Translations under genes and position numbers: made by a program
NCBI GenBank assembly: GCA_028821235.1
Contig: JAPPGV010000019.1
Location: 1 to 46,911 of the forward strand
Direction of reading: 5' to 3'
From: a bacterium
GTDB lineage: Bacteria > Actinomycetota > Acidimicrobiia > Spongiisociales > Spongiisociaceae
DNA length: 46,911 bases
In this document: piece by piece, positions 1 through 46,911 of the stretch
Numbering within the stretch: the stretch's first letter is position 1
Layout of the letters: every line of letters starts with the position of its first letter
The notes under the pieces: generated by a model
What the model was told of the DNA's origin: nothing
Seen by the model: only the letters and a program-made list of their open reading frames with translations
The model's database searches: none

Positions 1-2
1 GC

Positions 3-647
3 GATGACCGCATCTGGCAGGGGTTCTTCGCGCAGACCGGAGCGATCCGGGTCGACTCGGTCCAGGAAATGGCGCACACGATCGACGCCCTGAGACGACT
101 CCGGCGGCCGGCCGGGCACAGGGTCGCCGTCCTCGGGACCGGTGGTGGCAGCAGCGTGCTGGCAGCCGATGCATGCAGCCGGGCCGGCCTCGACCTGCCG
201 CCGCTCTCCGCCGAGGCCCGGGCCGAACTTCGTGAGACCATTCCCGCGGCCGGCAACATCATCACGAATCCGGTAGACGCCCACGATGTGATGACCGACC
301 CGGCGCAGATGCCGCCCGTGCTGGAGGTGCTCAGCTCGCAGGACTATCTCGACATGGTGGTCGTCTACTTCCACGTCGACTGGATGTACGACGTGGCGCC
401 CGACCGGATAGCCGCGCTGGCCACCTTCCTCGCCGAGTCGGGCTCCGCGCACATGAACGGCAAGCCGCTGGTAGCAACATGGCGCTCCTACCGTTCGGGG
501 CCCGAGTACCGCAAGGTCATCAAGGAGATGGGTGAAATACTGGTCGACGGAGGTATTCCACTGTTCCCGGACATCGACTCCACCGCTCGAACGCTGGCCC
601 GGCTCGCCGACTATTCGAGTTTCGTGGCCTCGGCGGAGGCAACGTGA
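3..647 (+). CDS. Acyl-CoA synthetase (ADP-forming), CoA-ligase part; 5' end outside window
   Basis: The reading frame is open from base 3, so the gene starts upstream of the window and only its last 214 codons are seen. The visible part resembles the succinyl-CoA-ligase-like (flavodoxin-fold) region of ADP-forming acetate/acyl-CoA ligases: a Gly-rich stretch after the strand VAVLG (GTGGGSSV), then ITNPVDAHD, a family-typical turn, then the Rossmann-like segment ending in LFPDIDSTARTLARL. These enzymes interconvert acyl-CoA plus ADP and phosphate with free acid plus ATP in the cytoplasm. The stop overlaps the start of the ATP-grasp gene, so the two parts of the enzyme are split into coupled genes rather than fused. 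Acyl substrate not determinable. Confidence 0.8.
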   Translation, partial: DDRIWQGFFAQTGAIRVDSVQEMAHTIDALRRLRRPAGHRVAVLGTGGGSSVLAADACSRAGLDLPPLSAEARAELRETIPAAGNIITNPVDAHDVMTDPAQMPPVLEVLSSQDYLDMVVVYFHVDWMYDVAPDRIAALATFLAESGSAHMNGKPLVATWRSYRSGPEYRKVIKEMGEILVDGGIPLFPDIDSTARTLARLADYSSFVASAEAT

Positions 648-1327
648 TGGAGACCGGGGCCGATCCGTCCGGCCGAGCGGGCGAGATGCGGTCGTTGTCG
701 GAGTTCGAGAGCAGGAACGTCCTCGATAGCTATGGCATTCCCGTGGTGGATACGACCCTCGTCAACACGCAGCAAGAGGCCGTGGAGGCGGCCGCCGGCA
801 CCGGATATCCCGTGGTCTTGAAGGGATGCGGCTCCGGCCTGACGCACAAGTCGGAGGTCGGAGTAGTCAAGCTGAACCTCACCACGAGCGCCGAGGTCGC
901 GTCGGCGTTCAGGGCCATCGAGGCTGCTGCGGCCGGAGGGTTGGACGGCATCCTGGTGCAGCAGCAAGTCCGGGCAACGCGCGAACTCGTGGCCGGCATG
1001 GTCCGGGATCCACAGTTCGGCCCGTGCGTGATGTTCGGTCTGGGCGGCATCTACACCGAGGTCCTGGATGATGTCAGCTTCCGGATCGCCCCGCTCCAGG
1101 AACGCGACGCGATGGCGATGATGGACAGCATACGAGGAGCGGCAATCCTGGGTCCTGTCCGCGGCGCAGAAGCCGCAGACCGTGCTGCTCTGTCCAGGAT
1201 CCTGGTCTCCCTCGGGCGCATCGGCCTCGAGAACGACAACATCGAAGCGATCGATGTCAACCCGCTCCTCCTCCAGGACGGTGGCTTCCCCGTGGCGGTC
1301 GACGCCGCCATCTGGATCACCTGGTAA
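647..1327 (+). CDS. Acyl-CoA synthetase (ADP-forming), ATP-grasp subunit
   Basis: About 226 residues forming one ATP-grasp domain of the acetate-CoA ligase (ADP-forming) beta type. Visible landmarks are the N-terminal YGIPVVD segment, the nucleotide-binding strand VVLKG followed by THKSEVGVV, the GLGGIYTEVLDD loop and the C-terminal IEAIDVNPLLL. It would carry the nucleotide-dependent phosphoryl transfer for the partner encoded just upstream. ATG 647 is preferred because GGAGG at 635-639 is 7 nt away. GTG 644 is an in-frame alternative that gives the classical 4-nt GTGA overlap. Length is typical for a stand-alone beta subunit. The two genes probably form the end of an operon; the next gene starts 163 nt later. 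Confidence 0.85.
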   Translation: METGADPSGRAGEMRSLSEFESRNVLDSYGIPVVDTTLVNTQQEAVEAAAGTGYPVVLKGCGSGLTHKSEVGVVKLNLTTSAEVASAFRAIEAAAAGGLDGILVQQQVRATRELVAGMVRDPQFGPCVMFGLGGIYTEVLDDVSFRIAPLQERDAMAMMDSIRGAAILGPVRGAEAADRAALSRILVSLGRIGLENDNIEAIDVNPLLLQDGGFPVAVDAAIWITW

Positions 1328-1490
1328 CGGGCTAGCAGGTCGCCCCCCGAGCAAGCCGACCGGCTCGGCGCGTTCGTCTTTCCCGCCGGATAGGCTTTCC
1401 GGTAGCGTTCGCCGAGTAGGAAACAGAAGGGCGCCGAGCGCGCTCCGTCCTTTGGGTGAATCCAAACCACGAGGACGACGAAGGGACGCC

Positions 1491-2441
1491 GTGACCACGA
1501 CCAGCACCGATGTTCTCAACGTACGAGCGACCGCTCGCCGGAATAGGCGGCGCCGCCGGGTCTCCTACGTTTTCTATTCGGTCCTGGGGATGCTGCTGTT
1601 CCTGCTTTACTGGCAGCTGCTGGCCGCGCCCTTCTCGCCCCTCTCCTCTCTCATCCCGACGCCGATCGAGGCCTTCACCCACTTCCAGGACAACCTGATG
1701 TTCAGCGAGCCGATGAAGGACAATTTCGTCCACGCCTGTCCGGACCAGGCGGCAGATCTGGAGTTCACAAGGGGTAGGCTGGACAGCCTTCCCGATCGCT
1801 GTTTCGGGTACCTTCCCCATCTGTTGCACACCACCCGCAACATCCTGATCGCAGTCGCGCTGGGGACGGTCATCGGCTTGGCGGTCGGGCTGAGCAGTCT
1901 GCTCATGCCGTGGATTGCCGACGTGGTCACACCGGTAACCGGCTTCTTCGGGACGACCCCCATCTTCATCGTGGCGCCTTTCTTCGTGATCTGGTTCGGG
2001 ATCGACTACCCCCTGTTGACCACCATCGGGGTGGTCGCCTTCTACACCACCCTTCTGATGTACTTCTTCACCCGCCGGGCGGCCGAGAACATACCGGTGG
2101 GGATCATCGAATCAGCCCTCACCCTGGGAGGGGACCGCCGCACGATCTTCCGATGGGTGTACCTGCGGGGAACGATTCCGGAGATCGCGGGAGGCTTCCG
2201 GATCACTCTGGGAGGAGCCTGGGGGTTGGGGACGCTGGTGGAGGTGCTGGGACCACAGATGGGAGGAGGGTTCCTGATCCGCATGTGGAGCTACGTGATG
2301 GGCCACGCGGGGGGACCGACCGCGGTGGTCGCTCTGATTCTCTTCTTCGGCGTGCTGGCTGCGGTGGTCGACGGGATCCTGGTACTGGGAATACGCTCCT
2401 TGACGAGGTGGTCCGAGGGCGGCCGCCAACTGGCCCTGTAG
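1491..2441 (+). CDS. ABC transporter permease, TauC/SsuC (BPD_transp_1) type
   Basis: Inner-membrane permease of about 316 residues. An Arg-rich cytoplasmic N-terminus is followed by one hydrophobic helix (VFYSVLGMLLFLLYW). An unusually long outside loop of about 55 residues containing two Cys comes next, and then the five-helix permease domain. The ATPase-coupling EAA loop is seen as ESALTLGGD...FRWVYLRGTIPEIAGG. The family imports sulfonates, nitrate, taurine or thiamine-pyrimidine precursors. GTG 1491 is chosen because AAGGG lies 5 nt upstream; the frame is open further upstream but does not look coding there. The second permease follows 21 nt later, so the pair probably forms a heterodimeric channel. 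No ATPase or binding protein gene is adjacent, which is odd. Substrate unknown. Confidence 0.85.
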   Translation: MTTTSTDVLNVRATARRNRRRRRVSYVFYSVLGMLLFLLYWQLLAAPFSPLSSLIPTPIEAFTHFQDNLMFSEPMKDNFVHACPDQAADLEFTRGRLDSLPDRCFGYLPHLLHTTRNILIAVALGTVIGLAVGLSSLLMPWIADVVTPVTGFFGTTPIFIVAPFFVIWFGIDYPLLTTIGVVAFYTTLLMYFFTRRAAENIPVGIIESALTLGGDRRTIFRWVYLRGTIPEIAGGFRITLGGAWGLGTLVEVLGPQMGGGFLIRMWSYVMGHAGGPTAVVALILFFGVLAAVVDGILVLGIRSLTRWSEGGRQLAL

Positions 2442-2462
2442 GCAAGGGAAGGCGACGACGGT

Positions 2463-3656
2463 TTGAATCAGCAGCCTGCGCTCCTCCGAGCCCTCTTCTG
2501 GATTGGATGGCTTATCTGGGCCGTCCTGACCCCGTGGATGCTTGTTCAATTGCCTGAGGGCCTTCCCCTCGTCACCTGGACACATACGGACGGTGTGATC
2601 ACCGTCACGTGGTCTTACCTCGTTTCAGGGTTGGTGCTGTTCTTGGCCTGGCCGGTTGCGTTGCGCACGACCCGGGTCAAGGACGTTCTGGTCAGGGCGG
2701 GACGGGGGATAGCGGCCTGGCCGGACATGCTGTGGGCAGGCATGCGCCGCAGCCCGCTCTTCTTCGTCTCCTGGGTGATGTTGATGCTGGCGTGGCAGGT
2801 GGCGTCCTATGTCGTGCCTCATGGAACTCTCGAGCATCCCCTGGTTCCCGGATGGGACTACGTGTTCGGTGAGACCCTCTTCGGAATGTCCAGGTACTGG
2901 ACTGTCCGCGGGCTTGACCTCGGGTTGGTGAGCTTCAATGTCGAGGGACTGGCGCCCCTTCCCATACTCCGCGGGGAGGCGACCTGGTTGGGTGCGTTCC
3001 TCGCCATCGCCTATCACTCGGGCGTGACCCTCTTCAGGCTGCTGTGCGGCCTGGTGCTCGGCATGGCGCTCGGCCTCCTGACCGGTCTGCTCCTTCCCTA
3101 CTGGCCGGCGGTGCGCAAGACCGCGTGGGCGCCCATGAACTTCCTGCGGATGATCCCTCTCCTGGTGGCGGCTCCCTGGTTGCAGCTCGTCCTGGGCCGC
3201 CGCTTCCTGGGTATCACCATCTACATCGCCTTCGGGGTGTGGATAGTCCTGGTGGTGGCCACCATGAATGCGGTGTCCAACGTGCCCGACCGGTACATCG
3301 AAAGCGCCCGTACGCTGGGCGCCTCCCGGCTCCAGACCTACTACAGAGTGATAGTGCCGGGGTCGATTCCGGAACTGCGCACCGCCCTGCTGCTCGCCAT
3401 GGGAGGGAGTTGGTCGCTGGCCATCGTCGCCGAGTTCCTGGGTTTCGGTTCCGGGCTGGGCCACCTGGCTGACGCGGCGGTGCACGGGACCAACACCGCC
3501 CAGCTGTTGATAGTGGCGTTCATCGTGGCCCTCTACGCCCTCACGACTTTCTTCCTCCTCAACGAGGGATTCAAGAAGCTGATCAGCTGGGTGCCCCAAC
3601 GCACCACCGGCAAGACGGACATCAGAAAGGTGGCCGGGGCGGCAACAGGGATGTGA
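2463..3656 (+). CDS. ABC transporter permease with extra N-terminal membrane helices
   Basis: Second permease of the pair, 397 residues, clearly longer than the usual 250-300. It begins with three additional hydrophobic helices (around residues 9-26, 50-66 and 100-118). A linker follows, then the BPD_transp_1 domain with EAA-type loop ESARTLGASRLQTYYRVIVPGSIPE. The likely start is TTG with GAAGG upstream; no better start lies nearby. Gene order and 21-nt spacing point to one transcript with the first permease. The family acts with a periplasmic/lipoprotein binding protein and a TauB/SsuB-like ATPase, neither of which is present in this window. The added helices may be lineage-specific; their role is unknown. 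Confidence 0.83.
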   Translation: MNQQPALLRALFWIGWLIWAVLTPWMLVQLPEGLPLVTWTHTDGVITVTWSYLVSGLVLFLAWPVALRTTRVKDVLVRAGRGIAAWPDMLWAGMRRSPLFFVSWVMLMLAWQVASYVVPHGTLEHPLVPGWDYVFGETLFGMSRYWTVRGLDLGLVSFNVEGLAPLPILRGEATWLGAFLAIAYHSGVTLFRLLCGLVLGMALGLLTGLLLPYWPAVRKTAWAPMNFLRMIPLLVAAPWLQLVLGRRFLGITIYIAFGVWIVLVVATMNAVSNVPDRYIESARTLGASRLQTYYRVIVPGSIPELRTALLLAMGGSWSLAIVAEFLGFGSGLGHLADAAVHGTNTAQLLIVAFIVALYALTTFFLLNEGFKKLISWVPQRTTGKTDIRKVAGAATGM

Positions 3657-3823
3657 TAGCCGAGCCCACCGCGCCGGCCAGGTCTCGGCCACTGAGTCCG
3701 TCGAAACTGCGAGGTAACAAGGGAGAGGGCGCAGCCAGACCGCCGGCGACTGCCACGCATCGAGGACTTCGGCTTGGTCGTATGGCTGATCGGGCGTGAC
3801 GCCGCTGCTTGCTCCGTGGTTCG

Positions 3824-4354
3824 TTACAACGCCTCGTGCATCTGGCGGGTGATCGACCACATCTCTATGTCGTGAAACCGGCCATCAATGAACCCGAGCG
3901 AGCGCAGCACCCCCTCCCGGGTGTAGCCGCACTTCTCCGCCACCCGCTGCGACGCGAGATTGTCCGGATGGATACTGAGCTGGAGTCGGTCCATCAGCTT
4001 GGTCGAGAACAGGTACTCGGTAAGCAGCCCTAGGGACTCGGTTGCGTAGCCCTTCCCGGAATACTGCTCGCCGAACACCTGGTAGTTGATCTCGTAGCCG
4101 TAGAAGTAGTAGGTGACGGGAATGAAGCCGATCCACCCGACGGTGTCGGCGGCCGCATCGATCATGAGCAGCATTCCGGAGTCGTCGGACCAGTAGCCGT
4201 CCCGCTCGAACCGGCCGCGGATGTCTGTTTCGGACTTGAGAAAGTGGCCGAGAGCACCGCGCGTGCCGAGGTCGTTCAGTAACTGGATCAAGCCGTCGAT
4301 ATCGGCACTGCGCACGAGGCGAAGGCTGATCAGGTCTCCTCGCAAGGGCGGCAC
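3824..4354 (-). CDS. GNAT acetyltransferase, RimJ/RimL type
   Basis: Cytoplasmic N-acetyltransferase of about 176 residues. It starts with LRGDLISLRLVR, the usual first strand of RimJ/RimL-like proteins. It contains the acetyl-CoA pyrophosphate loop YSGKGYATE (form of Q/RxxGxG/A) and the late motif NLASQRVAEKCGYTREGVLR. These enzymes acetylate alpha-amino groups of ribosomal proteins or small amines and antibiotics; the acceptor here is unknown. I chose GTG 4354 because GGGAGG lies 5 nt upstream. An in-frame ATG at 4408 adds 18 residues but has no ribosome-binding site. The gene is convergent with the permeases, and no neighbour shares its strand closely. Confidence 0.82.
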   Translation of the reverse strand: MPPLRGDLISLRLVRSADIDGLIQLLNDLGTRGALGHFLKSETDIRGRFERDGYWSDDSGMLLMIDAAADTVGWIGFIPVTYYFYGYEINYQVFGEQYSGKGYATESLGLLTEYLFSTKLMDRLQLSIHPDNLASQRVAEKCGYTREGVLRSLGFIDGRFHDIEMWSITRQMHEAL

Positions 4355-4676
4355 GCAATCCTCCCGATAGGGTCGATCCCCGCCACGCTTTTTCGTGGGC
4401 CGGTGCATTCACTCGCCGAGGCGTGCTGACTTGTCCCACCGGGCTCGGAATCGTGACGGAGACTCTGGCTGCAACGGCTCGGCTCTCACCCCTCCGTAGG
4501 CTAGGCGCGGTGATGCCACGGCGCTGGAACAGTATGGATCTGACCGCGGCGCCGTCGGACTCGACCAGCGCGATGAGGACTCTGCGGATCCCATGATCTG
4601 CGACGCCTGCGCACCATCGTCACCCCGCTCGTTCGGCAACCACCGCCGGCGGTAGTACTGCTCTGCTTCCGGCACC
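4355..4676. other. 322-nt gap without a convincing gene
   Basis: Between the GNAT and dehydrogenase genes. Minus-strand frames stay open for 60-90 codons (for example 4409-4675), but their compositions are Arg/Ser-rich and resemble no family I recognise, and the frames interrupt one another. It may hold decayed coding sequence and the promoter of the GNAT gene. I see no clear terminator or RNA. Confidence 0.4.
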
Positions 4677-5681
4677 TCACGAATCGAGCCACGGGAAGCC
4701 CGGCTCTGCAGGTGCGTTGATCGTGTTGTCGGGAAGCTCGCCTCGCAGCGCCTGGATCGCTGCGGCCGCCATCTTTCTGCTCAGGTCGCGAACGGACTGC
4801 TCCGAGTACCAGGCGGTGTGGGGAGTCACAACCAGGTTGTCGAGCCCCAGGAGCGGGCTGTACATGTCGAACGGCTCCACGGCCATGACGTCGAGAGCCG
4901 CCCCGGCTAGGTGCCCGGAACTGAGTGCCTCATAGAGCGCTCCCTCCTCGATCAAGGCGCCGCGAGACACGTTGACGAGCCGGGCACCCGGCTTCATCAG
5001 CCGGATCGAGTCGGCGTTGATCACGTTCTCCGTCTCCGGGGTCTGATGGGTGTGCAGTGACACGAAGTCCGAAGAGCCGAGAAGGTGGGCCAGGCTCTTC
5101 GCCGGCATCACCGAGGCATCCCGCATGTCGGAGTGGTCCACATACGGATCGAACGCCATGACCTCGAACTCGATACCGCGTGCCTTGTCCGCTAGTCGGC
5201 GAGCGATACGGCCGAAACCGTAGAGACCGAGCCGGCATCCCCGGATGCGCGTGAGCCTGCCTCCGCCCGAATGGTCCCACTCGCCGCGGCGGCTGCTCAT
5301 ATGCAGAGGGAGCAGGCCTCTGGCAAGGGCGAGAAGCAGCGCGAGGGCGTGATCCGACACCTCCTCCACGCAGTAGTCCGGCACGTTGGCGACCGCAATG
5401 CCGCGCTCGGCGGCGAGCTCCAGATCGACGTGCTCGTGGCCTACGCCACCGAGGATCAAGGCGCGGCACTTCGAGGCGACTTCCAGGATTACCTCGGAGA
5501 TCGGGCTGGTGTGGACGAGTCCGGCATCGGCTTCGCGCAAGGCTGCGGCCGCTTCTTCCTCGCTGTTGCAAACGGATGTCATCAGGGCGGCGCCCGCCTC
5601 GTCGAGCAGGTCGCGCTCGATCGACCAGTTGCGAGGGGGCGTGTCGGGACCTTCGACGCCCACGACGAGCCGGTCCGTCAT
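4677..5681 (-). CDS. D-isomer-specific 2-hydroxyacid dehydrogenase
   Basis: 334-residue NAD(P)-dependent dehydrogenase that interconverts 2-hydroxyacids and 2-oxoacids. The dinucleotide-binding loop is GLYGFGRIARRLADKARG, of the GxGxxx(G/A) type. The catalytic residues of the family are visible: Arg in NVSRGALIEE, Glu in DVMAVEPFD and His in TPHTAW. The arrangement is closest to phosphoglycerate-dehydrogenase/CtBP-like members. ATG 5681 has GGAAGG about 8 nt upstream. It is divergent from the phosphotriesterase-like gene across 137 nt. In this context it may reduce or form a 2-oxoacid made by the nearby aminotransferases and ThDP enzyme, but the substrate is not shown by the sequence. Confidence 0.9.
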   Translation of the reverse strand: MTDRLVVGVEGPDTPPRNWSIERDLLDEAGAALMTSVCNSEEEAAAALREADAGLVHTSPISEVILEVASKCRALILGGVGHEHVDLELAAERGIAVANVPDYCVEEVSDHALALLLALARGLLPLHMSSRRGEWDHSGGGRLTRIRGCRLGLYGFGRIARRLADKARGIEFEVMAFDPYVDHSDMRDASVMPAKSLAHLLGSSDFVSLHTHQTPETENVINADSIRLMKPGARLVNVSRGALIEEGALYEALSSGHLAGAALDVMAVEPFDMYSPLLGLDNLVVTPHTAWYSEQSVRDLSRKMAAAAIQALRGELPDNTINAPAEPGFPWLDS

Positions 5682-5755
5682 GGCGGGCCTTCCATGCCCT
5701 TTGCCTGTACGAGAAAGCGACCGAGCAAGTCCGTGATCCCGGCATGCGGGACCGG

Positions 5756-5785
5756 TTGACTCGCTGACCGGGGCCCGTTTACTGT
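5756..5785 (+). promoter_or_regulatory. Possible housekeeping-type promoter of the PTE-like/amidohydrolase operon
   Basis: TTGACT at 5756-5761 matches a -35 box. A -10-like TTTACT (5778-5783, spacing 16) or TACTGT (5780-5785, spacing 18) follows. It would start transcription about 30 nt before the ATG at 5819, with the ribosome-binding site GGAGAGGG in the leader. Prediction by eye only. Confidence 0.4.
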
Positions 5786-5818
5786 CGCGGTGTCAGCGAG
5801 CAACGCAGGAGAGGGATC

Positions 5819-6760
5819 ATGTCGGATCCGGGAAGCGTGATGACCGTTCTGGGGCCTATACCAGCAGACCAACTCGGCTACGTGCTTCCCCATGAGCATC
5901 CCTATTGCCAGCTGCGCCAGGCGGCGCACCGCTATGACTTCCCCGATCAGTTCGATGACGACCGCGTCGTCACGGCCGAGGTCGCGGCGTTTAGAGAACT
6001 GGGCGGGACCACTCTCGTAGACCTGACTGTACCGGACATCGGCAGGTCGCCGGAGCGCCTGCGCAAGCTCTCTCAGAACACGGGCATCCACATCGTGATG
6101 GGCTGCGGATGGTACCGGGGCAACTACTACCGGCCCGAGGATGTCATCGAGAGACGTACCGTCGGATCGCTCGCTGACCAGCTCATCGCTGAGATCACGG
6201 ACGGAGTCGACGGTACCGGCATCAAGCCCGGGGTGATCGGTGAGATCGGTGTGGAGAAGACCTGGGTCGCTCCGGTGGAGGAGAGGGTGCTGCGAGCGGC
6301 GGCGCGGGCCCACAAGGCAACCGGACTCGCCCTGGGCGCCATCCACGCCATCGGCCCGGTCGCACCCGACATCTTGACCATTTTCGACGAAGAGGATGTC
6401 GACATGTCGCGGGTCGCGGTGGCCCACTGCGATTCCTATCCCCACATGGAGTTCCTCGAAGGTCTCATCGCACGAGGAGTCTTCGTCATGTTCGACAACT
6501 GCGGACAATACAGTGGTCTGGGGACCTTCGAGGAGCACATCATGAACACTGTGAAGGAGTTGGTCGACAAGGGGCATGGGGACCACATCCTTCTCTCGCA
6601 CGACACCTGCAAGTTCCCCCAGTTCAAGATCCACGGAGGTCCCGGTTTCGTGTATCTCTCCGAGACGTTCCTACCGGCGCTGCGCGACCTGGGCATCACG
6701 GAGAAGACGATCAACAGGATCACCCGGGACAACCCCCGCCGCTGGCTCGTCGGGTCGTAG
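5819..6760 (+). CDS. Phosphotriesterase-family metal hydrolase, copy 1
   Basis: 313-residue (beta/alpha)8 metallohydrolase of the phosphotriesterase/PHP family, whose members hydrolyse lactones, sugar lactones or phosphotriesters. The dinuclear metal site is visible: His25 and His27 (HEH), Glu142 (GVIGEIG), His176, His203 (VAHCD) and Asp262 (LSHD). The bridging ligand is Glu where classical phosphotriesterase has a carbamylated Lys, as in E. coli PHP. GGAGAGGG precedes the ATG. It aligns without gaps with the gene at 23358-24299 (hand count about two-thirds identical, all ligands conserved). Directly after its stop comes a remnant of an amidohydrolase and then a full amidohydrolase, so it probably acts in the same pathway. 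A lactonase or cyclic-amide role is inference. Confidence 0.9.
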   Translation: MSDPGSVMTVLGPIPADQLGYVLPHEHPYCQLRQAAHRYDFPDQFDDDRVVTAEVAAFRELGGTTLVDLTVPDIGRSPERLRKLSQNTGIHIVMGCGWYRGNYYRPEDVIERRTVGSLADQLIAEITDGVDGTGIKPGVIGEIGVEKTWVAPVEERVLRAAARAHKATGLALGAIHAIGPVAPDILTIFDEEDVDMSRVAVAHCDSYPHMEFLEGLIARGVFVMFDNCGQYSGLGTFEEHIMNTVKELVDKGHGDHILLSHDTCKFPQFKIHGGPGFVYLSETFLPALRDLGITEKTINRITRDNPRRWLVGS

Positions 6761-6916
6761 GCGGTAGGCGGGGCAGAGGGAGAGGCCGTGCCCGGAGGCG
6801 GTGAGTTCACCCGCATTGGTCAGGCCGACGCCTACGCGGCAATCGATGCGATAGCGGCAGGGTGCGAAGCCATGGCTGGGCCCTCTCGCTTCGCTATCCG
6901 GCCCCTCGTGCCATGA
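6761..6916 (+). pseudogene. C-terminal remnant of a lost amidohydrolase paralogue
   Basis: In the same frame as the upstream phosphotriesterase-like gene and starting right after its stop, this stretch reads as GEAVPGGGEFTRIG, then ADAYAAIDA, then ends PLVP-stop. It matches the last 45 or so residues of both amidohydrolases in this window, which have GEAVYDGGRFTRFD, AEAYRRIDA and an end PWPIVG (6913-8367) or PLVD (24407-25849). It has no plausible start and no catalytic part. Its stop TGA overlaps the ATG of the intact amidohydrolase (ATGA at 6913-6916). The simplest reading is a deletion that removed most of one of two tandem amidohydrolase genes. Confidence 0.75.
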
Positions 6917-8367
6917 CGGCTGCCGGCGAAGTGCTTCCGGCCACGGGTGTCGACACCGTGCTGCGGCACGGTCACATCATCACCATGGATCCCGAGCGCC
7001 GTATCCTGCTGGACGGTTCGATTGCGATTGGCGACGGCCGGATCGTCGACATCGGACCGGATGACGAGGTTGCGGTGCCCGACGGCGCGGTGGAACGCGA
7101 CCTGCAGGGCGCTCTTGTTCACCCCGGATTCATCGATGCTCACGTTCACGTCAACAGCCAGGAGTTGATCCGCGGGTTCGCGCCCAAGGACACCGCCGAC
7201 TGGAGCGATCTGGAGCTGGCGCTGTGGGATGCGCGGTCACCGGAGATGGACTACTTCGGCACTCTCATCTCGTCTATGGAGATGGTCGCCAACGGTACGA
7301 CGATGTTTGCCGACACCGGGAGTGCCTTCTGGCTGGAAGACGAGGTGCGCGCCCTCGAGATGGTTGGTATCCGGGGCTTCCCCGGCCACTTCCTCATCGA
7401 CGGCAACCTCGAGATCGACGCCGACGAGCTCGAGGATCCGCGGTTCGGTTCCATGCCGCAGTCGGAGATCGACATCCTCGGCGTGACCACCCCCGTCGCG
7501 CTCGAGCGGCTGCGGCGCCAGATCGCGGATTACCCCTTTCACAGCGAGCGGCGGGTGAGGGGCGTAGTCAACATGTTCGGCAGCGGGCGGAACACGGACG
7601 AGCTGCTAGTCCGTGCCCGGGAGTTGGCAGCCGAACACCGGGTGCCCATGATCATGCACCAGTCCTGGGGACCCGAGGAGGTCAGCGCCTCGCTCGACGA
7701 GCACGGAAAGCGGCCCCTCGAACACCTGGCCGACCTCGGAATCCTCGGGCCGGGGCTTACGCTCGCGCACATGATCCACCTCGACGATCGGGAGCTGGAG
7801 CTCACGATCGACTCGGGCACCCACGTCGTCCACTGCCCGACGGCCTCGGTGCGCCGGGGTATGGGGGCCCTTCGGCTGGGCCGTTTCCCGGAGATGGTGC
7901 GCGCCGGTCTGGCGGTCGCACTCGGGTCCGATGGAGTGAGCGCCCGGCGCGACGTGGGGCGGCAGATGTATCTCGCCGCGGTGGGATTCCGCGAGGTCCG
8001 GAACGAGATGCCGGTCTTCACGGGGGAGACGATCCTCGAGATGGCGACACTGCACGGTGCAGCGGCCGTGGGCATGGCAGGCGAGATCGGGTCGCTGGAG
8101 GTCGGCAAGCGCGCCGACATCGTGATCCACTCGCTGGACCGGCCCGAAGCGCACCCGAGATTCCAGGACCCCGTCGACAGCCTGGTGTTCTACCGCCAAA
8201 CCCGCACGGTCGACACGGTCATCATCGATGGGGAAGCCGTCTACGACGGGGGTCGCTTCACCCGCTTCGACGCGGCCGAGGCGTATCGCCGGATCGACGC
8301 GGCCGCTTCCCGCTTCGAGAGAGAAGTGGGTCCGGGGAGCTTCACCCCCTGGCCGATCGTGGGCTGA
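6913..8367 (+). CDS. Amidohydrolase of the TRZ/ATZ (cytosine/guanine deaminase-like) group, copy 1
   Basis: About 484 residues. An N-terminal beta domain (VDTVLRHGHIITMD) and C-terminal beta strands wrap a TIM barrel, the layout of chlorohydrolases and deaminases acting on triazines, purines and similar heterocycles. Metal ligands are visible: His77 and His79 (DAHVH), His249 (MIMHQSW), His286/His289 (LAHMIH) and Asp340 (ALGSDG). The family hydrolyses ring C-N, C-NH2 or C-Cl bonds using one metal ion. ATG 6913 overlaps the stop of the upstream remnant; GTG 6862 would add 17 residues that overlap the remnant and look non-coding. It is coupled to the FAD oxidoreductase 5 nt downstream. A close paralogue lies at 24407-25849. 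Substrate unknown. Confidence 0.9.
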   Translation: MTAAGEVLPATGVDTVLRHGHIITMDPERRILLDGSIAIGDGRIVDIGPDDEVAVPDGAVERDLQGALVHPGFIDAHVHVNSQELIRGFAPKDTADWSDLELALWDARSPEMDYFGTLISSMEMVANGTTMFADTGSAFWLEDEVRALEMVGIRGFPGHFLIDGNLEIDADELEDPRFGSMPQSEIDILGVTTPVALERLRRQIADYPFHSERRVRGVVNMFGSGRNTDELLVRARELAAEHRVPMIMHQSWGPEEVSASLDEHGKRPLEHLADLGILGPGLTLAHMIHLDDRELELTIDSGTHVVHCPTASVRRGMGALRLGRFPEMVRAGLAVALGSDGVSARRDVGRQMYLAAVGFREVRNEMPVFTGETILEMATLHGAAAVGMAGEIGSLEVGKRADIVIHSLDRPEAHPRFQDPVDSLVFYRQTRTVDTVIIDGEAVYDGGRFTRFDAAEAYRRIDAAASRFEREVGPGSFTPWPIVG

Positions 8368-8372
8368 CCCCC

Positions 8373-9929
8373 GTGAGGGGCTCGACGGGGACCGACACGG
8401 ATGTCGTCATCGTGGGCGCCGGGCACAACGGGTTGGTGGCGGCGTTCTACCTGGCGCGTGCCGGACTCCGGGTGCGGGTTCTCGAGGCCCGAAGCCTCGT
8501 GGGCGGCGCTGTGGCCACCGAAGAACTGATTGACGGGTTTCGCTTCTCCACGTGCGCGTTCAGGCTGTGGGGCCTGCAACCACGGGTGATCCAGGACATG
8601 GGGCTTGCCGGACGTGTCACCGTCCGCAAGCCGGAACCGACCGTGCTGCGGCTCTATCCCGACGGCCGCTCCCTCAAACAGTGGAGTGACCTGGGCCGCA
8701 CGGCCGCCGATCTCGAGTCCTTCTCACCTGGGTCGTCGGCTCGCCTGGCGGACTGGTCGGCATTGTGGGAGCGGGCGGGTGCGCTCTACGAGCCGTTCGT
8801 GTTACGGGAACCCCCTTCCGAGTCGGAACTGCGTGCTCGGTCTGCCCGATTGGGCGATCCCGACCTGTACGACACCCTTCGGACGGGAGACATGGCATCG
8901 CTCGTGCAGGATCACTTTGCCGACGAGGCCGTCCAGGGCGCCTACATCGCGGCGCCTGCCGATCCTCGCCAGCCCGGATCGCCGCTCGAGGCCGCCTGGG
9001 CCTCGGCTCCTCTGGATCCGGATTGGGCCGGGCTTCCGGACGGCGGCATGGGCGCCCTCGCTTCCGCGATGGCCGAGGCGGCGGCCGGGGCAGGGGCGGA
9101 GATCACGACCGATGCCCCGGTGACACGCATCCTGGTGGACGATGAGGGAGCGGCCGGGGTCGAGTTGGGGGATGGGAGCCGTCTCGACGCCGGCATGGTC
9201 GTGTCCAACCTGAGTCCGCGGGCGACCTACACGTGGCTCGTCGACCCCGGTGCGTTGGACCCGTCGTTTCTCGGGAGGGTGGAGGAAATCTCGAGCACGA
9301 TCGGCTACCTCAAGCTGCACGCGGGCCTTCGGGAGCCGATGGACCTGTCACGCTACCTGGGCCCCGACCACGATCCGGTGGCGGGGTCGTACATGAGGAT
9401 CACCCGGTCGATCGACCACTACATCTCGGCCTGGGAGGACTGTGCCGCCGGCCGACCGGCGAGGGACCCCGTCATCCAACTGGGAACGCACACTGCGTTC
9501 GACCCGGCCAGCGCGCCGCCGGGGGGTCACGCGGTGTCGGCCCTCGTCCTGTATGCACCACCGGTTCCCGAGAACGGAACGTGGAGCGATCTCCGCACCT
9601 CCGTGGCGGAAGACCTGATCGATCGGATCACCGAGTACGTGCCCAATTTCCGCAGGGCGCTCGTCGATTACGTCCTCTTCACGCCGGCCGACCTGGAGCG
9701 CAGGCTGGGCATGCCGGCCGGGGACATCCATCACGGTGACCATCTCCCCGGCCAGTTCTTCACCGGACGACCGTTCCCGGACTCGGGTGGATGGCGGAGC
9801 CCGATCACCGGGTTGTACCTATGCGGCGCCGGCACGCATCCCGGTGGCGAGGTCACCGGGGCCCCTGGTTACAACTGCGCGGCGGCGATCCTGGCCGATC
9901 GGAGCGGCTGGGATCGCCATTCTGGTTGA
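8373..9929 (+). CDS. FAD-dependent oxidoreductase, phytoene-desaturase/PYROXD2-like
   Basis: 518-residue flavoprotein. The N-terminal ADP-binding fold is DVVIVGAGHNGLVAA followed by acidic VLEA about 30 residues on. The C-terminal FAD contact YLCGAGTHPGGEVTGAPG is typical of NAD(P)/FAD oxidoreductases of the CrtI/PYROXD2 group. These remove or add hydrogens on C-C or C-N bonds, usually at a membrane surface. The frame is open far upstream through the amidohydrolase gene, but that part is a shadow; GTG 8373, five bases after the amidohydrolase stop, is the likely start, with no strong ribosome-binding site, so translation is probably coupled. Carotenoid synthesis is not indicated, since no phytoene synthase or other carotenoid gene is nearby. 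An oxidation step in the same catabolic route is more likely, by inference. Confidence 0.87.
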   Translation: MRGSTGTDTDVVIVGAGHNGLVAAFYLARAGLRVRVLEARSLVGGAVATEELIDGFRFSTCAFRLWGLQPRVIQDMGLAGRVTVRKPEPTVLRLYPDGRSLKQWSDLGRTAADLESFSPGSSARLADWSALWERAGALYEPFVLREPPSESELRARSARLGDPDLYDTLRTGDMASLVQDHFADEAVQGAYIAAPADPRQPGSPLEAAWASAPLDPDWAGLPDGGMGALASAMAEAAAGAGAEITTDAPVTRILVDDEGAAGVELGDGSRLDAGMVVSNLSPRATYTWLVDPGALDPSFLGRVEEISSTIGYLKLHAGLREPMDLSRYLGPDHDPVAGSYMRITRSIDHYISAWEDCAAGRPARDPVIQLGTHTAFDPASAPPGGHAVSALVLYAPPVPENGTWSDLRTSVAEDLIDRITEYVPNFRRALVDYVLFTPADLERRLGMPAGDIHHGDHLPGQFFTGRPFPDSGGWRSPITGLYLCGAGTHPGGEVTGAPGYNCAAAILADRSGWDRHSG

Positions 9930-10186
9930 AGAGTTGCGCATGGACGGTCGAATAGACCTAACCGACAGCCGGTAGACCGCTAGTCCGCGGCTGGATTCGC
10001 ACGGTCATTGCGTCGATCGCTTCGTCGGGTCTGCGGCCACGATGGGAACGGTCCGTGAGGGTGGTTCGCCGATCCCACTATCTCGGACGCCGGACAATCT
10101 CTCCCTGTATGCTCAACCGAGGCCACTCCGGGGTCAGGCGGAGCAAGTGGACGTTCGTACCCGGGGTCCGGACGAAGGGAAGAACG

Positions 10187-12001
10187 ATGCACAAGCACCG
10201 ACCAGGACGATGGCTGGCACTGTTGTTGACACTGGCTGTGTTCGCCGTCGCCTGCGGCACGGACGAACCGGACGAGGCGGCACCTGCGACGACGGCCGCG
10301 CCGGCAACCACCGCTGCGCCCGCGGAGACAACCGCTACCACGGTTGTGGAGGTGGGAACGACCACCACGACCGAGGCGCCGGCGGGTGAGCCGACCACGA
10401 CGACCGCCGCTCCCACGACGACTACCACCGAGGCGATGGCCGAACCCCTGACGGGCCGCGAGGCGACCGTGGTGATCGGCAAGAAGATGGATAGCGACAC
10501 CATTTTCGATCCGGCGCGGGCCTTCGAGGAGTTGTACGTGCTGGTGCTCGGATCCGTGTACAACACCCTCACGCAGTGGGCGGAGACCGATAACGGCTAC
10601 GACTACCAGCAGTTGCTTCCCGAGTTGGCCACCGAGTGGTCGTCCAACGCGGACGCCACCCAGTGGACCTTCAAGCTGGACCCGGACGCCCGCTTCCACG
10701 ACGGATCACCGGTCACCTCCGAGGACGTGGCCTTCTCGTTCATGCGGCTGAAGAACGTAGCCGCCACGCCGTCCTACCAGGGGGCCAACATCGTCAGCGC
10801 CGTGACGCCCGACGATCAGACCGTGGTATTCAACCTCGAAAACGCAGACGCGGAGTTCCCGGCCCTGACCACCGCGGCCGCCTTCAGCGTCCTCAACAGC
10901 GAGTTGGTGATGGCCAACGGCGGTGCGGCCGGCGAGGACGCCTCCGAGACCGATACGGCCGGTGAGTGGCTGGCTCTGAACAGCGCCGGCTCCGGGCCGT
11001 TCACCTTCGACTTCTCCGAACCGGGCAGCCGCCTCGAGATCGTCCGGGTGGACGACTACTGGGAAGGCCCGCCCGCCGTGATGGAGAGGGTCATCTTCGT
11101 GAACATCCCCGAAGCCCAGTCACGCATCGACGCACTGTCCCGCGGCGACATCGACCTGGCATGGACGGTGATCCCGCATCAGGCGGCCTCGCTCGGTGAC
11201 GACTTCACGATCCTCCAGGCCAACACCAACCACTGGTACTACGTGATGTTCACGACCGACCCGGACAACAACGCGTTCGTGGCCAACCCGACGGTCCAGC
11301 AGGCGCTCAAGTACGCCATCGACTACGACGGCCTCCAGCGACTCTGCCCCGGATACACCGCCAACCGGGTGTACGGCCTGGCGCCGATGCGCCTGGGAGG
11401 CATCACGGAGGGCTACGAGCGTGACCTGGACAGGGCACGGGAACTGCTGGCAGAGGCGGGCTACCCGGACGGCTACGACGATCCGGAGAACCCGATCCGC
11501 CTCCAGACGTTCCAGTGGAGCGGCTTCTGCCCCGGTTTCGGCGACGTTGCGCAGAAGCTGGCCGCCGACTTTGCCGACATCGGCGTCAAGACCGAGGTGC
11601 AGATCCGAGACGTCGGTGTGTTCTTCACCGACTTCCGCAAGGGCGACCTCGACATCAACGTGAGCGACTGGTTCCCGGAATATCCGTCGGCCATGAACTC
11701 GGCGCAGGTGTCGTTCGCGGACGGATTCCTGAACTGGCAGCGCTCGCTCTGGCCCGACAATGCCGAGGGCTGGCTTCTCTATGACGAGATCAAGGCGGCA
11801 GGAGACGCGGCGCTGGCGTCGGTCGACCCGGCGGAGCGGATGAGCCTGCTGAACGACGTGGAGCGGATGAGCCTTGACGCCAACCCGACTCACCTGATGG
11901 TCGAGATCCCCGAGTGGTATCCGCACGTCAACACGTTGACCGGGGTCTACTACCACGCCGTCTACCGGTTCGAGCCGTACCGGATGGGGCGGTCCCGGTA
12001 G
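10187..12001 (+). CDS. ABC transporter substrate-binding lipoprotein, family 5 (dipeptide/oligopeptide type)
   Basis: 604-residue exported binding protein. A basic N-terminus (KHRPGRW) and hydrophobic helix lead into a lipobox ending at Cys23 (AVAC). A Thr/Pro/Ala-rich linker follows, then the SBP_bac_5 fold with the family landmarks WTFKLDPDARFHDG, GSGPF and a long two-lobe body. It should sit lipid-anchored outside the membrane and hand peptides, nickel or other ligands to the permeases encoded downstream. ATG 10187 follows GAAGGGAAG. It is separated from the permease genes by a strong GC hairpin at 12033-12060, a common way to keep binding-protein mRNA in excess. Ligand not predictable. 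Confidence 0.9.
   Translation: MHKHRPGRWLALLLTLAVFAVACGTDEPDEAAPATTAAPATTAAPAETTATTVVEVGTTTTTEAPAGEPTTTTAAPTTTTTEAMAEPLTGREATVVIGKKMDSDTIFDPARAFEELYVLVLGSVYNTLTQWAETDNGYDYQQLLPELATEWSSNADATQWTFKLDPDARFHDGSPVTSEDVAFSFMRLKNVAATPSYQGANIVSAVTPDDQTVVFNLENADAEFPALTTAAAFSVLNSELVMANGGAAGEDASETDTAGEWLALNSAGSGPFTFDFSEPGSRLEIVRVDDYWEGPPAVMERVIFVNIPEAQSRIDALSRGDIDLAWTVIPHQAASLGDDFTILQANTNHWYYVMFTTDPDNNAFVANPTVQQALKYAIDYDGLQRLCPGYTANRVYGLAPMRLGGITEGYERDLDRARELLAEAGYPDGYDDPENPIRLQTFQWSGFCPGFGDVAQKLAADFADIGVKTEVQIRDVGVFFTDFRKGDLDINVSDWFPEYPSAMNSAQVSFADGFLNWQRSLWPDNAEGWLLYDEIKAAGDAALASVDPAERMSLLNDVERMSLDANPTHLMVEIPEWYPHVNTLTGVYYHAVYRFEPYRMGRSR
10277..10435 (+). repeat. Low-complexity Thr/Ala/Pro linker in the binding lipoprotein
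   Basis: Residues 31-83 of the binding protein consist almost only of short ATTAAP-, TTTTTEAP- and TTTTAAP-like units encoded by imperfect ACG/ACC-rich repeats. It is a flexible wall- or membrane-spanning tether, common in actinobacterial lipoproteins. The repetitive DNA could vary in length between strains. Confidence 0.75.
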
Positions 12002-12032
12002 TCGAGGTTCCGCGGGAGACCGCACAAACCAA

Positions 12033-12060
12033 CGGGGGGCGGCCGGGAGGTCGCCCCCCG
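12033..12060 (+). terminator. GC-rich hairpin between binding protein and permease genes
   Basis: A perfect 9-bp stem, CGGGGGGCG at 12033-12041 with CGCCCCCCG at 12052-12060, closes a 10-nt loop. It is not followed by a T run, so it is more likely an mRNA-stabilising or attenuating element than a full intrinsic terminator. Position after the binding-protein gene fits partial read-through into the permease genes. Confidence 0.6.
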
Positions 12061-12104
12061 ATCGCCCTCTCGTACGGCTGAAGCCATGACCCGGAGGAGT
12101 TGAC

Positions 12105-13142
12105 ATGCGCTGGTTCGTACTGCGGCGCCTGGCCTTGGCGCCGTTCGTGCTGCTGGGCATGACCTGCATCACCTTCTTTGTGTCCCAACTGATCCCCATC
12201 GACCCGGTTGCCGCCTACCTGGGAGGTCGGGGCGCCGCCCAATCCGACGCGGCGGAACAGGCCATCATCGACGCCCTCAGCGCTCGCTGGGGATGGGACA
12301 AGCCGATCCCGGAGCGCTACTGGATCTACCTGACCAACCTGCTGCAGGGCGACATGGGCGAGTCGAGCCACTCGGCGCGTGCGGTCAGCACCGACCTCGC
12401 CAACGTGCTACCCCCGACCATCGAGCTGGTGGTGGCAGCTCTGGTGGTCGCTCTCGTGTTCGGCATCCCGCTCGGCGTGTTCGCGGCGGCGCGCCGGGGA
12501 GGAGTTTGGGACGCGCTCTTCAAGGTGGTCTCCACACTGGCGATCTCGGTGCCGGTGTTCTGGCTTGCCATCGTCGGGTTCATGGTCTTCTACGGGCGGC
12601 TGGGGTGGGCTGCCGGGCCGGGCCAGCTGGACATCTTCACGCGCCCACCGCCGGAGGTGACCGGGATGGTCACCGTCGACTCCATACTGGCCGGCCGATG
12701 GGACGCCCTGTTCGACACCCTGCACCACCTGGCGTTCCCCGCCCTGGTGTTGGGTCTGGTGATCGGCTTCTACTTCGCCCGGGTGGTCCGTTCGGAGATG
12801 GTCGACGCCCTGGAGTCGGACTACGTTCGCACCGCCCGCGGCAAGGGACTGCGCCGGCGGCTGGTCCTCTACCGCCATGCTTTTCGCAACGCGGTCATCC
12901 CCGTGATCACCCTGTCGGGGCTCGCCTTCGGTTCGCTGCTCACCGGGATCATCGTGGTCGAACGCGTGGTGGGCTGGCCCGGACTCGGCCAGTACGCCTT
13001 CACGGCGGCCACCCGCCTGGATCTCAACGCCCTCTCGGGGGTGGTGCTGGTGATCAGCCTGGCCTACGTGCTGGCCAACCTGACGGTAGACCTGCTGTAC
13101 ACGGTGGCCGACCCACGGGTGCGCGACGGGATGCGGTCGTGA
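12105..13142 (+). CDS. ABC transporter permease, DppB type
   Basis: 345-residue membrane permease of the dipeptide/oligopeptide/nickel importer class. It begins MRWFVLRRLALAPFVLLGMTCITFF, the standard DppB first helix, has the conserved N-terminal region with RYWIYLTNLLQGDMG, and carries the ATPase-coupling EAA loop DYVRTARGKGLRRRLVLYRHAFRNA. The last helices end in LADLTVDL-like NLTVDLLYTVADPRVR. GGAGGAG lies 6 nt before the ATG. Its stop overlaps the start of the DppC-type gene by 4 nt, so the two membrane subunits are translationally coupled. With the lipoprotein and two ATPases it forms a complete importer. Confidence 0.93.
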   Translation: MRWFVLRRLALAPFVLLGMTCITFFVSQLIPIDPVAAYLGGRGAAQSDAAEQAIIDALSARWGWDKPIPERYWIYLTNLLQGDMGESSHSARAVSTDLANVLPPTIELVVAALVVALVFGIPLGVFAAARRGGVWDALFKVVSTLAISVPVFWLAIVGFMVFYGRLGWAAGPGQLDIFTRPPPEVTGMVTVDSILAGRWDALFDTLHHLAFPALVLGLVIGFYFARVVRSEMVDALESDYVRTARGKGLRRRLVLYRHAFRNAVIPVITLSGLAFGSLLTGIIVVERVVGWPGLGQYAFTAATRLDLNALSGVVLVISLAYVLANLTVDLLYTVADPRVRDGMRS

Positions 13143-14017
13143 CCGCAGGCCGGCTCCGCCGCCTGGAAGAGGCGGTAGCGCCCACCCGCTTCGCCACGAC
13201 CATGGAGTCCCTGCGGCCCCGCACCTTCCTCGAGTTCTACGGCGTGGGGGTGATCGTGGTGATGGTGACGGCTATCGCCGCGGCACCGCTTATCGCCCCC
13301 GATCCTTTCGCCCAGGATCTGCCGTCGGCCCTGGCCGGCTCGAGTGCCGATCACTGGCTGGGCACCGACAACCTGGGCCGCGACCTGTGGTCACGTATCC
13401 TCTACGGGGGCCGGGTGTCGGTGGTGATCGGCGTCTTCGTCCTCCTGACGGCGGGCGCCGTAGGGGTGCTCTACGGCGCAGTGTCCGGATATGCCGGTGG
13501 GATGGTCGACGCGGTGATGATGCGGATCGTCGACATCTTCCTGTCGTTCCCCTCCATCATGCTGGCCCTGCTCATCTCCGCGGCGCTGGGACCCACCATC
13601 CGCAACGTCATCATCGCGATCGCGGCAGCGTGGTGGCCGGTCTATGCCCGGCTGATCCGGGGCCAGGTCATCGTGGTGAAGGAACGCGAGTTCGTAACCG
13701 CCTCCAGGGCACTGGGAGCGGGGCCGATGCGGAACCTGCTGTGGACGGTCCTGCCCAATAGCTTCGGGGTGATGAAGACGATCTTCGTCCTCGACATCGG
13801 CTACGCCATCCTGGCCGGCTCCACGCTCGGCTTCCTGGGCCTCGGCGTCACGCCGCCGACCCCCGAGTGGGGTTACATGATCCGGGAGGCCCTCCAGTAT
13901 CCCACCCACTGGTGGTTCATCATCAGCCCCGGCCTCGCCCTGCTGCTCTTCGTATCGGCCATCAACTTCGCCGGGGGCATCGTCACCCGGTCGGTATATG
14001 AAGTCCCCGGTCACTGA
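13139..14017 (+). CDS. ABC transporter permease, DppC type
   Basis: 292-residue partner permease. A cytoplasmic N-terminus leads into the first helix (FYGVGVIVVMVTAIAAAPL), followed by the DppC hallmark HWLGTDNLGRDLWSRILYG. The EAA loop EFVTASRALGAGPMRNLLWTVLPN and the C-terminal FLGLGVTPPTPEWG motif are also present. The GTG start overlaps the upstream stop (GTGA). The 3' end overlaps the following ATPase gene by 20 nt if that gene starts at its first ATG. Sequence is intact and of normal length. Confidence 0.93.
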   Translation: MTAGRLRRLEEAVAPTRFATTMESLRPRTFLEFYGVGVIVVMVTAIAAAPLIAPDPFAQDLPSALAGSSADHWLGTDNLGRDLWSRILYGGRVSVVIGVFVLLTAGAVGVLYGAVSGYAGGMVDAVMMRIVDIFLSFPSIMLALLISAALGPTIRNVIIAIAAAWWPVYARLIRGQVIVVKEREFVTASRALGAGPMRNLLWTVLPNSFGVMKTIFVLDIGYAILAGSTLGFLGLGVTPPTPEWGYMIREALQYPTHWWFIISPGLALLLFVSAINFAGGIVTRSVYEVPGH

Positions 14018-15122
14018 ACCCGGCACCGGCGCGGTTGAGATGCCCGAGCCGGACCGGACTCTGCTGTCGGTGAGGGATCTGAACGTGACTTTCCGGGCAA
14101 AGTCCTTGGTTCGGGCAGTCCGCGGGGTCTCGTATGACCTGGCGGTGGGGGAGCAGGTGGGTCTGGTGGGCGAGAGCGGATCGGGCAAGAGCGCCAGCGC
14201 CCTGGCGCTGGTTCGGTTGCTGCCCGATTACGCAGACGTGTCCGGAAGGGTGACGCTGGAACGTACCGACCTGATGCGGCTCACCGAGCGCGAGCTGCGG
14301 GGCGTCCGGGGTGACCAGGTAGGGATCGTCTACCAGGATCCCTTCAGTTCGCTGAACCCGGTACTCACCATCGGCACGCAGCTCACCGAGGTACTTCGCA
14401 AGCACAAGGGACTCGGGGCAAGGGCGGCGCGGCGGGCGGCGGCCCGGCTGCTGGGAACCGTGGGTGTGCCCAACGCGGAGGAGCGCATCTCCGACCATCC
14501 CCACCAGTTCTCCGGAGGCATGCGGCAGCGCGCCGTCATAGCCATGGCGGTGGCGCCCCGGCCCGCACTCTTGATCGCGGACGAGCCGACCACCGCCCTC
14601 GACGTCACCGTACAGGCCCAGATCTTGGAGTTGCTCCAGGAACTGACCTCCGAGCACGAGACCACGATGCTGCTCATCACCCACGATCTGGGTGTGGTGG
14701 CCGGCGTCACGCAACGGGTGATGGTGATGTACGCGGGGCGCATAGTCGAGTCCTCCTCCACCGAGGACGTGTTCACGAGAGCGTCCCATCCCTATACGGT
14801 CGCGCTTCACAGATCCCTACCCCGGATCGATGTCCGCCAAGAACGGCTCGTGACGATCGAGGGCCAGCCTCCCGACCCGACCCAACTTGTCAGGGGATGC
14901 CCCTTCGCTCCCAGGTGCCCTTCCAGAATCGATCGATGCGCCGATGAGGACCCGCCGTTGATGACCATCCCTACCGCCCGGCGCGCCGCCGCCCGGGGCT
15001 GGGACATGGCGTCGATCCGTGAGGAGGACGGAGAGCAGGTTCCCGGACCGGCGAGCCCCCACCTGACCGCCTGCTGGAACCCCCCGGATCCGGCGGGAGA
15101 CGAACCCGGACCAGCCCGATGA
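13998..15122 (+). CDS. ABC transporter ATPase, DppD type
   Basis: 374-residue ATP-binding subunit. Walker [10 protein letters not shown]-loop in [12 protein letters not shown], signature FSGGMRQR, Walker B LLIADEP and the switch His in ITHDLGVV are all present. The C-terminal oligopeptide-transporter extension carries the clustered Cys ([14 protein letters not shown]) typical of DppD/OppD. ATG 13998 lies inside the end of the permease gene; ATG 14040 (MPEPDRTLL) is an alternative that removes 14 poorly conserved residues. It pairs with the next gene to power import. Confidence 0.92.
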
Positions 15123-16222
15123 GCACCGAGCAGGTTGTGAGCCCGGTCTTGGTCGAGGTCCAGGACCTGCGGGTCTGGTTTCCGGCCGGGCGGGGATCGT
15201 CTACCAAGACCGGCGGCTCCATCAAGGCGGTGGACGGGATTACGTTCACGGTCCAGCGCGGAGAGACCCTGGGTCTCGTGGGTGAGTCGGGATGCGGCAA
15301 GACAACCACCGCCCGAGCCGTCCTCAAACTCCTGGACCCGACGGAGGGACGCATCCTCTTCGACGGCGTCGACCTGTCAACCGTCTCGCGTAGAGAACTC
15401 CGGCTGATGCGACGCCGGATGCAGCCGGTGTTTCAGGATCCGTTCTCCAGCCTCAACCCGAAGCGTACGGTGGCGCGGATAATCGCCGAGCCGCTCGTCA
15501 TCCATCGCCAGGGGACCGCATCGGAGCGCCGGGAGAGGGTTGGCGAGCTGCTCGACACCGTCGGGTTACCACCTGACGCGGCGGGCCGCTACCCGCATGC
15601 GTTCAGCGGAGGCCAGCGTCAGCGAATCGCCATCGCCCGGGCCATGGCCCTTCGACCGGACCTGATCATCGCCGACGAGCCCGTCAGCGCTCTCGACGTC
15701 AGTATCCGCGCCCAGATCCTCAACCTGCTCAGCGACCTCCAGCAGGAATTCCACCTGACCTATCTGGTCATCGCGCACGATCTCGCCCTCGTACGGCAGG
15801 TGACCGACCGGGTGGCGGTCATGTACCTGGGAAAGATCGTCGAGCTGCGACCCACAGAGGACCTGTACCGGCGACCGCTCCACCCGTACACGGTGGCGCT
15901 GCTGTCGTCGGCGCCCATTCCCGACACCGAGGCCGAAGCGACCCGGCAACGCATCGTGTTGGAGGGTGATGTACCCAGCCCGGCCGATCCGCCGACAGGC
16001 TGTCGCTTCAACACCCGATGCTGGCTCCGGCGAAATCTGGGAAACCCGGACGTCTGCACCACCGAAGCCCCCCCTCTGGCGGAGGTACAGGACCGCGGAG
16101 CTTCCGGCGTGGTGGCGTGCCACTTCCCGGAGGCGGTGGAGGACTCCCCCGAACGTAGGGAGACACTGGTGGCTCTCACCGGTTCGAGGGGTTCCTCCTC
16201 CTATCACCAACCACCCGACTAG
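15119..16222 (+). CDS. ABC transporter ATPase, DppF type
   Basis: 367-residue second ATPase, started by an ATGA overlap with the previous stop. Walker A GESGCGKT, signature FSGGQRQR, Walker B LIIADEP and switch His IAHDLALV are intact. The C-terminal Cys motif ([19 protein letters not shown]) is of the DppF/OppF kind. It closes a five-gene importer operon. Only 11 nt separate it from the end of the convergent SDR gene, so any transcription stop must lie within coding sequence. Confidence 0.92.
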
Positions 16223-16233
16223 GGATTGATCAT

Positions 16234-16977
16234 CTAGCCGAGCATATCCCCGCGATCCACCACCGCGACCTCACCCGTGATCGAGTCGTTGGACACCAGC
16301 CCGATGAGAGACCGGACCACGTCCTCCACCGGCACCAGAGGCACCGCTCCCGCCCGGATCTCCCTGGCCCGGTCGGCAGGCACGTGGCGATCGATCCACT
16401 CGGTGAGCATCCAACCCGGCGCGATGGCATTGACCTGCACCGTGGGTGCCAGCGCCCTGGCCAGGCAGCGGGTGAGCGACACCAGCGCGGCCTTCGACAC
16501 CACGTAGGGGATGGAGCTACCCGTGCTGGTGAGAGCGGAATTGGAGGCTACGTTGATGATCTTGCCCGCACCCCTGGATTGCATCCCGGGCGCCACCGCC
16601 CGGGAACACAGGAACGCACCCGTGACGTTGACGTCCATGATCCGCCGCCACTCCTCCGCGGTGACCGCCCCCAGGTCGGGAAACGGAACGTAGCGGGTGG
16701 TGCCCGCATTGTTGACGAGGATGCTCACCGGTCCTAGCTCCTCCTCGACCGACGCCACCATCGAGGAAACCGCCGAACCGTCGGTGATGTCGGCCTGGAC
16801 CGCCAGCGCGGTCCCTCCGCGGTCCCTGATCCGCCGGACCACTCTTTCCGCCTCCAGGCGCGACCTGGAGTAGTTTACGGCCACCGACGCGCCCGCCCCC
16901 ACCAGTGCGAGGGCAGTTGCTCGACCGAGACCGGTGCCTCCGCCGGTCACCAGCGCCACCCGCCCGTCCAAGTCCAT
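16234..16977 (-). CDS. Short-chain dehydrogenase/reductase (SDR)
   Basis: 247-residue classical SDR. The cofactor loop is TGGGTGLG at residues 11-18, NNAG is present, and the active site comprises the Ser in NVASNSALTS and YVVSK. Such enzymes oxidise or reduce alcohol/carbonyl groups with NAD(P). GAGGAGG lies before ATG 16977, three bases after the stop of the class V aminotransferase gene, so it is the third gene of the ThDP enzyme-aminotransferase-SDR operon. A plausible role is converting the aldehyde made by the decarboxylase, but this is inference; the protein lacks substrate-specific marks I can read. Confidence 0.9.
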   Translation of the reverse strand: MDLDGRVALVTGGGTGLGRATALALVGAGASVAVNYSRSRLEAERVVRRIRDRGGTALAVQADITDGSAVSSMVASVEEELGPVSILVNNAGTTRYVPFPDLGAVTAEEWRRIMDVNVTGAFLCSRAVAPGMQSRGAGKIINVASNSALTSTGSSIPYVVSKAALVSLTRCLARALAPTVQVNAIAPGWMLTEWIDRHVPADRAREIRAGAVPLVPVEDVVRSLIGLVSNDSITGEVAVVDRGDMLG

Positions 16978-16980
16978 CCT

Positions 16981-18150
16981 CTACCTCCTCGGTACCCGGG
17001 CAGAAGCACCAGCCCGCCTGTACGCGTCGATTCCCTGAAGAAGACGGTCCACGTCGCCGGGGGTGTTGTAGAGGTGGGGATCGGCCCGGACCCGGTCGTC
17101 CTCGGGGTATCCCCACACATCCACGCCCAGCCTCCGCAGGTGGCGGCACAACTGCACCGCGCCGTCGAAGTGGAAGGCCACCACCCCGCCACGCTCGTTC
17201 GGGTTCGCCGGGGTCAGCACCCGGATCCCCCGTTCGGCCAACCCGTCGATCATCTGCCCGGTCAGTTCCACGACATGCCGTTCGATGTCCGTTATGCCCG
17301 CCTCGAGGATGATGTCCAAACCTCTGCGCGCTGCCGCGATGCCCGGCAGGTCCGCCAGACCGATCTCGTGGCGCACCGCGCCGGGCCGGTACGAGAGGTT
17401 CCCGGGCACGTCCGGCCCGCCGCCCCGGTAGGCCCCCACGTAGCCGACGTGGGGCGGCGCCAGAGACTCGATGTGCTCTCGGCGCGCGTAGAGGTATCCC
17501 AACCCGGGCGGACCGAGTAACCACTTCATCAGCGTGCCGCTCATAAAGTCGACACCGGCAGCCTCGGCATCGATGGGGACGGCGCCCGCCGACTGGGCGG
17601 CGTCGACGATGAGGTAGCCGGCACAACCGCGGGCCAACTCGGCCAGCCTCCGGAGGTCGTGGCGGAAGCCGGTGCGGGGGTCCACGTGGGAGACGAGCAC
17701 CGCGATGGTGTTCTCGTCCACGAGGCTCTCGATCCCCGCCATCCAGGTGGAGGGTGGTCCATCAGCAACCGATCGGACCTCGACCGGGCGGCGGTCGGGC
17801 AGCAGCCAGGGCCAGACGGCGCTCGGGTGGGAGGTCGGGTCGGTGACGATGTTGGCGCCGGCAGGCGGTTGGATCATCTGGACCGCCAGGTTGGACCCCC
17901 GAGAGGTATTGTCGACGATGGCTATCTCGCCGGGATCAGCGCCCACCACGGTCGCCAGCCGGGTCCTGAGCTGCTCCCACTCGTCGAAGTAACGTGCGCG
18001 GTGATACGCCGGATCTGACATCCATCGATCGGACCACCGGTCGAGGGCCGCCTTGACCGGGATCGCAGCGGGCGCAAGACCCCCGGCGAAGAGGTAGGCG
18101 CGGGTCTCGGTGATCGGGAAGAGCGACCGGTACCGCCCGGTCAGGACCAT
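16981..18150 (-). CDS. Class V aminotransferase family PLP enzyme (isopenicillin N epimerase/cysteine desulfurase-like)
   Basis: 389-residue fold-I PLP protein. Visible are the cofactor Asp in LIVDAAQSAG and the Schiff-base Lys in LMKWLLGPPGLGYLY. This is the form found in isopenicillin-N-epimerase-like and kynureninase-like proteins of class V. The frame stays open upstream, but ATG 18150 is preferred: GAGG lies before it and MVLTGRYRSLFPIT begins recognisable sequence. It overlaps the stop of the ThDP decarboxylase gene by 10 nt and is followed after 3 nt by an SDR. Epimerase, transaminase, lyase or desulfurase activity cannot be separated by sequence. Pairing with a 2-oxoacid decarboxylase favours transamination or amine release in the same route. 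Confidence 0.85.
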   Translation of the reverse strand: MVLTGRYRSLFPITETRAYLFAGGLAPAAIPVKAALDRWSDRWMSDPAYHRARYFDEWEQLRTRLATVVGADPGEIAIVDNTSRGSNLAVQMIQPPAGANIVTDPTSHPSAVWPWLLPDRRPVEVRSVADGPPSTWMAGIESLVDENTIAVLVSHVDPRTGFRHDLRRLAELARGCAGYLIVDAAQSAGAVPIDAEAAGVDFMSGTLMKWLLGPPGLGYLYARREHIESLAPPHVGYVGAYRGGGPDVPGNLSYRPGAVRHEIGLADLPGIAAARRGLDIILEAGITDIERHVVELTGQMIDGLAERGIRVLTPANPNERGGVVAFHFDGAVQLCRHLRRLGVDVWGYPEDDRVRADPHLYNTPGDVDRLLQGIDAYRRAGASARVPRR

Positions 18151-19715
18151 GCAGGCACCTCGACCAGGGTCGGACCATCGGCTGCCAGGGCGACCTCCAC
18201 CGCATCCGCCAGATCCGCGGGCTCGGTCACGCGCGTCCACGATGCACCGTAGGCGGTGGCCAGGGTTGCCAGGTCGGGGACAAGCAGGTCGGTACCGAAC
18301 GGCTCGAACCCTCGTTCCCGCATCAGGCGGCTTATCTCCCCGAAGGCCCGGTCGTTCCAGATGACCACGGGAAGCGCGAGCCCGTGCTGGGCGGCCACCA
18401 TCAGCTCCGACATGGTGAACATGAACCCGCCGTCCCCCACGAGTGCCGCCACCGCCCTGTCGGGCCGGGCGATCTTGGCGCCGATCGCGGCGGGCAGCGC
18501 GTATCCCAGAGTGGCCAGACCGGACGGGTTCATCCATGTCCGCGGGCCAGGGAGGCCGTAGAAGGGGAAGGCGCCGAATCCGGCCACCATCGCCACATCG
18601 AGGGCGAGGGAGGACTCCTCAGGCATGGCCGCCCGCAGCGCACGGATCCAGGGAAGGTAGGGCCGGCCCATGACCAGCGCCTCCTTCTCGGCCGCCTCGC
18701 GCACCTGGGCCGCACGGGAAGCACCCGCCCGGGGCCTCGAACCCGCCACGCAGTCGAGCACCATGGCCAACGCCGTCCCGGCCTCTCCGACCACCGCCGC
18801 GTCCACCGGGTGGTTGCGTCCGATCTGCTCCTGGTCGATGTCGACCTGTACCAGCTTCCCGTCCAGCTGCAACGGGCCCAACCAGAGGTCCGCCGGGCTC
18901 AGCTCCGTGCCCACGGCCAGCACCACGTCACACCCTTCTAGGAAACGCGCCACCGAGCGGTAGACAACCAGCGAAGCCTCCAGAGGATGGCCACTCGGGA
19001 CCACCCCCTTCCCGTTGAGCGTGGTCACGACGGGCGCGTCAAGGTGCTCGGCCATCGCCAACACCCCCTCGACCGCCCCCTGCGCGCCGCCCCCCGCCAC
19101 GACGGCCGGCGCCGCGGCCGAACCGAGGAGTCGGGAGGCTCTCAAGACCGCGTCCCCATCCGGAGCGGGCGGATCCTCGGCGGGTGCGGACGGAATGGGT
19201 GCCGAGGTCGCCGCCTCCTGCACGTCCACGGGAATGGCCAGGCACACCGGCCGGGGCCGCTCGGTCCTGAACCGCAGGAACGCGTAGTGCACCGCCTGCG
19301 CCACTTCGTCAGGGGAGAGCACGAGCCGGGACCGGTCGGTGATGCCCTCCAGGACGCTCTCCTGGGAGCGGAGTTCGTGCGAGTGGCCCCGGCCGCGCCC
19401 GATGTCCTCACTGGGGATGTGGGCGGTGATGCAGAGCACCGGAACGGAGTCGGAGTAGGCCTCGGCGATGGCGGTTGCCGCATTGGTGACGCCCGGCCCG
19501 GTGGTCACGATGCACACCCCCGGGCGGCCGGTCACCCGGGCGTAGCCATCCGCCATGAAGGCTGCCCCCTGCTCGTGGGTGGTGGTGATGTGCTCGATGT
19601 CCCGCGCCCGGCCCAGGGCACGGTAGATCTCGAGAGTGTGGGTGCTCGGGATGCCGAAGACGTGCCGGACACCGTTGACCCGGAGCGACTCGATCAGTGC
19701 CTCGGCGCCGGTCAT
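18141..19715 (-). CDS. ThDP-dependent 2-oxoacid decarboxylase, AruI/acetolactate-synthase-like
   Basis: 524-residue thiamine-diphosphate enzyme. Catalytic Glu48 (THEQGAAFMADGYA), the central domain with PAVVAGGGA, and the ThDP/Mg motif GDGGFMFTMSEL...NDR are intact. The start FGIPSTHTLEIYRAL and RGRGHSHELRSQ resemble 5-guanidino-2-oxopentanoate decarboxylase (AruI) of the arginine transaminase pathway more than acetohydroxyacid synthase. It would turn a 2-oxoacid into an aldehyde and CO2 in the cytoplasm. GGGGAGAA precedes ATG 19715. It is the first gene of an operon with a class V aminotransferase and an SDR. Its 5' end is only 31 nt from the divergent D-aminoacylase gene. The AruI assignment is by motif memory and needs a tree. 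Confidence 0.85.
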   Translation of the reverse strand: MTGAEALIESLRVNGVRHVFGIPSTHTLEIYRALGRARDIEHITTTHEQGAAFMADGYARVTGRPGVCIVTTGPGVTNAATAIAEAYSDSVPVLCITAHIPSEDIGRGRGHSHELRSQESVLEGITDRSRLVLSPDEVAQAVHYAFLRFRTERPRPVCLAIPVDVQEAATSAPIPSAPAEDPPAPDGDAVLRASRLLGSAAAPAVVAGGGAQGAVEGVLAMAEHLDAPVVTTLNGKGVVPSGHPLEASLVVYRSVARFLEGCDVVLAVGTELSPADLWLGPLQLDGKLVQVDIDQEQIGRNHPVDAAVVGEAGTALAMVLDCVAGSRPRAGASRAAQVREAAEKEALVMGRPYLPWIRALRAAMPEESSLALDVAMVAGFGAFPFYGLPGPRTWMNPSGLATLGYALPAAIGAKIARPDRAVAALVGDGGFMFTMSELMVAAQHGLALPVVIWNDRAFGEISRLMRERGFEPFGTDLLVPDLATLATAYGASWTRVTEPADLADAVEVALAADGPTLVEVPAWS

Positions 19716-19746
19716 CGCTAACTTCTCCCCGGAGTAGGCTCGGCGC

Positions 19747-21333
19747 GTGGTCGACCTTCTCCTGCGGAATGCGACGATCTACCCCGGCGACGCCGAGCCA
19801 CTGCCGGGAGATGTCGCAATCGACAACGGCGTCATAGTAGCGGTGGGCGCCGGTCTGCAGCCTGAGGCGGCTTGCACCATCGACCTCGATGGGCTGTCGC
19901 TGGCTCCCGGGTTCGTGGACATGCATGCCCACAGCGCGCTGCGCTCGTTCGAGGATCCGATCCTCACCCCCAAGCTTCTCCAGGGCTTCACGACGGAACT
20001 CATCAACCCTGACGGGATGGGCCCGGCGCCCGTAACGGACGAGGGTCTGGCCGACCGGATGACCCAGCTGGCTCTGTCCGAAGGTCGAGGCCCTGGCGAG
20101 TGGCCCTGGCGATCCATCAGCGAGTACATGGAGGCCCTGGACGGAACGCGTCCCGCCATAACCCTGTGCCCGTTCGTCCCTCATGGTGCGGTGCGCGACG
20201 CCGTGCTGGGGGGAGGCCGGCGGCCACCCGGCGGTGACGAATTGCGCGCCATGCGCCGCCAGGTCGCGCAGGGCATGGAGGCGGGTGCGTGGGGGATCTC
20301 CTTCGGCCTGGTGTACACGCCGGGCGCGTATGCGGACCGAGACGAGGTCGTGGCCGTCGCCACCGAGGCGGGCCGGTTCGGCGGGCTGATCTCTGTCCAC
20401 ATGCGGGGCGAGAGCCATAACCTGCTGGAGGCGGTCGAGGAGATGATCGACGTCTCACGCCGGAGTGGGGCGCCCCTTCACCTCTCCCACCTGAAGGTGT
20501 TGGGGCACCGCAACGCCTGGAAGCTGGAGCCGCTGCTCGAAATGATCGACAGAGCGCCCGTGGACGGGGTCGACGTCACCTTCGACCAGTATCCCTACGG
20601 TGCCGGTGTGACCCTGCTGTCCGCCCTGCTACCCCCGTGGGCACATGACGGGGGCGTCAAGCAGATGGCAGCTCGTTTGCGGGACCGCCCGACGGTGGAC
20701 CGTCTGCTCCAGGCGCTCGGAGACCCGGCCGCGGGCCCGGAGAGCTTCTACTACCAGTGTGGCCCGGAGGGAATCGTCGTGATCGACTGCGGGCCCGACG
20801 GTCCCGGGGATGCAATGGGGCGCACGCTGACCGAGATCGCCTCCGCCCGAGGGGTCGATCCCGAACGGGTGGTAATCGACCTCTTGCTGGAAACCGGGAT
20901 GAGCGCGCTGGTCATCCTCCATTACGCCGAAGAGTCCACCGTCAAGGCCATCGCCCGGCACCCGGCCATGCTGGTGGGCAGTGACGCCGTCTTCGCCGCC
21001 ACACCCCACCCGAGGCTGTGGGGCACCGCACCCCGGTTCCTGGGCGGTTACGCCATCAGGGATCGCGTCGTCACAGTACGTGAAGCCATTGCCCGGCTCT
21101 CGTTCCGGGCCGCACGGCGGGTCGGGCTGGACGACCGAGGCGAGATCGCACCGGGACAGCGAGCCGACCTGGTCGCCTTCGACCCAGACCGGGTGATCGA
21201 CCGGGCGACCTACGACCAACCCGAGCTCTCACCCTCCGGGATCGACTGGGTAATCGTCGGCGGTACGGTCGCGGTAGACCCAAAAGGTCCCACCCGTGCC
21301 CGCCGCGGTCAGATCGCCCGCAGGCACTGCTAA
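19747..21333 (+). CDS. N-acyl-D-amino-acid deacylase (D-aminoacylase) family amidohydrolase
   Basis: 528-residue amidohydrolase-superfamily protein. It begins with the beta-domain VDLLLRNATIYPGD and has His60/His62 (DMHAH), LQGFTTEL, later SHLKVLG, and VGSDAVFA. The order and spacing match D-aminoacylase and related N-acyl-D-amino-acid or dihydropyrimidine-type deacylases, which release amino acids from N-acyl or carbamoyl forms. The GNCG segment that supplies the bridging Cys in the Alcaligenes enzyme reads NPDGMG here, so the Cys is absent, as in other actinobacterial relatives. GTG 19747 follows GGAG. It could supply free D-amino acids to nearby aminotransferases; substrate not shown. Confidence 0.85.
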   Translation: MVDLLLRNATIYPGDAEPLPGDVAIDNGVIVAVGAGLQPEAACTIDLDGLSLAPGFVDMHAHSALRSFEDPILTPKLLQGFTTELINPDGMGPAPVTDEGLADRMTQLALSEGRGPGEWPWRSISEYMEALDGTRPAITLCPFVPHGAVRDAVLGGGRRPPGGDELRAMRRQVAQGMEAGAWGISFGLVYTPGAYADRDEVVAVATEAGRFGGLISVHMRGESHNLLEAVEEMIDVSRRSGAPLHLSHLKVLGHRNAWKLEPLLEMIDRAPVDGVDVTFDQYPYGAGVTLLSALLPPWAHDGGVKQMAARLRDRPTVDRLLQALGDPAAGPESFYYQCGPEGIVVIDCGPDGPGDAMGRTLTEIASARGVDPERVVIDLLLETGMSALVILHYAEESTVKAIARHPAMLVGSDAVFAATPHPRLWGTAPRFLGGYAIRDRVVTVREAIARLSFRAARRVGLDDRGEIAPGQRADLVAFDPDRVIDRATYDQPELSPSGIDWVIVGGTVAVDPKGPTRARRGQIARRHC

Positions 21334-21415
21334 CCGGTTGGCCTAGCTATGCCGCGAGTCCGCATCGAATGGGCACAGCCGCGTCTCACAGGCAGCACAT
21401 CCGCAGTCCAGAGAC

Positions 21416-21994
21416 ATGGTTGACTCGCAGGGCCCCGACGCTGGAGGCCGTCCACGGACCAACGACCGCCTTGTCCTGGTCGGTACGACCGGCGCGGGCA
21501 AGACAACGATGGCAAAGAAGATTGCTCAAGCGCTCGACATGGAACACATCGAGTTCGACGCCATTCGCCATGGGCCGGATTGGACAGAGACACCCGACGA
21601 CGTGTTCAGAGAACGTTTACGGCAGCAGTTGCGGGGCGACAGGTGGGTCGGAGACGGAAACTACAGCCTCGCACGGGATGTCGTTTGGCCCAAGGCAACG
21701 ACGTTGATATGGCTGGACTACCCGATACGCGTGGTCCTGTGGAGGTTGTTCTGGAGGACGATGCGTCGTGGAGTCCTTCGGGAAGAGCTGTGGCACGGCA
21801 ATAGGGAACAGATATGGCGGCACTTTCTCAGCCGCCAGTCGTTATTCCTGTGGGCATTACAGACCCACTGGCGGCGGCGCCGGTCGATACCATCGGCCCT
21901 GGCCCATCCGGACCATGCCCATCTGAGCCTGGTCCACCTGCGCTCGGCGAAGGCTGCTGACGATTGGCTCCTGACACTGACGCAACGGCAATGA
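21416..21994 (+). CDS. Adenylate-kinase-like P-loop protein (topology-modulation/FlaR-like)
   Basis: 192-residue P-loop NTPase. Walker A is GTTGAGKTT near residues 23-31. A second core strand is ATTLIWLDYP. A basic, Trp-rich C-terminal helical part (RVVLWRLFWRTMRR, EQIWRHFLSR) follows, as in small AAA/kinase-like proteins annotated as DNA topology modulation protein or shikimate-kinase-like ATPase. The biological role of this family is poorly known; it probably phosphorylates a small molecule or acts as an NTPase. No strong ribosome-binding site is seen before ATG 21416. It stands alone, convergent with the class III aminotransferase. Confidence 0.75.
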   Translation: MVDSQGPDAGGRPRTNDRLVLVGTTGAGKTTMAKKIAQALDMEHIEFDAIRHGPDWTETPDDVFRERLRQQLRGDRWVGDGNYSLARDVVWPKATTLIWLDYPIRVVLWRLFWRTMRRGVLREELWHGNREQIWRHFLSRQSLFLWALQTHWRRRRSIPSALAHPDHAHLSLVHLRSAKAADDWLLTLTQRQ

Positions 21995-22009
21995 GGGCAA
22001 GAGGATGGC

Positions 22010-22057
22010 CCCTGTCCGCGCTCCACGCGCAACTCAACTCGTGGGGAAGGACCAGGG
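22010..22057. terminator. Imperfect hairpin between convergent genes
   Basis: CCCTGTCC (22010-22017) can pair with GGACCAGGG (22049-22057) with one bulged base, and inside it CCACG (22023-22027) pairs with CGTGG (22040-22044). It lies between the kinase stop and the aminotransferase stop and could act as a terminator for both. No T run; by-eye prediction. Confidence 0.35.
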
Positions 22058-22059
22058 AC

Positions 22060-23361
22060 CTAGAGTGCCGGTGCGACTTTGGCGAAGACCTCTTCTCCGG
22101 TCTCCAAGACGTCGTCGACGTGCCTCTCTTCCATCACCGAGGAGGTGGACAGGAACGGGAAGCCGAAGACGCCCCGGTTGCCGAAAGCCAGGGCTAGGCC
22201 GGTCAGTAGCACGTCCGGCCGGGTCACATCCGGATCGCACGCCAGGCTCAGCAGGGAACCGCCGCCCTCGACCCGGAGCGGAAGCCCGCGTTCGGCCACG
22301 GCTGTGGACAGACCCTCGCGTAGCACACGGCCGAGGTGGTCGATCCGTTCGCAGACCTCCGGTGTCAGCAGCCGTAGGCCGGCGACGCCCGCCGCGGCGG
22401 TCATCGGGTTGGCGTTGAACGTGCCTGCCAGCGCCACCTTCATGTCACCGAGAGGATCGGTCACGGCCATGATGTCGGCCCTCCCACCGAAGGCGCCCAC
22501 GGGGAGGCCGCCCCCGATCAGCTTCCCGAGGGCGGTCATGTCGGGCACAACCCCGTAGCGATCCTGTGCGCCCCCCATCGCGAGGCGGAGGGAGATGACT
22601 TCGTCGAACAGGAGGAGCACCCCCTCGTCCGCCGTCACCGCCCGCAACGTCTCCAGGAAACCCTCGGGAGGATGGGCGAACCCGCCCGCCGAGCGGAAGG
22701 GGGTGAGGATCACCGCAGCCAGTTGATCGGCGTGCTCGCGTACAAGAGCGGCCACACCGTCCGTATCCCCCCAGGCGCCGAGGACAACATTCTCCGCCAG
22801 GTTGGCGGGAACTCCCCCCGTACTCGCCGCGGCGTGGCCGTCCTGCCCGGATGCGAACTCGAAAGCGTCGTAGGTTCCGTGGTACGCGCCGTCGAGCTTT
22901 AGGACGAGGTCGCGGCCGGTGAATGCCCGGGCCACCTTGAGCATGTGCATGTTGGCCTCGGTTCCCGAGTTGGCGAAGCGCACCCGTTCGATCGAAGGTA
23001 CCCGTTCGCAGATGATGTCGGCCCAGTCGAGTTCGGACGGGTTGTGCCCACCCCAGGCGGTCCCCGACCCGGCCTGGGAGCGGACCGCCGCCACGATCTC
23101 CGGATGGGCGTGGCCGTGGACCAGCGCTGTGGAGTTGTTGTTCAGGTCGAGGCGGCGATTCCCGTCGACGTCCCATATGTGGGGACCCTCCCCGCGGTCG
23201 AAGTAGGGAGGATGCGGGCGGGTGGTGATCGAGTAGCGGGTATCGCCGCCGGGGAGGACCCCTCCGCCCCGGACGAACAGGGCCGCCGACCGGGGCGTGA
23301 GCCGGCGGTACTCGTCGACTACGCCTTGATACCAGCCCAGGAGGCGCTCGCCGGCGCTCAT
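22060..23361 (-). CDS. Class III aminotransferase, glutamate-1-semialdehyde aminomutase-like
   Basis: 433-residue PLP enzyme of fold I. Visible are the substrate/cofactor region NSGTEANMHMLKVARAFTGR, the cofactor Asp in LLFDEVISLR and the Schiff-base Lys in TALGKLIGGGLPVGAFGG. The motif pattern is that of glutamate-1-semialdehyde 2,1-aminomutase and its many catabolic relatives. The ATG overlaps the stop of the upstream phosphotriesterase-like gene (ATGA), so the two are coupled, which argues for a role in the same catabolic pathway rather than haem synthesis. No other tetrapyrrole genes are nearby. It probably moves an amino group between an amino-acid-like intermediate and a keto acid or aldehyde. 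Confidence 0.88.
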   Translation of the reverse strand: MSAGERLLGWYQGVVDEYRRLTPRSAALFVRGGGVLPGGDTRYSITTRPHPPYFDRGEGPHIWDVDGNRRLDLNNNSTALVHGHAHPEIVAAVRSQAGSGTAWGGHNPSELDWADIICERVPSIERVRFANSGTEANMHMLKVARAFTGRDLVLKLDGAYHGTYDAFEFASGQDGHAAASTGGVPANLAENVVLGAWGDTDGVAALVREHADQLAAVILTPFRSAGGFAHPPEGFLETLRAVTADEGVLLLFDEVISLRLAMGGAQDRYGVVPDMTALGKLIGGGLPVGAFGGRADIMAVTDPLGDMKVALAGTFNANPMTAAAGVAGLRLLTPEVCERIDHLGRVLREGLSTAVAERGLPLRVEGGGSLLSLACDPDVTRPDVLLTGLALAFGNRGVFGFPFLSTSSVMEERHVDDVLETGEEVFAKVAPAL

Positions 23362-24299
23362 ACCCCTGTCAACCAGCGCCGGGGGTTGTCATGGGTGATG
23401 GTCCTGATCGTCTCGTCCGGTATGCCCTTGGCCGAGAGGGCCGGCAGGAACGTCTCGAACAGGTAGGTAAACCCGGTGCCACCGTGTATCCGCAACTGTC
23501 CGAGCTTGCAGACGTCGTGGGACAACATCAGCCGGTCCTCCAGGCCGCGGTCCACGAGTTCCACGATCAGGGCGAGGATCCGGTTCTCGAACTGACCCAG
23601 TCCCCTGAACTGGCCACAGTTGTCGAACATGATGTACACACCCCTCTCCATGAGTCCGAGCAGGTAACGGAGGTGCGGGTAGGCGTCGCAGTGGGCGACC
23701 GCCACCCGGGTCAGGTCCACGTCCTCCTCCTCGAGGATGGTGAGCTGCTCGGGGGCGACCGGTCCGATGGCGTGGAGCGCGCCGATGGCCAGACCGGTGG
23801 CCTTGTGGGCCCGGGCGGCGGCCCGCAACACCCTTTCCTCGGCGGGTGACACCCAGTCCTTCTCGGACCCGATCTCACCGATCACGCCGGGGCGGATCCC
23901 CGTGTCGCCCACCCCGTCGGTTATCTCCCGGATCAGTTCGTCCGCGAGGTCACCGGCCGGCCGCCGGTCGATCCGTTCCTCGGGCAGGTAGTAGTTGCCG
24001 CGATACCAGCCGCAGCCCATGACGAAGTGCACACCTGTCCGCTCCGACAACGTTCGCAACCGCTCCGGGGACCGGCCGTTGTCGGGAACGCTCAGGTCGA
24101 AGATGGTCTCGCCCCCCAGGTCGGCGAAGGCCCCGACCTCGTCCGCCATCACCTCCTCGTCCACGAACTGATCGGCCACGTCGTAGCGGTAGTCGGCATG
24201 GCGCAGGGTGCAGTAGATATGCTCGTGGGGAAGGGTGAACCCGAGTTCGTTCGCCGGCACCGGCCCAAGTACCGTCATGACCGTTCCGGCATCGTTCAT
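23358..24299 (-). CDS. Phosphotriesterase-family metal hydrolase, copy 2
   Basis: 313 residues, the same length as copy 1 at 5819-6760 and alignable to it without a gap. Metal ligands occupy the same positions: His25/His27, Glu142, His176, His203 and the Asp of LSHD. The Glu bridge (GVIGEIG) again replaces the carbamyl-Lys of classical phosphotriesterase. ATG 24299 is chosen for GGAGGG upstream and because it gives the same N-terminus as copy 1; an ATG at 24356 would add 19 non-conserved residues. It is coupled to the class III aminotransferase and divergent from amidohydrolase copy 2 over 107 nt. Lactonase-type hydrolysis is likely; substrate unknown. Confidence 0.9.
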   Translation of the reverse strand: MNDAGTVMTVLGPVPANELGFTLPHEHIYCTLRHADYRYDVADQFVDEEVMADEVGAFADLGGETIFDLSVPDNGRSPERLRTLSERTGVHFVMGCGWYRGNYYLPEERIDRRPAGDLADELIREITDGVGDTGIRPGVIGEIGSEKDWVSPAEERVLRAAARAHKATGLAIGALHAIGPVAPEQLTILEEEDVDLTRVAVAHCDAYPHLRYLLGLMERGVYIMFDNCGQFRGLGQFENRILALIVELVDRGLEDRLMLSHDVCKLGQLRIHGGTGFTYLFETFLPALSAKGIPDETIRTITHDNPRRWLTGV

Positions 24300-24406
24300 C
24301 GAACCCTCCAGTCGGCCATCGCGAGCCGAGTGGAACTCTAACGGGCCGATGAGCACGTGGCAGGCCTGAGAGCGGAGCCGCGGGCCGGGATCCTGGAGGT
24401 GGACAC

Positions 24407-25849
24407 TTGAATCGCGGGAATAGCAATGACGGAACGGTTGACCTGCTTCTCCGCCATGGTCGTGTCATCACCATGGATCCATACCGGCGGATCCTGGTCG
24501 ACGGAGCGATCGTCATCCACGACGGGCGAATAGCGAGGGTGGGGCCCGATCGTGAAGTTGCTCCGATGACGACTGCCGCAGCCATCCGCGACCTCGGGGG
24601 AGCACTGGTGCATCCGGGCTTGGTCGACGCGCACGTCCATGCCGGCAGCTCTGAACTCAGCCGTGGCATGGCGCCCAAGGACCACGCCGACTACGGGGCG
24701 GTGGACGACTGGCTGTTCAGTTGCCGCAGTCCCGAGACCGACCATCTGGGCGCCCTGCTCTCGTGCATGGAGATGGTGACCAACGGCACCACGGCCTACA
24801 GCGACACCGGCGGCTCGTTCTTCCTGGAGGAAACGGTACGGGCGATCGAGATGGTCGGGATGAGGGGATTGCCGGGATACGCGATGCTCGACTTCAGGCC
24901 GCAGGTACCCGGTCGCGACACTTCCGCGGGGGCGATGTCCGACGAGGAGGCTGAGACACTGCGCACTCCGACGCGGGAGTGCGTGCAACGGCTAGAGGAA
25001 CAGATGACCCGCTACCCGTTCCGCAACGGCGGCCGGGTGCGTGGCGCAGCCACCATGTACGGCTGCATGCGGTGCTCCGACGAGTTGCTGGTCCAGGCCC
25101 AGGCCCTGGCCCGCCAGCACGGAGCCCCGATGATCATGCACCAATCGTGGGACCCCGAGGAAGTGACCATCTCCGAGGCCTTGTACGGATGCCGCCCCAT
25201 CGAGCACCTGGCGGACATCGGCGTGCTGGACGAGAACCTGACCCTGGTGCACATGAACCATCTGTCAGAGCGGGAGGTGGACCTGGTCGCCCACTCCGGT
25301 ACCCGGGTGGTGCACTGCCCGGCCGCATCTCTCAGACGGGGCATGGGCGCCATCCGGGTCGGCGCGTTCCCGGAGATGCTGGCCAAGGGAGTGCCGGTGG
25401 CTCTCGGCTCCGATGGCTACAGCGGGCGCCGGGACGTGCTGCGCCAGGCCTACCTTGCAGCGGTGGGGTTCCGTGAATTCCGGGGCGAACTGCCGGTCCT
25501 CACCGGCGAGACCGTCCTTGAGATGGCCACGCTCCATGGCGCCAGGGCGCTGGGTCTCGAGGACGAGATCGGATCGATCGAGGTGGGCAAGCGCGCCGAC
25601 CTGGTGGTGCACCGGCTGGACAGACCGGAGGCACACCCTCGGTTCCGTGATCCTGTGGACAATCTCGTCTACTTCCGGGCGTCCAGCACCGTGGACACGG
25701 TCTTCGTCGACGGGGAGGCCGTCCTCGACCGAGGCGCCTTTACCCGCTTCGACAGCGAGGAGGCCTACCGCAGGATCGACGAGGCGGCGGCCGAGTTCGA
25801 AACGCGCGTAGGCGCTTCCACCTATGCCTCCTGGCCACTCGTCGACTGA
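24407..25849 (+). CDS. Amidohydrolase of the TRZ/ATZ group, copy 2
   Basis: 480-residue paralogue of the protein at 6913-8367, with the same domain order. It shares VDLLLRHGRVITMD at the start, DAHVHAGSSELSRGMAPKD, MIMHQSWDPEE, LVHMNHLSERE and ALGSDGYSGRRDV. All predicted metal ligands (HxH, His, His, Asp) are kept. It differs from copy 1 in a region with extra Cys (MYGCMRCSDE and YGCRP), so substrate preference may differ. TTG 24407 is used because GGAGG lies 8 nt upstream. Divergent from phosphotriesterase-like copy 2, suggesting shared control. Role: hydrolytic deamination or ring opening of a nitrogen compound, by family inference. Confidence 0.9.
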   Translation: MNRGNSNDGTVDLLLRHGRVITMDPYRRILVDGAIVIHDGRIARVGPDREVAPMTTAAAIRDLGGALVHPGLVDAHVHAGSSELSRGMAPKDHADYGAVDDWLFSCRSPETDHLGALLSCMEMVTNGTTAYSDTGGSFFLEETVRAIEMVGMRGLPGYAMLDFRPQVPGRDTSAGAMSDEEAETLRTPTRECVQRLEEQMTRYPFRNGGRVRGAATMYGCMRCSDELLVQAQALARQHGAPMIMHQSWDPEEVTISEALYGCRPIEHLADIGVLDENLTLVHMNHLSEREVDLVAHSGTRVVHCPAASLRRGMGAIRVGAFPEMLAKGVPVALGSDGYSGRRDVLRQAYLAAVGFREFRGELPVLTGETVLEMATLHGARALGLEDEIGSIEVGKRADLVVHRLDRPEAHPRFRDPVDNLVYFRASSTVDTVFVDGEAVLDRGAFTRFDSEEAYRRIDEAAAEFETRVGASTYASWPLVD

Positions 25850-25908
25850 GCCGCCTTCCCCGCCAAGCCTTCACCCCGTCGTAGGAACGCGTTTGTTACG
25901 GTTCGTCA

Positions 25909-27132
25909 ATGACGTTCGTCCTCGACGCCTACGATCCCGAGTTCCTGCGCGACCCCTATCCGGCGTTCGACCGGATCCGCGAGGAGACACCCGTCTTCCG
26001 CGGTCCGGGCCGCGCCGGTGAGCGACCGATCTGGTTCCTGACCCGCCACGACGATGTCCGTCGGGCGTTGCGCGACCGCCGACTCGGTCGGATCGACCAG
26101 CCCACCGTGGACCGGGAGGCCTGGGGACTCCCCCCGCTCCGCGACGGGCTCGAGCCCTACTACGACGTGGAACATTGGGCTCTGGTGTGGTTGGAACCAC
26201 CCAACCACACCAAGATCCGCCGCCTGGTCTCAACCGCCTTCACGATGCGGCGGCTAGCCGGCCTGCGACCGCGCATCGGCGAACTTGCCGACCGCCTGCT
26301 CGACCCGGTCGTCGAGCGAGGCCGCTTCGATCTGGTCAACGACTACGCGGCACCCCTGTCCGTCCAGGTGATCGCCGAGTTGCTGGGTGCCCCGACCGAG
26401 GATTGGTGCCGGATGCTCGACTGGTCGAGCCGGATCACCCGGATGTACGAGTACAACATCACCGACGCGGACACCCGCGCCGCGGTGACGGCCTCCGTGG
26501 AGTTCGCCGAGTACTGCAGGGAGCTGATGGACCGCCGGCGTGCTCGGCCCCGCGACGACATGATCACCGCCCTGTGCTTCGCCAGGACCGAGGACGGAAC
26601 GCTGACCGACACCCAGATCGTGTCGATGATCATCACCCTGCTGAACGCCGGCCACGAAGCCTCCGTGAACACGCTCGCCAACGGGATCCTGGCCCTGATA
26701 CAGCATCCGGACCAGTGGAGGCTCCTCACCGGCGGCGAAGTCGCCCCGGCGACCGCCGCCGAGGAACTGTTTCGCTGGGACGCTCCCATCCAGACCTTCG
26801 ACCGATGGGTGGTTGCCGACAACTACGAGGTCGGCGGGCAGACGATCAATCAGTACGAACAGGTGACCGTTCTTCTCGGATGCGCCAACCGCGACCCTCG
26901 GCACTTCGACAGCCCGAACTCCTTCCGTATCGGAAGGGGCGACCCGACCCACGTCAGCTTCGGCGGGGGAATCCATCATTGCCTGGGCGCGCCCCTGGCC
27001 CGCCTAGAGGTGGAGGTGGCACTCGCCCGGCTTGCAACCCGGTGCCCTGACCTGGAACTGGTCGAGCAACCGGTGCGGCCGGCACGTTTCGTCCTGCGCG
27101 GCTTCAACTCGCTCAGGTTCGCTCTAGCCTGA
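25909..27132 (+). CDS. Cytochrome P450
   Basis: 407-residue soluble bacterial P450. The haem Cys358 sits in FGGGIHHCLGAPLARLE, the K-helix ExxR is E286-LF-R289, and the I-helix reads LLNAGHEAS (residues 244-252). The usual Thr of the oxygen-activation site is replaced by Ala251 followed by Ser252. The early substrate region includes LEPPNHTKIRRLVSTAFT, the typical C-helix motif. It would hydroxylate or demethylate a small organic molecule with electrons from a ferredoxin; no ferredoxin or reductase gene is nearby. It starts 59 nt after amidohydrolase copy 2 with no clear ribosome-binding site. It may prime the substrate for the hydrolases, by context only. Confidence 0.93.
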   Translation: MTFVLDAYDPEFLRDPYPAFDRIREETPVFRGPGRAGERPIWFLTRHDDVRRALRDRRLGRIDQPTVDREAWGLPPLRDGLEPYYDVEHWALVWLEPPNHTKIRRLVSTAFTMRRLAGLRPRIGELADRLLDPVVERGRFDLVNDYAAPLSVQVIAELLGAPTEDWCRMLDWSSRITRMYEYNITDADTRAAVTASVEFAEYCRELMDRRRARPRDDMITALCFARTEDGTLTDTQIVSMIITLLNAGHEASVNTLANGILALIQHPDQWRLLTGGEVAPATAAEELFRWDAPIQTFDRWVVADNYEVGGQTINQYEQVTVLLGCANRDPRHFDSPNSFRIGRGDPTHVSFGGGIHHCLGAPLARLEVEVALARLATRCPDLELVEQPVRPARFVLRGFNSLRFALA

Positions 27133-27282
27133 CCGTAACGTACGCCAATATAACTACTCTTGTGTTGTCTTGGCACCTCTAGACCACGGCTGGCCCCATG
27201 GGGCTGGGCTCAAGTAACGCTCCTCGGCAAACGGGGCAGTTCAGCCGCAGCCGCACGGAGTCCTCACCCGACCACCCCCCGA

Positions 27283-27346
27283 CCCGTGCCCGGTGGCGGC
27301 GCGTCACGGACAAAGGTGAAGTGCCTCGACCGTTTCCGGGCACGGG
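27283..27346. terminator. 11-bp inverted repeat between convergent genes
   Basis: CCCGTGCCCGG at 27283-27293 is the exact reverse complement of CCGGGCACGGG at 27336-27346, with a 42-nt spacer. It lies 11 nt beyond the stop of the minus-strand binding-protein gene, inside the 224-nt gap with the P450 gene. It could end transcription from both sides, but the long loop and lack of T run make this uncertain. The same gap also holds a 12-bp palindrome (27193-27204). Confidence 0.4.
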
Positions 27347-27356
27347 ATTGACTTGC

Positions 27357-28904
27357 TCAGCCGGCCCGGTTCTTAGTCCATTGCCACGATCCCGGAATCG
27401 TCCCGGGCAGCCACGACATGCCCAGCTCGGTGAAGTCTCCGCCGACGCTTTCGTCCAGTGCCAGGATCCTGTTCTCGTGCCACAGCGCCGCCCACGGCAG
27501 GTCGTGGGTCAGCACCTCGGCGTAGCGGTGATACACGGCGGCTCGTTCCTCGGGATCGGCGGCCGCCCGGCCGCGCAGCAGCAGCTCGTCGGCTTCCGCG
27601 CTGACATAGCGGGCGCCGTTGGATCCCTTCGGCGGCATCGACGACGAGTGGAAGTAGATGGCGGTGAAGTCGGGATCGGGACCGGAAGCACCGCAGCAGG
27701 TGTACACGTCGAAGCGGGAATTCTCGTAGTCCCCTACGTACTCCACGATCGGCTTGATGTTGAGGACGAGGTCTATGCCGATGTCCGCGAGGTAACGCTG
27801 GACCTCTCCCAGGAACGGAGCATTGTGACGAGCCGGGATGGCACCCGGGCCCGTGACCAGATCGACCCTGAAACCATCGGCGAACCCCGCTTCGGCAAGC
27901 AGCGCCCTGGCGCCGTCGGGGTCGTACGGGTATTGCGAGTCGAGCCGGTGGTTCACGGCCCACTCGGGCATGATGAGCGGCGAGCCGATCACCTCGCCCA
28001 TTCCCTTGTACACGTCGCGGACGATGGCCTGGCGGTCGATGGCACGGACGACCGCTTCGCGCACCCTCCGGTCGCCCAGCGCCGGATGGCTGTGGTTGAA
28101 GATGATCGTCCGCCATTCGCATGTCCGGAACGCCTCGACCCTGGCACCCGGACGCTCTCTCACCCGGTCGGCATCGAGTGCGTCGATGAACATGACGTCG
28201 ATGTCCCCGGCAGCGAACGCCACAAGAGCGGCCTCGTCGTCGAGCCTGCGAAGCCGCAGCCCGTCCAGATTCGGGTTCCCGCCCCAATAGGCCTCGTTGG
28301 CTACGAAGACGGCGTCGCCCCCGGGCTCGTACGAGGAGATCCGGAAGGGTCCGGTCCCGACGGGTGAGCGGAGGGACCAGTCCGTGTCCTCGACCCGTTC
28401 GCCCGTGGCGACGTTCTCAAGGATGTGCTTCGGGACGATCGGGAAGGCCATGGTCGCGAGGAAACCGAAGTGCGGCTCGGCGAGCTCCATAACGACCGTG
28501 TACTCGTCGACCACGCTTATGCCCTCGACCGTCGCCGCGTCTCCCGCGGCGTACGCCTCGGCGCCCTTGATCGGAAGCGCCAGGGACTGGTATCTGCTCG
28601 TCGATCTGGGATCGACGAGCATCGTGTACGTGAAGGCGACGTCCTCCGCGCTGAAGGGTGCGCCGTCGTGCCAGGTCACATCACGGCGAAGGTGAAAGGT
28701 ATATCGGCGCCCGTCGTCCGAAACATCCCAGCTCTCGGCGAGCTGGGGACCGACCCGAGCTTCTCCGTCGAGGTTGACGAGCTGGTCGAAGATGAACCAG
28801 ATGGGGAACCAGCTCGGCATCGACAGGTTGGAGAACGGGTTGAAGGACGGCGGACTACCGGGCCAGTGGAGAACCAACTCGGAGCGGGGGCCATTGGTGG
28901 GCAT
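27357..28904 (-). CDS. Family 5 substrate-binding protein without a signal peptide
   Basis: 515 residues with the SBP_bac_5 landmarks YTFHLRRDVTWHDG, PFSAEDVAFTY, GTGPF and DVMFIDALDADRV. It matches dipeptide/oligopeptide binding proteins over its whole length. It starts MPTNGPRSELVLHW, directly in the mature fold. The 14 in-frame codons before it contain no start codon and end at a stop, so no signal peptide or lipobox is encoded. The family normally works outside the membrane. Either this protein is cytoplasmic, or the signal was lost. It follows the fold-III decarboxylase by 46 nt on the same strand, and no permease is adjacent. Confidence 0.85.
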   Translation of the reverse strand: MPTNGPRSELVLHWPGSPPSFNPFSNLSMPSWFPIWFIFDQLVNLDGEARVGPQLAESWDVSDDGRRYTFHLRRDVTWHDGAPFSAEDVAFTYTMLVDPRSTSRYQSLALPIKGAEAYAAGDAATVEGISVVDEYTVVMELAEPHFGFLATMAFPIVPKHILENVATGERVEDTDWSLRSPVGTGPFRISSYEPGGDAVFVANEAYWGGNPNLDGLRLRRLDDEAALVAFAAGDIDVMFIDALDADRVRERPGARVEAFRTCEWRTIIFNHSHPALGDRRVREAVVRAIDRQAIVRDVYKGMGEVIGSPLIMPEWAVNHRLDSQYPYDPDGARALLAEAGFADGFRVDLVTGPGAIPARHNAPFLGEVQRYLADIGIDLVLNIKPIVEYVGDYENSRFDVYTCCGASGPDPDFTAIYFHSSSMPPKGSNGARYVSAEADELLLRGRAAADPEERAAVYHRYAEVLTHDLPWAALWHENRILALDESVGGDFTELGMSWLPGTIPGSWQWTKNRAG

Positions 28905-28950
28905 GGATTCTCTCTTTCTGGCGTGGGTGCGGTTGTCAGGTCGTGCTCAG

Positions 28951-30342
28951 CTAGGCGGGCGAGGCCGGCACGGGCATCAGCCGGGCAGGCAGGCGGAACC
29001 GCCTCGTGACGTCCTGGAGCACCTCCGGCTCGGTAATGAGCTCGGTCTTCGAGCCCGAGACCAGCACGGTTCCCGGACGGGGCATCGAGTTGAACTGCAG
29101 GCTCTTGCTCTCGCAGTAGGCGCCGGTGTCCAGGAACGCCACGACGTCGCCACGCTCCACATGGGGAAGCTGGACGTTGAGGGCCAGGTTCCCGAACCAG
29201 CACAGCGGATCCCCCAGGTTGACCGTCTCGGTGGGCGTCTCGTTGACCCGATCCGTCACGACCGGGTGATAGTAAAAGCCGCCCGACAGGATGTTGAGCA
29301 GGTGGTTCTCGCTCGCATCGAGCCCGATCCAGGTCTGGCCCACGTCGGAGAACGACTTTCTCATGCCGACACGGGACAGGAGGATGCCTATGTCGGACGA
29401 GATCCCGCGTCCGGGCTCGACCATCAGCCGGGGCTCGCCGAGGCCGTGGGCGTCGAGTCCGTCGCGGAAGTGCGCGGTCATCACCTCGGCGAACTCATCT
29501 GCGGTCGGAGAGCCGCGGTCGAATCCCATCGGTCCGTGACCCTCCGGCCTTCCCCACGCGAACCCGCCGCCGAAGTCGAAGTATTCGGGCACCCATCCGA
29601 ACCGGTCCTTGAGTGCTCCGGCGGCCTCCATCTGGTCCTTCACGACCGCCTCGTGAACTCGCAGGTCGGGCGCCCAGCGACCGACGTGGTGATGGAACCC
29701 GACGAGCTCGACCTCGGGTTCCCGGAGGGCGTGGCGGCACACCGTCTCGAGATCATCGAGGGCGATCCCGAACTTGTTGATCTCGCGAACCCCCGGCCCG
29801 ATCTTTATCCCGGGCGGCCAGTCCGCCTCCATGTCGTCGAGGTCGTGCAAGAGCAACCTCGTCCGCATCCCGATGCGGGCTCTCATCCCCAGGTCGCGAG
29901 CCGCCCGGATAATGTCATCGAGTTCGTCCGGGGCATCGAGATGGATGGCGGCGCCGGCCTCGATGGCCATCCGGATCTCCCGGTCCTGCTTGTTGAATCC
30001 GTTGAGAACGACGCGATCGGGATCGGTACCAGCGAGCAGCGTCAGGTACAGCTCACCCGGACCGAACGCGTCCCCTCCTGCTCCGGCCAGGGTGAAGATG
30101 CGCCTTACGGTCAGGTTGTTGTTGGCCTTAGTGGCGAAGAGGATCTCGGACCGGGGATACCGCGACGCGAACGCATCGTGCCACTTCTTGACGTTGGCGT
30201 AGATCTGGTCCTCCGAGATGACGTAGAGGGGGGTTCCGAACCTGTCGGCGAGTTCGGTGGCGTCCACGTCCTCGACCTGGAGCCGACCCGATGTGTTGAC
30301 CCCTATGTTCTCGTTGAAGGCACGAACGAAATCCCGAGCCAT
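28951..30342 (-). CDS. Fold-III PLP decarboxylase, diaminopimelate/ornithine decarboxylase-like
   Basis: 463-residue alanine-racemase-fold PLP enzyme. The cofactor Lys72 is in EILFATKANNNLTV, the barrel motif HHHVG and the phosphate loop FDFGGGFAWG are present, and EPGRGISSD and TGAYCESKSLQFN match the C-terminal beta domain of diaminopimelate decarboxylase-like proteins. These remove a carboxyl group from amino acids. The residue after CES is Lys rather than the Asp/Gly region of standard lysA products, and RPRP-like NSMPRPG follows, so substrate specificity may differ from lysine synthesis. ATG 30342 with GGAGGG upstream is preferred to an in-frame start at 30363. Thirty bases separate it from the LLM oxidoreductase gene; probably one operon with the binding protein. 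Confidence 0.85.
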   Translation of the reverse strand: MARDFVRAFNENIGVNTSGRLQVEDVDATELADRFGTPLYVISEDQIYANVKKWHDAFASRYPRSEILFATKANNNLTVRRIFTLAGAGGDAFGPGELYLTLLAGTDPDRVVLNGFNKQDREIRMAIEAGAAIHLDAPDELDDIIRAARDLGMRARIGMRTRLLLHDLDDMEADWPPGIKIGPGVREINKFGIALDDLETVCRHALREPEVELVGFHHHVGRWAPDLRVHEAVVKDQMEAAGALKDRFGWVPEYFDFGGGFAWGRPEGHGPMGFDRGSPTADEFAEVMTAHFRDGLDAHGLGEPRLMVEPGRGISSDIGILLSRVGMRKSFSDVGQTWIGLDASENHLLNILSGGFYYHPVVTDRVNETPTETVNLGDPLCWFGNLALNVQLPHVERGDVVAFLDTGAYCESKSLQFNSMPRPGTVLVSGSKTELITEPEVLQDVTRRFRLPARLMPVPASPA

Positions 30343-30372
30343 CAATGCTCTCCCTCCTGGCAACGCGCCGGT

Positions 30373-31299
30373 TTACGAGCGTAGTCGGGCACCTGGAAGG
30401 ACGTCCCGGGCTATCAGGTCGAGTTGGGCGATCAACTCCTCGCGGGTGTGAGCCACCACGTGGATGACGAAGTGCGTCACGAACTCGGCGAGCCCCCGGA
30501 GTTCGGCGACGATCTGCTCGGGCCATCCCGCCACCATCCGTGCTCCCAGCCAAGTCTCCTCGGGATCCGGCGGCGACTCCGTGACGAGAACGGGGATCCC
30601 CAGCGCAATCTCAGGTTTCCCGCGGCGTCCCGCTGCCTCCCAACTCGCCCGCAAGTGGTCGACGAGGGAGAAGAGCTCAGCCTTGCCCAGAACCGTCGTG
30701 GGGTGCCAGCCCTGTCCCAATTCCACCGCCCGCCGGATGGCGCGACGGCTGTTGCCGCCGATGAGGATGGGTGGATGGGGATCCTGGACCGGTGTCGGGG
30801 CGAAGCGGATATTCCCGAATCTTGCTGAACGGCCTTCGTCGCGGCGCGTCCATAGGCTGACGAAGGTGTCCAGCGCCTCGTCCGTTACGGGACCGCGGGA
30901 TGGGTAGTCGACGCCGAGCGCGTCGAACTCCTCCTCGAGCCACCCTGATCCCACTCCGAGGATCAGCCGCCCGCCCGACAACGCATCGATAGTGGCGAGC
31001 ATCTTGGCCGTGACGATGGGGTTGCGGTAGGGCACCACCATGACAGTCGTCCCCAGCCGGACACGCTGGGTGACCGCGGCCAGATGGGCGAGCACCACCA
31101 ACTGCTCGTAGACGTCTTCGCCGAATACGTAGACGCCTGAGGCCGGGATGACGATGTGGTCGATCGCCCAGATCGAATCGAACCCGACCTCGTCCGCCCT
31201 ACGGGCAATGGCGACCATGGACTCCGGTCGGGCGAGGGCCCCGCTGGAAGGCACGACGACTCCGAAACGAGGTGACTGCGACGCAGGTCGACTATCCAT
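30373..31299 (-). CDS. LLM-class flavin/F420-dependent oxidoreductase
   Basis: 308-residue luciferase-like TIM barrel. Landmarks are FGVVVPSSG at the start, ADEVGFDSIWAIDH, RVRLGTTVMVVPYRNPIVTAKMLATID, GVGSGWLEEEFDALG and PPILIGGNSRRAIRR. Actinobacteria use many such enzymes with F420 or FMN to reduce or monooxygenate small molecules. ATG 31299 is preferred because the conserved sequence begins there; an upstream ATG at 31386 adds 29 Arg/Ser/Gly-rich residues. Cofactor choice cannot be decided. Order on the minus strand is LLM enzyme, decarboxylase, binding protein. Confidence 0.88.
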   Translation of the reverse strand: MDSRPASQSPRFGVVVPSSGALARPESMVAIARRADEVGFDSIWAIDHIVIPASGVYVFGEDVYEQLVVLAHLAAVTQRVRLGTTVMVVPYRNPIVTAKMLATIDALSGGRLILGVGSGWLEEEFDALGVDYPSRGPVTDEALDTFVSLWTRRDEGRSARFGNIRFAPTPVQDPHPPILIGGNSRRAIRRAVELGQGWHPTTVLGKAELFSLVDHLRASWEAAGRRGKPEIALGIPVLVTESPPDPEETWLGARMVAGWPEQIVAELRGLAEFVTHFVIHVVAHTREELIAQLDLIARDVLPGARLRS

Positions 31300-31336
31300 C
31301 GCTCGAACCCTAGCCCCGGCAACACCCCGGACTCCG

Positions 31337-31912
31337 CTACCAGACGAAGCCGGGACGCCACTCGCAACTGATCGGATCATTGACATCGAGGTCCAGATCG
31401 GCCGTGACCGCGACGCGCCAGATGTGGATGCACCCGTCGTCCGACTCAGTCCGCATCAGACCCGAACTCGTCCGCACGAAGGTGGGACCGCGCCAGCGTT
31501 CCCAACCCAGGTGCTCGTAGAAGGTGGGCAGCACAGAGTGCAGGGCTCCGAGCTCGTACGAGTCCGCGATGTGGCGCCGGGCCGCCGCGAGAACGCTCCT
31601 GGCCAGGCCCTTGTGCCGATCGCGATGCAGTGTCCCGACCGCCTCGACGTACCCGGTGTTGATCTCACGGTCTCGAACGGCAAGGAGGCGAGGAACGACC
31701 GAAGCATGAGAGATCGGGACGCCGTCTTCCTCGACGAAGAAGTGCACTCCCCCGAGTGCCTGGCGCCAGAGCGCATCCGTGAATCTGCCCTCGAACGCCT
31801 CGTCGAGGAGGTTCCTGATCCGGGTGCCTTCCGACGGGGTCAATTCGGCGGTGCTTCTCGAGCTCACGACGCTCACGACATCATGTTCGCTGCTACGCGC
31901 CTCCAGCACCAT
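31337..31912 (-). CDS. Aminoglycoside 2'-N-acetyltransferase AAC(2')-I homologue
   Basis: 191-residue GNAT protein with the pattern of mycobacterial AAC(2')-I: DEAFEGRFTDALWRQALGG, then GYVEAVGTLHRDRHKGLARS containing the acetyl-CoA loop, LGALHSVLPTFYEHLGWERW, GPTFVRT, and the C-terminal ISCEWRPGFVW. In mycobacteria and Providencia this family acetylates the 2'-amino group of aminoglycosides, though a native role in cell-wall or thiol metabolism has been proposed. ATG 31912 gives the family's usual length; an in-frame ATG at 32023 would add 37 residues. Neither start has a good ribosome-binding site. Composition matches neighbours, so recent transfer is not indicated. Confidence 0.83.
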   Translation of the reverse strand: MVLEARSSEHDVVSVVSSRSTAELTPSEGTRIRNLLDEAFEGRFTDALWRQALGGVHFFVEEDGVPISHASVVPRLLAVRDREINTGYVEAVGTLHRDRHKGLARSVLAAARRHIADSYELGALHSVLPTFYEHLGWERWRGPTFVRTSSGLMRTESDDGCIHIWRVAVTADLDLDVNDPISCEWRPGFVW

Positions 31913-32103
31913 TTGCGTCGAAGCGGTCCGGCCTCGGCCGCTGTGATCGGTGCGCGAACGCTCGTCCGTCCCCAAATCGATGGTGAGACCCGAGAGGATG
32001 CTGTTCACTTCCCGGCTGAGCATGTGGCGGTTGTTGTGGGAGCCGATCGCGGCGTGGAGGCAGAAGGCTCCGGGTAGCAGGGGGACGGGTCGGGCGGTGG
32101 GGC

Positions 32104-33594
32104 TTACTGGGTCGTCCGGCAGCTATTGGCGAGGAGCGCGTTCGACGTGTTGGCGCGGCCTTCGAGTGCCTGGGCGACGGCGGCCCGGACCTGGGCGATG
32201 GGAGCATCGCCGGGCTGGAACTCGGGCGGGATGAAGTTGACGGTGACGATCCTCGACGTGTCGAGGCGGTCCGCGAGGCCCATCAGGTCGCTGAGACGAT
32301 CGATCGGGATGTCGGTGCTGACATGGCCGGCGATGATGTCGGTGAGGTCCGCATACCGGTACACCAGTTCCATGCGTGGCACCTGGTCGAGCAGGGCTCC
32401 TACCACGCATCGTTGGCGGGTCATCCGGTGCCAGTCCGTGGTGCCGGTCCGGGCCCGCACGTAGCCGAGGGCGGTGAGGCCGTCGAAATGGTGGTATCCG
32501 GGTTCGGTGGCGATGAGGACGGGCGGGCCGTCCGCCACGATGGGCTTGATCCGCTCGTCGATCGTCTCGCTCACGTACAGGTCGATGCCGCCGAACAGGT
32601 CGATGACCTTGACGAAACCCACCATGTCGAGCAGCACGTAGTACTGGATGGGCAGGCCGGTCAGCTGGGCGAGCGCGGACTTGATGGCGTGTCCCGCCGG
32701 ATCATCGACCTGGGGGAAGGCTTCGGGCTGTCTCAGCCCGAGGCCGTAGATCTCGTTGACGATCTCCGGATACCCGTCCGGCCATAGCTCCGCGGCAGCG
32801 GTTCCGTCCGGGAAGGTGACGTGACGCCAGTTGCGCGGCACGCTGAACGCCGCCGCATCGCCGGTGGCCACATCGATCGAGACCACGATGATCGTGTCGG
32901 TTCTCACCCCGACCCGGTCGAACCCGGCGTCGCTTCCCAGCAGAGCAATGGTGAGGCGGTCCGCGCCGTCCCATGTCAGTTGTGGTTGCGCGGCCGGGGC
33001 CGGGGCCCGGGCCGTGGTGGATGTGGTAGGGGCCGGGGTCGTCGCCTGTGTGAGCGGCACGATGGGTCCCGATGGGTCGGCCTCGCCGGCCTCCGGCAGC
33101 GAGGTCGTGGGGGAGGTGGTGGGAAGCGGGGTGGGAGCCGCGGTCAGCGTGTTGGTGGCGACGAACACGTCCGACAGCAGGGCCAGCTGCACCGAGGCGA
33201 GTCGGATGACCACCACGTGGGGAGCGGCGATGAGCGCGGCCACCAGGGTGAGCGTGATCGCTGTCCCGACCCGCCGCCGCGGCTTGTGGCGCCACCGCCA
33301 GTAGCGGCGGTCCGCAGTTCTGTACGCGTCCACCGCAACCGCGGAGCGAAAGGCGAGTAGGAGCAGGCTCCCCACCATCACGATCCGGAGCGAGGAGACG
33401 TTCACGGTCCAGAGGAGCAGGGTCCTCGTGCCGCGCGCCACCACGTAGCCGAGCGCGAAGACGTAGGCCATCAGGGTCCCGTTGGCGAACAGCAGGGCAC
33501 GACGGGTTCGGTGGCCGAAATGGCCCAGGCCGGGCCAGATCGCGGAGAGCGCCGCGGCTACCAGCGGGTCCGGTCCCCGGCGCCGCAGATCCAT
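32104..33594 (-). CDS. LytR-CpsA-Psr (LCP) family wall-assembly protein
   Basis: 496-residue membrane protein. The N-terminus PLVAAALSAIWPGLGHFGHRTRRALLFA resembles the TM2/DUF5683-like short hairpin and is followed by two or three more helices. A Thr/Pro/Ser-rich linker comes next, then the extracellular LCP domain: VRTDTIIVVSID, FSVPRNW, GYVRARTGTTDWHRMTRQR. LCP enzymes transfer polyprenyl-linked glycopolymers to peptidoglycan or galactan. The usual PRD of the first motif is PRN here. ATG 33594 with GGAG upstream is preferred; an ATG at 33651 adds 19 residues. Stands alone. It supports a Gram-positive actinobacterial host. Confidence 0.88.
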   Translation of the reverse strand: MDLRRRGPDPLVAAALSAIWPGLGHFGHRTRRALLFANGTLMAYVFALGYVVARGTRTLLLWTVNVSSLRIVMVGSLLLLAFRSAVAVDAYRTADRRYWRWRHKPRRRVGTAITLTLVAALIAAPHVVVIRLASVQLALLSDVFVATNTLTAAPTPLPTTSPTTSLPEAGEADPSGPIVPLTQATTPAPTTSTTARAPAPAAQPQLTWDGADRLTIALLGSDAGFDRVGVRTDTIIVVSIDVATGDAAAFSVPRNWRHVTFPDGTAAAELWPDGYPEIVNEIYGLGLRQPEAFPQVDDPAGHAIKSALAQLTGLPIQYYVLLDMVGFVKVIDLFGGIDLYVSETIDERIKPIVADGPPVLIATEPGYHHFDGLTALGYVRARTGTTDWHRMTRQRCVVGALLDQVPRMELVYRYADLTDIIAGHVSTDIPIDRLSDLMGLADRLDTSRIVTVNFIPPEFQPGDAPIAQVRAAVAQALEGRANTSNALLANSCRTTQ

Positions 33595-33732
33595 CCATGC
33601 TCCGCTCACAGCGACCTCGTTCAGAGCAAACTTGCGCATCAAGTCTGCCATGTCGCAGTGCCCGGATCGGGTTTATCACCCCATCCACGGCATGCGCCGG
33701 ACCCCGCCTCCCGGGGGCGGCCTTGGTGTTGC

Positions 33733-33825
33733 ATGACCGCTGTAGACATCGCCATGGCGCTCTTCGCGGCCGGTTCGTTGCTGCTCGTCTTCGCGGGGGT
33801 AGCGAAGCTGGTTCTCCCCCGGTCC
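33733..33825 (+). pseudogene. N-terminal fragment of a MauE/DoxX-like membrane protein
   Basis: ATG 33733 opens a frame reading MTAVDIAMALFAAG then LLLVFAGVAKLVLP, the typical first helix of MauE/DoxX-type membrane proteins (AGVAKL is the hallmark). Homology stops after about 31 codons. The frame runs on without meaning to a stop at 33939 while another frame takes over with S-layer-like sequence. Read as a truncated gene joined to unrelated DNA. Confidence 0.5.
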
Positions 33826-33829
33826 GGCG

Positions 33830-34186
33830 GGCCACATCACCCGTGCGGAGGCCGTGACCTTCCTGCATCGGCTTGCCGAGGTCCTGAAGGCGGCGCCTGG
33901 GGAACCGCCGGAAGGACCTCTATCCCGAGATGGAGTTGATTTCCGGGCGCCGCCGTTTCGCGATATAGCGGACGGGGCGGCCGGCCACGGGATCGTCTGG
34001 TGGTCACCACCTGATCCGTTCCAACCCGACCAGATCGTCACTCGGGCGGAAGTAGCCGTCTACCTGCACCGTTTCCACGAGCCCCCGGTTCTCACCCCTA
34101 CGCCCCAAACCGGAACCCTCCCAACCATGGCTGTAGTCGACCGATTACCCGACGGGTGGGCTGGCCCTGAGGGATATCCGGGTTAG
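33830..34186 (+). pseudogene. S-layer homology (SLH) domain fragment
   Basis: In a different frame from the preceding fragment, this stretch reads GHITRAEAVTFLHRLAEVLKA, then FRDIAD, and then FQPDQIVTRAEVAVYLHRF. That is the end of one SLH repeat and most of another (consensus FxD...FxPxxxVTRAExAxxLxR). SLH domains bind exported proteins to the cell wall. The beginning of the protein, a signal peptide and any good start are missing; GTG 33854 is the only start candidate. Probably a broken piece of a larger surface protein. It ends overlapping the convergent small membrane-protein gene by 3 nt. Confidence 0.6.
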
Positions 34187-34353
34187 TCGGCTAGGAAGAG
34201 AGCTGCCATGGATGCGCCGAAACCCATCGTGGAGATGGCAACCACGATAAACCATCGGATGAGACGATTGATGGCCTTCTCTACGTTCGCTTCAGCGGTG
34301 GCGATGGCCTCTGCGGCCTTGGCATCTGCGTATCCTTCGTTGGCAGCGGGCAT
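34183..34353 (-). CDS. Small single-helix membrane protein (56 aa)
   Basis: The frame from ATG 34353 gives 56 residues: an Ala/Glu-rich amphipathic N-terminus (GYADAKAAEAIATAEANVEKAINR) and one membrane helix, WFIVVAISTMGFGASMAALFL, ending LAD. AGGGG lies 6 nt before this ATG; a second in-frame ATG at 34359 sits directly on the ribosome-binding site. Codon use is normal for the window. It is divergent from the MhuD-like gene across an AT-rich gap. No family recognised. Coiled-coil plus anchor layout suggests a membrane-attached helper; function unknown. Confidence 0.65.
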   Translation of the reverse strand: MPAANEGYADAKAAEAIATAEANVEKAINRLIRWFIVVAISTMGFGASMAALFLAD

Positions 34354-34373
34354 CCCCATCCCCTCTCGTGCTC

Positions 34374-34426
34374 TTCAACTATAGCGTACGATGGTTAGGG
34401 TATATGGAGATAAAGTAATATAGAAG
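34374..34426. promoter_or_regulatory. AT-rich divergent promoter region
   Basis: About 50 bases with far more A/T than the surroundings lie between the small membrane-protein gene and the MhuD-like gene. They include TAATAT (34416-34421) placed as a -10 for the plus strand and TATAGT-like sequence on the minus strand. Likely holds promoters for both genes. No convincing -35 box or IdeR site seen. Confidence 0.4.
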
Positions 34427-34452
34427 CCCTATGACAACCTGGAGGATTGGCT

Positions 34453-34767
34453 GTGAGTGTTGTCAAGATCAACGCGATCACCGTGCCGGACGGAAGAGGT
34501 GCGGAGCTGGAGGCGCGGTTCGCGGCGCGGGCTCGTGAGGTGGACGGCGTGGAGGGCTTCGAAGGATTCGAGCTGCTGAGGCCGGTGGACGGCGAGACCC
34601 GCTACTTCGTGTATACGAGGTGGAGGTCGGAGGAGGACTTCCAGCGGTGGGTCAGCAGCAGGGGGTTCCAGCGGGGCCACCAGGGGCCAGACGCGGGCTC
34701 CGACAGCCGGCCGGTCGGAGTGGCGTCTGAGTTGCTGTCGTTCGAGGTGGTCGAGCCCGCTACCTGA
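34453..34767 (+). CDS. MhuD-like haem-degrading monooxygenase (ABM domain)
   Basis: 104-residue antibiotic-biosynthesis-monooxygenase-fold protein. It follows Mycobacterium MhuD closely: VVKINAI at the start with Asn7, Arg22 and Arg26, LLRPV, YFVYTRW, FQRW with Trp66, and His76 (one residue later than MhuD His75). MhuD breaks haem in the cytoplasm to release iron without carbon monoxide. GTG 34453 is chosen because GGAGGA lies 6 nt upstream and it reproduces the MhuD N-terminus; TTG 34447 is too close to that site. No haem-uptake genes nearby. Confidence 0.85.
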   Translation: MSVVKINAITVPDGRGAELEARFAARAREVDGVEGFEGFELLRPVDGETRYFVYTRWRSEEDFQRWVSSRGFQRGHQGPDAGSDSRPVGVASELLSFEVVEPAT

Positions 34768-34782
34768 GGGTGCGACGGGTTC

Positions 34783-35922
34783 TCAGTAGATCCAGGGGTA
34801 GATCCGGTACTTCACCCTTGCCTTGTACTCGGCCCACTTCTCGGGGCCGTACTTCTCCTCACAGAACTTGTTGTCGTAGCGTTCACGAGTGGTGAACATG
34901 ATGACCACGAAGATGAAGTAGGTCCAGGCCCACAGGTTGGTGAAGTGGCCGAACGCCAGGGCCATCCCCAGCGAGATGAACCCCTCACCCCCGTAGTTCA
35001 TGTGGCGGGACAGGCCCCAGAAACCGCTGACCAGGAGCTTGCGGTCCCCGGCCTCGATGTACTCGGGCTCGATGAGGCCGAGGAACTTGCGGTCGGGCCA
35101 GCGCTTGAAGGTGTACTTCTGCATGGCGGCGCCGCGGGACATGCCCCACCCGAAGAGGAAGCTCACCGACGCCCCGATCAGCCAGACATACCTGCCCGGT
35201 CCGGAGAATCCGGGGTCCGGGTGGACGGCCATCCCCCACAGCGGGATGGTGAACATCCAACCGTAGATCAGGAGCCCGCCCCAGAACATCTTGAATCCCA
35301 TCCGCTCATGGATAAGATCGTATGTATACAACTGGACGCGCTCGAATATGAAGTAATCCACGATATACCATGTGAAGAACGCGGTGTACAGAACAACACC
35401 GGGGTTGGCGTCCTCGCCGAAGCGGTCGTAGTGGTAAGCCACCGCGGACCAGCCGTTGAGCACCAACATCGCCCCGCCCACCACATAGAAGTACATCTTG
35501 ATGTCGATGCGCTGGTTGAAGAAGGACAACTCTTGGGCCCGTCCGATCCACAAGGCCAGTAACGGGTTCTTCACCTCACCCGGTGGCTGGCTGTACACCG
35601 CGATGATGGAGAGGATCAGCGTCACCACCGTTCCGCCGGCCACGGCATAGAGGGTGGACCGGTAGAACCAGTCCTGGGGCATCCCGGTCAGTTCGAAGTA
35701 CCACAGGATCACCACGACTATGAAGACCAGGAGACCGTTCAGCCGGTAGTTTCGAGGCTCGCCGGTCTCGGGATCGATGACGTAGCCGGGGACGCGGCGT
35801 CCCGGCACCACGAGCTGTAACACGAAGAACCCGATGAATGCCGCCAGCGGGGTCAAGTACCCCCAGACGGCTTCCGTCCCGGAAAGCTCGACGAGGTGGC
35901 CGATACCAAGCCATTCGAACAT
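34783..35922 (-). CDS. ERG4/ERG24 sterol-reductase-like membrane protein
   Basis: 379-residue protein with about nine or ten hydrophobic helices. The C-terminal half carries the ERG4/ERG24 signature: LLVSGFWGLSRHMNYGGEGF, then RERYDNKFCEEKYG and an end KARVKYRIYPWIY. Eukaryotic members are sterol C-14 and C-7 reductases using NADPH in the membrane; a few bacterial relatives reduce sterols. The Asp that usually follows NYxG is Glu here. GAAGGGA precedes the ATG. It is downstream of the ATPase-formamidase-aminotransferase genes on the same strand. No squalene epoxidase or cyclase is in the window, so the natural substrate may be another polycyclic or isoprenoid lipid. Confidence 0.82.
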   Translation of the reverse strand: MFEWLGIGHLVELSGTEAVWGYLTPLAAFIGFFVLQLVVPGRRVPGYVIDPETGEPRNYRLNGLLVFIVVVILWYFELTGMPQDWFYRSTLYAVAGGTVVTLILSIIAVYSQPPGEVKNPLLALWIGRAQELSFFNQRIDIKMYFYVVGGAMLVLNGWSAVAYHYDRFGEDANPGVVLYTAFFTWYIVDYFIFERVQLYTYDLIHERMGFKMFWGGLLIYGWMFTIPLWGMAVHPDPGFSGPGRYVWLIGASVSFLFGWGMSRGAAMQKYTFKRWPDRKFLGLIEPEYIEAGDRKLLVSGFWGLSRHMNYGGEGFISLGMALAFGHFTNLWAWTYFIFVVIMFTTRERYDNKFCEEKYGPEKWAEYKARVKYRIYPWIY

Positions 35923-36029
35923 GACCGAAATCCCTTCCCCCAGCGATGTCGTGATTGACGATAGCCCCGATCAATCCGCCGGTCGCGGATTCCCCTGGGT
36001 CGTTGGGTTCGATCTGACGGATTCCGGAG

Positions 36030-37184
36030 TCAGGCTCCCCACTCCTTGACAGCCGCGGCCAGGCGGGTCACTCCTTCGAGAAGGGGTTCGGTGGCGGTGG
36101 CCAGTGACAGGCGCACGTAGGCGGTGCTTCCGGGGCCGAAGGTGTTGCCGGGGACCACGGCTACGCCTCGTTCCAGCACCAGGCGGCGGGCGAACTCCAG
36201 CCCGCTCATGCCGCTGCCGCTGACGTCGGCCATGAGGTAGAAGGCGCCGGTGGGCCGCACGTGGGGGATTCCTTCCCGCCCGAGTAGCTCCACTACACGG
36301 TCGCGGCGCCGCCGGTAGGCGTCTCGCATCTCGGCGACCACTTCCTGGGGACCGGTGATGGCGGCCACGGCCGCCTTCTGGGCGGGGGCGTTCACGCAGG
36401 ACGAGATCGGTTCCTGGGTCTTGATCACGTTCTCGGTCAGGGAGGGCGGGGTGACCAGGTAGCCGACTCGCCAGCCGGTCATCGCGTAGGTCTTGGAGAA
36501 GCTGAAGAAGGTCACCACCCGGCCGTCCGGGTCGAGTGGGCCGGCGGACACGTGAGGGTCGTCGAACCAGATCTCGTCGTACACCTCGTCCGACAGCACC
36601 CAAAGGTCGTAGGCCCGGGCCAGCTCCAGCAGTTCCACCAACGCCTCCCGGGTGGTGGTGGCGCCGGACGGGTTGCCCGGGGAGTTCAGCAGCAGCACCT
36701 TGGAGCGGTCGGTGATGTGGGGTTCGATCCGGGCGGCGTTCGGGATGAAGTCGTCCTCCGCCGACAGCGGGAACAGGCGGGGAGTGATCCCTTGCAGGGT
36801 CATCATCAGGTGGTAGTTCGGCCAGCTGGGGTCGCTCAGCAGCACCTCGGCGCCCGGATCGGTAACCGCGGCCAGGGTGCTGTAGAGGCCGACCACCGCC
36901 CCGGGCGTCACCACGATCTGGTCGGCCGAGGCCTCGATGCCGTTACGGTCGCGCACCTTCTGGGCCAGCACCTCCCGTAGTTCCGGGATCCCCGCGTTGG
37001 GCGTGTACCGGGTGAATCCGTCTGTGGCGGCTTGATGGGCGGCCTCCACGACGTGGTCGGGGGTGGCGAAGTTGGGCTCGCCGACCTCCAGATGGATGAC
37101 GTCCTCGACCGTCCAGGCCAGTTCCATGATCTCCCGGATGCCTGACCGGCTCATCGACTCCACGGCTAGGGACGGCTTGGCCAT
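36030..37184 (-). CDS. Class I/II aminotransferase (aspartate aminotransferase fold)
   Basis: 384-residue PLP enzyme. It shows FTRYTPNAGIPELREVLA, NSPGNPSGATT, DEVYDEIWFDD and the cofactor Lys in FFSFSKTYAMTGWRVGYL, the standard AspC/subgroup I-gamma series. It transfers amino groups between amino acids and 2-oxoacids. GAGGAGG lies 7 nt before ATG 37184, and its start overlaps the end of the formamidase gene by 19 nt, so the two are cotranscribed. The amino-acid partner cannot be read from sequence; the link to an amide hydrolase suggests a shared nitrogen-salvage route. Confidence 0.9.
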   Translation of the reverse strand: MAKPSLAVESMSRSGIREIMELAWTVEDVIHLEVGEPNFATPDHVVEAAHQAATDGFTRYTPNAGIPELREVLAQKVRDRNGIEASADQIVVTPGAVVGLYSTLAAVTDPGAEVLLSDPSWPNYHLMMTLQGITPRLFPLSAEDDFIPNAARIEPHITDRSKVLLLNSPGNPSGATTTREALVELLELARAYDLWVLSDEVYDEIWFDDPHVSAGPLDPDGRVVTFFSFSKTYAMTGWRVGYLVTPPSLTENVIKTQEPISSCVNAPAQKAAVAAITGPQEVVAEMRDAYRRRRDRVVELLGREGIPHVRPTGAFYLMADVSGSGMSGLEFARRLVLERGVAVVPGNTFGPGSTAYVRLSLATATEPLLEGVTRLAAAVKEWGA

Positions 37185-38041
37185 GGGGCATCCTCCTCGA
37201 CGTAGCGGCGTTCGATCTTTGCCAGGGCAGAGTAGACCGGTGGCACCACCTGGCCCACCCGAACGCTACCGGCCGCGCCCAGCAGCCGGTAGGCCTCGGC
37301 CAACGAATAGCGGCCTGTATGGCGCATCCGCCGGGCCAGATCGTCGTAGGCCATCCGCACCAGGTCCTCCAGGTGGCCGGGTCCCGGGGCCACACTGGCC
37401 CATTCCGTAGCCGTGTTCACCTGTGGCAGGCCGCAGAAACCCGTCGCGGCCGGATCGCTCCGTCCGAAGCTCAGCGTCACGTCGGCCTGGCATTCGATGG
37501 CCGAGCGATGTATCTCTGCGTCCCCTTGGGCGAGATGGGCGTCTCCCAGCGACACCATGCCTCCGTCCACGCCTGCCCTGAGTATCACGGTGGCGCCTGC
37601 TGTCACCTCGGGCAGGTCGACGTTGCCCAGGAACTCCACGCCCTGGCGGAACGACAGCACCGGGTCACCGGCGGGCGCCACGCCCAGGGTGCCCACGAAG
37701 GGGCGGTACGGTACCGACACCGGACCCCGCGCGGTCGGGATCTCCACCCGGTCACCGGCGCGGTGGCAGATGACGGTCTCCGCGGCGAGGGACGGGTGGA
37801 GGGTGGGCGTGGTTGTCATGTACCCGAAGCCGGTTACGGGGGCGCCGGAGACGTGCTCGATGTGCACCTCTACGCAATCCCCCGCGCGCACGCCTTCGAT
37901 GGCGATCGGTCCGGTAACCGGGTTGGCGCCGCCGATGCGGTCCATCACGTCTTCGAGCGTCTCGTAGACCACCTCGGGCCCGGTGATGGTTCCGCTGTGG
38001 GCGTCCTCCGTCTCGACCAGGATCGACTCGCCCGGCGCCAC
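37166..38041 (-). CDS. Acetamidase/formamidase family protein; start codon unclear
   Basis: The frame from GTG 38041 gives 291 residues of the FmdA/AmdA fold: SILVETEDAHSGTI, GPIAIEGVRAGDCVEVHIE, GCxN-like FLGNVDLPEV, GGMVSLGDAHLAQGDAE. Such enzymes release ammonia from formamide or short amides. Codons upstream in the same frame (38042-38098) read THFEFDASLAPAIT, which is the normal family N-terminus. No ATG, GTG or TTG occurs in that frame before the upstream ATPase gene ends, so the true start may be a rare codon or the start has been lost. Overlaps the aminotransferase gene by 19 nt. Confidence 0.83.
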   Translation of the reverse strand: MAPGESILVETEDAHSGTITGPEVVYETLEDVMDRIGGANPVTGPIAIEGVRAGDCVEVHIEHVSGAPVTGFGYMTTTPTLHPSLAAETVICHRAGDRVEIPTARGPVSVPYRPFVGTLGVAPAGDPVLSFRQGVEFLGNVDLPEVTAGATVILRAGVDGGMVSLGDAHLAQGDAEIHRSAIECQADVTLSFGRSDPAATGFCGLPQVNTATEWASVAPGPGHLEDLVRMAYDDLARRMRHTGRYSLAEAYRLLGAAGSVRVGQVVPPVYSALAKIERRYVEEDAPWPSRP

Positions 38042-38142
38042 CGTGATGGCGGGCGCCAGCGAGGCGTCGAACTCGAAGTGGGTCCGATCACGGGCTAGCC
38101 GCCGGAGATCGGCGCTCGGAGATCCCGCTTCGTCAGGACCCC

Positions 38143-39204
38143 TCAGATGATGGCCTTCGCTTCAGCGAAGTGGCAGGCCACCAGGTGGCCGGGCGCCTCC
38201 TCCTTCAGGAGTGGTTCCTCCGCGCGGCAGACCTCCTTGTCCCTCCCGATCGGGCATCGGGTGTGGAACCGGCACCCGGACGGTGGGTTGAGCGGGCTCG
38301 GCACGTCACCCTCCAGCAGGATCCTGGAGCGCTGCCGCTGGATCTTCGGGTTGGGCGTTGGCACCGCAGACAGGAGAGCCTGGGTGTAGGGGTGCATGGG
38401 CGCCGAGAAAAGGCGGTCGGTGCTGGCCTGCTCCACGATCTTGCCCAGATACATGACCGCGGTGTCATCGCATATGTGACGCACCACCGCCAGGTCATGG
38501 GCGATGAACAGGTAGGTGAGCCCCAGCCGGTCCTGCAGTTCCTCCAAGAGGTTGAGAACCTGGGCCTGGATGGACACGTCCAGGGCCGATACCGGCTCGT
38601 CCAGGATCAGGAAGCCCGGATTGAGCGCCAGGGCCCGGGCCACGCCGATCCGCTGGCGCTGCCCGCCGGAGAACTCGTGAGGGTACCGGTCGGCGACGTT
38701 GGGGTTCATCCCCACCAGCGAGAGCAGTTCGCCCACCCGATCGCCGCGCTCTTTCCTGGTGAGAGAGGTGTGGACATGGAGCAGTTCGCCGATAGCGGTC
38801 CCCACCGACATGCGGGGATTGAGGGAGGCGAATGGGTCCTGGAAGACGATCTGCATGTGGCGGCGCAGTTCCCGCAGTTGGCGCCGATCCGCCGCGATGA
38901 CGTCGATCCGCTCGCTGCCCCCTCCGTCGAGCGGACGGGTGAGAACCACCTCACCGGACGTGGGCTCGATGAGGCGCAGGATGCTGCGGGCGGTGGTGGA
39001 CTTGCCGCATCCCGACTCGCCGACCAGACCCAGGGTGCGGCCGGCGCCGATCTCGAAGGAGACTCCGGCCACCGCCGAGACCTCCCCCTTCTCGCCGCCG
39101 AAGACACCGCCTCCCACCAGAAAGGTCTTCACCAGGTCCCGGACCGAGAGAGCTACTTCGTGGCTGCCGTTGGCAGCAGCGGCGGGCGGGGGAACGGAAG
39201 GCAT
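38143..39204 (-). CDS. ABC transporter ATPase, DppF/OppF type, without adjacent partners
   Basis: 353-residue ATPase. Walker [10 protein letters not shown]-loop [12 protein letters not shown], signature FSGGQRQR, Walker B FLILDEP, switch His IAHDLAVV and C-terminal [16 protein letters not shown] are intact. It belongs to the dipeptide/oligopeptide importer family, but no DppD-type ATPase, permease or binding protein is next to it; the complete importer at 10187-16222 has its own. A TATAGA-like -10 lies about 15 nt before the ATG, so the transcript may be nearly leaderless. Formamidase and aminotransferase genes follow on the same strand. Confidence 0.9.
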
Positions 39205-39346
39205 TGGCGGCCATTCTATATGGTGCCCCTACCGGAGCGCCCGAGCCGGTGCGACCCATGCCGGTTCCGCGCCTGCGGATAGTATGGAGGGGCATGGTCG
39301 ATGGGATCAATGCCACCGACAGCCGCGAACAGAAAGGCGACACGGG

Positions 39347-39886
39347 ATGGCCGAGGATTTTCGGGGGAAGCTAGGGGGACTGGAAGGCGAGGAGTTCGAT
39401 GCCTTCCTGGAGGGGAGCTACCTGGCTCGGGTGGCCTGCCTGACGCCCGATGGCGCCCCGTACGTCATTCCCCTCTGGTACCAGTGGGACGGCCGAGCGA
39501 TGTGGTTCGTGGGTCGCCAGCGTGCGGTGTGGTGCGAGTACATGAAGGCCGACCCGAGGGTCTCGCTGGTGGTGGATGCCCCCCACAGCGAGCCGGACGA
39601 GATGGGCCAGAGCGTCGAGATTCCCAAGGTGATCATGCAGGGCATGGCCGAGATCGTCGAGGAGCCCAACGTCGGTGGCCAATGGGTCGAGGTCGCCAAG
39701 GAGATGTCCTACCGGTACCTGGGTCCCAACGGTCCGGAGTACCTGACTGGGACCATCAGCCAGCCTCGCTGGCTCATCAAGGTGGTGCCCACAGAGGTCA
39801 TGAGCTGGCAGGGAGTCGGCTGGGCCCGCCGCTACTGGGTCGAGGGCACGGGCGGCGCCAGCTACGACGAAGCCCACGGCGGGTAG
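39347..39886 (+). CDS. Pyridoxamine-phosphate-oxidase-like split-barrel (FMN/F420) protein
   Basis: 179 residues. The core YLARVACLTPDGAPYVIPLWYQWDG, followed by MWFVGRQRAVWCEYMKADPRVSLVVDA, matches the FMN-binding split barrel of pyridoxamine 5'-phosphate oxidase-related proteins, a group that in actinobacteria includes F420-dependent reductases and haem- or FMN-binding proteins. The reading frame extends upstream inside the antisense of the ATPase gene, but ATG 39347 after AAAGG starts the conserved part. Divergent from the ATPase gene across 142 nt. Likely cytoplasmic redox enzyme; substrate and cofactor uncertain. Confidence 0.8.
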   Translation: MAEDFRGKLGGLEGEEFDAFLEGSYLARVACLTPDGAPYVIPLWYQWDGRAMWFVGRQRAVWCEYMKADPRVSLVVDAPHSEPDEMGQSVEIPKVIMQGMAEIVEEPNVGGQWVEVAKEMSYRYLGPNGPEYLTGTISQPRWLIKVVPTEVMSWQGVGWARRYWVEGTGGASYDEAHGG

Positions 39887-39950
39887 CCCCGCTCCCGACC
39901 TTCCGGCCGGAGAGGGCGCTCAGGGACGGGGGTTTCTCGGGCAGGCCCGT

Positions 39951-40769
39951 TCAGCCGAGGCGCTTCAACCATCCGAGGGTGAAGGCGTTCCACTCGTCGG
40001 CCATCTCGTAGAAGGCGATGTGGCTGGATGCGGGGCCGGTGAACACGTGCATGGTCGAGCCGGGGATCCGCCTCTGCACCTCTAGTCCGTAACGGGTGGG
40101 AACCTGCCAGTCCACCTCGCCCGACGTGATCAGGGTGGGCACCCGGATACGGTGCAGCCTGTCGAGCGTGTCATGGGTCTTGTCGGCGTGGAAATGCCCC
40201 AGCATCCCGTCGCGGCTGGGCGGATGGGGGTTCTCGAAGATGAACCCCTGCTCGAAGGCGGTCACGTCGTCGGGACGCTCGTTGATGAAGTGAGGGCTGG
40301 CCACCCACAGCAGCGCAGTCCTGATATACATGGCGTAGTCCTCGTGGAGCACGGGGAGTTCGTTGGTGTCGATCATGCGGATGAACCACTCGTCCGAGTA
40401 GCCCCACGTGCAGTGGAGTTGGACCGAAGCCACCTTTGACGGGTGGTTGATGGTCAGCTCCTGAGCGGTGGCGCTCCCCAGCGAGAGTCCGGATACGTGG
40501 GCCCGCTCGATGCCGAGATGGTCAAGCAGGGCGGCGGCGTCATCGCCCAGTACCCGCATCGAGTAGCTGGTGGGATCCGACGGGCGGGTGGTCTGGCCGG
40601 TCCCTCGGGCGTCATAGGTGATCACCGTGTAGTCGTCCCGGTAGGCGGCCACCTGTCCCGCCCAGGTCGAGTGGTCGGCGGCGGTGCCCATTATCAGCAG
40701 CAGCGGGTCGCCGGCGCCCTCCACCTCGTAGTACATGTCGATTCCGGTCGGTAGCGATGCGAACGGCAC
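39951..40769 (-). CDS. Alpha/beta-fold hydrolase
   Basis: 272 residues with the nucleophile elbow GLSLGS (Ser96), oxyanion region LLLIMGTAADHSTW, YDARGTGQT, acid residue in SGEVDWQVP and catalytic His in SSHIAFYE. It resembles 3-oxoadipate enol-lactonase/haloperoxidase-type hydrolases that cut esters, lactones or C-C bonds. GTG 40769 follows AAGGAGG by 8 nt. It is the last gene of the RidA-AtzG-like-amidase-dehydrogenase-hydrolase operon, 43 nt after the dehydrogenase. A hydrolytic step late in the pathway is plausible. Confidence 0.88.
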   Translation of the reverse strand: MPFASLPTGIDMYYEVEGAGDPLLLIMGTAADHSTWAGQVAAYRDDYTVITYDARGTGQTTRPSDPTSYSMRVLGDDAAALLDHLGIERAHVSGLSLGSATAQELTINHPSKVASVQLHCTWGYSDEWFIRMIDTNELPVLHEDYAMYIRTALLWVASPHFINERPDDVTAFEQGFIFENPHPPSRDGMLGHFHADKTHDTLDRLHRIRVPTLITSGEVDWQVPTRYGLEVQRRIPGSTMHVFTGPASSHIAFYEMADEWNAFTLGWLKRLG

Positions 40770-40812
40770 GGGATCGGCCTCCTTCTTCCTTGGTTGTTTC
40801 GCGGAGAGACGA

Positions 40813-41820
40813 CTAGGCGGTGGGAGCCCCGAGGCCTGTGGACATCATGATCTTGGCGTCGGCGCGGGCCCCTGTGGCCAGGTCCTCGAAGGCCCGGGCC
40901 GTGTCCTCGAAGCTCTCCACGCTCCCGATCAGCGGGTCGAGGTCGAGCCGCCCCGAGGCCAGGTGGTCGAGAGCCTCCTCGAACACGGCGTCCGGATAGC
41001 AGAAGCTCCCCACGACCATCCGCTCGCCGACCACCACGTCGAAGAGCGGGATGCTCACCTCGGGGAGCCCCAGCCCAACGAAGCAGGCCACGGCCGCCTT
41101 CGGGATGTTCTGGATGGCGGCGTAGGCGGTGGCGGTGATCCCCACCGCGTCGAAGGAGACATCGAACGGGCCGGCATCCTCGACCTGGGCGGGCTCGAGG
41201 GCCCTGAAGCCACCGTCCCGGGCGAGCGCCCGGCGGGAGGGCATGGGATCCGACACGGTCACCGAGGCGGCTCCGTCCAGGCGACAGGTCTGCGCGATGG
41301 ACTGGCCGATCATCCCTCCTCCCACCACGAGAACGTCCTGGCCCGGCCGGACACCCGCCCGGCGGGCGGCCTGGAGGGCGACCGCCATGGGCTCCACCCC
41401 CGCGCCCCACAGCATGCTGAGGCCGCCCAGTTCCACAACCCGCGTGGCCGGGACCACGATGGCATCGGCGAAGGCGCCCTGGATGTCGGGCGTCACGCCG
41501 ATCACCCTCAGGGCCGCGCAGTGGTTCTCGAACTCGTGGCCGCAGGCTCCGTCGCACGGGAGGCTCGGGTTGAACGTGATCGGAGTTCCCACCGCCAGCT
41601 CCTCGCCCCCCGGGCCCACCGCCTCGACCCATCCGCTTGCCTCGTGACCCATGATCATCCCGGGAAGCCGCCGTCCCGATTCGCCGGTGTAACCGTGTAG
41701 ATCGGACCCGCAGATTCCCACGTATGCCATGCGCAGCCGGACTTCGCCGGGTCCGGGAACCGGGCGAGGCCGGGTCTCGACGTGGAACCGATGAGGTCCG
41801 TCGAACACCAGGACCCGCAT
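40813..41820 (-). CDS. Zinc-dependent alcohol dehydrogenase (medium-chain)
   Basis: 335 residues. The catalytic zinc site is visible as Cys in GICGSDLHG and His-Glu in GHEASG. The structural-zinc lobe holds CDGACGHEFENHC, with His where one of the four Cys usually sits. The coenzyme domain has VLVVGGGMIGQSIAQ. It belongs with threonine/sorbitol-dehydrogenase-like MDR enzymes that oxidise secondary alcohols with NAD(P). ATG 41820 begins MRVLVFDG; the longer frame upstream is inside the amidase gene and is not coding. Eight bases after the amidase stop, so part of the same operon. Confidence 0.88.
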   Translation of the reverse strand: MRVLVFDGPHRFHVETRPRPVPGPGEVRLRMAYVGICGSDLHGYTGESGRRLPGMIMGHEASGWVEAVGPGGEELAVGTPITFNPSLPCDGACGHEFENHCAALRVIGVTPDIQGAFADAIVVPATRVVELGGLSMLWGAGVEPMAVALQAARRAGVRPGQDVLVVGGGMIGQSIAQTCRLDGAASVTVSDPMPSRRALARDGGFRALEPAQVEDAGPFDVSFDAVGITATAYAAIQNIPKAAVACFVGLGLPEVSIPLFDVVVGERMVVGSFCYPDAVFEEALDHLASGRLDLDPLIGSVESFEDTARAFEDLATGARADAKIMMSTGLGAPTA

Positions 41821-41828
41821 GCCGGCGG

Positions 41829-43241
41829 TCACTCCACGCGGACCGGCGGCCGGTGCTCGGACCAGGTCGTGGTCGCCTCGTACGCGGCGCCGATCCGGAG
41901 GACCGTTACCTCGTCGAACGGACGCCCGGCGATCTGGAGGCCGATCGGCAGTCCGTCCCGATCGAACCCGCACGGGACGGTGAGCGCCGGCTGGCCGCTC
42001 AGGTTGAACGGGGCGGTCGTGCGCACGTAGGAGGAGGTCACGTCCTCCTCCCTCTCCCCGTAGTCGATCATCTCCTGGTCGGCAAGGGCGGCGGTGGCGG
42101 GCAGGGTGGGGGTGATCACCGCGTCCAGGCGTTCCCGGTCGAACGCCCGCCGCAAAGCGTTCCGGATGATCCGGCGGGCGCCGAGGCCCTTCAGGTAGTG
42201 GGCCGACGGCATGATGGTGCCGATGGCGAACAGCTGGCGGATGCCGGGATCGATCAGCTCCGGCGACTCCCGGAGCAGGCGACGGTGGTAGGCGGCCGCC
42301 TCGGGACCGACGATGGCGAACTCGGTCGCCAGCGTGCAGGTCAGTTCCGGGATATCGACGGGAACCAGGCCGGCCCCGAGATGTTCGATGTGCTCGACCG
42401 CATCATGGAAGGCCCGCTCCACGTCCTCCTGCATGGGGGAGAAGGGAGGCGAGGCCATGACACCGAGCCGCAGTCCGTCCACCCCGCGGCCCAGCATCGC
42501 GGAGTAGTCCGCGGGTGGGGGAGAGGGCTCGGTCGGAGGGTCGGCCGGGTCGGCGCCCGCCAGGACCTGGAGCGTGGCCGCGCAGTCCCCCACGGTGGCG
42601 GCCAGCGGTCCGAGGTGGTCCAGCGACCAGGCCAGGGTCTCGACTCCGGCCCGGGACACCCTCCCGAAAGTCGGCTTCAGCCCGGCTATCCCGCAGACGG
42701 ACGCGGGAATCCTGATCGATCCGCCGGTGTCGCTCCCGAGCGCCATCGGGACCACTCCGGCGGCCACGGCCGCGCCGGATCCCCCGCTGGACCCGCCCGG
42801 AAGGCGGGCGGTATCCCAGGGATTGGCGGCCGGAGGGCTGAAGACGCCGCAGGCCAGCTCATGGGTGGTCGTCTTGCCCACCATCACGGCCCCCGCCTCC
42901 CGCAGCCGGCCGACCACGGCGGCGTCGTGGTCGCGGGGCTCGTCGGGATAGGCCGGTGATCCACACCGGGTGGGAAGGCCATCCATGTGGATGATGTCCT
43001 TGATGGCGACCGGGACTCCGGTCAGCGGCCCGGCCCCCTCTCCCGAGTCCAGGACCCGGTCGGCCTGCTCGGCAGCTCGCATCGCTCCCTCCCGGTCCAC
43101 GAGAGCGAAGGCGTTGAGCCGGGTGTCGGTCTGATCGATGCCATCGAGCGCGCGCCGGGTGACCGCCACGGAAGTGGTGGCGCCCTCACGGAGTTGGCGG
43201 GCGATGCTTGCTATGGAGCGGGCGCTCACGGGTCCCGTCAC
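41829..43241 (-). CDS. Amidase-signature hydrolase, AtzE/GatA-like
   Basis: 470-residue amidase. The Ser-cisSer-Lys triad is seen as Lys81 (VAIKDII), Ser151/152 (GGSSGGS) and Ser175 (GSDTGGS), with GIAGLKPTFG after it. The family cuts amides from small substrates (AtzE of cyanurate breakdown) or forms Gln-tRNA (GatA). The GTG start overlaps the stop of a 65-residue GatC/AtzG-like gene (GTGA), the same pairing as AtzG-AtzE, and argues for a two-subunit hydrolase. tRNA amidation is unlikely since no GatB is present. The second gene product of the operon, RidA, would remove reactive imines. Substrate unknown. Confidence 0.9.
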   Translation of the reverse strand: MTGPVSARSIASIARQLREGATTSVAVTRRALDGIDQTDTRLNAFALVDREGAMRAAEQADRVLDSGEGAGPLTGVPVAIKDIIHMDGLPTRCGSPAYPDEPRDHDAAVVGRLREAGAVMVGKTTTHELACGVFSPPAANPWDTARLPGGSSGGSGAAVAAGVVPMALGSDTGGSIRIPASVCGIAGLKPTFGRVSRAGVETLAWSLDHLGPLAATVGDCAATLQVLAGADPADPPTEPSPPPADYSAMLGRGVDGLRLGVMASPPFSPMQEDVERAFHDAVEHIEHLGAGLVPVDIPELTCTLATEFAIVGPEAAAYHRRLLRESPELIDPGIRQLFAIGTIMPSAHYLKGLGARRIIRNALRRAFDRERLDAVITPTLPATAALADQEMIDYGEREEDVTSSYVRTTAPFNLSGQPALTVPCGFDRDGLPIGLQIAGRPFDEVTVLRIGAAYEATTTWSEHRPPVRVE

Positions 43242-43435
43242 CACTTCGGGGAGAAGGAGGTCGGGTTGGCAGCGGGGGCGTCCGCCTCGTGCCTTGACAG
43301 CAGCCGGTCCAGGATCCCTCCTGCTTCGTCCCAACCGGCCAGCGCCTCGGCGATCGCCACCGCGTCGAACGCCGGTCCGGTCAAGCCGTGCCGGGATAGG
43401 GCTTCGGAAACGGCCTCGGGGATCGGGTCAGCCAC
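43238..43435 (-). CDS. Small GatC/AtzG-like subunit of the amidase
   Basis: 65-residue acidic protein: helical IPEAVSEALSRHGL, VAIAEALAGWDEAGGILDRLL and an extended tail APAANPTSFSP. Length, two-helix layout and Pro-rich tail resemble GatC and the AtzG/DUF4089 subunits that wrap around amidase partners. GTG start overlaps the RidA stop by 8 nt and its stop overlaps the amidase start, so all three are translated in a chain. Recognition rests on context and shape more than on strong motif identity. Confidence 0.65.
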   Translation of the reverse strand: MADPIPEAVSEALSRHGLTGPAFDAVAIAEALAGWDEAGGILDRLLSRHEADAPAANPTSFSPKW

Positions 43436-43820
43436 CTGGCACCACCGCGATCACATCCACCTCCATCTTGAGGCCGGGCAGTCCCAGTGCCGCCGCCTGC
43501 ATCGCGGTCACCGCCGGAAACGGCCTCCCGGCGAACACCTCCTCACGGACGGGGAACTCCTCGGAAATCTCCCGGATGTCCTGCATGATGTAGGTGACCT
43601 TGACCACGTCGGCGACCGAGCTACCCGCCGCCGCCAGCACGTCCTCGATGTTCCGCCACACCTGCCTGGCCTGCTGTTCCACGGTGTCCCCCACGATCTC
43701 GCCGTCCCGGTCGAAGGCCACCTGACCGGCCAGGTAGATGGTGTTACCGGCCCGGATGGCGTGGGAATAGGGCTCAGGAGGATCGCTCAAGGCCTCTACT
43801 TCGACGGCTTCGATCCCCAG
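43428..43820 (-). CDS. RidA family protein (reactive imine deaminase), probable CTG start
   Basis: About 130 residues of the YjgF/YER057c/UK114 family. PYSHAIRAGNTIYLAGQV near the start, then NIEDVLAAAGSSVADVVKVTYIM, RPFPAVTAMQ and KMEVDVIAVV at the end carry the family pattern. RidA hydrolyses toxic enamines/imines released by PLP enzymes; homologues also accompany the cyanurate amidases. In frame upstream of the only standard start (TTG 43790) the sequence GIEAVEVEALSDPPE continues the family N-terminus to CTG 43820, which has AAGGAGG exactly 6 nt before it, while TTG 43790 has none. First gene of a five-gene operon. Confidence 0.85.
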   Translation of the reverse strand: MGIEAVEVEALSDPPEPYSHAIRAGNTIYLAGQVAFDRDGEIVGDTVEQQARQVWRNIEDVLAAAGSSVADVVKVTYIMQDIREISEEFPVREEVFAGRPFPAVTAMQAAALGLPGLKMEVDVIAVVPGG

Positions 43821-43826
43821 TGGTCA

Positions 43827-43833
43827 CCTCCTT
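43827..43833 (-). promoter_or_regulatory. Ribosome-binding site that sets the RidA start at CTG
   Basis: AAGGAGG on the minus strand, a full match to the anti-Shine-Dalgarno core, 6 nt before CTG 43820. A stop codon (43824-43826) in the RidA frame directly after it excludes any earlier start, so the start lies between 43820 and 43790. Confidence 0.65.
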
Positions 43834-43887
43834 CGCGCCGATTCGGATCATATACAATGCCGCCCGACGCTACCGGGAAGGGAGTGA

Positions 43888-44721
43888 ATGCGGATAGCTC
43901 GATTCAACGTGGGAGGTTCGGAGGGCTGGGGGCTCGTCTGTGGCGAGCAGGTCTGTCCGGTGAAGGACGGGACCCAGCTGATGGACGTTCTGGGTGACCG
44001 GGAAGCGCTGGCGGCCCTTTTCGATGCGGCCGGTCCCGAGCATTCGCTCTCGGACGTGCAGTTGCTGGCGCCGGTCGCCGACCCGCCGCAGTTCCTGGGT
44101 ATAGGCCTCAACTACCGGCTCCATGCCGCGGAGACGGGCGCCGCCATCCCCGAGTCCCCGATCTGCTTCCCCTTCTTCAACTCCTCGATCATCAACCCGG
44201 GCGACGCCATCTGCCTGCCTCCCTTCACCGACAAGGTGGACTGGGAGGTGGAGCTGGCGGTGGTGATCGGCAAGGAGGCCTGCTGCGTTTCCGAGGAGGA
44301 CGCCGTCGACTACATCGCCGGCTACACCATCGTCAACGATGTATCGGCCCGGGACATCCAGCTCAGCGAGGGTCAGTGGAGCCGGGCCAAGTCGTTCGAC
44401 ACCTTCAAGCCGATGGGTCCCTGGATCGTCACGGCCGACGAGTTGGGCGCCGCCGGCGACCTCGATGTCAAGTTGTGGGTGAATGGCGAGATCAAGCAGG
44501 ACGGCGAGACGTCCGATCTGATATTCAACGTGCCCCAGCTCGTGTCCCACATGTCCCAGCACCTCACCCTCGGGGTGGGGGCCGTCATCTCGACCGGAAC
44601 GCCCAGCGGGGTGGGCATGGCTCGCAAGCCTCCCGAGTACCTGCGTGCCGGCGATGAGGTCACCCTAGAGGTCGAGGGTATCGGTCGCCTCACCAACCCG
44701 GTGGAGGCAGCCGGCTGCTAG
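43888..44721 (+). CDS. Fumarylacetoacetate hydrolase (FAH) family protein
   Basis: 277 residues. A short N-terminal domain is followed by the FAH fold with FLGIGLNYRLHA, metal ligands Glu120/Glu122 (DWEVELAVVIG) and Asp150 (IVNDVSARD), KSFDTFKPMGPWI and STGTPSGVGM. Members cleave C-C bonds of 1,3-dicarbonyls, decarboxylate oxaloacetate, or isomerise/hydrate aromatic-ring cleavage products. AAGGGAG precedes the ATG. Divergent from the RidA operon over a 54-nt gap, so likely controlled together. It probably acts at the end of an aromatic or heterocyclic degradation path; exact reaction unknown. Confidence 0.9.
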   Translation: MRIARFNVGGSEGWGLVCGEQVCPVKDGTQLMDVLGDREALAALFDAAGPEHSLSDVQLLAPVADPPQFLGIGLNYRLHAAETGAAIPESPICFPFFNSSIINPGDAICLPPFTDKVDWEVELAVVIGKEACCVSEEDAVDYIAGYTIVNDVSARDIQLSEGQWSRAKSFDTFKPMGPWIVTADELGAAGDLDVKLWVNGEIKQDGETSDLIFNVPQLVSHMSQHLTLGVGAVISTGTPSGVGMARKPPEYLRAGDEVTLEVEGIGRLTNPVEAAGC

Positions 44722-44789
44722 GCACCGCAGGCCTGGTCTCACCGACGTAGAGTTAGCGGCCAGGCACGGCGTTCTAGGGAGGTGGTCGG

Positions 44790-45605
44790 ATGGCGACGGT
44801 AAGGGTCAACGGAGTCGATCTCTGGTACAAGTTCTCGGGCTCCGGCGAGACGGTGGTCCAGATCGGCGGCGCGGTGAGCGGCCACGAGGGGTATGCCACC
44901 ATCACCCCAGGTGTCTCCGAGCACTTCCGGGTGCTGGACTACGACCATCGCGGCTACGGCCTCAGCAGCCGTCCCAAGCAGCGTTACACGCTCGAGACCT
45001 GGAGTGCCGACCTGGCTGCCCTGATGGACGCCCTCGAGATCGAGAAGGCCCACATCCACGGCGGGTCGATGGGGAGTTTCATAGCCCTCGACTTCGCCGC
45101 CCGGTTTCCGGAGAAGACCGACAAGCTGCTGATGGGAGCGGGTGCCGTCGCCAAGTGCGACGCCATGGGCATCCACATGTTCCGCGTATGGCAGGACGTC
45201 GCCTCCGCCTACGGCGCCGTGTCCGAGCAACTGGCCAGGGAGTTACTCACCAAGGCCTTCGGGAGAAGGCTCCTGGACGAGATGGGCGACGACATCCTCC
45301 GGGAGACCCTGGCGGTGCTGGAGCGCAACACGGATACGGACGTGTTCATCGACGCGTGCCAGGCGATGATCGACACCGACGTCCGGGACGTGGTTCCGAA
45401 CGTGACGGCGCCCGCCCTGGTGATGTGCGGTCGCCATGACATCCTGACGCCCCTGGACGCCGGGCCGGGAGGCGCCGGGGCCCGATGGGTGGCGGAGAAC
45501 CTCCCGGACGGGCGCTTGGAGATATTCGAGCACAGCGGCCACGGCCACTACGTCGAGGAGATCGACCGGTCGGTCGAAGTCATCGTCGACTTCCTGGCCT
45601 CCTGA
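44790..45605 (+). CDS. Alpha/beta-fold hydrolase
   Basis: 271 residues. Oxyanion VVQIGGAVSGHEGY, YDHRGYGLSS, nucleophile elbow GGSMGS (Ser93), acid in CGRHDILTP and His in HSGHGHYVEE are complete. It resembles MhpC/3-oxoadipate enol-lactonase-like esterases. AGGGAGG lies 7 nt before the ATG. It follows the FAH-family gene by 68 nt on the same strand and may act with it on ring-cleavage or lactone intermediates. Substrate unknown. Confidence 0.88.
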   Translation: MATVRVNGVDLWYKFSGSGETVVQIGGAVSGHEGYATITPGVSEHFRVLDYDHRGYGLSSRPKQRYTLETWSADLAALMDALEIEKAHIHGGSMGSFIALDFAARFPEKTDKLLMGAGAVAKCDAMGIHMFRVWQDVASAYGAVSEQLARELLTKAFGRRLLDEMGDDILRETLAVLERNTDTDVFIDACQAMIDTDVRDVVPNVTAPALVMCGRHDILTPLDAGPGGAGARWVAENLPDGRLEIFEHSGHGHYVEEIDRSVEVIVDFLAS

Positions 45606-45660
45606 ACAACGGGGGGTTCATGTTCCCCAACGTCGTTGTGACGAACGGTATGGTTCCACG

Positions 45661-45906
45661 ATGAGCAGGACGCACGTCGCAACGATGGGAGATCGGGGTC
45701 GCCTAGTGGTACCGCCGGAGGTTCGGGACCGCCACGGCCTCGATCAGGGCACATCAGTGATCTTCATGGAGTCACCGTGGGGCTTGGCAATAACGACCCG
45801 GGAGGCCCTGCTGGCCCGTATCCAGTCTCAACTCGAGGGCAGCAACCTGGTCGAGGAACTTCTCGACGAGCGGAGATGGAGCGCCGAGATGGAGGACACT
45901 AGGTGA
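45661..45906 (+). CDS. AbrB/MazE-SpoVT-type antitoxin (VapB-like)
   Basis: 81 residues. The N-terminal swapped-hairpin DNA-binding domain reads GDRGRLVVPPEVRDRHGLDQG, and the C-terminus is a helical tail (LLARIQSQLEGSNLVEELLDERR) of the kind that wraps a toxin. Such proteins bind and neutralise a PIN-domain RNase and repress their own promoter. Its stop overlaps a GTG (GTGA), the standard position of the toxin start, but the following frame ends after 21 codons, so no toxin is encoded. Appears to be an orphan regulator. Confidence 0.8.
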   Translation: MSRTHVATMGDRGRLVVPPEVRDRHGLDQGTSVIFMESPWGLAITTREALLARIQSQLEGSNLVEELLDERRWSAEMEDTR

Positions 45907-45968
45907 CGGAGCCGGGCGCTTTGGCGGCCTGTTCGAGCGAAGCGGGCGTGGCACGGCATGAGGCTTGA
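45903..45968 (+). pseudogene. Possible truncated toxin start after the antitoxin
   Basis: GTG 45903, overlapping the antitoxin stop, opens a 21-codon frame beginning MTEPGAL and ending at TGA 45966-45968 inside the SDR gene. VapC toxins are often encoded at precisely this position. No PIN acidic residues are present. It may be the leftover start of a deleted toxin gene; it could also be chance. Confidence 0.3.
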
Positions 45969-46701
45969 GGGCAAAGCAGCGGTCATCACGGGCGCGGGCC
46001 AGGGGATCGGGGCGGCCATCGCCCGTCTCTTCGCCGCCGAGGGGGCCAGGCTGGTGCTGGCGGACCTGAGAAGCGGCCCTGCCACAGGCATGGTGGAGGA
46101 GATCACGTCCGGCGGCGGCGAGGCTGTGTTCGTGCAGGCCGACGTCACCTCCGACGCCGACTGCAAGCGCATGATCGACACGGCGATCGAACGCTTCGGC
46201 TGCCTGGACATCCTCGTCAACAACGCCGGTATCGCCGGCAAAGGAACGGTGACGGAGGCGACCGAGGAGCTCTGGGACCGGGTGATGGCCGTGAACCTCA
46301 AGTCGATCTTCCTCGCCTCCCGCCACGCCGTTCCCCACATGGAGCGAGCCGGGGGAGGTTCGATAGTCTGCATCGCCTCGGTGGCGGGCATGACGGGGGA
46401 GAAGGGCCAGGTGGCCTACAACACCTCGAAACACGGCGTGATCGGCCTGGTGCGGTGCATGGCCTACGACCACGCCGCGGCGGGCATCCGGGTCAACGCC
46501 GTCTGCCCGGGCGCCATCGACACACCCCTGCTCAGCCCGCTCACCGAGGAACGCCTCACCAGGCTGGAGGGCTTGCACATGATGCGGAGGCTCGGACGGC
46601 CCGAGGAGATTGCTCGAGCCGTGCTCTACCTGGCCGGGGACGAGTCCTCGTTCACGACCGGCGCCGCAATGGTGGCGGACGGCGGCTACACGGCTTTCTG
46701 A
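45958..46701 (+). CDS. Short-chain dehydrogenase/reductase (FabG-like)
   Basis: 247-residue classical SDR: TGAGQGIG at residues 11-18, LVNNAGIAG, Ser in CIASVAG, YNTSKHG as YxxxK, PGAIDTPL, and the terminal ATMVADGGY-like AAMVADGGYTAF. It reduces or oxidises a keto/hydroxy group with NAD(P). ATG 45958 lacks a strong ribosome-binding site and overlaps the end of the truncated toxin frame. May serve the FAH/hydrolase genes upstream; substrate unknown. Confidence 0.9.
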   Translation: MRLEGKAAVITGAGQGIGAAIARLFAAEGARLVLADLRSGPATGMVEEITSGGGEAVFVQADVTSDADCKRMIDTAIERFGCLDILVNNAGIAGKGTVTEATEELWDRVMAVNLKSIFLASRHAVPHMERAGGGSIVCIASVAGMTGEKGQVAYNTSKHGVIGLVRCMAYDHAAAGIRVNAVCPGAIDTPLLSPLTEERLTRLEGLHMMRRLGRPEEIARAVLYLAGDESSFTTGAAMVADGGYTAF

Positions 46702-46911
46702 CGCCTGGGCAGAGCGGTCCGGACGGAAGGGTTGAACTTGTCACACCCCCACCATATGTTGAATATCGCCAAGCACCAATGCCGGCCGCAGCTTCCACCG
46801 ATCGGTTCGGCCGGGCCTGAGGGAACAGATACAGGCTTCGCGGAGCGACTGCCGAACCCGGCATCCGGCCGGGCATGGCCGACCACGCTCCAAGCCAGGA
46901 TGGGTGGTGGC
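46702..46911. other. Non-coding 3' end of window with possible promoter
   Basis: No convincing gene. TTGAAC (46732-46737) and TATGTT (46755-46760) are spaced by 17 nt and could be a promoter for a plus-strand gene beyond the window. Minus-strand frames here are short and unlike any family. Confidence 0.3.

Follow-up and report, generated by a model that had tools for sequence, protein, structure and literature searches.

Scar of a tandem amidohydrolase gene, read from its relatives, between a phosphotriesterase-like gene and an intact amidohydrolase gene

The locus and the stub

The window analysed here is the whole stretch of 46,911 nucleotides from genome G000, and our interest lies in positions 6761 to 6916 of its forward strand, between two intact genes. 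The upstream gene belongs to the phosphotriesterase (PTE) family (PTE-like; 5819 to 6760, plus strand; Pfam PF02126, E 1.8e-63) and ends with a TAG stop at 6758-6760. Its orthologues in nine relatives, including the Acidimicrobiia MAGs CO36404bin_8, SB0661_bin_37 and 277c_8, are 89-99% identical. The downstream gene, AH1, encodes an amidohydrolase of 484 amino acids (6913 to 8367, plus strand; PF01979, E 1.1e-43) and has no Shine-Dalgarno (SD) sequence of its own (-1.7 kcal/mol). A paralogue of AH1 (AH2, 60% identical; 24407 to 25849, plus strand) adjoins a second PTE-like gene; it lies outside the scar and is used for comparison only. The genome holds about 20 or more amidohydrolase paralogues (26-60% identical to AH1) and several PTE-like genes as well, so both families are expanded.

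Between the two genes one frame stays open from the PTE-like stop to a TGA at 6914-6916, and the stop-free translation of 6761-6916 is AVGGAEGEAVPGGGEFTRIGQADAYAAIDAIAAGCEAMAGPSRFAIRPLVP. The TGA overlaps the AH1 ATG (6913-6915) in a four-nucleotide ATGA at 6913-6916, just as the sequence-only reading had described. That reading also took the stretch for the end of an amidohydrolase, and the resemblance is real and significant. With AH1 as query, a six-frame search of the entire genome matched the stretch at E 1.3e-4 (49% identity, 45 amino acids), its partner in the alignment being AH1's own C-terminus. Against AH2 it reached an alignment score of 86, which 0 of 2000 shuffles of the stretch attained. 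The reverse search, with the stub against the family, returned the C-termini of another amidohydrolase of the relatives, here called AH0 (E 3e-9 to 5e-11, 53-62% identity), with the best match in G008 (62%, E 4.7e-11); the tails of AH1 and AH2 ranked below these, at 42-51%. A Pfam search of the stub gave no match. The stub covers the extreme C-terminus only, lacks the metal-binding catalytic barrel of the amidohydrolase superfamily and cannot be a working amidohydrolase.

The lost gene and the deletion junction

AH0 is a 478-codon amidohydrolase (PF01979), 64-65% identical to AH1. It stands intact in four congeners (G002, G005, G007 and G008, all Acidimicrobiia MAGs) between orthologues of the PTE-like gene (89-91% identical) and AH1 (91-94%), and its TGA overlaps the AH1 ATG in the same ATGA. 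These four are the only ones of the 15 family genomes searched in which it was found. A whole-genome search found no AH0 elsewhere in G000, the best other matches being AH1 (65%) and AH2 (63%). Because the AH0 C-termini rank above those of AH1 and AH2 in the stub search, we take the stub to be a leftover of AH0. As expected of a pseudogene remnant, four relatives carry its orthologue intact in the same syntenic place, and it is closer to that orthologue than to the paralogues AH1 and AH2. The sequence-only reading had proposed that a tandem amidohydrolase was lost here and that relatives be inspected for an intact extra gene between the two; that gene is present, and comparison with the relatives confirms that 6761-6916 carries the scar of AH0.

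The point of deletion can be placed closely. G000 tracks the AH0 upstream spacer through GAGGCCGTG and then continues as the AH0 3' end. The AH0 Shine-Dalgarno sequence, GAGGGAGAGG (6776 to 6785, plus strand), is kept at the same place relative to the GTG as in the intact relatives, and the junction falls at the 8-bp word GAGGCCGT (6782 to 6789, plus strand), with the blastn pieces to the intact relatives overlapping at 6776-6790. In those relatives the AH0 GTG start is preceded by GGAGGGAGAGGCC, and the codons for GEAV near the AH0 3' end read GGCGAGGCCGT. The word GAGGCCGT occurs twice in G002, G005 and G007, once across the SD and start and once in the GEAV codons, some 130 nt from the 3' end; one of the two has diverged in G008, and G000 has the single copy at 6782-6789. 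It is the only word common to the AH0 start region and the last 220 nt in G005 and the joint longest in G002 and G007, and 8 bp of homology is expected at 0.04-0.08% of random breakpoint pairs in those regions. A direct repeat at both ends and one copy at the junction is the arrangement that a short-repeat deletion leaves, the intact state being taken from the relatives, and we infer from G002, G005 and G007 that the ancestor of G000 and G003 had the 8-bp repeat too. The amidohydrolase-derived part starts within or just past the repeat at 6782-6789. The junction may instead lie slightly further downstream, by a few bases; five transitions separate the first 19 nt past the junction from the G007 tail.

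Since both copies of GAGGCCGT are in the same codon phase, the product of the deletion is an in-frame mini-ORF of 42 codons (GTG 6788 to TGA 6916, plus strand, 129 bases), in which the start is joined to the 3' end of AH0. The stub and its junction recur in G003, a close relative binned as a separate MAG, with 6 substitutions in 152 nt between the two genomes. The junction also corrects the sequence-only reading, which had let the amidohydrolase residues begin directly after the PTE-like stop. This holds downstream of the junction, but 6761-6781 is spacer between the PTE-like gene and AH0, and the GE of the GEAV that was noted is encoded by the AH0 SD region. That the stub continues the PTE-like frame is true and incidental, because the length of the spacer varies among relatives: AH0 shares the PTE frame in G002 and G008, whereas in G005 and G007 it lies in another.

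The ancestral operon contained the PTE-like gene, AH0 and AH1, with the four-nucleotide ATGA overlap between the last two. About 1.3 kb was then deleted, apparently between the copy of GAGGCCGT at the SD and start codon and the copy in the GEAV codons near the 3' end; the most likely cause is replication slippage or some other short-homology event independent of RecA. What is left is the SD, the GTG start and about the last 41-42 codons, in a mini-ORF that still ends in the AH1 ATG. Bacterial genomes commonly contain variable segments between repeats of less than 30 bp, and these have been ascribed to slippage (PMC2884548). The present case is like such illegitimate recombination or slippage (PMC2884548; RecA-independent, PMC5426353) in its short direct repeat and in the loss of the intervening DNA. 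It differs in that one copy of the repeat spans the ribosome-binding site and start codon and that the product is in frame, and the mechanism is read here from the junction only.

Other genomes, all of those compared being MAGs, have lost more of the gene. G010 keeps about 20 nt of the AH0 start and its last 16 nt or so, in frame with AH1, and G001, G004 and G013 keep the SD and a few bases of AH0, with the SD 13 nt before the AH1 ATG. Because the alleles of G000/G003 and G010 hold sequence from both ends of AH0, the direction of change is loss.

Constraint, translation and alternative explanations

The dN/dS of the stub against intact AH0 is 0.65-1.6, a range that comes from 42 codons only. 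Compared over the whole gene, pairs of intact AH0 lie at 0.14-0.18, and for AH1 the same pairs of genomes yield 0.11-0.16. A value of about 1 against 0.11-0.16 points to a peptide without constraint. Residues common to all intact tails, for example the tryptophan preceding the final PxV and the F in FTRF, are also altered in the stub. Protein-level constraint is therefore lost, as in a pseudogene remnant, with the reservation that this is judged on 42 codons and that the tails of intact AH0 are in any case less constrained than the whole gene. By this measure the stub behaves as a pseudogene. It is like prokaryotic pseudogene remnants of large internal deletions in being truncated, unconstrained and at the orthologous position; it differs from them in having kept a start, a frame and a stop, so that it reads as a small ORF.

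The translation signals were compared by duplex energy with a generic anti-SD, not the one from this genome's 16S. On this scale the SD of intact AH0 has -10.9 to -12.1 kcal/mol and that of the mini-ORF -10.5 in G000 and -9.4 in G003. The AH1 start has -3.7 in the intact genomes, -1.7 in G000 and -2.6 in G003, where random 20-mers have a median of -3.9. The lack of an SD at AH1 makes it plausible that translational coupling has been retained, and the four-nucleotide stop/start overlap associated with coupling is in place at 6913-6916. Ribosomes from the old AH0 SD probably cross the mini-ORF and re-initiate at AH1. The earlier suggestion that the ATGA may have been kept for coupling fits these data. 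Termination-reinitiation in E. coli is supported by as little as the final 15 nt of the upstream gene (PMC10666635). The likeness to ATGA termination-reinitiation (PMC6728339, PMC10666635) lies in the four-nucleotide overlap and a downstream gene without SD, and a short 3' part of the upstream gene sufficed in those E. coli tests as well. Here, in distinction, the upstream cistron is a deletion remnant.

One step beyond coupling, the stub could be selected as a translational leader, a mini-cistron whose sequence is free to change while its SD, start, open frame and ATGA are kept for the sake of AH1. We regard this as possible but doubtful. AH1 has no SD in intact and stub genomes alike, and the AH0 SD survives upstream of AH1 in every deleted allele, whether before the mini-ORF (G000, G003), an in-frame AH1 fusion (G010) or 13 nt from the AH1 ATG (G001, G004, G013). 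Neither copy of the stub contains a stop or frameshift. However, chance stops are rare in 42 high-GC codons, and there are two or three deletion classes only, with a spacer so short that a random breakpoint will often spare the SD; its retention is thus a weak sign of selection.

A small gene or micropeptide with a function of its own, unconnected with amidohydrolases, would account for the open frame with SD, start and stop in two genomes. The sequence-only reading had named conservation as a short independent gene as the finding that would speak against a remnant, but the stub is confined to G000 and G003 among the 15 family genomes, has dN/dS about 1 against AH0 and has no Pfam match, and we reject this explanation as very improbable. 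The stub could otherwise be a partial tandem duplication of the C-terminal end of AH1 or AH2, with no full gene ever lost, and it does resemble their tails (42-51% identity). This is refuted by the full gene at exactly this place in four relatives, by the closer match to the AH0 tails and by the 5' spacer with SD and the 3' overlap, which match both ends of the stub, and we give it next to no probability. Finally, the G000 assembly is a draft MAG in 162 contigs, and tracts identical to G007 (910 and 1032 bp) lie on either side of the locus, so that AH0 might have been collapsed out in assembly, but the same junction with 6 substitutions in the separate MAG G003 makes such an artefact extremely unlikely and we reject it.

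We are highly confident in the explanation as a whole, that this is the scar of AH0 from a short-repeat deletion, an unconstrained mini-ORF with probable re-initiation at AH1. Within it, the homology, the gene kept intact in relatives, the junction, the scar common to G000 and G003, the relaxed constraint and the SD pattern are observed, and we infer the slippage mechanism, the translation of the mini-ORF and the coupling of AH1. To the sequence-only reading this adds the likely mechanism of loss, the reading as a mini-ORF and the allelic series.

History of the locus and meaning of the scar

Trees were used to ask whether a single loss lies behind all deleted alleles. The PTE tree unites the four intact alleles (100/99), and monophyly of the deleted ones is not rejected (p-AU 0.44). 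The stub of G000/G003 and the alleles of G010 and the short type may be separate deletions, or one first deletion that decayed differently. The G001/G013/G004 type might descend from a stub like that of G010; both share the spelling GGCTG, as judged by eye. The rpoB, PTE, AH1 and flank trees conflict in their groupings, and since AH1 and the flanks group otherwise than in the PTE tree, the locus has probably been reshuffled by recombination. G006 and G009 lack the PTE-AH0-AH1 locus throughout their genomes, even though the rpoB tree joins G006 to G000/G003.

G013 is a member of another genus, but over the PTE-AH1 region its DNA matches that of G001 at about 95% identity. More generally, the PTE-AH1 regions of G013 (L064) and G010 (L062) are 91-95% identical to that of another genus, with rpoB far more diverged. 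This pattern is either horizontal transfer or mis-binned contigs, the MAG contamination being 6-8%. The tracts in which G000 and G007 are perfectly identical lie at 5014-5923 and 8749-9780, and the 2.8-kb cassette between them differs by 6-15%; they reflect recent recombination between co-resident species or assembly mixing. The second PTE-like gene, PTE2 (23361-24299), is identical in G000 and G007 as well. A 17.4-kb segment at 9918-27354 contains peptide ABC transporter genes, the PTE2/AH2 pair and others; the blocks that flank it are directly adjacent in G001, G002, G004, G005, G007, G008 and G013, and its first part is on the other side of the locus in G010 and G013. Either lineages have exchanged the locus or the contigs of some MAGs are mixtures, which limits the counting of losses and leaves the identity of the scar unaffected.

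The process is already known, and the stub is a gene-loss scar rather than a new kind of system, but the case is a clean one. It offers a before-and-after series of gene loss in one family, from the intact gene through an in-frame stub and a start-only stub to a near-clean deletion. It also shows that what looks like a short ORF behind a good ribosome-binding site can be the scar of a deletion, a point relevant to the annotation of small ORFs, and it provides a testable case of whether the survival of deletions is restricted by translational coupling. More tentatively, the needs of AH1 could channel the loss of AH0, the deletions that survive being those that hand the AH0 ribosome-binding site to AH1. 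If that is true, the alleles would illustrate in nature each way of doing so: an ATGA-terminated mini-ORF, an in-frame fusion and an SD beside the AH1 start.
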